From: a virus
DNA length: 32,842 bases
Direction: 5' to 3' (one strand)
Virus record (IMG/VR): IMGVR_UViG_3300019093_001030
Location: 1 to 32,842 of that record
The first letter of the stretch is position 1. Each line of letters opens with the position of its first letter. The notes under the pieces were generated by a model, which saw nothing but the letters and a program-made list of their open reading frames with translations, was not told the DNA's origin and made no database searches. Below, one piece after another: positions 1-32,842 of this stretch. Both the position numbers and the translations under genes were made by a program.

Positions 1-68
1 GCGAAAAACAGCTGCTGATCGAGCCGCTGAACATTCGCTTCAGCGACGACGATTTGCAACTTCGCTGA
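1..68 (+). CDS. C-terminal end of an unidentified chromosomal protein (partial)
   Basis: An open frame enters from the left edge (first full codon at position 3) and stops with TGA at 66-68. The last residues read EKQLLIEPLNIRFSDDDLQLR, seen here as short pieces EKQLLIEPLN and IRFSDDDLQLR. The mix of charged and hydrophobic residues looks like real coding sequence, but too little is present to name a family. A perfect 8-bp inverted repeat follows 18 bases later. I infer that this is a host gene ending just before the 4.5S RNA gene. Confidence 0.5.
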   Translation, partial: EKQLLIEPLNIRFSDDDLQLR

Positions 69-83
69 AATGAACTAAGGCAA

Positions 84-116
84 TTGGCCGAGGCCGCCCT
101 GCGCCTCGGCTACAAT
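84..116 (+). promoter_or_regulatory. Promoter -10 region of the 4.5S RNA gene
   Basis: TACAAT at 111-116 is a near-consensus sigma70 -10 box, about 6 bases before the predicted 5' end of the RNA. The only -35-like sequence nearby, TTGGCC at 84-89, is 21 bases away, which is too long for an ideal promoter. The -35 assignment is therefore weak, while the -10 box is convincing by position. Confidence 0.5.
87..110 (+). terminator. Inverted repeat after the partial gene, possible weak terminator
   Basis: GCCGAGGC (87-94) pairs perfectly with GCCTCGGC (103-110) around an 8-base loop. No T tract follows, so if it terminates it does so poorly. It directly abuts the -10 element of the 4.5S RNA promoter. 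Confidence 0.4.
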
Positions 117-120
117 GTTC

Positions 121-220
121 CTTGACGGGCCTCCTCGCATGGAAGCGCGGCCAACCGGGTCAGATGGGGAACCAAGCAGCCCTAACCGTTGTGACCAGTG
201 CCGGGGCAAGGCTCGTCAAC
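121..220 (+). ncRNA. ffs: 4.5S RNA, bacterial signal recognition particle RNA
   Basis: This is the RNA core of the SRP. It binds Ffh and targets ribosomes making inner-membrane proteins to FtsY. The diagnostic domain IV is visible: GGGTCAGATG, a GGGAAC tip containing the GGAA tetraloop, then CCAAGCAGCCC at about 157-183. The ends pair: TTGACGGGCC (122-131) with GGCTCGTCAA (210-219), ten pairs including one G-U. The length of about 100 nt fits the small bacterial type. The exact ends are estimated from the closing stem. This is host chromosome, outside the prophage. Confidence 0.85.
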
Positions 221-222
221 CC

Positions 223-483
223 CACCTTCCCATACCCTCCCGATGGGACCAGCAGCGCCGAAGCTGCTGCAACTTGGCGACATCTTTTGCGATGAATCGC
301 CGGTGGTCATTGATCCACCACACCCAAACAGCCTCACATCCTTGCGATGCGCCAACACGGCACAGCCAGCAAGCATTCGCCAATCGGCCCGGCCGCTTGG
401 CAATTTGCCCGCCAGGCCGCACCTCGGCATCAAGCGAACCATCAAGCCCAGCACCTCAACAAAGGGCCAGGCACAGCACCTCG
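223..483. other. Stretch without a recognisable gene
   Basis: Between the 4.5S RNA and the rhodanese stop codon, several open frames exist on both strands. They overlap each other, lack ribosome binding sites and have shadow-like composition. I see no RNA gene, repeat or clear terminator here. Confidence 0.4.
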
Positions 484-822
484 CTAGTTTCGGGGGCCTT
501 CTGACGCCGCAGCCGGCTTCAATCGCTGGCGCGCCTCCTCCAAGCCGCCGAGATTCTCAAGCCTCGAATAACCGAGTTGCTTGAGTGATTCCAGAGCAAT
601 GGAAGAACGCCGCCCGGATCGGCAATACAAGACAATCTTGTCGTCCTTGGCAATATTGAACTTTGAAATCTCTTTGGCGATTTCACCGTGCTCGATATTG
701 AGCGCACCGCTGACATGGCCCTCGGCATACTCCGCTGGGCTTCGCACATCAATAACAACATCCTTCGCCTGCGCGACAAGCGCACTGAATACAAGCGAAG
801 CCAGTAGGACGATCTTTTTCAT
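484..822 (-). CDS. Periplasmic single-domain rhodanese (sulfurtransferase)
   Basis: The protein is 112 aa. It begins with a Sec signal peptide (residues 1-19, MKKIVLLASLVFSALVAQA) followed by one rhodanese domain. The active-site loop CRSGRRS holds the catalytic cysteine at residue 67, and the family motifs DVRSPAEYAEGH (25-36) and GG near the C-terminus are present. Rhodaneses move sulfane sulfur from thiosulfate or similar donors. The export signal makes a PspE-like periplasmic role likely, though the physiological substrate cannot be told from sequence. The start at 820-822 was chosen because it gives the signal peptide; the open frame continues upstream with no ribosome site. A GAGG lies about 9 bases before the ATG. 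The gene belongs to the host chromosome flanking the prophage. Confidence 0.9.
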   Translation of the reverse strand: MKKIVLLASLVFSALVAQAKDVVIDVRSPAEYAEGHVSGALNIEHGEIAKEISKFNIAKDDKIVLYCRSGRRSSIALESLKQLGYSRLENLGGLEEARQRLKPAAASEGPRN

Positions 823-926
823 AGGGCCAAGCCTCAGGCAGGACAAAGAACCAGAGCCGAACTTTAAGAGTAGAACGGCAGTAAGAGAAGAAGATGCGAA
901 ACCCAGACTCAAAATCAAATGCGCAA

Positions 927-963
927 TGAAAAAAGCACCGAGTGCTTACGCATTCGGTGCTTT
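927..963 (-). terminator. Rho-independent terminator downstream of tRNA-Lys
   Basis: On the minus strand AAAGCACCGA pairs with TCGGTGCTTT (10 bp, arms 954-963 and 932-941) and is followed by a run of T (complement of the A tract 929-934). It lies 16 bases beyond the CCA end of the tRNA-Lys fragment, as expected for the terminator of that tRNA gene. Confidence 0.85.
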
Positions 964-978
964 GTCCATTCTTAATTT

Positions 979-1024
979 TGGTGGGCCCTGAGTGACTCGA
1001 ACACTCGACCTACGGATTAAGAGT
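979..1024 (-). other. 3' fragment of tRNA-Lys(CTT): prophage attachment site
   Basis: Read on the minus strand this gives a CTT anticodon loop (CTCTTAA), the 3' half of the anticodon stem, the variable loop, a T arm (GAGTG-TTCGAGT-CACTC), the acceptor strand AGGGCCC and an encoded ACCA end. Upstream of the anticodon loop the sequence stops looking like a tRNA: there is no D arm, no 5' acceptor strand GGGCCCT, and the anticodon stem has a mismatch. Integrases that use tRNA genes leave an intact tRNA at one end and a 3' fragment at the other. This is therefore most likely the distal att site, with chromosome to the left and phage to the right. The core probably runs from the anticodon loop to the CCA. 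Confidence 0.85.
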
Positions 1025-1067
1025 CAGCCGGATTAGTTAATTAAATCAACTGGTTAGGCGAATTTCT

Positions 1068-1138
1068 GTTCCGCAAAATCATGAAAACAGGCGGCTTGAA
1101 TGCGGCTATCCATGCAGGGTCGCTTTGTTTTGCGGAAC
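1068..1138. repeat. 11-bp perfect inverted repeat next to the attachment site
   Basis: GTTCCGCAAAA at 1068-1078 is repeated in inverse at 1128-1138 (TTTTGCGGAAC), with 49 bases between the arms. It lies about 45 bases inside the prophage from the tRNA fragment. Integrase arm-type sites or excisionase sites are usually found in this place, but the sequence alone does not show what binds. Confidence 0.6.
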
Positions 1139-1298
1139 ACTTTGACGCATCGATCAAGAGCGCCAAAATTGGTGTCAGCAGGGCCTTCGGTTGCTGCAGA
1201 AACCGGGCATACAGGTACCCACTCGCGGCGTCTGGCATGCTGGCCCTGCCCTCACAACTAGCTCACCCCACGAGCCAACCGCGCGGCAAAATTCCGGC

Positions 1299-1604
1299 AT
1301 GCGTGTTGAAGTCGTTGAATTGAGAAGCCAGGGGCGGAAGCTCCCCAAAGACGAACTAGAGGGGCCAATCACCGGCTGCCTGGTGATTGACAGCTGGACA
1401 CTCAGCATGGGCGCGGACGGCAAGCGCATGGTGCGTGAAGCATCGCTGCACCGCACCTACTTCAAAGGCGAGCCGGCCTTGCTGGCATCCCTTCAAGACG
1501 CACAGGTCACCCGGGCCGATGAGCGCGGGATGGTGATCATTGGGATGCAACGCAGGGGCGAAAACCAATACCAGCAGGCTTGGTGGGTGCGGCCCATCAT
1601 CTGA
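1299..1604 (+). CDS. Hypothetical prophage-end protein, 101 aa
   Basis: The protein is soluble, with no signal peptide or membrane segment. Recognisable stretches are LEGPITGCLVIDSWTLSMGA (residues 19-38), a YFKGEPALL segment, and a C-terminal WWVRP. I believe proteins of this type recur at the ends of Burkholderiales prophages, but I know no function for them. The open frame extends upstream to a TTG at 1191; the ATG at 1299 was preferred because the extension has poor composition. No strong ribosome site precedes either start. It is encoded opposite to the late operon, between att and the lysis genes, where accessory (moron) genes often sit. Confidence 0.65.
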   Translation: MRVEVVELRSQGRKLPKDELEGPITGCLVIDSWTLSMGADGKRMVREASLHRTYFKGEPALLASLQDAQVTRADERGMVIIGMQRRGENQYQQAWWVRPII

Positions 1605-1885
1605 CGCTGTTAACCAGAAATTCTTATGGCGTCAAGCGAACCGGTACGCTACCCGTAGCGCTAGTTAATAGCAGATGCACCGTATATAGTGGGATTGCGA
1701 TATAAAGTCGCAACAAGCGAAAAGAGCCGACAACGTCAATTGCCGGCTCTTTCCTGCCCAGACGTTTCCCCCTGGGCGGCAGACCGCAATGGCCTACGAG
1801 GTGAGATGCGTATTCTAGATTGCGGCGGCGCTTGTCTTTACAGGGGATGTCTCTAGCGTCGGCAAGTCCGACAGAAAGATGATCT
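1605..1885. other. Intergenic region with short hairpins, no gene
   Basis: This stretch holds TTGCGA-N7-TCGCAA (about 1694-1712), an almost loopless CGCTAC/GTAGCG palindrome near 1648, and the strong hairpin annotated at 1721-1752. A TATAGT at 1685-1690 could be a -10 box but has only a weak -35 partner. The minus-strand open frame here has shadow-like composition. Hairpins plus a terminator leave room for a small RNA, but that is unproven. Confidence 0.35.
1721..1752. terminator. Hairpin terminator, possibly bidirectional
   Basis: AAAGAGCCG (1721-1729) pairs perfectly with CGGCTCTTT (1744-1752). The T tract is short in both directions: TTT on the + strand, TTTT on the - strand. It lies downstream of the + strand gene ending at 1604 and could also stop leftward late transcripts. 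Confidence 0.65.
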
Positions 1886-2029
1886 ATGTCGAAGACGCCA
1901 ACACCCGTCAACAATCGCAGCGCCGTGACTGGTCAGTTTGTCACACCCAGCTATGCGAAGACCCACAAGAGCACGACCGTGACTGAGCGCCGCACGCCAC
2001 CCGCGCCGACGCCCAAGAAGGGCCGCTAA
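1886..2029 (+). CDS. Small basic hypothetical protein, 47 aa
   Basis: A short frame encodes MSKTPTPVNNRSAVTGQF followed by VTPSYAKTHKSTTVTERR and a Pro/Lys-rich end. The organisation (a T-G-x-F-V-T motif, then a K-TTV-E segment) matches a family of very small conserved proteins often found beside mobile elements and sometimes misnamed as transporters. It has no membrane segment and is strongly basic. Its role is unknown. A GA-rich stretch (GAAAGATGA) precedes the ATG, and a good terminator hairpin follows 20 bases after the stop, so it looks like a free-standing transcription unit. It is encoded opposite to the adjacent lysis genes. Confidence 0.7.
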   Translation: MSKTPTPVNNRSAVTGQFVTPSYAKTHKSTTVTERRTPPAPTPKKGR

Positions 2030-2048
2030 GCCCTGAACGCTTGACCTG

Positions 2049-2071
2049 ATGGCCCCTCACGGGGCCATTTT
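2049..2071 (+). terminator. Rho-independent terminator of the 47-aa gene
   Basis: ATGGCCCC (2049-2056) pairs with GGGGCCAT (2061-2068) around a TCAC loop and runs into TTTT on the + strand. The same stem could slow leftward transcripts from the lysis operon, but lacks a T tract on that strand. Confidence 0.75.
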
Positions 2072-2101
2072 CGCTTCTGCTACTTCCAGAGGCAGCCCGG
2101 C

Positions 2102-2311
2102 TCACCTCAATGGCGGCGCGGCTTGCGGCGCCCGGGCGGCCTTCTTATCCACAGATTTTGTGGACAACCTCAGAAGCCGGCCGGCTTCTTTGATCGCGCA
2201 GGAGAACTGCGGCCGCAGCCGAGCGAAGGCGGCGAGTTGGGGGCCGTGGCGTGCCGGGTTGACCTTGTACCAGGCGACGATACTGGCGGGGTCTTTGAGG
2301 TTGACGATCAC
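2102..2311 (-). CDS. Hypothetical protein at the end of the lysis cassette, 69 aa
   Basis: A small soluble protein beginning IVNLKDPASIVAWYKVNP, with a basic C-terminus. I believe it is conserved after the spanin genes in Burkholderiales prophages, but its function is not known to me. The start is GTG at 2309-2311, overlapping the Rz1 stop codon as GTGA, which implies translational coupling and membership of the leftward late operon. It is the last gene of that operon. Its C-terminal coding sequence contains two DnaA-box-like 9-mers in inverted orientation (2145-2167). Confidence 0.7.
   Translation of the reverse strand: MIVNLKDPASIVAWYKVNPARHGPQLAAFARLRPQFSCAIKEAGRLLRLSTKSVDKKAARAPQAAPPLR
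2145..2167. promoter_or_regulatory. Inverted pair of DnaA-box-like sequences
   Basis: TTATCCACA at 2145-2153 is an exact consensus DnaA box. Five bases later TGTGGACAA (2159-2167) reads as TTGTCCACA on the other strand, one base off consensus. They lie inside the coding end of the 69-aa gene, so they may be chance. Confidence 0.4.
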
Positions 2312-2538
2312 TTAGCACTCTGGGCCGCGAGCTGGCACTTGTCGTATTGCTCGGCCAGGGCGTGCGCCAGGCGCATCCAGCCTGCCGGGCTGTCATCCGT
2401 GGCCGGCGGCCGAGGCGGGCAGCTCGCCGTGATCAGCGGACGGCTCGGCGCCAGGGATGGTGGCGTTGTAGAGGCGCAGGCTGTCAGGGCCAGTGCGGCA
2501 GTCAGGATCGCGATAGACCGGGTTCTGGATGATTTCAC
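2308..2538 (-). CDS. Rz1: Rz1-like outer-membrane spanin lipoprotein (o-spanin)
   Basis: A 76-aa lipoprotein with a basic N-terminus, a hydrophobic stretch and a lipobox ALTAC with the lipidated cysteine at residue 21, then a Pro/Ser-rich mature part (ASTTPPSLAPSRP). Rz1 sits in the outer membrane and joins the inner-membrane Rz through the periplasm, and the complex fuses the two membranes in the last step of lysis. The start is GTG at 2536-2538, chosen because an excellent GGAGG lies six bases before it. The first 146 bases lie in another frame inside the Rz gene, and the rest extends past the Rz stop. This overlapping layout is itself a family signature. Confidence 0.88.
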   Translation of the reverse strand: MKSSRTRSIAILTAALALTACASTTPPSLAPSRPLITASCPPRPPATDDSPAGWMRLAHALAEQYDKCQLAAQSAK

Positions 2539-2761
2539 GCTCAACCTCCGATCGAATGGTTTGGTGCTTGATGGTGATTTGGCTGATCGCGCGCGCCGCA
2601 GTGTCGGCGGCGATCTGCGCTGACTTTTCCCCGGCTTTTTGCTCGCGAGCCTGCGCGGCCAGCTCGGAATCAGCACCCAAGCCGAAGGCCGCCCAAAGGC
2701 TGGCGCCCCAGAGCCCTAGCGCAATCAGGCCGATGACAATTTGCACCATCACCGGGGGCAT
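2393..2761 (-). CDS. Rz: Rz-like inner-membrane spanin (i-spanin)
   Basis: About 122 aa. A single N-terminal membrane anchor (MVQIVIGLIALGLWGASLW) is followed by a periplasmic alpha-helical, coiled-coil-prone segment and the characteristic C-terminal block IIQNPVYRDPDCRTGPDSLR. It pairs with the Rz1 lipoprotein, whose gene starts inside this one in another frame. Two starts are possible: ATG at 2761 (used here) or ATG at 2749, four residues later. The latter overlaps the endolysin stop codon as TGATG and would give coupled translation. Neither has a strong separate ribosome site. Confidence 0.85.
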   Translation of the reverse strand: MPPVMVQIVIGLIALGLWGASLWAAFGLGADSELAAQAREQKAGEKSAQIAADTAARAISQITIKHQTIRSEVEREIIQNPVYRDPDCRTGPDSLRLYNATIPGAEPSADHGELPASAAGHG

Positions 2762-3240
2762 CGCTCTTCGACCCAGGCTTGCGCTTGGGCGTAGAAGCCG
2801 GGCCATGTTTGTGGCTTGGGCTTGCCCGGGCGCCAGGTGCGCAGGTACAGCGCCCAGCCGCTCGCCGCATCAGCGGCTAAGGGCTGCGGATCTGAGTACA
2901 GCAGCAGACGAGCGAGCGCGGCGGCGAGCACATCGTCCGTCTCCAGCTCAGCCCAGACCACCGATGTGACGGCACCCACTTGGCGTGCCTGGCAAACCTT
3001 GAGCGCCAGCGGCGCGGTTTGCTGATGCGTCAGCACACCCCGCACCCCACCGCCCCGCTCAAACTGCCACAGGCCACGGGCCGGGCCTTTGCCGCCACCG
3101 GCGACGATTTGCGCCCGGTGCAGCAAGCCTGACTCTTGCAGGCCGATGGCCAGAAGCATGGTGCGCGCGGCACGGCTATCGAGCGCCGCAGGGAGCAGCG
3201 CCATGGCTGCGTCGATAGAAGCGCAGGCTGCGAGCATCAT
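2749..3240 (-). CDS. Phage endolysin, lysozyme/transglycosylase-like
   Basis: The protein is 163 aa and is predicted to cut peptidoglycan glycan strands at lysis. It carries a lysozyme-fold signature: LAIGLQESGL with the likely catalytic Glu36, followed about 20 residues later by GPARGLWQFE (52-61), the pattern of soluble lytic transglycosylase and goose-type domains. Its position between the holin and the spanin genes supports an endolysin role. It starts at the second codon of an ATGATG overlap with the holin stop, so it is translationally coupled. No clear Sec signal is present, so release probably depends on the holin. An alternative is a tail-associated lysin, which the neighbours make less likely. 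Confidence 0.82.
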   Translation of the reverse strand: MMLAACASIDAAMALLPAALDSRAARTMLLAIGLQESGLLHRAQIVAGGGKGPARGLWQFERGGGVRGVLTHQQTAPLALKVCQARQVGAVTSVVWAELETDDVLAAALARLLLYSDPQPLAADAASGWALYLRTWRPGKPKPQTWPGFYAQAQAWVEERCPR

Positions 3241-3647
3241 GGCTGCAAATCACGAGACGGCACGCCGAGCGCTGTTTCTGCTCGCCGCTTGAGCGCATTT
3301 TCAAGCCAGGCGATAGCCTTGGTGCCCATGTGCCCGGATACCCCGACGATGGCCGCTTGCAGCATTGCAGGCGTATGCAACCACTCCATGATCCAGAAGG
3401 CCAGAAGCCCGGCCATGGCCGATGTGGATAGCTCGCCAATGAGGTGCATGAGGCTTGCCGCTGACAACTCGCCACGGCGTACCTTTGAGAACCAGCTGAC
3501 AAAGCCTCCCAAAAGCGCGACGGCGAGAAAGAAGCCGTACTGCTTGAGGCTCACATCGAGCGGGCCTTTTTCCGCCTGCGCACTCGCAAGCATGGGCGCG
3601 AGCAGCAAGTGCACGCACAAGATCAGGGTGACGAGGGTGTGGCGCAT
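3237..3647 (-). CDS. Phage holin, LydA-like (superfamily III)
   Basis: The protein is 136 aa and is predicted to form the lysis-timing holes in the inner membrane. It has an N-terminal signal-like segment (residues 1-24), then hydrophobic helices at about 36-53, 74-91 and 93-111. The last contains GVSGHMGTKAI, a stretch typical of LydA-type holins (AALVGIAGHMGTRAL-like). The C-terminus is basic, as in holins. It is the first gene of the lysis cassette, and its stop overlaps the endolysin start (ATGA). The start has no good Shine-Dalgarno sequence. The added N-terminal signal segment is longer than in many relatives. Confidence 0.82.
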   Translation of the reverse strand: MRHTLVTLILCVHLLLAPMLASAQAEKGPLDVSLKQYGFFLAVALLGGFVSWFSKVRRGELSAASLMHLIGELSTSAMAGLLAFWIMEWLHTPAMLQAAIVGVSGHMGTKAIAWLENALKRRAETALGVPSRDLQP

Positions 3648-3692
3648 GCTGTTGGGCTTTCAGGTTAGCGGTTGAAAGGCAATGGATACCGG

Positions 3693-3710
3693 CAGGTGAT
3701 GGGAAATCAG
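3693..3710 (-). repeat. 18-bp direct repeat, copy 1
   Basis: CAGGTGATGGGAAATCAG on the + strand, identical to 4164-4181. The TGA stop codon of the leftward serine-rich gene lies inside it, so the repeat covers the last bases of that gene and the start of the intergenic gap. Confidence 0.9.
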
Positions 3711-4150
3711 TCGCTGCTGCAGCTAGAAGAGCTGCTGTCCGAGCTGCTGGAGCAGCTGTCGCTGGAGCTTGAAGAAGAGTCGCCCCAGGACCCGGAGGCA
3801 CCGCCGCCGCCAAAGTCACCGCCGCCACCACTCACAAACCGATCTGGCTCGGGTTCACTTCGGTGCGAAGACAGGCCGTACATCGACATGGGCACATCGC
3901 CGGAAGGAACGTGATCACTTGCCGCGCTTGGTTGCGAAGCGTAAGAACGGCGCGGGGTGACGGAGGCAGGAGCTGCCATCAAAGGCTTATGCAACTCTGC
4001 GCGGTGCAGCACTGCACCGCAGTCCTGGCACTTCCAGATTGATCGTTTGTAGCCGCTGAGGATGATCGCGTCGCCGTAGATGTTGCGCACGAACGTGACG
4101 GACGCATGCCTGCAAAACAGGCGGCGCATGAATGCAGGGATAAGTCTCAT
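3707..4150 (-). CDS. Zinc-ribbon-like protein with a Gly/Ser-rich tail, 147 aa
   Basis: The N-terminal half has spaced metal ligands, C13-x-H15 and C41-x2-C44 (FCRH and CQDC), suggesting a small zinc ribbon. The C-terminal third is low complexity: a glycine block ending FGGGGASGSW, then about 25 residues that are almost all serine with scattered Asp and two Cys. The motif FGGGGASG-W also ends TPM/YgcG-type bacterial membrane proteins, but no membrane segment is seen here. I do not recognise the full protein. It lies between the tail-spike region and the holin, within the late operon. Its stop codon is embedded in an 18-bp repeat shared with the next upstream gene. The opposite strand gives a leucine-rich frame, which I regard as a shadow. 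Confidence 0.75.
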   Translation of the reverse strand: MRLIPAFMRRLFCRHASVTFVRNIYGDAIILSGYKRSIWKCQDCGAVLHRAELHKPLMAAPASVTPRRSYASQPSAASDHVPSGDVPMSMYGLSSHRSEPEPDRFVSGGGGDFGGGGASGSWGDSSSSSSDSCSSSSDSSSSSCSSD

Positions 4151-4163
4151 GATGGGCTCGGCA

Positions 4164-4181
4164 CAGGTGATGGGAAATCAG
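4164..4181 (-). repeat. 18-bp direct repeat, copy 2
   Basis: Identical to 3693-3710 and placed the same way: it contains the TGA stop of the gene 4178-4666. The gene junction after it (GCCCATC then ATG) also resembles the junction upstream of 4666. Confidence 0.9.
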
Positions 4182-4666
4182 GCGCGACTGATCGGATGGA
4201 TCGACGGTGCGTCCCGGTAGGTATCCGGGTTGATCACAATGGCCGTCACGGTTGTCCTGCTGTCTTGCTGCATCAGGCGGCCAGCTTCGTAGGCGCGCAT
4301 GGCAAGTTGCAGCCGCTCGCCGGCCAGTGCGTGCTCACCGAGCGTGCTTTCAATGACGTCCAGCTTCTTGAGCTGCTGGCGCAGGCCGTCGATGGTGCAG
4401 GGTTCGACATCATTAGGCGTCCCGGCGTTAAGCCCCTCTTTGCCCTCGCCGATAGCCGTCAAGTGGCGCGCAATCAGCCTGGCGTGCGGTGACATGTGGC
4501 CGCACCAGCGGTCTAGATCATTGACTGCTGACTTGTAGCGCCACAGCTTGTCCAGCTCGGGGCCGAGGTTGTCTCGCCCTTTGCATTGACCTACCGTAAA
4601 GGCGAGCCAGCAGCAGACCAGCGCGAATAGAGCCAGCGGAATCAGAGTGAGGATGTGCATAGTCAT
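4178..4666 (-). CDS. Membrane-anchored hypothetical phage protein, 162 aa
   Basis: One N-terminal hydrophobic segment (about residues 5-25, ILTLIPLALFALVCCWLAF) is followed by a soluble region rich in charged helices (LRQQLKKLDVIESTLGEHA). This suggests an inner-membrane protein with one anchor and a helical domain. I recognise no family. It is in the late operon between the tail-spike gene and the zinc-ribbon gene, so expression late in infection is expected. A lysis regulator or exclusion factor is possible, but nothing in the sequence decides this. The start is either the first ATG (4664-4666) or the ATG two codons later; neither has a clear ribosome site. Confidence 0.7.
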   Translation of the reverse strand: MTMHILTLIPLALFALVCCWLAFTVGQCKGRDNLGPELDKLWRYKSAVNDLDRWCGHMSPHARLIARHLTAIGEGKEGLNAGTPNDVEPCTIDGLRQQLKKLDVIESTLGEHALAGERLQLAMRAYEAGRLMQQDSRTTVTAIVINPDTYRDAPSIHPISRA

Positions 4667-4703
4667 GATGGGCGTCGGCAGGGGCTTGGAAATTTCGGCG
4701 GCG

Positions 4704-6239
4704 TCAGATCACCAAGGGATAGACATCGCTCGGCAGGCGCAGGCGTGGGCGCAGACACACCGACGATCCGGATGCTGTAGTCGGCGTGAATTGCACACCA
4801 CCGCCGAACGTCCCGGATAGCCAGACACGGCCCTGGTCATCGACAAACAGCCACTTGGGGATCGCAACAGAATCGACGTAGAGGGTCGCCTTGGCCACCA
4901 GCTTGAAAGCTCCGGCCTCGGCATCGCTTGTCCAAAGATGGATGAACATCTCAGGATTCCCAGCCGAAATCTTGCCGCGCAGCGAGGCGTACATGGCCCA
5001 GCCGGGCTGTTGCAGGGCCAGGATCGGTGGGATGTAGCTCAAGCGCTCAAGCGGGGCCACAGCAGCCACATAGTCAAGCAGCTTTGGCATGACAACGGAG
5101 GTAAAGCCAATCGTTGATGCCTCAAACGCTTCGGTGTCAGAGTCGAGCAGACCGTAGACCAACGTGGGCGTAAAGCACATGTCTGTCATTCGTGAGCGCT
5201 CGTTGCCGCCAATGACTCTATAGCCTGGCGTTGCTGCGATGGTTGCAAGCGGAGTGTTCGGAGCTACAGCAGAGGCAGTGCCGTTATAGGCAATGATGTT
5301 GTTGGCGTTGGTCACATCGCCGAACATGAAATAGATCCAGCCGCTGTATGGGCACTGCGCAGCACCATGACAGTGGTCGATAACGTGAGCGCCTCCAGTG
5401 TTGAATTCAAGGAACACTGCCCAGGTAACACCGAGGTCGGTTGAGCGATAGACGATGACCTGATCCTCGCCAGCGCCTCCGCTACCGGCAGTTCTCGATC
5501 CGCTGACGTTGTATTCACAGAAGAAATAGTGCGTGGCGCCGTTGACCTTGGCTTCAAGGAAGCTGCGATTCGCAAGGTGGCGGATATTGGTGCTTTGCAC
5601 ACCAGCCCCGCTGCCTGCCGATCCGGCGGAATTCCACTTACCAATGTCAAGGACGGCTTTCTTGTCCGTGGCCGCTGCGCCTGATCCAACAGTAAAGCTG
5701 CCCGGCACAATCCCGCCCCCGCTGTACTTGGCACGGAACAAATAATTCTTGGTGTTTGCATCGCCTCGACATACGCCGAAGATGTCGCCGTTCGAGCACA
5801 GCCACCAGTTAAACCAGCCAGCATTGGCGCCGCCGATCACCGCTCCCGTTGTGTCCATCAGGCCGTTACCTGCTGACATCGACATCGCTGTGATGTCAGC
5901 GGTTGTGTAGCCAGGCACAAGCGGGTCGCCGGTCAGGATCGCGGGGGCTGGGTTGAACTGGGTTTGAACCAGATACTTTCCGCCTGGGAATTGAGCCGCC
6001 ACCGCGATAGGGATCACGCCAAGGCTATCAAAGGCCATCTGTTTCCCAGCCCCTGACACCGATGATGCGAAAACTGGCGGGCCGAGGTCGCCAGGCAGGG
6101 ATGTTTCGAGGCTGCGCGCATAGCCGGAGCCGACGAGGCTTTGGCCGAGTTGTTCGGAGACGGTGTAGGTCTGGTCTTTCTGCAGCATCGCGCCAGCGTC
6201 GCCTTGGCGGGTCTGGAGCATGAGGATTCGGATCGGCAT
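4704..6239 (-). CDS. Tail-associated Asp-box (sialidase-like) protein, 511 aa
   Basis: A large protein with a short N-terminal domain (1-45) and then a beta-rich region full of Gly, Thr and Trp. Residues 266-273 read STDLGVTW, a canonical Asp box (S-x-D-x-G-x-T-W) as found in sialidases and BNR beta-propellers. Only this one copy is obvious. The place after the J-like gene suggests a receptor-binding or tail-spike component, perhaps with glycan-binding or glycan-cleaving activity; no sialidase catalytic set could be confirmed. A terminator and one copy of an 18-bp intergenic repeat precede it, so it may be transcribed separately. The C-terminus (VDDQGRVWLSG) also looks like a propeller blade. 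Confidence 0.75.
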   Translation of the reverse strand: MPIRILMLQTRQGDAGAMLQKDQTYTVSEQLGQSLVGSGYARSLETSLPGDLGPPVFASSVSGAGKQMAFDSLGVIPIAVAAQFPGGKYLVQTQFNPAPAILTGDPLVPGYTTADITAMSMSAGNGLMDTTGAVIGGANAGWFNWWLCSNGDIFGVCRGDANTKNYLFRAKYSGGGIVPGSFTVGSGAAATDKKAVLDIGKWNSAGSAGSGAGVQSTNIRHLANRSFLEAKVNGATHYFFCEYNVSGSRTAGSGGAGEDQVIVYRSTDLGVTWAVFLEFNTGGAHVIDHCHGAAQCPYSGWIYFMFGDVTNANNIIAYNGTASAVAPNTPLATIAATPGYRVIGGNERSRMTDMCFTPTLVYGLLDSDTEAFEASTIGFTSVVMPKLLDYVAAVAPLERLSYIPPILALQQPGWAMYASLRGKISAGNPEMFIHLWTSDAEAGAFKLVAKATLYVDSVAIPKWLFVDDQGRVWLSGTFGGGVQFTPTTASGSSVCLRPRLRLPSDVYPLVI

Positions 6240-6313
6240 GGCGGGCGCTCGCTGATTGGGTGGGTACGGCTGTATGTCCTAGCCTGTAGCGTGCCTGCCA
6301 ATCAGCGGCGGGG

Positions 6314-6331
6314 TCAGGGGGAGTTTGGCAC
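6314..6331 (-). repeat. 18-bp intergenic repeat, copy A (before the Asp-box gene)
   Basis: The minus strand reads GTGCCAAACTCCCCCTGA. It is identical to 21120-21137 and a close match to 18882-18899. This copy lies 74 bases upstream of the ATG at 6239, after the terminator-like hairpin of the preceding gene. Confidence 0.85.
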
Positions 6332-6354
6332 TTGGGGCCGATCCCATGGCGCCC

Positions 6355-6382
6355 AAAAGAGAAGGCCCGCTCAAGGCGGGCC
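6355..6382 (-). terminator. Terminator after the lipoprotein gene
   Basis: On the minus strand GGCCCGC pairs with GCGGGCC (arms 6376-6382 and 6364-6370) and is followed by TTCTCTTTT. It would stop or attenuate leftward transcripts before the Asp-box tail gene. Confidence 0.65.
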
Positions 6383-6406
6383 GGGTCGGATGAGTGAGGC
6401 GCTGGG

Positions 6407-6553
6407 CTAAATGCAAGACTTGGGGTTAGCCGCGCAGTTGGGCGGGTGTGCGCCTGGATCGGGCTGCTGGTCGGGGTCATCACTGCCGCCACCGCAGCCT
6501 GTGAGCTGGAGTGCAAGCAGGGCGAGCATCAAGAAGCGGATGATGGGTTTCAC
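6407..6553 (-). CDS. Small lipoprotein within the tail-fibre gene group, 48 aa
   Basis: From a GTG at 6551-6553 the protein begins KPIIRFLMLALLALQLTGC, a classic lipoprotein signal with lipobox LTGC. The mature part of about 29 residues is Gly/Asp/Pro-rich with two further cysteines. A GGAG stands eight bases before the GTG. The frame continues upstream to an ATG at 6631 through an Ala-Pro repeat, but that would bury the lipoprotein signal, so the shorter start is preferred. Phage lipoproteins made near receptor-binding genes can block the host receptor (for example T5 Llp). That role here is inference from location only. Confidence 0.65.
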   Translation of the reverse strand: MKPIIRFLMLALLALQLTGCGGGSDDPDQQPDPGAHPPNCAANPKSCI

Positions 6554-6572
6554 AGGCTGGGCTCCGTGGTGG

Positions 6573-6614
6573 GGTGCAGGTGCAGGTGCAGGTGCAGGTG
6601 CAGGTGCAGGTGCA
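6573..6614. repeat. Seven tandem copies of the hexamer GGTGCA
   Basis: Seven uninterrupted GGTGCA units lie between the stop of the 162-aa gene (6632) and the preferred lipoprotein start (6553). In the extended frame they encode (Ala-Pro)7. The six-base unit keeps reading frame whatever the copy number, so changes would alter spacing or linker length only. Confidence 0.95.
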
Positions 6615-6631
6615 GTGATGTTGGCGGGCAT

Positions 6632-7117
6632 CTAGCCGCTTGTCGAAGCACCGAGCGCCGCCAGCTGCTGACGCAGCACAGCCTTTTCGGCATTGATTTC
6701 TTGCAGCTTGGCGACCGCAGCGGCCGGGGGGGATTGGCCCAACGCCAGGGCTTGCGTGACTTCGCCAGCTGGCCGCACCAGCTTGGCATCTAGCTCGGCC
6801 AGCTGGGCGATGATCACTTCGGCAGCGGCGCGATTGATCGCAGCTTGTGTGGACGTGGCCACGTAGCGGCGCGAGGCAGCATCCCAGGCCCAGGTCTGCC
6901 ATTGCGAGTCAGCAGGCGCCGGGGGCTGGTAAGGCACGACGACGGGAACGGAGGCATTGCCGAAGTCATCGGGGCGCAGCTCGACGCGGTACCCATGGTG
7001 ATCAATGTCGCCCGTGATCCACGCATAGCCTGCCGGCGTGTTGCATGCAAGATCATCTTCATTGCTGATCTTCATGCCGGTGAGCTCACCGGTCGCCAAC
7101 AAGAATTGAGAGTGCAT
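6632..7117 (-). CDS. Tail fibre assembly-like or fibre-associated protein, 161 aa
   Basis: Soluble protein. The N-terminal part (MHSQFLLATGELTGMKISNE) and a middle WAWDAASRRYVATSTQAA segment resemble phage tail-fibre assembly and fibre-tip proteins, in which a W-x-W-D block is common. The C-terminus is a long amphipathic helix (AELDAKLVRPAGEVTQAL and later LQEINAEKAVLRQQLAAL) that may form a coiled coil. It lies directly downstream of the J-like gene and a small tail protein. The ATG at 7117 was chosen over an upstream in-frame ATG because the extension overlaps the neighbour and has poor composition. The family assignment is tentative. Confidence 0.65.
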   Translation of the reverse strand: MHSQFLLATGELTGMKISNEDDLACNTPAGYAWITGDIDHHGYRVELRPDDFGNASVPVVVPYQPPAPADSQWQTWAWDAASRRYVATSTQAAINRAAAEVIIAQLAELDAKLVRPAGEVTQALALGQSPPAAAVAKLQEINAEKAVLRQQLAALGASTSG

Positions 7118-7121
7118 ATCG

Positions 7122-7463
7122 TTAGGCCTTGATGAGAATGCAGGTGGCTTTTGCATCGGCGGCACTGACGCTTCCAATCCCGCCGACGCGGTGATACACG
7201 TCACTCATCTCCATAGTCCACGCAGCATTACCTCCGGGGTAGGCCAGCAAGATATGAGCACTCGGGCTGGCCGAGCTGATGTAGGTGAGGCCGATCTGAG
7301 CGCCACCCGCATCCAATACCCTGCACTTGACGAAAACTTGGCTCTCGCCGGTTTGCCCAGGGAAGCCCGCGTCAGTGGTGGTTGAGCTGGAAAAGGTGGC
7401 GCGAAAAACAACTTCGAGCGTGCCGGCGGACGGCTTTGCATAGGTTCCGGCGTACGTCGTCAT
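7122..7463 (-). CDS. Hypothetical tail-tip-associated protein, 113 aa
   Basis: A small, beta-strand-rich protein (GTLEVVFRATFSSSTTT, ESQVFVKCRVLDAGGAQIG) with no membrane segment. Its ATG overlaps the stop codon of the J-like gene (ATGA), so the two are coupled and expected in similar amounts. The position and predicted beta fold suggest a tail-tip or fibre accessory protein. I do not recognise a named family. Confidence 0.65.
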   Translation of the reverse strand: MTTYAGTYAKPSAGTLEVVFRATFSSSTTTDAGFPGQTGESQVFVKCRVLDAGGAQIGLTYISSASPSAHILLAYPGGNAAWTMEMSDVYHRVGGIGSVSAADAKATCILIKA

Positions 7464-10400
7464 GTGTAGTTACTCCAACTCCAGCCAGCGAAGGTGAATT
7501 CAGTCACCTCGGTGGCCGCCGCCGATGCCAACTCACCCGTGCCAACAGATCCCGGGCCCACGTAGGGCCGCCATGCTCCGCCGGCCCTCTGATAAGCCCG
7601 GCTGCTGGTAATCCAGATGGCCCCCTCGGGCGCGCCAGCAGGCTCGCCATCTTGGTAGTAAACGGGGTTACTGGTGGCGTCAAGAGCGCCGATATAGCCG
7701 AAGTCTGTCAGTGAGCGAGCACCGCTATTTGTCCCTGACACAGACAACGCTCCATTGGGGCCGATGCTGAAGGACAGTTCACACCACGCGTTTGGATCGT
7801 CATTGACCGCCCCTGCGTAAGCTTCGGCCCCATTGCCCTCTCCACATCCGGCAATCCCAACTAGAAGGTACGCTGAGCGGAACTTAAACTCAGAGCTGCC
7901 GAACACAGCCCGACTTGCACCGCACCGATACATAGCAGTTGGAAGACCACTGTCTAGCCGCCTATCTCGGGGCTCATCGACGGTGTAAATGACGATGATG
8001 TTTCCGCGCCGGTAGTCGCAGATGTAGTTCAAATCGCTCGCTAGATTGTAGGAATTGCGCCGGGTGCCATCTGGTGCTGCTGGGTAGCCAGGATCAGCAT
8101 TTCCATACACGTCATAGTTGTTCGTATATACAACCGCCCCATTGCGGTCCAACTCAATCAGGGTGTAGCTCCGCCGAGGACCGTTACCAGCAATGCTCCC
8201 GTCCTCCCTCCTCAAGCCGTTCCACCAGCCTGATGGAAGGTTCGAGGCACTAGCGCCACTAGCGCGAACAAGGAAGCTCTTCGGCCTGCCAGCCACATCA
8301 CTCCACTGCTGGTTGCTATTCAGCCATCCCGCATCTGGCACCACAGATGAGCCCGGCACATAGATCGCCGAAGTCACGCTCACCACAATCGCCACAGGCA
8401 GACCCGCATTGCCCGTGGTGTCCACATGGCGCGCCCAGACGATGTAGCTGCCCAGGTTCGGCCAGGCCCAGTTGTAGCCCGTGGCATCACCCTCGCCTGG
8501 CAGCGGCGTGCCAGCGGCCCAGCTGCTGCCAACGCGCAGCAGTGTGGTGGCGTAGTCAGCATCCGGGCAGGCGGTGTAGGGGATGCGCACGCGGCCAGGC
8601 TGCATGACTGGCGTGCCGAACACCACAGCCGCAGGCGGCTCGGTCTTGCCCAGCACGATGTGCGCGCGACTAACAGCGGGCGACCGGGCGCCGTTGGCAT
8701 TGACGACGACAGCGCTGACGATGATGACGGTGGCGTCAGCCACGCCGGCGAGATAGGCCTCGGTGTCATCGCCAGCTGCGTTGACGATGGTCCATGCCGA
8801 GCTGCCGACGGTGCGCCAAGACAGCTCGATGCGGCCGCCGTCCATGTAGGCAGCGGTGCTGCGCGGCCAGGTGGCTTTGACGCGGCTGATGATGGTGCCG
8901 TCGCCCAGCTTTTGCAGCTGCGCGGTGCCGCTGTCAAGCGTGAGGCCAGCCAGTTCGGGCACGATCCAGGGGTTGGGCAGATCGGTGTTGGGCGTGGGGT
9001 CTGCTACTGCGGCGTCGGCATCGTCGTAAGCGGCGGCGTCATCCTCTTGCAGGGTCAGGCCTACGGGCGCGCCCAGGCCAAAGCTCCAATCGGTGACGCG
9101 GAAGGTCTTGGCGGCGAAGCCATATTCGGCGCTGTTGATGCTGACCCGGTCGCCCGTTTGCAGCGGCCAGGCTTTGAGCTTGGCGGGGTAGTGGATCACC
9201 AGGCCATTGCGGGACTGTTCAACTTTGATGCGGCACAGATTCTTGGACCGGGCCTTGTCGTTGGTGAATGGCAGGTCGACATCAGTCCACAGTGCGCGGC
9301 CATCAGCGGCGACGAAGGTGGCGTTGGCATAAGGCTCAAAATCAGCGGCAACGCTGGTGCCGGCGGGCACGTACTGGCCGCGCACGCCGTTGAAGATCTC
9401 GCTGCTGGGCTCGCCGGCCTGGATGATGGTGATGGGGCCGGCCAGGTCGTCGTCGCCCAGGGACATGACGGGCGGCACCCAGGTGCCGGCCATGATGCGC
9501 CAGTTGCCGCCATAGCTGGCCCAGCCTGCCATGGACTCGCACAGGTCTTGCAGCACGGCCTCTTTGGCGCCATCGGAGCTGATGACGCCGTTGCAGGTGT
9601 AGCGCTTGCCGGTGACTGTGGTGGCGCCAGTGGTGAAGCTGGCAGTGGCATCGCAGGCGTTGGCGGCGGCGATGACGCTGGCGGCGTCCACATCGGCCAT
9701 GGCCACGCTGTAGCCGAAGGCGGAGCGCAGCCAATGGTCGGTGCACAGCGCGGAATTGTCTGACCAGGCGGTGGCGCCGCTGCGGCGGTCATAGACGAGC
9801 GCGCCGGAAATGTCGACAGTGATGCCGGGCGGGCCGCCTTGGAACTGGCTGCGCTCCAGATCGAGCGTGACGACGGAGTAGCACAGGCCGCGCAGGCGGT
9901 GGGCAGAGGTCCACTGCGAGGGGATCAGGCCGTTGAGCGTGGCGTCGACGGCCTGGTTTGGGTCGCCGAGGTGGTGCACGACGCGCACGGTGGAGCCGGC
10001 CGACACCACATTGCCCAGGCCTGCGGCAGCCGTGACGGCGCTGACTTGGTATTCAACACGCCAGGTGTAGTCGGACGAGGCTTCGACGGTGATGGCCGTG
10101 CCGTCTTCGTATTTGTCGTAGGTGGCGACGGTGTTGGGCAGGGTCAAGGTACTGCCGCTGAGCGACCAGCCATTGGCGCCGCCTTGCGGCAAGCCCCAGG
10201 ACGCGCCGCGGTCATTGCCGTCCAGCACCACGGCCAGCACGGCGGTGACGCCGGGCAGCGTGATTGAGCGCACCGCGCCGCTGGCATCGGCCTGCTGGAT
10301 CTGCGCTTGGTCGGGCGCGGCCCAGTCGGAGCCGGTGGCGCTGTTGCCGTCATCGAGCGCGCCGATGCTGACGCCGTCGATCTTGATGTCGTGAATGGCC

Positions 10401-10813
10401 TGGCATTGGTGCGAGGCCCAGACGATGACGAGGTGTTTGTAGGCGTCGCGCTTGACGCCGCCACCGGACAAGGCCTTGTCGGTGGTGAACATGGCCACCA
10501 CGGCACCGCCGGTTTCGCAGCGACCCAGAATCATGCGCTGGGGTGGCGCGGCATTGAGCACGGTGACTTGGCGGTCTTGCAGCCCGGCGTTGTAAGCAGC
10601 GCGCGCGGCGGCCTGGGCGCGGCGGGCTTTGTTGCGGGCAGTGATGCTGACGTAGGCGCCGGCACCAACAGTTAGCAGCGTCATCGTCGAGACGGCGAAG
10701 CCAAGGATATCGACGGAGGACATCAAGATGAAGCCCACCGTAACAGGGTCAGCCCAGGCCACGCCGGGCGCTAGTAGCCCGACGAGGACGATGCAAAGCA
10801 GGCGGCGCAGCAT
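7460..10813 (-). CDS. J-like central tail-tip (host specificity) protein, 1117 aa
   Basis: The largest gene in the window and the likely central fibre/hub protein that contacts the cell surface. Residues 1-21 look like a Sec signal peptide (AWA then DP), followed by a hydrophobic Gly-rich segment (about 28-60) and a basic helix. Residues 80-105 (APPQRMILGRCETGGAVV) match the conserved N-terminal block of J/GTA-type tail proteins. Fibronectin-like segments follow at about 620-830, and the C-terminal third is probably the variable receptor-binding part. The start is ATG at 10811-10813, overlapping the upstream stop as TGATG; a GTG one codon earlier is possible. It sits last in the tail-tip order, as J does in lambda. 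Confidence 0.88.
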   Translation of the reverse strand: MLRRLLCIVLVGLLAPGVAWADPVTVGFILMSSVDILGFAVSTMTLLTVGAGAYVSITARNKARRAQAAARAAYNAGLQDRQVTVLNAAPPQRMILGRCETGGAVVAMFTTDKALSGGGVKRDAYKHLVIVWASHQCQAIHDIKIDGVSIGALDDGNSATGSDWAAPDQAQIQQADASGAVRSITLPGVTAVLAVVLDGNDRGASWGLPQGGANGWSLSGSTLTLPNTVATYDKYEDGTAITVEASSDYTWRVEYQVSAVTAAAGLGNVVSAGSTVRVVHHLGDPNQAVDATLNGLIPSQWTSAHRLRGLCYSVVTLDLERSQFQGGPPGITVDISGALVYDRRSGATAWSDNSALCTDHWLRSAFGYSVAMADVDAASVIAAANACDATASFTTGATTVTGKRYTCNGVISSDGAKEAVLQDLCESMAGWASYGGNWRIMAGTWVPPVMSLGDDDLAGPITIIQAGEPSSEIFNGVRGQYVPAGTSVAADFEPYANATFVAADGRALWTDVDLPFTNDKARSKNLCRIKVEQSRNGLVIHYPAKLKAWPLQTGDRVSINSAEYGFAAKTFRVTDWSFGLGAPVGLTLQEDDAAAYDDADAAVADPTPNTDLPNPWIVPELAGLTLDSGTAQLQKLGDGTIISRVKATWPRSTAAYMDGGRIELSWRTVGSSAWTIVNAAGDDTEAYLAGVADATVIIVSAVVVNANGARSPAVSRAHIVLGKTEPPAAVVFGTPVMQPGRVRIPYTACPDADYATTLLRVGSSWAAGTPLPGEGDATGYNWAWPNLGSYIVWARHVDTTGNAGLPVAIVVSVTSAIYVPGSSVVPDAGWLNSNQQWSDVAGRPKSFLVRASGASASNLPSGWWNGLRREDGSIAGNGPRRSYTLIELDRNGAVVYTNNYDVYGNADPGYPAAPDGTRRNSYNLASDLNYICDYRRGNIIVIYTVDEPRDRRLDSGLPTAMYRCGASRAVFGSSEFKFRSAYLLVGIAGCGEGNGAEAYAGAVNDDPNAWCELSFSIGPNGALSVSGTNSGARSLTDFGYIGALDATSNPVYYQDGEPAGAPEGAIWITSSRAYQRAGGAWRPYVGPGSVGTGELASAAATEVTEFTFAGWSWSNYT

Positions 10814-11229
10814 CACGTGCCCACCCGCCAGGCGTGCAGCGCGCTGGACATGGGCAGCATGTGCACCGCGCCCGCCTCATCACGCACGGCGGCCACTTCG
10901 CCGCAGCACAGGCCTAGGGCCTGGGCGAGCGGGTCAGCCTCAGACAAGGGCAGCAGAACCACATCGCCCAGCTGGGCGAAGGCGGGCGCGATGGGCTCGC
11001 GGGCCAGCTGCTTGGTGACCACGGCGCACAGGCCGCCGGCGTTTTGCAACAGGCGCCGGGTGCTGGTGAGGCTGCTGCCCAGGGGCAGGCTGGCGAGCGG
11101 GTCGGCACCCTCCACAGCTGCCACATAGCCCCCCGCGAAATGGCCGCAGTTGGCGCTGGCCCAATCAAAGGCAGGCAGCGGTGCAGCCAGGTGGGCGGTG
11201 AGCAGTTTGGATTTGTCGTTAGGGCTCAT
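10813..11229 (-). CDS. Tail-tip NlpC/P60-like assembly protein (DUF6950-like), 138 aa
   Basis: Residues 20-37 (FDWASANCGHFAGGYVAA) carry the W-x5-C-GHF pattern of phage NlpC/P60-related tail-assembly proteins, in which the Cys and a later His form a papain-like pair. A candidate His lies near the C-terminus (VHMLP). The protein is probably the small cysteine-peptidase-like component between the hub and the J protein, corresponding to lambda K or GTA gp14. Enzymatic activity is not certain because the second half is divergent. It is coupled to the J-like gene by a TGATG overlap. Confidence 0.72.
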   Translation of the reverse strand: MSPNDKSKLLTAHLAAPLPAFDWASANCGHFAGGYVAAVEGADPLASLPLGSSLTSTRRLLQNAGGLCAVVTKQLAREPIAPAFAQLGDVVLLPLSEADPLAQALGLCCGEVAAVRDEAGAVHMLPMSSALHAWRVGT

Positions 11230-11236
11230 GATGCGA

Positions 11237-11839
11237 TCACTGCTCTTGGAATTTCTTGGAGAGCCAGGTGCTGGGCTGCTCGATCAGCTTGCGCACGTAC
11301 TCCAGGCCTTTGTCGCCGGGGTAGACGCTGCGCTGCTGCTCATCGGTGAGGCGCAGGCCGTCGGCATTGCGGGCACGGCTCAGGCCGGCGCGGCTGACGG
11401 GCAGCTCGATGCGGCCCGCGACGGAGCCGCCTTCGATGCCGGGGGATTGGCGGTTGACCTTGACCGGCTCCATCTCACCCGCGAAGCGCTGGCGGGCCGG
11501 GCCGACGGGTAGGAATTGCTCGTCCAGCAGCAGCAAGAGCACGCGGGCCTGGCGGCCCCGGTAGGCCTCGACGGCGCCCATGGTGGCGGCGAGCATGCCC
11601 TGGTCGACCACATCGAGGCTGAGCGTGACGACTTGCGTATCGGTGTCTTGGCTTTCTTGCAGATCGCTCACCGCAGCATGGTTGCCCAGCGGGATGTAGG
11701 TGAAGCTGCCGACCGTCAGCGGCACATTGAAGGTGGAAAAGCGGTGGGTTTGGCCGACAAAGTCCAGCTCAATGAGCCAGACGACGCCGGCCACCGGGCC
11801 GCTGATTTGGGCGAGTTCTTGTGCAGACAGGGCGAGCAT
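11237..11839 (-). CDS. Tail-tip hub-type protein, 200 aa
   Basis: Soluble, beta-rich protein. Characteristic pieces are VVWLIELDFVGQTHRFST, SLDVVDQGMLAATMGAVE and a C-terminal YPGDKGLEYVRKLIEQP. The place between the 208-aa distal-tail-like gene and the NlpC-like gene corresponds to lambda L or GTA gp13 (DUF2163), so a role in the tail-tip hub is inferred. The cysteine-rich C-terminus of the DUF2163 family is not seen. The open frame runs upstream across the neighbouring gene; the ATG at 11837-11839, directly after that gene's stop, was chosen. Confidence 0.72.
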   Translation of the reverse strand: MLALSAQELAQISGPVAGVVWLIELDFVGQTHRFSTFNVPLTVGSFTYIPLGNHAAVSDLQESQDTDTQVVTLSLDVVDQGMLAATMGAVEAYRGRQARVLLLLLDEQFLPVGPARQRFAGEMEPVKVNRQSPGIEGGSVAGRIELPVSRAGLSRARNADGLRLTDEQQRSVYPGDKGLEYVRKLIEQPSTWLSKKFQEQ

Positions 11840-11841
11840 GA

Positions 11842-12468
11842 CTACCAGGCCTCCACCAGATCTATGGACAGGCCGGTGCTCACGCCTGGGCAGTGCGCCG
11901 CCCAGGCCGTGCGGCCGGAGGCGCGCCGGAAGTAACCACGAGCACGCTGCCATGCGACAGCGGTACCAGCAGCAAAGCCCTGGCGCAAGGGCGCCTCGAA
12001 GTTCACGGTGATGTTGCCGGCGCCATCGGCCACGGCAGGCGCGGTGACCAGCACAAGCTGGCTGCTGCCCTGGCCTGCGCCGATCTGCAGCCAGTCACCC
12101 GGCACCAGGGTGGCGCCAGCCTGCCCTGCCCCGGCGGCCAGCACCATGCTGACCGCGCCATAGGCCACCGAATTGGCCAGCACCGGCGCGCCACGCAGGG
12201 TGCCCAGCGGCGCGGGGCGGGCGGGGTCATACGCGGCCAGGACGTTGACGCTGCCACGCAGGGAGAGCAGCAAGGCCTTCCAGGCGCCTGCATCAGCATC
12301 CCCCAGATAGGCAGGGCTGACCAGGCCCATGACCCAATGCGGCATGCCGTAGGGCCGCGCCTGGCTGGAGCCGGTGACCTCGGAGCCGGTCAAGACATCG
12401 AAGGTGGCTTGCTCGATGCGGCAGCCGACGCCGCAGCGCAAGGTGTCGGGCATTTGGATGATGGCCAT
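11842..12468 (-). CDS. Distal-tail/minor tail protein, 208 aa
   Basis: The first gene after the tape measure. It contains AYDPARPAPLGTLRG (about 79-93), GDWLQIGAGQGSSQLVLV (122-139) and ITVNFEAPLRQGFAAGTAV, a block arrangement I associate with minor tail proteins found after the tape measure in many siphophages. It is probably the adaptor that joins the tail tube to the tip. The start overlaps the tape measure stop as TGATG, so the two are coupled. The function is inferred from position and fold-like pattern. Confidence 0.72.
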   Translation of the reverse strand: MAIIQMPDTLRCGVGCRIEQATFDVLTGSEVTGSSQARPYGMPHWVMGLVSPAYLGDADAGAWKALLLSLRGSVNVLAAYDPARPAPLGTLRGAPVLANSVAYGAVSMVLAAGAGQAGATLVPGDWLQIGAGQGSSQLVLVTAPAVADGAGNITVNFEAPLRQGFAAGTAVAWQRARGYFRRASGRTAWAAHCPGVSTGLSIDLVEAW

Positions 12469-14483
12469 CAGAGCACCCCTTTGGCTTTGAGCATGGCCAC
12501 CAGCTCGCGCTGGCCCTGGCGCACGGCGGATTGGGTTTCTTGCAGGGCTTGGGCGCGGTCGACCCGGCTGTCGATCTGGATGACGGGGGCGTAGGTGATG
12601 GCCATGCCGCCGCCGCTGCCCTGCTGCAGGATTTGCGCGGTTTGGCTGGCGTTGTAGATGCGGGCCGCGCCAGTGGCTTCCAGCTCAGGGCCGTGCTCGC
12701 CGACGATGCGCAGGCCGCCGGCATGGCTGCCGCCAGCAGCAAAGCCCGGGATGCCGATCAAGCCCAGCAAGCTGCCGACGCCACCGCCGAGCGAGCCGCC
12801 TTTGAACCAATCACCGAACAGCTCTTTGCCGATCTGCGCGGCGGCGGCCTGCGCAGCCATTTCGAGCAGCAGATTGGCCCAGAGGTCGCCGATGTTGTCG
12901 AAGTCACCCTTCAGGGTGCTTTTGATGGTGCTGCCCAGGGAGTCCTGCACATTGCGACCGAACTGTTTGAACATTTCGTCCATCTCGTCCAGCTCGGTCT
13001 TGGCATCGTCTTTGATACCGGCGATGCCTTTGACGATGTTCTCCAGCTCTTGGGGGGTGTATTCCACGCCCGCGGCGAGTTGGGCTTCGAGGCGGGTGGT
13101 TTCGGCGATCTTGCGGGCTTCGTCGAGGCGGCCGGAGTATTTGTAGATGGCATCGTCAAGGTCTTTGGTGGCCTTGGCTTCGGCCTCGACGTTCTTGGCG
13201 ATGTCTTTGCGGATGGCTTCGTCTTGCTTGAGCAGGAGCAGCTTGCGCTCCAGGCCCAGCACCAGCTCGCGCACCTCGGGCACTTCACCGGAGGCGCCGA
13301 GGCTTTTGAGCAGATCGAGGGCCTTTTGGCGCTCGGTCAAGTCCGCGGTCTTGTCGATCTGCTCTTGCAGGGTGTGGACGTAAAGGGCTAAGGCATGCTG
13401 GGCGTTGCTGATTTTTTCAGCGCGGGCGGTCATGTCCTCGGGCTTGATCTTCCCCTTAATGCTCGGCTTCTCGTCAGGCGGCAGGCGACCTTCATTGGAG
13501 TAGCTTGCGTTAGGCAGGCTCAGCAACTGCACACGCTTGTAGTACATCAATAGCTTCTCTTGCTCAGCTATTGCCGCGCGCGTCGACTCCTGAAGCCGCT
13601 TATTACGTTCAGAGTTGAAGAGGAAGCCACGATTGGAGGCCTCGTCTTGCAAGGCTTTGAGCTCCTCATTGAGCTTGGCAATATCCTCACCCCGACTGGC
13701 CAGGCTCCGGAAAGGATTGCTCGTGCCCATCTTCAAAAGGGCCGTACTGAAGTCGCCAAAGACTTCAGTTCCGATACGCATCTCGGCAAACAGGGTGTTA
13801 ACCGACGGCAGCAAGGTGTTGACTACGGCCCGCGCCACATCCATGCTGTTTTTCTCGAGCTGAGCAAGCTGCTTGTTAAACTTTTCAGCCTCTTCCGCTT
13901 GCTGAGTGGTTACGGTAGCCACCAGCTTGCCTTGGCTGGCCAGGTCTACCAAAAGGGGCGCAACCTCGCGCAGGGACTTACCGAAGAGCTCTTGCGTCAG
14001 CCGCGCCTTGTTGCCGTCATCAGCAAAGCCACTGAGGGCGACGGCAACAAGGCGCAGGGCTTCGGCGGGGTCTTCGCGCTTCAAGGCCTCGGCGCTGAGG
14101 CCGATGGATTCGAGGGCCAGGGCAGCGTCAGAGCCGGGCTTGGCGCTATTGAGCGCCTGGTTGAGTTTGATCAGGCTGGTGGTGACGGTGTCGAGCTTGG
14201 TACCGGTGCGCAGGGCAACGTCTTCAAGCGCACTGATGTTCTCGATGGAGGCCCCGGTGGCGTCTTTGATGTCGTTCAGGGCATCAATGCCACTGGCGGT
14301 GCTTTTGACGAAGGCGGTGAAGCTCAGGCCCGCAAAGGCGGAGCCGAGCACGCTGCCCAGCATGCCGAAGCCTTGATTCAATTCCAAGGCCTTGCCTTGC
14401 ACCTGGCCGAGACTGGCCTTGACGCCGGCCAGCACGGCTTTGCTGCGGTCCTCAGCGCTGACGATGATTTTGGCTTCAGACAT
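12468..14483 (-). CDS. Tail tape measure protein, 671 aa
   Basis: A long, mostly helical protein that sets tail length and is ejected during DNA entry. An N-terminal coil is followed by hydrophobic segments (for example GMLGSVLGSAFAGLSFTAF near residue 40) and long coiled-coil-prone stretches. The C-terminus is Gly-rich and ends in FAAGGSHAGGLRIVGEHGP then ELEATG, the typical tape-measure ending. At 671 aa it is shorter than lambda H (853 aa), so a shorter tail of roughly 100 nm is expected by the usual length rule (inference). It follows the frameshifted chaperone, as is standard. Its ATG lies just inside the end of the frameshifted frame. Confidence 0.92.
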   Translation of the reverse strand: MSEAKIIVSAEDRSKAVLAGVKASLGQVQGKALELNQGFGMLGSVLGSAFAGLSFTAFVKSTASGIDALNDIKDATGASIENISALEDVALRTGTKLDTVTTSLIKLNQALNSAKPGSDAALALESIGLSAEALKREDPAEALRLVAVALSGFADDGNKARLTQELFGKSLREVAPLLVDLASQGKLVATVTTQQAEEAEKFNKQLAQLEKNSMDVARAVVNTLLPSVNTLFAEMRIGTEVFGDFSTALLKMGTSNPFRSLASRGEDIAKLNEELKALQDEASNRGFLFNSERNKRLQESTRAAIAEQEKLLMYYKRVQLLSLPNASYSNEGRLPPDEKPSIKGKIKPEDMTARAEKISNAQHALALYVHTLQEQIDKTADLTERQKALDLLKSLGASGEVPEVRELVLGLERKLLLLKQDEAIRKDIAKNVEAEAKATKDLDDAIYKYSGRLDEARKIAETTRLEAQLAAGVEYTPQELENIVKGIAGIKDDAKTELDEMDEMFKQFGRNVQDSLGSTIKSTLKGDFDNIGDLWANLLLEMAAQAAAAQIGKELFGDWFKGGSLGGGVGSLLGLIGIPGFAAGGSHAGGLRIVGEHGPELEATGAARIYNASQTAQILQQGSGGGMAITYAPVIQIDSRVDRAQALQETQSAVRQGQRELVAMLKAKGVL

Positions 14484-15110
14484 TTGCTTTGATGACTCTC
14501 ATCAGGTCGGTCAACAGGTGCCAATCGGTCACGGGGTGAAGGGCGGCGTAGAGGGGCAGGCTTTGCGGCTGCCAGCCCCCACACCAAGCCCAGGCATGCA
14601 TGGCCTGCTCAGACCAGGGGCACAGCGCAGGCGGCGGACCGAGCAAGTCGCCAAAGCCCGCCTCTTGGAGCTTGTGCGCATCGGCCTTGGACTTTTCCCA
14701 GCCGATGCGCGCGATCAGTTTTTTTCAGCGGCCTCCTCGACCTGGCGGGCTTGGCGCATGCGCTCAAGCAGGGCCGTGGCCCAGGCCTGCGCCCAATCGG
14801 GCTGGGCGTCAAGCAGCAGGGGCACGGCGCCGGGCTCCAGGGGCATGGCATCGTCATTGGGGTGATCGGGCAGAACATCACGCACCTGCACGCCGGCCCA
14901 GGCAACCACAGCTTGCTCGAGCAAGGCGCGCTCGAGCAGCAGCATGCCGGCGGTGTCGGCCCCGGCCTGGCAGCGGCGCAGGGCGAGCTGCACTTCGTGA
15001 CGGGTGGGCACGCGCAGGGTGACGCTGACGCGGGCGCCCTGCCCTGGCAGCGGCTCGGGGCTGAACTCGCGGGCGGCCAGGGCCAGGCGCTGGATGGTTT
15101 GCAGATCCAT
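14476..15110 (-). CDS. Tail assembly chaperone G-T fusion made by -1 frameshift
   Basis: The zero frame encodes a 131-aa gpG-like chaperone ending at the TGA 14715-14717. Just before that stop the codons are GAA AAA AAC, which contain the canonical slippery heptamer A AAA AAC (14718-14724). After a -1 slip the frame continues CTG ATC GCG and stays open for 80 more codons to a TGA at 14476-14478, which overlaps the tape measure start. The product would be 211 aa. The second domain (PPPALCPWSEQAMHAW and a CGGW) looks protein-like. In lambda the G and GT products wrap the tape measure while the tube assembles. Frameshift use is inferred from sequence and location. Confidence 0.85.
14715..15110 (-). 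CDS. Tail assembly chaperone G-like protein, 131 aa (unshifted product)
   Basis: Starts MDLQTIQRLALAAREFSP and ends EEAAEKN. It is a mostly helical, acidic protein of a size and position (between the tail tube and tape measure genes) typical of gpG-type tail chaperones. It should be the major product, with the G-T fusion made from a minority of ribosomes at the slippery site before its stop. It lies just downstream of the tail tube gene in the late operon. Confidence 0.85.
   Translation of the reverse strand: MDLQTIQRLALAAREFSPEPLPGQGARVSVTLRVPTRHEVQLALRRCQAGADTAGMLLLERALLEQAVVAWAGVQVRDVLPDHPNDDAMPLEPGAVPLLLDAQPDWAQAWATALLERMRQARQVEEAAEKN
14718..14724 (-). promoter_or_regulatory. Programmed -1 frameshift slippery site A AAA AAC
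   Basis: On the minus strand seven A then C span 14725-14718. The heptamer 14724-14718 is in the correct zero-frame phase (xxA AAA AAC), and the zero-frame stop follows directly as TGA. A stop right after the slip site raises frameshift efficiency in many systems. I did not identify a definite downstream stimulatory hairpin. Confidence 0.85.
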
Positions 15111-15118
15111 GGCCGCGA

Positions 15119-15769
15119 TCAGGTGGCGTAACGGGTGTTGTTGGAGACGGCGCTGAAGCCGATCTTGCTGGTCAGCGGCGCATTCGAGCCAACCGTGGGC
15201 GTGGTTTGCAGCGACCAGTAGCCGTTGCCCACCAGCTTCGAGCTGTTGGGGAAGCTCATGCGCAGGGCGACAGCCACGGCGGTGTCGGAGGCGTTGCGCA
15301 CGGTGTTGTACCAGGCGAGCGCGGGGTCGTCGAAGACGGTGAAGTCGAGTTGAATGGGCGAACGGGTGGTGGGGATTTGCTTCTTGGTGCGGTCGACGAT
15401 GGTGGTGATGTCGGCAAAGTCGAGGTCGCCACCGGAAGTGTCCACGCCTTGGATCTGGGTGATATTGGTCCAGGCGGTGATGCGGCGGATCGTGCCTGTA
15501 CCGGTACCGGCGGGGTAGTTGGAGGTGCTGGTGGTATCGATGACCTCAAAGGTAATGTCATTGGTCGACACCGTCTTGACGCGCACGATGCGACCGGTGA
15601 GCAAGTCCCAGCCGGAGGTGACTTCGAGGTAGTCGCCCGCCACGCAACCATGGCCGGCGGCCAAGGTGGCCACCGCCTCGGCGGCGTTGGTGAGCGCCGT
15701 CATGTTCACGGCGTTGCCGTAGGCGCTGGCGATGGCAACTTGGGTGCCGGTGGAGAGGGTGATGGCCAT
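15119..15769 (-). CDS. Major tail tube protein, 216 aa
   Basis: Forms the stacked rings of the long tail. It is Thr/Gly/Ala-rich and beta-strand-rich, opening MAITLSTGTQVAIASAYGNA. The region WTNITQIQGVDTSGGDLDFA (100-119) followed by TKKQIPTTRSPIQLDFTVF is the typical layout of lambda V/HK97-type tube proteins (an I-G-D type loop, then a block stating how the subunit is averaged). Size and position between the terminator protein and chaperone genes fit. The start was chosen at the ATG directly after the upstream gene's spacer. Confidence 0.85.
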   Translation of the reverse strand: MAITLSTGTQVAIASAYGNAVNMTALTNAAEAVATLAAGHGCVAGDYLEVTSGWDLLTGRIVRVKTVSTNDITFEVIDTTSTSNYPAGTGTGTIRRITAWTNITQIQGVDTSGGDLDFADITTIVDRTKKQIPTTRSPIQLDFTVFDDPALAWYNTVRNASDTAVAVALRMSFPNSSKLVGNGYWSLQTTPTVGSNAPLTSKIGFSAVSNNTRYAT

Positions 15770-15786
15770 GGCGGGGTGTCCTTGGG

Positions 15787-16206
15787 TTACAGGATGGTTT
15801 CGGGTTGCGAGGCGCGCACGAAGTAGGTGGCGCGAGCGGTGAGGCTGATGACACCGAGGGCGGCTTCGCCCTCGGCGGCAAGGAAGCGGTCAATGGCGGT
15901 GAGCTGCAGGTCGTAGGGCACGGGCGCGGCAAATACCAGGGGCAGCGCGGTGGCGGCCAGGGCGTGCAGGACGTCATCCAGATCGTCCACAGCGCGCACG
16001 TAGCCGCGCAGTTGCACGGTGAGGGTGTGCTGGGCAATGTCGTCACCCAGGGCTTGGCGCTCGACGTCTTCTTGCTCGGCGGTGATTCGCCAGGCGGGCA
16101 AGGCGGTTTCAGCCAGGGGCCACAGGCGGCTGGTGTAGGCCGGGCGCCCGGTGGCGGCCACGCGGGCGGCGATGGCGTCAATGACTTGGGCGGCGGCGAG
16201 GGCCAT
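15787..16206 (-). CDS. Tail terminator / minor tail protein U-like, 139 aa
   Basis: Begins MALAAAQVIDAIAARVAATG and has ALPAWRITAEQEDVERQAL, then TLTVQLRGYVRAVDDLDDVL. This helix-then-strand pattern, with a conserved 'total minus individual response' layout, matches lambda U-type terminators that cap the growing tail and join it to the head. It lies between the head-tail joining gene and the tail tube gene. The assignment rests on pattern and gene order. Confidence 0.78.
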   Translation of the reverse strand: MALAAAQVIDAIAARVAATGRPAYTSRLWPLAETALPAWRITAEQEDVERQALGDDIAQHTLTVQLRGYVRAVDDLDDVLHALAATALPLVFAAPVPYDLQLTAIDRFLAAEGEAALGVISLTARATYFVRASQPETIL

Positions 16207-16209
16207 GAC

Positions 16210-16491
16210 TCAGACCCTCACCAGCACCAGGCGCAGCAAGGCGCCGTCGGGCGGCTCGGCCAGCACTTGGCGGACCTTGTAGCTTTGGCCGGCGCGCAGC
16301 AGGGGCTGACCCTCGGCGGCGGCGGGCGCGTCTTTGCTGGCCATCAAGAAGGTGGGGGCCACGGTGATGGCCTCGCCTTGCTCGACGACGGTGGACGCCT
16401 CAAAGATGCCGCTCACCGGCTGGCCAGCGAGCTGCACGCCCTCCCCCAGGCCGAGGGAGGCGTCGAAGTAGAGGGCTGCGTCTTCGAGCAT
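16210..16491 (-). CDS. Head-tail joining protein, FII-like, 93 aa
   Basis: A short beta-rich protein: MLEDAALYFDASLGLGEGVQ, later EASTVVEQGEAITVAPTFL and SYKVRQVLAEPPDGALLRL. Size, gene order (after the capsid region, before the tail terminator) and the final Y-x-V-R-x-V-x-PDG-x4-L-x-L stretch fit the lambda FII/Gifsy-2 stopper family that binds the neck and accepts the tail. It ends 4 bases before the next start, so it is in the same operon. Confidence 0.75.
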   Translation of the reverse strand: MLEDAALYFDASLGLGEGVQLAGQPVSGIFEASTVVEQGEAITVAPTFLMASKDAPAAAEGQPLLRAGQSYKVRQVLAEPPDGALLRLVLVRV

Positions 16492-16503
16492 GGTGGTGCG
16501 CGA

Positions 16504-16905
16504 TCAGGCGGCCGGGGTGTCGCTGGCGTTGGCGTCAGCGCTGGCGTCATGAGCAGCGCCATCCACGGGCGCGGCTTCGTCAGCCGTGCTTTCAGTCGCC
16601 AAGAGCGGGGCCTGGGCCTGCGCTTGTGGCACCTCGTCGGCAGGCCTTGGCTTGGCGCGGCGGCGCACTTCGGGCGTGGGCTCGACGGGCTTTTGCAGGG
16701 CCGGATCGGGCGCGGCGGGGGCGTCAGCCTGGTCCTGCGTCAGATCGGCCTCGGTGGCGCGGCGCACTTTGTTGGCGGCAGCCAGCTCGGCGCCGAGGAC
16801 GGTGCCGAGGTCGACCAGGCTGCCGGGTTCAATGCGCTCGCCGCCGATGGCGATGGCGCGCAGCACGATGTAGGGGATGAGTTTGCTTTGACTGGCGGGG
16901 GCCAT
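16504..16905 (-). CDS. Putative head accessory/decoration protein with disordered tail, 133 aa
   Basis: Residues 1-55 form a compact region (LIPYIVLRAIAIGGERIEPG, then SLVDLGTVLGAELAAANKV). The remainder is Ala/Pro/Glu/Asp-rich and probably disordered (PDPALQKPVEPTPEV). Its place right after the capsid gene is where lambda carries FI and other phages carry decoration or packaging accessory proteins. The N-terminal pattern of a short K-x-Y segment, a G-containing turn and a LG-x-x-L-x5-A helix vaguely resembles the first 45 residues of the Asp-box tail protein. The ATG at 16905 has a GGAG ten bases upstream. Its function is not established. Confidence 0.65.
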   Translation of the reverse strand: MAPASQSKLIPYIVLRAIAIGGERIEPGSLVDLGTVLGAELAAANKVRRATEADLTQDQADAPAAPDPALQKPVEPTPEVRRRAKPRPADEVPQAQAQAPLLATESTADEAAPVDGAAHDASADANASDTPAA

Positions 16906-16979
16906 GGCAGGATGCTCCGGTGCTACCCCAGCCGCCTGCCGTACAGGCCGCTGAGGTAGTGGTTTACTTGCGCTGACGA

Positions 16980-18848
16980 TCAGGTAATGGAGGTGGCGCG
17001 GCTGAAGGCGGCGGCCTGGCGGATGCCGACGTCCACCGTTTGGATGGCGCGGATGCCGCTGATGGCTGCAGCGAAGTTGGCGTAGGGGTTGAGCGCCAAC
17101 TCCAAGAAGCCCCATTCGCCGATCACCACTTGGGAGAAGTCGCCGAAGATTATGCTGGCGGCGGTGAGCTGGGTGGTGGTGGTGGCACCGAAGCCGTCGA
17201 CCTCACCGTCGAGCACATTGCCTTGCCAGATGGGGGTGTCGGTGGAGGCGAAGCGCTGGCGTTGCTTGAGCAGGCCGGCCACGCTGGGGGTGGTGAGGTA
17301 TTTGCAGCCGGCCGTCAGGGCGTTGCCGCTGGCGACGTCAGTCTGGAATTCCACAATGCCGGGCAGGCCCAGTGTGGTGCCGACCACCGAGCCGATGCCG
17401 GCGGTGTTGGCGATGCCGGTGGGCTGGCCACTGGCGCCAGAGCCTTCCAGGCCAGCGAGGTCAATGCCCAGGGCCAAGACTTTGGAGAGATCGTCCATGA
17501 CCAGCGCGTCGGCTGCAGGCGTGGACTGCAGCAGCAGTTGGCGGCTCAGTTCGGTGTAAGCGGCGATGTTCTTGGGCGCCAGGGCCAGCTGGCCGATGGT
17601 CTGCTGGGATTCCGTGGCGGCGGTGGCTTCATTGGCCAGCCAGTAGGCGGTGGCGGCACCCGTTTGCTTGGGGATGGCAACGGCACCGACCAGGCCAGGC
17701 AGCATGGTGGCGCCGAGTTGGCCCAGCACGCTGCGGGCGCGCAGCAGTTCGATGAAGCTGGAGGCGCGCAGATCGGTGGAGACCAAGTTGCCGCCGGCGG
17801 TGGGGGTGCCGACGGTCAGGTCGCGGTGCTGCACATCGGTGGGCACGAAGAAGCCGCCGTTGGGCGAGCTGTCGATACCGGCACGCTGGCAGATGGCTTT
17901 GTGGACTTCGGCTTCGATGCCGGCGCCCTTCCAGTCGCGGTCGACCATGGCGCGGATGGCGCGCAGCACCGAGTAGCGCTTGACGTCGCTGCGGCTCATG
18001 CCCAGGCTGGTGACGGGGGCGGTTTGCGCGGCGGCCATGGCGTTCATGACCAGGCTGCGCACGGCGTCGACGGTGGCGCCGGATTCGATGGCTTCCGCCG
18101 CGATTTTGCGGGCGCCGAATTTTTCAAACTGCTCGCCGAGGGCGTTGATTTCACGCACGCGGGTGGTTTCTTGGGCGCGGGCGGCGGCGGCTTCTTCGCT
18201 GATGTTCAGTGCGGGCATGGCTCGGTTCTCCGATGGGTTTGGGGTTGCAGGGACTGCAGGGGCTTCAGGGGCAAGCGCAGCAGGCGCTGCGGGTTCGGGG
18301 GTGGCGTCTTCGATGGGCTCGGCGGGAGCCTGGGATTCCTCGACCTCAATGACGAAGGGGAGATCGCCTTCCGCTTCACGGAAGAAGCCCGCGCCTGCGT
18401 CAGCGGGCTCGGCAACCATGGCGACATGAAATGGCATCCAGCGCGTGGTGAGTAGCACGCCGCTTTGCTGGACCTTCCCTTTGATCCGACGGTAGCCAAC
18501 GCTAACGCTGCGAATGACGCCATTCAGCACATCGAGTTCGTACCCTTTGGCCTCCTGACGCTCACCAAATCGCGCAAAGCCACGCAGACGGTGGCCGTCT
18601 GAATAAAGGTCTTCAACGACACCCACATTGACCTGTCCATCACGATGAGTGGCCACGATGGGCAGAGGGGCGCGGACTAGATCGATGGCCGAGGGGCTGT
18701 GATCAAGAATCTCGATGCCGTCACACATCTCGACCGGCGCATCTGTCGAGATGACGACAGGGATGCGCCCGTCAGCCAAGGCCCGCCCCTCCATCTCGAA
18801 CGAGATGGAGCGCGTCTGGATGGCCGTGCGGTTTGACAAGGTGGGCAT
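16980..18848 (-). CDS. Prohead protease fused to HK97-type major capsid protein, 622 aa
   Basis: One open frame encodes two proteins that are usually separate. Residues 1-155 are an HK97-type (U35) prohead protease: a DHSPSAIDLVRAPLPIVATH stretch with catalytic His68, and GVIRSVSVGY with Ser116 (or Ser114) as nucleophile. An Ala/Pro/Glu linker of about 50 residues follows. From residue 211 a helical delta/scaffold-like region precedes the capsid core (FFVPTDVQHRDLTVGT, later TGAATAYWLANEATAA and GIRAIQTVDVGIRQAAAF). Such fusions are known in some phages. An in-frame ATG at 18216-18218 has its own GGAG, which would let ribosomes make capsid protein alone. One copy of the 18-bp intergenic repeat lies 33 bases upstream. 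Confidence 0.9.
   Translation of the reverse strand: MPTLSNRTAIQTRSISFEMEGRALADGRIPVVISTDAPVEMCDGIEILDHSPSAIDLVRAPLPIVATHRDGQVNVGVVEDLYSDGHRLRGFARFGERQEAKGYELDVLNGVIRSVSVGYRRIKGKVQQSGVLLTTRWMPFHVAMVAEPADAGAGFFREAEGDLPFVIEVEESQAPAEPIEDATPEPAAPAALAPEAPAVPATPNPSENRAMPALNISEEAAAARAQETTRVREINALGEQFEKFGARKIAAEAIESGATVDAVRSLVMNAMAAAQTAPVTSLGMSRSDVKRYSVLRAIRAMVDRDWKGAGIEAEVHKAICQRAGIDSSPNGGFFVPTDVQHRDLTVGTPTAGGNLVSTDLRASSFIELLRARSVLGQLGATMLPGLVGAVAIPKQTGAATAYWLANEATAATESQQTIGQLALAPKNIAAYTELSRQLLLQSTPAADALVMDDLSKVLALGIDLAGLEGSGASGQPTGIANTAGIGSVVGTTLGLPGIVEFQTDVASGNALTAGCKYLTTPSVAGLLKQRQRFASTDTPIWQGNVLDGEVDGFGATTTTQLTAASIIFGDFSQVVIGEWGFLELALNPYANFAAAISGIRAIQTVDVGIRQAAAFSRATSIT
18216..18231 (-). promoter_or_regulatory. 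Internal ribosome binding site and start within the protease/capsid gene
   Basis: GGAG (18228-18231 on the minus strand) stands nine bases before an in-frame ATG (18216-18218, codon 211), exactly at the border between the linker and the capsid delta region. Initiation here would yield a 412-aa capsid precursor without protease. Confidence 0.55.
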
Positions 18849-18881
18849 GGGTTGTATGGTCTGGGTTTGAGGGTTTTGTTT

Positions 18882-18899
18882 TCAGGGGGAAAGTGGCAC
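18882..18899 (-). repeat. 18-bp intergenic repeat, copy B (before protease/capsid gene)
   Basis: The minus strand reads GTGCCACTTTCCCCCTGA, 15 of 18 identical to copies A and C. The 11 bases that follow also match copy C in 9 positions. It begins 11 bases after the portal stop and ends 33 bases before the protease start. Confidence 0.8.
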
Positions 18900-18908
18900 G
18901 GTGCGGGA

Positions 18909-20525
18909 CTAGGCCGCGCTGGCCGGCGGCGCGGGGTCTGCACCACCACCCGCCGCGGCGCCGGGTTTGTTGAGGCGCAGCCAGTCGATGGGCACGCCCA
19001 TGCGGGTAGCCAGCTCGCGGGCGGCTTTGATTTGGGTGAGGACGTCTTCCAAGTTGCGGCCCATGCCGGCAGCGACGTCCTGGGGGCTTTTGAGGCCGGC
19101 TTCGATGGCTTCACGGTCGGCCTGGATGTCGCGCAGGGGGTCGACCCATTCCCAGCGGCGAGCCTGGAAGGCGTGGCCGCTGAACTTTTCCAGCTTGCTC
19201 AGCGGCAGGGCTTTGCCGCTGGGCAGGGTGATGAGGCCGAAGGCCAGGGCGTTGCGCAGCCACTTGGCGTAGAGCGGCTCCAAGAAGGCGTCGACAAACC
19301 ATTCCTGCACGACCATCCAGCCGTCGCGCTCATCAAGGGTGCCGCTGCGTATGCTGGAGAAGCTGACACCCTCCAAGTCATTGGCCAGGGCGTGGTAGCT
19401 GACGCCGAGGCCGCTGGCAATGCCGCGGAGGTTGGCTTTGACGAAGTCGCCAAACATGGCGCTCGGGTAGTCGGGGTCGAAGGGGGTAAAGGTGGTGCCG
19501 GCGGGCAAGGTGTCGAAGGTGCCGGGGGCGACTTCGGTGAGGCCTTGGCCTGCGGCGTCGAAGCCGTCGGCCATGGCGTCGGGCAGCACTTCAGACTGGC
19601 CCTCACCAGGCGTGAAGAAGCCCATCTTGCTGGCGCCGATGCGGCTGGCGATGACGGCAGCCTCTTCGTAGCCGCCAAGGTTGTTGAGGCGCAGCATGCT
19701 GGCGTGCATCCAGGGCAGGCCGCGCACTTGCTCAGGCAGATCGGCGATGAAGCCGTGGATGATTTCTTCAGCGGGGATGCGCTGGGAGGGTGCGGGGTTG
19801 CGGGCGAGGTGGTAGGTGTCGCCGTTCATGTGGGCGCGCAGGTGGTAGGCGACGGGGCGCATGTATTTGTCGACTTCGACGCCCATCAGGATGGCGTTGA
19901 CGCCCTCGGTGCCGCTGCGGTTGAGCTGGGTGTCGATGCGGTTGACATCGAGCACTTGGATGGCGAGGCCGAAGGGGTTGCGGGCTTCGCTGCCGAGGAT
20001 GATGCGGCCGAGGAATTCGCCGTCGCGCTCGGCGCTTTTAATCAACAGATGGCAGATGTCGCGCAGGCTGAGCTTGCCGGTGATTTCACAGACGCCGCGC
20101 GCGGCCCACTTGCGGTAGGCGGCCTCGATGGCGTCGTTGGCGACTTTGTCGGGGGTGCCAGCGTCGTCATAGACGCGGGCTTCCAGGGCGAAGCCGTGGG
20201 GGCCGACGACGTTGGTGGCGACGAGGCCCTGGAAGCGGCGGGCGTAGTCGTTGTCGCGGTGCAGCTGGCGGCTGCGGGCGCGCAGAGCGTCGAGATTGCC
20301 TTGCAGGGAGGCGTTGGCGCTGAGGCTGAGTGTGGTCCAGCCTTCGGTCAGGCGGTTGAGTTGGGCGGCGGCGTAGTTGCGGCGCTGCGCCCCGCCCTGC
20401 CCTGCATGCAGCGGGATGACCTGGGCGCTGTGGCTGGCCTGAGGCAAGACGCCAGCGCGGCTGGCGGCTTGGAGGTAGCCGCCGGGGCGGCCTTGCAGGA
20501 ATTGCTTGAGGACGCGGCTGCTCAT
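18909..20525 (-). CDS. Portal protein, lambda gpB family, 538 aa
   Basis: Forms the dodecameric ring at the capsid vertex through which DNA is packaged and the tail attaches. The length matches lambda B (533 aa). The conserved pieces are visible: LDALRARSRQLHRDNDYAR near residue 80, VVGPHGFALEARV, LIKSAERDGEFLGRIIL (about 160-177), and the C-terminal DWLRLNKPG-containing region. The lambda family is processed at its N-terminus by the capsid protease; whether that occurs here is unknown. The start overlaps the previous gene's stop as ATGA. The C-terminal GAAAGGGADPAPPAS is low complexity. Confidence 0.93.
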   Translation of the reverse strand: MSSRVLKQFLQGRPGGYLQAASRAGVLPQASHSAQVIPLHAGQGGAQRRNYAAAQLNRLTEGWTTLSLSANASLQGNLDALRARSRQLHRDNDYARRFQGLVATNVVGPHGFALEARVYDDAGTPDKVANDAIEAAYRKWAARGVCEITGKLSLRDICHLLIKSAERDGEFLGRIILGSEARNPFGLAIQVLDVNRIDTQLNRSGTEGVNAILMGVEVDKYMRPVAYHLRAHMNGDTYHLARNPAPSQRIPAEEIIHGFIADLPEQVRGLPWMHASMLRLNNLGGYEEAAVIASRIGASKMGFFTPGEGQSEVLPDAMADGFDAAGQGLTEVAPGTFDTLPAGTTFTPFDPDYPSAMFGDFVKANLRGIASGLGVSYHALANDLEGVSFSSIRSGTLDERDGWMVVQEWFVDAFLEPLYAKWLRNALAFGLITLPSGKALPLSKLEKFSGHAFQARRWEWVDPLRDIQADREAIEAGLKSPQDVAAGMGRNLEDVLTQIKAARELATRMGVPIDWLRLNKPGAAAGGGADPAPPASAA

Positions 20526-21088
20526 CGGGTGAACCTGACCAGAAGTTTGTTGCGGGGGGCGAGGCCTTTGGCCAGGCGGGCGGCAGCGTCTTCACGCGCG
20601 ACTTCGGCGGCCAGACGGCTGCGGAAGGCCATGAAGTCGGCGGGGGTGTGGAAGCGCTGGCGGCGGCCAGACACTTCGACTTCGGCCATATAGGCTTTGG
20701 CGCCGTAGGCCTCGAGCGCGGCGTTGCAGGCGTCGAGGGCTTTCTTGGCCGGGCTGCGGGTGTCTGCCGTGGGGGCGGCGGCGAGGTTGGGCAGGACGCG
20801 GGCGGCGCCGCTGCCGACGGTGTAGCGCTCAGCGGCTTTGGTGACGGTGGCGACCCAGGTGTAGTCGCCCGGCGCATAGGCGGCCGAGGTGGCGGCGGGC
20901 ACGCTGACGGCGAAGCAGGCGCCGGAGGCGGCGGCGGTGATGTCGAATTTGCCAGCCGCGTTGATGAAGCGGTAGGCCAGCACCCAGCCTGCGGTGGCGG
21001 GGTAGTCGGCGGCGAGGTCGTCGCGGCGCCAGTTGAGGGTGTCGCCCGCGATGAGGGTGGCGGGCTCGGTGGTGGGGATGGAGGCCAT
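20522..21088 (-). CDS. Head protein between terminase and portal, 188 aa (gpW-position)
   Basis: Located where lambda carries the small gpW joining protein but three times as long. Residues 1-105 look like a beta-rich (Ig-like) domain with repeated strands (GWVLAYRFINAAGKFDITA, GDYTWVATVTKAAERYTVG). The C-terminal 75 residues are helical and basic (KKALDACNAALEAYGAKAY, RRQRFHTPADFMAFRSRLA). The second part could be the gpW-like connector and the first an added domain; this is inference. It is coupled to the portal by ATGA. Copy C of the intergenic repeat lies 31 bases upstream of the ATG. Confidence 0.7.
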   Translation of the reverse strand: MASIPTTEPATLIAGDTLNWRRDDLAADYPATAGWVLAYRFINAAGKFDITAAASGACFAVSVPAATSAAYAPGDYTWVATVTKAAERYTVGSGAARVLPNLAAAPTADTRSPAKKALDACNAALEAYGAKAYMAEVEVSGRRQRFHTPADFMAFRSRLAAEVAREDAAARLAKGLAPRNKLLVRFTR

Positions 21089-21119
21089 GCGGCAGAGTGC
21101 CGCGCGGCGGGGTTTGTGT

Positions 21120-21137
21120 TCAGGGGGAGTTTGGCAC
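21120..21137 (-). repeat. 18-bp intergenic repeat, copy C (before the head protein)
   Basis: The minus strand reads GTGCCAAACTCCCCCTGA, identical to copy A. It lies 20 bases after the stop of the Mor-like gene and 31 bases before the next ATG. Confidence 0.9.
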
Positions 21138-21157
21138 CCTGCCCGCCTGGCGGCGGT

Positions 21158-21427
21158 TTACTTCAGGACTTTGCCGAGCAGGCGGTAGCCGGTGCGGCGC
21201 GGGGTGCCGGCGACGCGGAAGGCTTCGGCCAGGGGCAGGCCTTGGCTGAGGGCTTGGCCCAGGGCTTGGGCGCGCTGGGCGGGCGCGGGGCGTTTGCGGA
21301 TGTAGGTGCGCTCGGTGCCGCCCCAGTGGTGGCGGAGTTCGGCTTCGAGCTTGGGGAGGGCTTGCTGGGCCTGGGGAACGTGTTGGGCGAGGCGGGTGAG
21401 GAAGTCGTCAATCAGATCGGCGGCCAT
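21158..21427 (-). CDS. Mor-like small DNA-binding protein, 89 aa
   Basis: Residues 25-43 (KLEAELRHHWGGTERTYIR) match the signature of the Mor (middle operon regulator) family, in which an R-x-x-W/Y-GG-x-x-Y-I block precedes a helix-turn-helix. The C-terminal half (RAQALGQALSQGLPLAEAF, then a TPRRTGYRLLGK segment) can form that helix-turn-helix. Mu Mor activates middle transcription. Finding such a gene inside the head operon is unusual, so it may instead be a packaging accessory that borrows the fold. The ATG at 21427 was chosen because an AGGA lies nine bases upstream; an earlier in-frame ATG at 21445 overlaps the terminase stop. Confidence 0.65.
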   Translation of the reverse strand: MAADLIDDFLTRLAQHVPQAQQALPKLEAELRHHWGGTERTYIRKRPAPAQRAQALGQALSQGLPLAEAFRVAGTPRRTGYRLLGKVLK

Positions 21428-21438
21428 GGTGTTGCGTC

Positions 21439-23604
21439 CTACCACTTGGTGGCAAAGTTGCCGACCCTCCGGATAAGAGGTTTGGCAACGCGGCGCGGGC
21501 TTTGCGGGGCCTGCGCCTGGGGTGGCGGCGACGGATCTGGTGCGACTGCTTTGGTTTTGACCTCAAGGGCTGGCGGCGGGGCCTGTGGGGCCTGGGCCGC
21601 TGGCTCATTGGGTGAGCTAGTGCGCGAGGGCATTGTAGCGGGGTTTGCGGGCGCGGGCGTGGTTTGTTGTGGCCCGGCGTGCTGTTGCGCCGAGCTTAGC
21701 AGATCGACCTGGCGGACGATGGTTTCGAGGCGCTGCCAGTGGACGTCGGTGTAGCGGTGGATGCCGAGGTAGTAGGCGGTGGCGAGGTTGTAGACGCCGA
21801 TGTCGAGGGCTTCGTTGCGCTTGCTGGTGGGCTTGACCCATTCGAGCTTGGGGCGGCCTTTGTGGTAGCGGGTGACAAGCCGCTCGGCGGTGATTTGTTC
21901 GTAGACGCTGCCGGGGAGCTGTTTGCTGAAGTGGATGTAGCCGGGGCCGGGTTGCTCGATGCGCAGGCGGGCGTAGAGGACGCTTTTGGCGGTGTCGGTG
22001 CCGATTTGCCAGAGCTTGACGCCTTTCTTGAGGCGCTGGCCAAGGTGGTTGATTTCAACTTCGCTGGGTTTGCTGAGGATGGGTTTGCCGGCGATGCTGG
22101 CGCCTTTGATGGCGAGGACGTTTTCTGCGCCCCAGCGGCGGGCGTAGGCGTAGACGGCTTGGGTGTGGTGGCCGCCGGAGTCGATGGCGCAGGCGCGGGC
22201 GCGGATCTGCGCGCCGCCGGCGTGCTGGAGCGGCGTTTGGCGCCAGGCGGTGACTTGGTCCCAGAGGCTGCCGGGTTGGCCTTCGGGCACAGCGGGGTCG
22301 CCGTACCAGGCTTGGAAGTCAACGACCCAGGCTTCTTCGCCGCGGCCCCAGGCCCAGGTGTAGCCCTCGAGGCGGTCGCCCTGGACGTCGACGGATTGGG
22401 TGGCGATGAGGGCGCCCCAGGGCATGGTGGCGAGGGCGTAGGGCTCGGCGCGGCGCTCGAGGGCGTGGGCGTCGGCACGGTCGCCCTGCTCTTCAAAGGT
22501 TTCGGCGAGGCGGGTGTTGATGAAGGCGCGCAGGAGGGCGACGTCGCCGCCTTTGCGGGCGTCCATGGCTTCGCACCACTCTTGCACGATTTCGGCCCAG
22601 TTGAGCCAGCCCAGGGGCGAGTAGAGGCTGCTGAGCTGGAAGCCGCGCACGCGGCCGGCTTGGGCGCCGGGGTTTTCAGCGACCCATTGGCCGGAGGCGA
22701 GCATGGCGGGCTTGTGGTGCTCTTGGATTTCGCAGCCGTTGTGTTGGCAGACGTAGCGCACGGTGTGAGCCAGGGGCGCGTGGGTTTGGGGGTGGCGGTC
22801 CCACTTGATGCCCCAGGGCTGGTCGGCGCCCCATTGGAGCCATTGGCGTTCACCACAGTGTGGGCAGGCGACATGAAAGCGGCAGCGGTCGGAGGCGAGG
22901 TAGGCGGCTTCGATACGGCTGACGTCTTTGGTGGTGGGGGTGCTGGTCTTGAGGCGCTTGCGGCGGCTGAAGGTGGTTTGGCGGGCTTCGGCGAGTTGGC
23001 AGGGGTCGCCTTCGCCGTCGACGTCGAGGGGGTAGCCGTCGATTTCGTCGAGGAAGAGGTCGCGCACGGGCATGGAGCGCAGGCCGGCGGCGCTGTTGGC
23101 GCCGGCCACGGCCATGAAGCCGCCGGGGAATTCTTTGAGCAGGGTGGTGTTGGCTTCGTCGCGGCTGCGGTTTTCCTTGACTTTGCGCTTGAGGACGGGG
23201 CTTTCTTCGATCATGGGGCTGAGGCGCTGGCGGCTGTAGCGCTTGGCCATGTCGATGGTGGGCTGCACGATCATGACCGGGCCGGGGTTGGTGTCGGCGA
23301 GGTAGCCGAGCCAGTTGGAGCCGACGGTGGTCTTGGAGGTTTGCGCGCCCCACATCAGCACAACCTCTTCGACGGAGCTGTGGGCACTGAGGCAGTCTTG
23401 CGGCTCGGCGGCGTAGGGGGTGCGGCTGACGCGGTAGGGGCCGGGCTCGGCGGAGTCTTTGCCGCTGAGGATGCGGTTGCGCTCGGCCCATTCGGTGACA
23501 GACAAGACGGGCGCGGGGCGCAGGAATTCGCGCCAGATGGACGCGATGAGGGCGTCGGCGTCTTGGGTGTGGCCGGTGAGGTGGAGGGGGTCGCGGGCGC
23601 CCAT
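21439..23604 (-). CDS. Terminase large subunit, GpA family, 721 aa
   Basis: The DNA-packaging motor ATPase and nuclease. N-terminal features are LSVTEWAERNRILSG (34-48) and GPYRVSRTPYAAEPQDCLS. The Walker A-like loop is GAQTSKT (86-92) and the Walker B is LFLDEID (183-189). A zinc site follows (CPHC at 247-250, with further cysteines near CQHNGC). The nuclease half has SVDVQGDRLEGYTWAWG and DSGGHHTQAVY with candidate acidic residues. GpA terminases cut cos sites, so cohesive-end packaging is expected. The C-terminus carries a Pro/Ala-rich extension that makes it longer than lambda A (641 aa). AAGG precedes the start. Confidence 0.94.
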   Translation of the reverse strand: MGARDPLHLTGHTQDADALIASIWREFLRPAPVLSVTEWAERNRILSGKDSAEPGPYRVSRTPYAAEPQDCLSAHSSVEEVVLMWGAQTSKTTVGSNWLGYLADTNPGPVMIVQPTIDMAKRYSRQRLSPMIEESPVLKRKVKENRSRDEANTTLLKEFPGGFMAVAGANSAAGLRSMPVRDLFLDEIDGYPLDVDGEGDPCQLAEARQTTFSRRKRLKTSTPTTKDVSRIEAAYLASDRCRFHVACPHCGERQWLQWGADQPWGIKWDRHPQTHAPLAHTVRYVCQHNGCEIQEHHKPAMLASGQWVAENPGAQAGRVRGFQLSSLYSPLGWLNWAEIVQEWCEAMDARKGGDVALLRAFINTRLAETFEEQGDRADAHALERRAEPYALATMPWGALIATQSVDVQGDRLEGYTWAWGRGEEAWVVDFQAWYGDPAVPEGQPGSLWDQVTAWRQTPLQHAGGAQIRARACAIDSGGHHTQAVYAYARRWGAENVLAIKGASIAGKPILSKPSEVEINHLGQRLKKGVKLWQIGTDTAKSVLYARLRIEQPGPGYIHFSKQLPGSVYEQITAERLVTRYHKGRPKLEWVKPTSKRNEALDIGVYNLATAYYLGIHRYTDVHWQRLETIVRQVDLLSSAQQHAGPQQTTPAPANPATMPSRTSSPNEPAAQAPQAPPPALEVKTKAVAPDPSPPPQAQAPQSPRRVAKPLIRRVGNFATKW

Positions 23605-23606
23605 GG

Positions 23607-23822
23607 CTAGCCTTCTTCGCCCTTCGGCTTGAGCTCGAATTGGGCGAGCTGCTCCATGACGGGCTCAAGGGCGGTGGGATCGGGGAAGAAGCAGCACTTG
23701 ACTTCGATGGGTTCGCCAGCCGCGAATCGGACCTCGACTGAGGTTGTGCTTCTGGGAAGGTTGAGGGCCTCCACCAAGCGGGCGCCGATTTTGGCGTGGA
23801 GCACTGAAGATTTAATGGACAT
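23607..23822 (-). CDS. Small hypothetical protein between the terminase subunits, 71 aa
   Basis: Begins MSIKSSVLHAKIGARLVEAL and continues with a beta-rich section (TSVEVRFAAGEPIEVKCCF), ending in a charged, acidic tail. It has a strong AGGAG nine bases before the ATG. No family is recognised. Its placement between the small and large terminase genes suggests a role in packaging or control of the terminase, which is inference from context only. Confidence 0.72.
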   Translation of the reverse strand: MSIKSSVLHAKIGARLVEALNLPRSTTSVEVRFAAGEPIEVKCCFFPDPTALEPVMEQLAQFELKPKGEEG

Positions 23823-23828
23823 GAGGGC

Positions 23829-24356
23829 TTACTCCTGAGTGACTTGCTCGAGCACTTGGCGCAGCTCGGCTTGCAAGTGGTCGTGGATCTTGGCGGGGTC
23901 GCTTTCAGCCGCGAGGACCGGGCTGAGGCGGGCTGGGATTTGCATCAAGGCCTCGCGCAGGCCGGCCGCGCGGCGGCTGTAGGCGCTGCGGACCGCATCG
24001 GTGCGGATGAGGTCGCCTAATTCTTCGGCCCGGCGCAACTCGGCCAGATCGGCCTCGGCGGCTTCGCGGCGGGCGCGGCTGAGCTGGTAGTCGGGCACGC
24101 CGCCGCCTGTGTCGACATCGAGGCCTGGAGGCGGTGCAGGCGGACTGCTTGGCGCTGCAGCTGGCGCAGCGCCCTCACCTGCGATCGACACGCGCTTGCG
24201 GGTGTTGGCTTGCCACTGAGCATCAGCCACCACCGGGTCGATCTTGCCGTCGATCAGCGTGATGCGGCCACCCTTCACGGCATCGCGCACGCTGGTGGGG
24301 TCCACTCCCCTGCGGCGTGCGTATTCCGCTTGCGTGATCAGCTCGACCTTAGCCAC
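23829..24356 (-). CDS. Terminase small subunit, Nu1-like, 175 aa
   Basis: The DNA-recognition subunit of the packaging machine. An N-terminal winged-helix-like domain (LITQAEYARRRGVDPTSVRD, residues 6-25) binds cos-type DNA. A Pro/Ala-rich linker (about 65-85) is followed by a helical region (LSRARREAAEADLAELRRAE) for oligomerisation, and a C-terminal helix that contacts the large subunit. The start is GTG at 24354-24356, preceded by a G-rich stretch. The order small subunit, 71-aa protein, large subunit is as expected for this phage type. Confidence 0.85.
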   Translation of the reverse strand: MAKVELITQAEYARRRGVDPTSVRDAVKGGRITLIDGKIDPVVADAQWQANTRKRVSIAGEGAAPAAAPSSPPAPPPGLDVDTGGGVPDYQLSRARREAAEADLAELRRAEELGDLIRTDAVRSAYSRRAAGLREALMQIPARLSPVLAAESDPAKIHDHLQAELRQVLEQVTQE

Positions 24357-24478
24357 TCACACCCCCCACCCCATCATGGGGAATGGGGAAACTCCTGGGG
24401 CAATCACTAGCGAAATTCCGCGCTCGTTTCGCACCCGTGGTGGGGAGGCTGTGGAAGTACCTTGAAGGGGGGTCGGGG
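24357..24478. other. Gap before the small terminase: candidate cos region
   Basis: This 122-base gap holds a 13-base palindrome, CCCCATCATGGGG at 24369-24381, surrounded by G/C runs (CCCCCC, GGGG). In lambda-type phages the cohesive-end site lies just upstream of the small terminase gene. No nick positions can be assigned from sequence alone, so cos is a hypothesis. Confidence 0.4.
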
Positions 24479-25051
24479 TCATGGCTTGGACTGGAATTGG
24501 GTGATGGCGTAGGCGAGTTCGCGTTTGAAGATGCCGGGGAATCGTTCTTCGATGGCGCGGATGACGGCGGCGTTGATGCGGCGGGTGTTGAACATCTGCG
24601 GCACATCGATGGACTGCACGGGCTTGATCGGCAGGCGCTGCTTGCCCACGCGCTCGAAGACGGTGCGGCCTTTGTTGCCGATGAAGGTGTGCGTCAGCGT
24701 CTTGCGGCCGCCGCTGCGCTTGACCTTGATCGACACCCCCGTCTTGCCCTGGCGCGCGGCGAAGTTGATGACGTTCAGGCTGCGCGTGCGGCCGTCTCGC
24801 GTGCGGCTGACCAGCTCGGCACTCACGGCATAGCGCCCGCTCTTGAAGCTGGCCTTGCTAACCTGCAGCTTCTCCTTCACCTTGGCCGATGCGATGGCGA
24901 ACTCAGCGGTGATGCTTCGGGCCATCTGCGTGCGGGCCTGCTCGGTCACGCGGTTGATGGATCGCACCAGCACGACCTTGGCCAGGTCATCGCTGAGCCG
25001 GTCAAGCTGGCGCATCACATCGGGGAAGGTGGACTTGACTTCGATCTTCAT
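24479..25051 (-). CDS. Minor tail protein Z family, 190 aa
   Basis: Basic protein close in length to lambda Z (192 aa). The N-terminal VVLVRSINRVTEQARTQMAR and the central IAKE-free, Gly/Arg/Lys-rich part (FAARQGKTGVSIKVKRSGG, then FERVGKQRLPIKPVQSIDV) match the tail-completion family (Pfam Prophage_tailZ type). In lambda, Z sits between the head-tail joining and tail terminator genes. Here it is upstream of the small terminase, on the early side of the likely cos site, which is unusual. The ATG is preceded by GAGG. Confidence 0.8.
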   Translation of the reverse strand: MKIEVKSTFPDVMRQLDRLSDDLAKVVLVRSINRVTEQARTQMARSITAEFAIASAKVKEKLQVSKASFKSGRYAVSAELVSRTRDGRTRSLNVINFAARQGKTGVSIKVKRSGGRKTLTHTFIGNKGRTVFERVGKQRLPIKPVQSIDVPQMFNTRRINAAVIRAIEERFPGIFKRELAYAITQFQSKP

Positions 25052-25061
25052 GGCTTTGCCC

Positions 25062-26048
25062 TCAATGCCCTGCTGCCGCTGCAGCGCGCTTGGCCTCTTC
25101 CAGCTTGGCGCGCATCTCTTTGCTCGGCTTGGTGTAGCCCTTGCGCTGCTCGGCTTCCAGTTGCTTGCGCGTCAGTTCCGCGTCATTGCTCGCCACCGTG
25201 ACCGCGCCGCGCACCGGTACCGGCGGCGCCAGCTTCAGCCGCTCAGCATCCGCCCGCTTGTTGCGAACGATGCCGACGATGTAGCCCATGTCGTGGCGCC
25301 CTGCTTTCGCAGCCACGGCAGTGGCAGCCAGCAACTCAGGCACATCCACCCCTTGCGCCAGCAGTCCCTTCAAGACCGGGTCTGCCGGGTTGGCATCGGT
25401 GACGCCAGCATCCCGCAGTGCGGCGTAAGCCTCACCCTGTGGGCTTGGCGTTATCCCCAGGACACACACCTCAGCCGCGCCAGCAGCCGAACCCGGCTCG
25501 GCCTGTGTGTGGTTATCCGTCTGTATTTCAGATGAAGATGAAGATGAAGAAGAAGGGGGGGGTTTATTGGGGGGTTCGCCGTTGCCGCTCTGCGCCTCCG
25601 AAGGGGGGTTATTCAACCCCCCTTGCCCATCATCCCCGCCACCCCTTCCGGGGTCTTTCGGGCGCCCGCCTTTGCTGCCATGGGCGGCACCTTTGCTGCC
25701 GTGCTCACCACCGGCGGCGCCACCGCTGGCGCGCTTGTTGCGCAGGGCTTCGTCGCGCACCATGCGGCGGGAATAGAGGGCGCCATCCTCGGTATAGGCC
25801 GACACGCCCGCGTCTTTGAGCTCAAGCAGCAGGCCCTCGCATTCCTTGGCTGACAAACCCACCAGGCGCGCAACCTGCGCCGGGCTCATGGCGCGGCCAT
25901 TGACCGTGAGGTGGCCGTAAGGCTCGCACTCATGCGCGATGCACATGGCATTGATCCACAAGCCTTGCGCGGCCACGCTGCAGGACTGCAGGGCTGCATC
26001 CTTCCGCCAGTCGGCGGGATAGAACTGAAAAGCAGGCCGCTTCATCAT
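25062..26048 (-). CDS. Phage replication protein, O-like/winged-helix initiator type, 328 aa
   Basis: Residues 1-110 (MMKRPAFQFYPADWRKD, GLWINAMCIAHECEPYGHL, MSPAQVARLVGLSAKECE) match the N-terminal winged-helix region of phage replication proteins found next to CII. A low-complexity middle (Gly/Ser/Pro-rich, about 115-200) follows, with a run of eight serines. The C-terminal part (about 205-328) is helical and Ala/Lys-rich. It is probably the origin-binding or helicase-recruiting protein. No helicase or DnaC-type gene is visible nearby. ATG at 26048 or 26045 both fit. A perfect 10-bp inverted repeat lies in the middle of the gene, where lambda O carries its origin. Confidence 0.75.
   Translation of the reverse strand: MMKRPAFQFYPADWRKDAALQSCSVAAQGLWINAMCIAHECEPYGHLTVNGRAMSPAQVARLVGLSAKECEGLLLELKDAGVSAYTEDGALYSRRMVRDEALRNKRASGGAAGGEHGSKGAAHGSKGGRPKDPGRGGGDDGQGGLNNPPSEAQSGNGEPPNKPPPSSSSSSSSEIQTDNHTQAEPGSAAGAAEVCVLGITPSPQGEAYAALRDAGVTDANPADPVLKGLLAQGVDVPELLAATAVAAKAGRHDMGYIVGIVRNKRADAERLKLAPPVPVRGAVTVASNDAELTRKQLEAEQRKGYTKPSKEMRAKLEEAKRAAAAAGH
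25601..25624. repeat. Perfect inverted repeat inside the replication gene
   Basis: AAGGGGGGTT (25601-25610) pairs exactly with AACCCCCCTT (25615-25624) around ATTC. Further runs of six or more G occur at 25555-25575. It may be part of an origin or a by-product of the low-complexity protein linker. Confidence 0.6.
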
Positions 26049-26067
26049 CGCTGCGCCGCCGCCCGCC

Positions 26068-26541
26068 TCAAGCCACCGAGCGCAGATGCGCAGGCTTTTG
26101 AGACTCATGCTTGGCCGAGGCCCAGGCCAGCATGCGCTGGATGGCGGCAATGGCTTCCGCCCCCTCCTTCTCCAGCCGCGTCAGCTCATTGGCTGCCACG
26201 CGGTTGTCCTTCAGATCCTGGGCCAGCTCTTGCGTGAATTCGGAAAACTCCTTCACGCAGTCCAGCATGCGGGCCATGCACTCATCGCTGGCGTCACCCG
26301 CCAGCTGCGGCATCGGCAGCAGCACGTAGTGGCGGGCGTCGGCCATAGCAATCAGCGGCCCGTCATCGTCTGCCACCTCCATGAGCATCAGCGCCTCTTC
26401 AGGGCTGCAGAACTGGGTTGGATAGGTGGGCGAAACCTTGTGCAGCAGCGTGGTGTCTGACATGCCCACCGCGGCGGCCAGCGCCTTGGTGCCATGTGGA
26501 TAAGCCCGAACCAGCCTTTGCAATGCGCGTGTGATGTCCAT
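26068..26541 (-). CDS. CII-like phage regulatory protein (CP76 family), 157 aa
   Basis: A DNA-binding regulator. The N-terminal helix-turn-helix region (ALQRLVRAYPHGTKALAAAV, GMSDTTLLHKVSPTYPTQF, residues 5-44) and the following EEALMLMEVADDDGPLIAMA are typical of the Phage_CP76/CII family. It probably acts in the lysis/lysogeny decision or in early transcription. A GGAG lies eight bases before the ATG. It is followed at 19 bases by the replication gene, so the two form one leftward transcript, as cII-O does in lambda. Confidence 0.88.
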   Translation of the reverse strand: MDITRALQRLVRAYPHGTKALAAAVGMSDTTLLHKVSPTYPTQFCSPEEALMLMEVADDDGPLIAMADARHYVLLPMPQLAGDASDECMARMLDCVKEFSEFTQELAQDLKDNRVAANELTRLEKEGAEAIAAIQRMLAWASAKHESQKPAHLRSVA

Positions 26542-26889
26542 TTTTGTACTCCAAGCAAATGAGCGGTGAACTTGCCTTGCGAGGGCTGCGCACCGCGCCG
26601 AAAATCAAGTCACATCAGTGATCGACCCGCCAAAAAGAACCGCGCCGACCCGCAGCAAAGCACCAAGCCCCCAGGAGTCGAAAAAGGGGCACTTGCTCGC
26701 AGGCCAGGGCTGATAGCAACCCCCACGCGGACGCGATTGAAAACCACCCCGGCCCGTCGCCACGGATTGGAGTGGGAAAACACAAGAAAGGCATTGCCGG
26801 CATGACGCCAAAACTGCCCGTTAGGTGGGCGCCCTACCTTGGTTATGCTTGCGGTTCCTACACCTGCAAACTGACCAAAGAGGGCACCC
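26542..26889. other. 348-bp divergent intergenic region: control DNA, no gene supported
   Basis: It lies between the leftward CII gene and the rightward gene at 26890, so both promoters should be here. A half-site pair ATCA-N11-TGAT spans 26604-26622, with an inner TCACATCAGTGA. A -10-like TATGCT at 26844-26849 could serve the rightward gene, but its -35 is poor. Open frames on both strands have shadow-like composition. Confidence 0.4.
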
Positions 26890-27150
26890 ATGGAAATGCA
26901 ATTCAGCTTTCTCGGCATCCACACCTCGCTAGACGGGAGCCATCCACGCGCTCGCGTGAGCATTTGCTTTGGCGGCGCCGACTGGCCGGCCGAAACAGCC
27001 TTCCAACCCAAGCTCACAATCGACCTACCGATTTCAGCCATGACAGGATCTCTGTCCGAAATAGAGCAAGCCGCGCTTCAAGCTGCTCAGCAGTCAGTGC
27101 AATCGGCTGGGGTGGAGAATTGGCTGCGCCAGCAGGGTCTGCCGGCGTAG
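26890..27150 (+). CDS. Hypothetical protein, 86 aa
   Basis: Begins MEMQFSFLGIHTSLDGSHPR, has IDLPISAMTGSLSEIEQAAL in the second half and ends WLRQQGLPA. It is soluble, with a beta-rich N-terminal half and a helical C-terminal half. A GAGG stands seven bases before the ATG. I recognise no family. It is transcribed toward, and overlaps by 137 bases, the leftward gene 27014-27433. Both frames look protein-like. Confidence 0.6.
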   Translation: MEMQFSFLGIHTSLDGSHPRARVSICFGGADWPAETAFQPKLTIDLPISAMTGSLSEIEQAALQAAQQSVQSAGVENWLRQQGLPA

Positions 27151-27433
27151 CCGCTGCAGCCACGATCTGGCGGCCCAGCGCAGCTTTCGTCTCGACCAAC
27201 ACGGCGCCATCGCCGTCGCACGAAAACTTGATATGCCCGCCAGGGAAATCCTTGAGGCACCCCACTTCAGCGGCGCGCCTGGCGACAGCACCAGCTAACA
27301 CTGATTGGCTCATTGCAAGTACAACCGCGCGCCCAGACTCGGGCGCGCCTTCAACGCGCATTTCGGCGCGCACTTCAACGCACCGCATCATGCAGATCGG
27401 TGCTGCCGCGTCATTGGTGTCGCTCGGTTTCAT
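27014..27433 (-). CDS. Hypothetical protein, 139 aa, overlapping a convergent gene
   Basis: The N-terminal 45 residues are followed by SVLAGAVARRAAEVGCLKDF and HIKFSCDGDGAVLVETKAAL, then an Ala/Pro linker and a helical end (LTAEQLEARLALFRTEIL). No family is recognised. The ATG at 27433 has an AAGGAA about ten bases upstream. It lies just downstream of the YdaS/Cro-like gene on the same strand, so it would be an early leftward gene in the position between cro and cII. Its last 137 bases overlap the convergent gene 26890-27150. Confidence 0.6.
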   Translation of the reverse strand: MKPSDTNDAAAPICMMRCVEVRAEMRVEGAPESGRAVVLAMSQSVLAGAVARRAAEVGCLKDFPGGHIKFSCDGDGAVLVETKAALGRQIVAAAATPADPAGAANSPPQPIALTAEQLEARLALFRTEILSWLKSVGRL

Positions 27434-27507
27434 TGTGCGGATTCCTTCTTGATTCGTAACTCAACACAGCGCTGCGGTCGACCTGAAACCGTCAGTACAA
27501 AGGAGAT

Positions 27508-27759
27508 TCATGCGGCCTCACGCAACACTTGCCAAGCCACATCCGGGCGCATCTCTTCGCACCGAACGACCTGCCCGGCCGCACGCGTGGCGCGTTCGAT
27601 GAGCGGGCAATACTCTGCCGGCACTCGGTTGCGCAACCACGACTGCACGGTTTGATAGCGATGACCGGGAACATCCAGCGTCACGGCAGCTTGGCTGGGT
27701 CCGCGCAGCACGGTGATTGCCCGAATGGCAGCCAGTTGGGCTTGCGTTCTGTTATTCAT
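27508..27759 (-). CDS. YdaS/Cro-like regulator, 83 aa
   Basis: A small helix-turn-helix protein of the YdaS type: QAAVTLDVPGHRYQTVQSWL (residues 23-42) is the DNA-binding part, followed by RNRVPAEYCPLIERATRAAG and the typical end RPDVAWQVLREA. YdaS proteins act as Cro-like regulators opposite a repressor in lambdoid and Rac-type prophages. The ATG at 27759 was chosen because it removes a poor extension across the operator. It is divergent from the XRE repressor and separated by a palindromic operator, the classic immunity-region layout. Confidence 0.85.
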   Translation of the reverse strand: MNNRTQAQLAAIRAITVLRGPSQAAVTLDVPGHRYQTVQSWLRNRVPAEYCPLIERATRAAGQVVRCEEMRPDVAWQVLREAA

Positions 27760-27767
27760 GGTCCCGA

Positions 27768-27787
27768 TGATACAAGATTTTCTATCA
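27768..27787. promoter_or_regulatory. Operator-like 20-bp palindrome between YdaS and repressor genes
   Basis: TGATACAAGATTTTCTATCA, imperfect inverted repeat with eight of ten paired positions matching. On the minus strand 27788-27772 reads TTGATAGAAAATCTTGT, which matches the site at 29503-29519 in 15 of 17 bases. It lies nine bases from the YdaS start and 55 bases from the repressor start. Probably bound by one or both regulators. Confidence 0.7.
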
Positions 27788-27841
27788 ACACTAGATTTCC
27801 CAGCATTTGCAGCATGCGAAACACATGAAAAACTTGCAGGC

Positions 27842-28234
27842 ATGTCAATCCATGAAGCCATCAAAGCCCGCCGCACCGCCTTAGGCTGGTCGCAGATGCG
27901 CCTGGCAGGCGAAGTCAGCAAGTTAGAGAACCTTGACCCGCCGCTTACCTACGCCACGGTTCAACAGTGGGAAAACGGCAAGTCCGCGCCCAAACGGACT
28001 CGACTGAAGTTTGTGGCGCAAGCACTCGGCTGCGAGATTGGCGACTTGACTGGCGATGCCGCGCCCAGCCCGAATGCCACCCTCGATTGGCGCACCCTGG
28101 CGCTGATGATTGCGGACCAGTGCCCGGACCCGATGACGCGCGAGGCCTGGACGTTTTTCTGTCAGGCCGTTGACGACGAGTTCGCCAAGCTGTCGCGCAA
28201 ACAGAAGGTTCGTGAAATTTCACACACCCCGTAG
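27842..28234 (+). CDS. XRE-family phage repressor (CI-position), 130 aa
   Basis: The HTH_XRE domain spans about residues 5-70 (MSIHEAIKARRTALGWSQM, TVQQWENGKSAPKRTRLKF, ALGCEIGDLTG). The C-terminal 60 residues (TLALMIADQCPDPMTREAW, FCQAVDDEFAKLSRKQ) do not form a LexA/CI-type peptidase, so induction by RecA-driven self-cleavage is not expected. It should keep the prophage silent from the operator upstream and perhaps the one at 29503. The start was chosen at the natural beginning of the XRE domain. The ribosome site is weak (AGG very close to the ATG), which is common for repressors made from a maintenance promoter. Confidence 0.85.
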   Translation: MSIHEAIKARRTALGWSQMRLAGEVSKLENLDPPLTYATVQQWENGKSAPKRTRLKFVAQALGCEIGDLTGDAAPSPNATLDWRTLALMIADQCPDPMTREAWTFFCQAVDDEFAKLSRKQKVREISHTP

Positions 28235-28321
28235 GGCCTTATCGACCACACCCAAAAGGGGGAAGGGTTCGCACTGTTCCAATGATGCAAAGCCCCGCCA
28301 GGCGGCGACAACGAGCATCCA

Positions 28322-28630
28322 TTGAACCCCGACCCACGGTCGCAAGCTGGCATCCAGATTGAGCACATCGAGGGCGATACCTTCATCGTCGTGCACAACC
28401 ACGGGCCGGAGGCGGCGCCAGACATCCCCGATGGGCAGGGACGACTCTGCCCACAATGCGCCCGCGACACCTGGCGCCGCAGCCGCTGGTGCATGCACTG
28501 CCAGTACGACTTTGAGCGCTGCGCCCTACCCCGGCTCCACCCTTCCAAGCTACTGGCCCTGTCGCTGATCGCCAATCTGTGCCTGTGCATGCTTTTGGCA
28601 TACGTGCTCTACACGGCGCACAACTGCTAA
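28322..28630 (+). CDS. Zinc-ribbon protein with C-terminal membrane anchor, 102 aa
   Basis: Cysteines C43-x2-C46 and C57-x2-C60 (LCPQCARDTWRRSRWCMHCQ) form a zinc ribbon. A hydrophobic stretch at 77-97 (KLLALSLIANLCLCMLLAYV) is a membrane anchor, so the ribbon faces the cytoplasm if the tail anchor inserts in the usual way. The only in-frame start is TTG at 28322, with GAG seven bases upstream. No family name is known to me. It follows the repressor by 87 bases on the same strand, and the next two genes follow closely, ending in a strong terminator. Confidence 0.7.
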   Translation: MNPDPRSQAGIQIEHIEGDTFIVVHNHGPEAAPDIPDGQGRLCPQCARDTWRRSRWCMHCQYDFERCALPRLHPSKLLALSLIANLCLCMLLAYVLYTAHNC

Positions 28631-28715
28631 ACCCGACATCGGACAGATTAGGGCTTACCCGAACCCGCGCCATTGCCCGACATGGCAGGATGGTCAAAAA
28701 CTAGGGGGTAGGGAT

Positions 28716-28994
28716 ATGGCCAACTGGCGAGGCGCAAACGATTTCTCAGACCTATGGGCTCGCATGGCGGGCGCTGCACGCTGGGCCGGCGAGCCGCCGC
28801 CCGGCGCCGCCGCACCACCCGCAGCACCCCCACCCGCGCCCATGTCCGAGACCGGCTCGCCCGCCCCCATGTGCGCGCGCGGCGGCGCGCTGATCCAGAT
28901 CGGCTCGGTCGCCGGGCATGTGATCATTTTGGGCGATGCCGACAGGCGTACCCTCACGGACTTGCTGCAAGCCCCGCGCCGCGCCACCGCCTGA
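28716..28994 (+). CDS. Hypothetical protein, 92 aa
   Basis: N-terminal MANWRGANDFSDLWARMAGA is followed by an Ala/Pro-rich linker (PPPGAAAPPAAPPPAPMS) and a C-terminal compact region (IQIGSVAGHVIILGDADRRT). It is soluble. A purine-rich GGGGGTAGGG stands just before the ATG. No recognisable family. It is the middle gene of the three between the repressor and the terminator at 29417, so co-expression with the repressor in the lysogen is possible. Confidence 0.62.
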   Translation: MANWRGANDFSDLWARMAGAARWAGEPPPGAAAPPAAPPPAPMSETGSPAPMCARGGALIQIGSVAGHVIILGDADRRTLTDLLQAPRRATA

Positions 28995-29015
28995 CACCCA
29001 ACCCGCCCGCACACC

Positions 29016-29378
29016 ATGTACGTCTTATCTCAACTCTTCATGGCCTTAGGCCTTGTGGGCCTACTGATCTCTTGTGCCGCCGGCGCTTTTGGCACCGACG
29101 GCCTCATTTGGTCCTTCGGGTTATTGATCGTGGGCGTTTTGATGCGCCTGGCCAGCCGCACCCCCAAGGCCGACCCCGAAGCCCCGAACCCCAAAACCCA
29201 TGTGCGCTGCCCCGACTGCCGCGAACTGGTGCGCCATGACGCCACAAAGTGCAAGCACTGCGGTGCCGCGCTTATCCCTGGACCACCGCCAACCCAGGGC
29301 GCGCCTTCCATCGCCCCAGAGCTGATTGCCACCGGCGCAGTCTTAGTCGTACTCTGCCTTCTTGTTCTATTCCGCTGA
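29016..29378 (+). CDS. Membrane protein with a zinc ribbon between helices, 120 aa
   Basis: Two N-terminal hydrophobic helices (about 4-22 and 27-45), a cytoplasmic-looking zinc ribbon with C65-x2-C68 and C79-x2-C82 (VRCPDCRELVRHDATKCKHC), then a third membrane helix (101-119). This is the second zinc-ribbon membrane protein in the group. The layout resembles small host membrane proteins in which zinc ribbon and helices are combined, but the exact function is unknown. The gene ends 38 bases before a strong terminator. No good ribosome site is seen. Confidence 0.68.
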   Translation: MYVLSQLFMALGLVGLLISCAAGAFGTDGLIWSFGLLIVGVLMRLASRTPKADPEAPNPKTHVRCPDCRELVRHDATKCKHCGAALIPGPPPTQGAPSIAPELIATGAVLVVLCLLVLFR

Positions 29379-29416
29379 CGGACGCACTACCTAAGCCAGA
29401 TTGAGCCCGCAATCCA

Positions 29417-29445
29417 ATAGCCCGCATCACGCGGGCTATTTTTTT
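29417..29445 (+). terminator. Strong Rho-independent terminator
   Basis: ATAGCCCGC (29417-29425) pairs with GCGGGCTAT (29431-29439) around a five-base loop and is followed by seven T. It closes the repressor-linked gene group and separates it from the early promoter about 55 bases downstream. Confidence 0.92.
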
Positions 29446-29497
29446 ACCGGTCACCCAACTTATCAAAAAAAACTTGCATCTCGTGCGCTAGTTTATC

Positions 29498-29525
29498 TTG
29501 TATTAATAGAAATTCTTGTTATGCT
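29498..29525 (+). promoter_or_regulatory. Early rightward sigma70 promoter with operator in the spacer
   Basis: TTGTAT (-35, 29498-29503), a 16-base spacer and TATGCT (-10, 29520-29525) sit in an AT-rich island. The spacer, with its flanks, 29503-29519, reads TTAATAGAAATTCTTGT, a 15/17 match to the operator next to the repressor. The first gene of the early operon starts 33 bases later. A bound repressor here would block RNA polymerase, so this is probably the main early promoter. Confidence 0.75.
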
Positions 29526-29557
29526 TTAGCCATTCCAACCCACCAAGGATGGCAAGC

Positions 29558-29800
29558 ATGACCCCCAAGCTGATCCACCTCACCCTGTGCCTGAGCGACG
29601 GCAGCCGCCGCACCGTGCAGGCCTCCGCAGCCAGCACCTGGGCCGCACTGGATGCCGCCGGCCAGATCTGGCCCGAGCTGCGCGGCGGCAGCGCCAAGGT
29701 CGTGCGCGCCCTCACCGCCCCGGGCATTGAACTGCCCGCCGGCCGTTTGGCCCGCCGCCCGGCCGCCAATGACGACCGCTACGCGAGGGCCTTGGCATGA
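29558..29800 (+). CDS. First gene of the early operon, hypothetical, 80 aa
   Basis: MTPKLIHLTLCLSDGSRRTV followed by ASAASTWAALDAAGQIWPEL and an Arg-rich end. The pattern of strand, strand, helix suggests a small alpha/beta protein. An AAGGA lies nine bases before the ATG chosen here; an upstream in-frame ATG at 29516 falls in the promoter. No family is recognised. The stop overlaps the next start as ATGA. Confidence 0.68.
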   Translation: MTPKLIHLTLCLSDGSRRTVQASAASTWAALDAAGQIWPELRGGSAKVVRALTAPGIELPAGRLARRPAANDDRYARALA

Positions 29801-30159
29801 GCGCCGGTCAACTTCTGTTTGTCAATGTGCACGGCGCGCCGCTGCACGTTGAATCACTCATTGCGCAGCAGCCCAAGAAGCCTGGCCGCGACAAAAGCGA
29901 CTCGACGCCGCGCCATTTGGGCTTTGCTGTTACTGGCTTCTCGCCTGAGCAGATCCGTGAGGCCGAGAAGTCGCACATGGCCAAGCTGGCGCTCGACCCC
30001 GATGTTGGCGCCTGGTCGCCCGAGGAATGGATGAATGGCGCCCGGCCCAAGAAGGCCGCGCCCAAGAACTTCGCGGTACCCACGGCTGCTGAGCTTTGCG
30101 CAAATATGGTGCGCAAGGCTGGCTGGCAGCGAGTGAGTGTTGAAGAAATCATCCGCTAA
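29797..30159 (+). CDS. Hypothetical early protein, 120 aa
   Basis: MSAGQLLFVNVHGAPLHVES leads into a Lys/Ser-rich loop and a helical middle (SPEQIREAEKSHMAKLALD), with a C-terminal ELCANMVRKAGWQRVSVEEI that might form a DNA-binding-like helix pair. There is no membrane segment or recognised motif. The ATGA overlap ties its translation to the gene before. It is part of the early operon under the promoter at 29498. Confidence 0.68.
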   Translation: MSAGQLLFVNVHGAPLHVESLIAQQPKKPGRDKSDSTPRHLGFAVTGFSPEQIREAEKSHMAKLALDPDVGAWSPEEWMNGARPKKAAPKNFAVPTAAELCANMVRKAGWQRVSVEEIIR

Positions 30160-30174
30160 CAGGTGAGGTTAGAC

Positions 30175-30510
30175 ATGAACCTGAACCGCATCCCCCGCCT
30201 GCCGGGCCGCCACGAAGTGCCCACGGCACCCACCGCGCTGCAACTGATCGCACGCCTGCTGAACAGTGCGGGCTGCAGCTTGCGCCGCGCCGTTTTGAGC
30301 TACCACATCCGCAATGCGCGGCATGAGTTGTATTGGCTGGACGAACTGATGCGCCAAGACCGCGCCGAACTGCTGGCCGCCCACGGCCTGCAGCAGGCCC
30401 AGGCGGTGGAGCGCATCGAGGCCCGCCAGGTGCTGGACGAAGCCCAGCACCGCTATCTGATCACCCACCTGGCCCGGCTGCGCGCCCAGCGCGCCGCCCT
30501 GGCCGCATGA
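30175..30510 (+). CDS. Hypothetical early protein, 111 aa
   Basis: Mostly helical and basic: IARLLNSAGCSLRRAVLSYH, HELYWLDELMRQDRAELLAA, then ARQVLDEAQHRYLITHLARL. Such a helix-rich Arg/Leu-dense protein could form a coiled coil. The ATG at 30175 was chosen because a GAGG lies eight bases upstream; an ATG at 30163 directly follows the previous stop. I believe similar proteins occur in other Burkholderiales phages but know no function. Confidence 0.68.
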   Translation: MNLNRIPRLPGRHEVPTAPTALQLIARLLNSAGCSLRRAVLSYHIRNARHELYWLDELMRQDRAELLAAHGLQQAQAVERIEARQVLDEAQHRYLITHLARLRAQRAALAA

Positions 30511-30887
30511 GCACGAGTCGCAGCACCATGAGCCTGCATCCCATTGCTCTGGCCCTGACCGTGAGCCGCCGCGCCGAGGTGCGCGCCCGCCCGCAGTACC
30601 AAAGCGGCGTGCAGGTGGTGGAGTACGTGCTGCAGGTGTGGGCCGAGCGCAGCGGCACCGACTACCGCGCCGAGAAGAGCATGGGCTTCGGCCTCAGCGC
30701 TGCGGTGGCCGCCACCCACAAGGCCGGGCTACTGAAGCCCGGTACCGTGATCACTGTGCACGCCGAGCGTGAGCGCATCGTCACCGGCAAAGCGACCCGC
30801 ATTGAACTGATGGGCGTGACGCAGCTGGAGCCGATGCACCTGCGCATGCGCTCCTACTACGAACCCGCCGAAAAGGAGGCCGCGTAA
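30507..30887 (+). CDS. Hypothetical early protein, 126 aa
   Basis: Contains QVVEYVLQVWAERSGTDYRA (about residues 35-54), then GFGLSAAVAATHKAGLLKPG and TVITVHAERERIVTGKATRI. The second half is beta-rich and could be an OB-like or similar small nucleic-acid-binding fold, but I cannot identify it. The start overlaps the stop of the gene before as ATGA. A strong AGGAGG near its end serves the dNMP kinase gene that follows. Confidence 0.68.
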   Translation: MSTSRSTMSLHPIALALTVSRRAEVRARPQYQSGVQVVEYVLQVWAERSGTDYRAEKSMGFGLSAAVAATHKAGLLKPGTVITVHAERERIVTGKATRIELMGVTQLEPMHLRMRSYYEPAEKEAA

Positions 30888-31486
30888 TGCACCACCGCAC
30901 CCACTTGATCGGCCTGACCGGCGCCGCCGGATCGGGCAAAGACACCGCGGGCCAACTGCTGGCCTCGATTGCACTGAACAGCAATATGGACGCGACTTGC
31001 ACCGGCTTTGCGGACCCCATCCGCGCCATGCCGAATGCCATCATCCCGCGCCAGTACATGACCGAGCGCGAGCTCAAAGAAATGCCCGTGCCCATCATCG
31101 GCAAGAGCTACCGCGAACTGGCCCAAACGCTGGGCACCGACTTCGGCCGCGTGCAAATGCCGGGCCTGTGGGTGCGCATCAAAGAGCGAGAACTTTATGG
31201 CGAAGCCGCCAACCGCGCACCGCTGACCAAGCCGCTGCTGCACATCATCACCGATGTGCGCTTTGAAGACGAGGCCGCCTGGGTGCGCCGGCATGGCGGG
31301 CACATCATCTGCCTGCACCGCGCGGCGGCCGTCAGCGTGCGCGAGCATGAGAGCGAGTGGATCTGGCCGCACATCCGTGTTGACGCTGAAATTCACAACA
31401 ACGGCAGCATCGCCCAGCTGCGCCACGAACTGGCGCTGGCCATGGTGCGCTGCGTGACCCAGCAAGACCGGCGGGCTGCAGCATGA
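30887..31486 (+). CDS. Deoxynucleoside monophosphate kinase-like protein, 199 aa
   Basis: Residues 12-20 read GAAGSGKDT, a P-loop of the T4 gp1-like dNMP kinase family, in which a Lys-Asp-Thr follows the Gly-Ser-Gly. Later pieces fit the family: GFADPIRAMPNAIIPRQYM (substrate-side region), YRELAQTLGTDFGRVQMPG, and the catalytic-face ITDVRFEDEAAWVRRHGG. These enzymes phosphorylate dNMPs, supplying precursors for phage DNA synthesis; some make modified nucleotides, and no base-modifying gene is visible here. An AGGAGG lies eight bases before the start, and TAATG overlaps the previous stop. Confidence 0.85.
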   Translation: MHHRTHLIGLTGAAGSGKDTAGQLLASIALNSNMDATCTGFADPIRAMPNAIIPRQYMTERELKEMPVPIIGKSYRELAQTLGTDFGRVQMPGLWVRIKERELYGEAANRAPLTKPLLHIITDVRFEDEAAWVRRHGGHIICLHRAAAVSVREHESEWIWPHIRVDAEIHNNGSIAQLRHELALAMVRCVTQQDRRAAA

Positions 31487-31830
31487 GCGCCGCCGCCCGC
31501 GCCGCCCGCCACGAAGGCCGTTACGACGGCGACCTTTTTGCCGCGGCGGTTAGCCAAGCCGCCGCAGACCGCCGCGCTTATCAGATCGCCGACCAGGCCG
31601 CCGTGGCTGATATCGAATCCAACTGCCTGAGCGTGCGCGACGCCTCCGGCCAGCTCTGGCATGACACCCGGCCCATGCTGGACGAGCGCGAACACTGCGC
31701 CGAAGCGATCGACATGAACCGCGCCGCGCTGGAGCACGCGGCCGCGCGCGGCTTGATCGAGCGCCGCTTGAGCGCGCCGCACATTGTGCGCATCAAGCTG
31801 CCCAGCCACCCCATCTTTCACCCCGTCTAG
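31483..31830 (+). CDS. Hypothetical early protein, 115 aa
   Basis: Helical and rich in Ala, Arg and Asp: ARHEGRYDGDLFAAAVSQAA, then TRPMLDEREHCAEAIDMNRA. There is no membrane segment and no motif I know. The start overlaps the kinase stop as ATGA, so it is coupled to it. The C-terminus ends IKLPSHPIFHPV. It belongs to the early operon. Confidence 0.66.
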   Translation: MSAAARAARHEGRYDGDLFAAAVSQAAADRRAYQIADQAAVADIESNCLSVRDASGQLWHDTRPMLDEREHCAEAIDMNRAALEHAAARGLIERRLSAPHIVRIKLPSHPIFHPV

Positions 31831-31839
31831 GGAAACACC

Positions 31840-32025
31840 ATGGTTCAAATTCACACCCGCCACGCCGTGGCGGCTGCGTATCGTCGCGCCCTCGCTTTTG
31901 ATGGCACCACCCACGCCGAGGCCATTGCCAGCGCCGCGCAGGCCCTGGGCCTGGCACCCGAGGCCGTGCAAGACGCGATCACCAGCAACGACACCCAACA
32001 ACACGCCGACGAGTGCACAGCATGA
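31840..32025 (+). CDS. Hypothetical early protein, 61 aa
   Basis: MVQIHTRHAVAAAYRRALAF and AIASAAQALGLAPEAVQDAI suggest two to three short helices, as in small DNA-binding proteins, though no helix-turn-helix family is recognised. A GGGAAA precedes the ATG by about six bases. Its stop overlaps the next start as ATGA. Confidence 0.65.
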   Translation: MVQIHTRHAVAAAYRRALAFDGTTHAEAIASAAQALGLAPEAVQDAITSNDTQQHADECTA

Positions 32026-32240
32026 GCAACGCAACTCACACCAATGAACGCGGCGGCAATCCGCGCTTCGTAGTTCAGCCTAACGCGCCTGTCCTTTATG
32101 TGCGCGGCTGGACCTATGCGGTCTACGACCTTTGGACGGGCCGTTGCGTAACAACGCCAACGCCATTTCGATGCGTAGCTGAATCTCAAGCTGCCCGCCA
32201 AGAAATGCCTACCGGGACAACTACGGGCGCACAAGCATGA
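32022..32240 (+). CDS. Hypothetical early protein, 72 aa
   Basis: Contains GNPRFVVQPNAPVLYVRGWT and YAVYDLWTGRCVTTPTPFRC: beta-rich, with the pattern of a short beta sheet and a following helix (CVAESQAARQEM). The base composition is slightly less GC-rich than that of its neighbours. ATGA overlaps join it to the genes on both sides. Function unknown. Confidence 0.63.
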   Translation: MSNATHTNERGGNPRFVVQPNAPVLYVRGWTYAVYDLWTGRCVTTPTPFRCVAESQAARQEMPTGTTTGAQA

Positions 32241-32608
32241 ACACGCCGCGCACCCTCACACACACCGAGCGCCTGGCGCTGCTGGCTGACCGCCTGATGG
32301 GCCACGCCGCCAAGCTCACCCCCACCGACAAGGCCGCCGCCGACGATTGCGCCGCCGCTGCTCAGCTGCTGGACGCGATTGTGCGCATGACCCCGCAGGG
32401 CCTGAGCCAGCGCGAGGTGTGCGCGCATGCCGTGGTGCACCCCGCCCGGCACGGCGCCTCGCTGTTCTTTGACCAAGGCCGGGCCGAGGCCTACGCCGCC
32501 CGCTGCGCCGGCAACTACCTCAAGCCCCTGGTCAGCTATGACGACGCCCAGGCCGCCGTGGCGCAAGCCATCTTGAGCACGCGGGCGCAGTTCCGCGAAG
32601 CGGCGTGA
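32237..32608 (+). CDS. Hypothetical early protein, 123 aa
   Basis: Helical protein: TERLALLADRLMGHAAKLTP, AADDCAAAAQLLDAIVRMTP, and a C-terminal VSYDDAQAAVAQAILSTRAQ. No motif that I can place. Coupled to the preceding gene by ATGA and followed three bases later by the next start. Confidence 0.65.
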   Translation: MNTPRTLTHTERLALLADRLMGHAAKLTPTDKAAADDCAAAAQLLDAIVRMTPQGLSQREVCAHAVVHPARHGASLFFDQGRAEAYAARCAGNYLKPLVSYDDAQAAVAQAILSTRAQFREAA

Positions 32609-32611
32609 GCC

Positions 32612-32842
32612 ATGAACACCAGCACCACCAGCACGGCACACCAGCACTGCATGGGCGGCTGGTGCACCCAGCGCCGGCAATGCGCCCACCACCTGATGGG
32701 CTGGGGCCTGGTGCAAGACGGCAACCTGTGCGCTACCGGCACACACAACGCCTTTGTGCCCATTGCCGCCGTCATCAACCACCCGCAGGCCGACACGCTG
32801 ACCGACTACGCCCCGCCGCCTGCCGTATCGGCACCCATGCCC
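32612..32842 (+). CDS. Cysteine/histidine-rich small phage protein (partial at right edge)
   Basis: The first 30 residues carry a cluster of ligands (C13, C18, C24, H26, H27; HCMGGWCTQRRQCAHHL) followed by DGNLCATGTHNAFVPIAAV. I associate the C-x4-W-C-x5-C-x-H pattern with a short phage protein seen in many early regions, likely zinc-binding. The frame is still open at the edge of the window, so the end is missing. It continues the early operon. Confidence 0.65.
   Translation, partial: MNTSTTSTAHQHCMGGWCTQRRQCAHHLMGWGLVQDGNLCATGTHNAFVPIAAVINHPQADTLTDYAPPPAVSAPMP

Follow-up and report, generated by a model that had tools for sequence, protein, structure and literature searches.

Proteins of the Mor/C family are known activators of promoters that carry a -10 element without a proper -35 (PMC4390567, PMC4287176). 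The Mor protein of phage Mu binds as a dimer to two 5-bp inverted repeats within a 16-bp element at -51 to -36, where it takes over the -35 contact and brings in sigma70 RNA polymerase (PMC4390567, PMC4287176); the arms of this site are separated by a 6-bp G/C-rich spacer, and the site is centred at -43.5. Mu C acts at the promoters Plys, PI, PP and Pmom, of which PI serves head gene I (PMC4461284). The gene for C directly precedes lys in the Mu genome. Short conserved repeats upstream of several genes are also present in the mycobacteriophages of cluster K, whose start-associated sequences include a ribosome-binding site adjacent to the start codon.

Here we describe a comparable arrangement in a viral DNA of 32,842 nucleotides (the window; IMG/VR record IMGVR_UViG_3300019093_001030, positions 1 to 32,842), where an 18-bp motif recurs upstream of three late genes. 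We read this motif, with a probability of roughly 0.88, as the activator-binding part of three late promoters (P1, P2 and P3) under the control of a Mor/C-type protein encoded beside the first copy, that of P1. The predicted system resembles that of Mu C in having a small phage helix-turn-helix activator, an activator gene directly before a target promoter, late promoters dispersed over several sites, with separate ones for lysis and head, weak or non-consensus promoter elements (PMC4461284, PMC4287176), and, in most of the relatives, an inverted repeat; the site of Mu C is itself a dyad related to Mor's (PMC4461284, PMC4287176). As at Mu Pm with Mor, there is a -10 without a usable -35 and a site just upstream of and overlapping the -35 region (PMC4390567, PMC4287176), and the window element, at -50 to -33, sits about where the Mor site does (-51 to -36).

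The differences are equally clear. The window encodes a lambda-type head and packaging set (TerL, portal and head protein) and belongs to a non-Mu phage, its activator is much shorter than Mu C (89 versus 140 aa), and its head genes are apparently leaderless, unlike those of the Mu C system. The sites of its relatives form a larger dyad than those of Mu C, with a conserved asymmetric core that is not shared by Mu's own promoters, and the window clade retains the left arm alone; unlike those of the Mor site, the arms lie about two helical turns apart and are centred near -37. The element also differs from the cluster K repeats in having a -10 box and no Shine-Dalgarno sequence.

Three copies of the motif in the late operon

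The preliminary description of this DNA reported three copies of the motif on one strand and between genes, and our scan confirmed this. GTGCCAAACTCCCCCTGA occurs without mismatch at 6331-6314 and 21137-21120, and the third copy, GTGCCACTTTCCCCCTGA, lies at 18899-18882 with 3 mismatches (15/18); all are on the minus strand and between ORFs. When both strands were scanned with up to 3 mismatches, these were all the matches in the window, against a chance expectation of 0.08 from dinucleotide shuffles, and 0 of 100 shuffles gave three. The distances from the motif end to the ATG at the two head copies (31 and 33 nt) and the identity of 9 of the next 11 bases downstream of them were also as first described.

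Gene order, assigned with PHROGs, is terS, terL, a small ORF, motif, head-tail joining, portal, motif and major head protein, followed by tail genes including the tape measure and a fibre J-type protein, a terminator-like hairpin, motif, a 511-aa ORF, holin and spanin. The relevant features, in this order, are:

21439 to 23604, minus strand: terminase large subunit gene, preceding the activator gene (PHROGs)
21158 to 21427, minus strand: predicted Mor/C-type activator gene, 89 aa, between terL and P1, with a WGG...YIRK strand and a C-terminal helix-turn-helix
21120 to 21137, minus strand: motif copy 3 (exact), where the activator is proposed to bind at promoter P1 (head-tail joining and portal)
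21094 to 21099, minus strand: -10-like hexamer CACTCT of P1, 20 nt after the motif, with the ATG at 21088 following after 5 nt
20522 to 21088, minus strand: head-tail joining gene, first of P1 (phrog_5774)
18909 to 20525, minus strand: portal gene (phrog_21)
18882 to 18899, minus strand: motif copy 2 (15/18), where the activator is proposed to bind at promoter P2 (major head protein)
18856 to 18861, minus strand: -10-like hexamer GACCAT of P2, 20 nt after the motif, with the ATG at 18848 following after 7 nt
16980 to 18848, minus strand: major head protein gene, first of P2 (phrog_617)
6364 to 6382, minus strand: terminator-like hairpin GGCCCGCCTTGAGCGGGCC with a T-rich tail, directly upstream of P3 (pattern match only)
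6314 to 6331, minus strand: motif copy 1 (exact), where the activator is proposed to bind at promoter P3 (ORF 6239-4704 and lysis region)
6288 to 6293, minus strand: -10-like hexamer CACGCT of P3, 20 nt after the motif
4704 to 6239, minus strand: 511-aa ORF with no assigned function, first of P3 (PHROGs)
3237 to 3647, minus strand: holin gene, downstream of P3 among the lysis genes (phrog_785, 1.1e-15)
2393 to 2806, minus strand: Rz-like spanin gene in the lysis region (phrog_1152, 4.5e-05)

Motif copy 3 starts 20 nt past the stop codon of the activator ORF. The N-terminal part of the major head protein also matches head maturation protease families, and terminator-like hairpins were not in excess when the window was scanned for such sites. 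Outside the late genes, a bacterial small SRP RNA is recognised at 124-220 on the plus strand (Rfam, 59.5 bits), which places the left edge in a host chromosome, so that the window consists of a prophage and host flank. To the right of the late genes is a lysogeny control region, with genes for CII-like (CP76) and YdaS-like regulators at 26068-26541 and 27508-27921 (both minus strand).

A predicted bipartite promoter at homologous junctions

Starting from the head and head-tail joining proteins, profile searches collected about 200 loci, 39 of them from cellular genomes. The relatives include prophages of Variovorax (L118, L120 and L134) and of Undibacterium (L105). Exact-pattern scans of IMG/VR gave mostly chance matches, and only those at homologous junctions were kept. 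The motif is present at such junctions in IMG/VR contigs whose flanking proteins are just 50-69% identical: before the head-tail joining gene in L001, at the portal/head junction in L006, L013 and L035, and, in L018 and L014, after the tail-fibre region and before the lysis genes, the position held by P3. Loss of the motif from the same junctions of related phages, or scattered placement in coding regions, had been named beforehand as grounds for refutation, and the comparison with relatives did not refute the motif.

The element in these relatives consists of a core (TTCCCCCTGA or TTTGCCTTAA), exactly 20 nt, a -10 hexamer of the form xAnnnT, usually 5-8 nt, and the ATG. More distant relatives have, at the same junctions, a core of TTTGCCTTAA or TTCGCCTTAA in place of TTCCCCCTGA, usually within an inverted repeat. 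The hexamer stands exactly 20 nt after the motif in almost every motif-bearing relative at these junctions, and all three window hexamers have A at position 2 and T at position 6. For a quantitative comparison we used 51 non-redundant elements, less than 70% identical to each other. Core and arms were the main basis of their choice, two elements being added by hand, so that selection was for the most part independent of the hexamer. At offset 20, 65% of these elements combine A at position 2 with T at position 6; the figure is 18% at offset 19 and 0-8% at the other offsets from 8 to 32, and position 6 is T in 78%. A2 and T6 at a fixed offset are the signature of a sigma70 -10 element.

If the hexamer is set at -12 to -7, the 18-bp motif covers -50 to -33. 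There is no proper -35: on average the best candidate agrees at 3.5 of 6 bases, in most cases at a spacing of 18 bp, so that the predicted promoters have the recognisable -10 and poor or absent -35 that characterise Mor/C-dependent promoters. The preliminary view that the sequence does not fit sigma70 was incomplete: it had missed the -10-like hexamer exactly 20 nt downstream of each copy. Scanning with a consensus sigma70 model did not detect promoters of the P1, P2 and P3 type. A general model of core plus -10 yields several likely chance matches per genome, which makes genome-wide copy counts unreliable without the phage-specific arms.

The motif was also seen before structural genes in two fragments whose flanking genes have no match to window proteins, L017 (8369-8352, minus strand) and L004 (3424-3407, minus strand). 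In L017 the head gene belongs to phrog_1328 and the hexamer CAAAGT lies exactly 20 nt downstream of the motif; a Mor-like gene was not found in either fragment. In the phages phiHAP-1, VP882, PPpW-3, ep3 and Mica the genes at the corresponding junctions mostly abut or overlap, and no such activator is present; phiHAP-1 has a 103-nt gap before its head gene.

A probable divergent Mor/C-type protein encoded beside P1

The small ORF between terL and P1 was at first taken for a gpW-type head protein, a reading given up when a PF08765 (Mor) match at the same place in relatives showed it to be Mor-like. In many relatives the ORF at this place has an [FWY]GG..YI signature followed by a helix-turn-helix, and the combination of a GG-x-x-YI strand motif with a C-terminal helix-turn-helix is found in two alignments, one of them with Mu C and Mor. 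PF08765 matches 10 of the 19 aligned relatives (best 8.8e-12), and several of the prophage genomes carry a match to it that falls within the fetched phage loci; the window protein by itself gives no PF08765 match. In hhalign, the window-type group (A4) is linked to the Mor-type group (A5) at 98% and E=1.5e-13, and the joint profile of both types reaches Mu Mor, a dimeric helix-turn-helix activator (1rr7, E=0.001), and, weakly, Mu C (9l0x E=0.07, 9vw8 E=0.095). The window-type profile alone did not find Mu Mor significantly. An AlphaFold model of the window protein has C-terminal helices, and a Foldseek search with this monomer returned nothing significant, 1RR7 ranking fifth with E=3.5. Membership in the Mor/C family rests on intermediates, since neither the window protein nor the window-type profile makes the match alone; through them, ORF 21427-21158 is predicted to encode a divergent Mor/C-type activator. 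A tblastn search with three members of the family against 50,697 deposited phage records found no relative.

The gene and the element tend to occur together. The activator family is present in about 19 of 26 element-positive genomes and in at most 1 of 29 element-negative ones (Fisher p ~1e-7), counting genomes or fragments long enough to judge, with totals that depend on the fragments admitted. Two of the 19, L098 and L204, have weak elements, and p is 1.6e-7 without them; in L123 the activator matches are weak and on contigs not matched to the phage. Where the activator gene has a different place in the operon, as in L137, L141 and L135, an element again stands a few nt after the stop codon of this gene. 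In L135 and L141 the ATG of the gene that follows would overlap the -10 box, so either this start is misplaced or these copies work differently.

It is quite unlikely, to our minds, that the same promoters are read by another protein, a different phage regulator or a host protein, while the Mor-like neighbour regulates something else. Such a reader could be sought among the further regulators of the window (CII-like CP76, YdaS-like and XRE-type), and no activator gene can be recognised in some element-positive fragments (L153, L139, L145, L017, L112 and L117), the unrelated L017 among them having both motif and -10 box. Against this stand the co-occurrence of gene and element, their adjacency even where the gene has moved within the operon, and the known action of Mor/C proteins at promoters with a -10 and no proper -35 (PMC4390567, PMC4287176). 

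Under Mor/C-type control, the reading that we favour, the 89-aa protein (21427-21158) would bind the motif at -50 to -33, stand in for the proper -35 element and recruit host sigma70 RNA polymerase, and the -10 hexamer exactly 20 nt beyond the motif would complete each late promoter. P1, P2 and P3, serving head-tail joining and portal, the major head protein and the lysis region, respectively, would then work in the manner of the Mu promoters Pm, Plys and PI. A binding site for a transcription factor was among the possibilities raised in the preliminary description, and it is this one that the bipartite promoter, the phage-specific arms and the linked activator gene, which had been overlooked, now support.

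The element as a probable DNA site

The core lies inside an inverted repeat in most relatives, forming a dyad of about 28 bp centred near -37; in the window clade only the left arm is kept, and the right arm is missing from the window copies. Between two promoters of one phage the arms agree at 82% (left) and 85% (right) of positions (17 independent phages), against 34% between phages, and 0 of 20,000 permutations reach the observed within-phage value. For the spacer downstream of the arms, agreement within phages (37%) barely exceeds that between phages (29%). Where paired arm positions are mismatched, the combinations are 6 G-U, 7 A-C and 19 others of 256, so that wobble pairs are not preferred. 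Arms that are phage-specific yet common to the promoters of one phage, with no G-U excess, indicate a DNA site rather than an RNA hairpin, and the element is thus best described as a putative DNA site for a phage-specific protein, not as a hairpin or a recombination boundary.

The element might alternatively be an RNA hairpin with a conserved loop (GCCTTA or CCCCC) and a covarying stem, acting as a processing or translation-control site in a long late transcript. Some relatives do have perfect inverted repeats with short loops, such as AGTGAAATTTT-CGCCTTA-AAAATTTCACT in L105, and in several elements a further small inverted repeat adjoins the ATG. An RNA structure, however, would not need identical arms at two loci of one phage and leaves the rigid 20-nt distance to the -10-like hexamer unexplained; the link to a Mor-type DNA-binding protein also speaks against it. 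With the lack of wobble preference, the missing right arm in the window and the absence of any Rfam match at the window copies or at the elements of nine relatives, RNA processing or cleavage, which had been suggested earlier, appears very unlikely. The other early suggestion, a conserved recombination boundary, fits the position of the motif at module borders (activator/head-tail, portal/head and tail/lysis) and is hardly credible, because a boundary should be common to phages, whereas the arms vary among them and agree at two loci of one phage, and because it accounts for neither the -10 box, its spacing nor the start-codon distance.

Two further features of the repeats may be mentioned. The head elements of L105, L213 and L151 have near-perfect arms of 9-11 bp round the core, exceeding the usual half-site, and a second small inverted repeat surrounds the -10 box or ATG in L216, L220 and window copy 3.

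Probably leaderless head messages

The first in-frame ATG or GTG lies 5-8 nt past the hexamer in 33 of the 40 elements with T at position 6. With a start codon at this distance from the -10, transcription should begin at it or within two bases. A Shine-Dalgarno-like stretch precedes the start in 1 of these 40 elements, versus 50 of 82 head genes of element-negative relatives, and none is present before the major head protein ATG (18848) at P2. To judge from these predicted start sites, the head mRNAs are probably leaderless, and in the window transcription of the head-tail joining and major head protein genes would start at their ATG or a few bases from it. P3 is unlike the head promoters, as its predicted start precedes the ORF at 6239 by about 40 nt, and transcription would run from there into this ORF (6239-4704) and the lysis region.

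A possible wider class of late promoters

We lean towards the view that these elements belong to late promoters of an undescribed class, widespread in lambda-type head operons. Each phage would have its own Mor/C-like activator and arm specificity, all would have an invariant asymmetric core and leaderless capsid messages, and the window clade would have lost half of the dyad. With one half lost, the activator would bind asymmetrically. If this is correct, Mor/C-type control reaches past Mu-like phages to lambda-type head genes, through several dispersed promoters and with switching specificity, and the elements form a natural collection of co-evolved activator/operator pairs, dozens of them matched, from which it could be learned how a small helix-turn-helix protein and its operator co-evolve. 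It would also predict that major capsid messages, which are among the most abundant in the infected cell, are leaderless in these phages. Two related prophages contain, in addition, a C4 antisense RNA recognised by Rfam (L100, 931-1014; L104, 996-1084).
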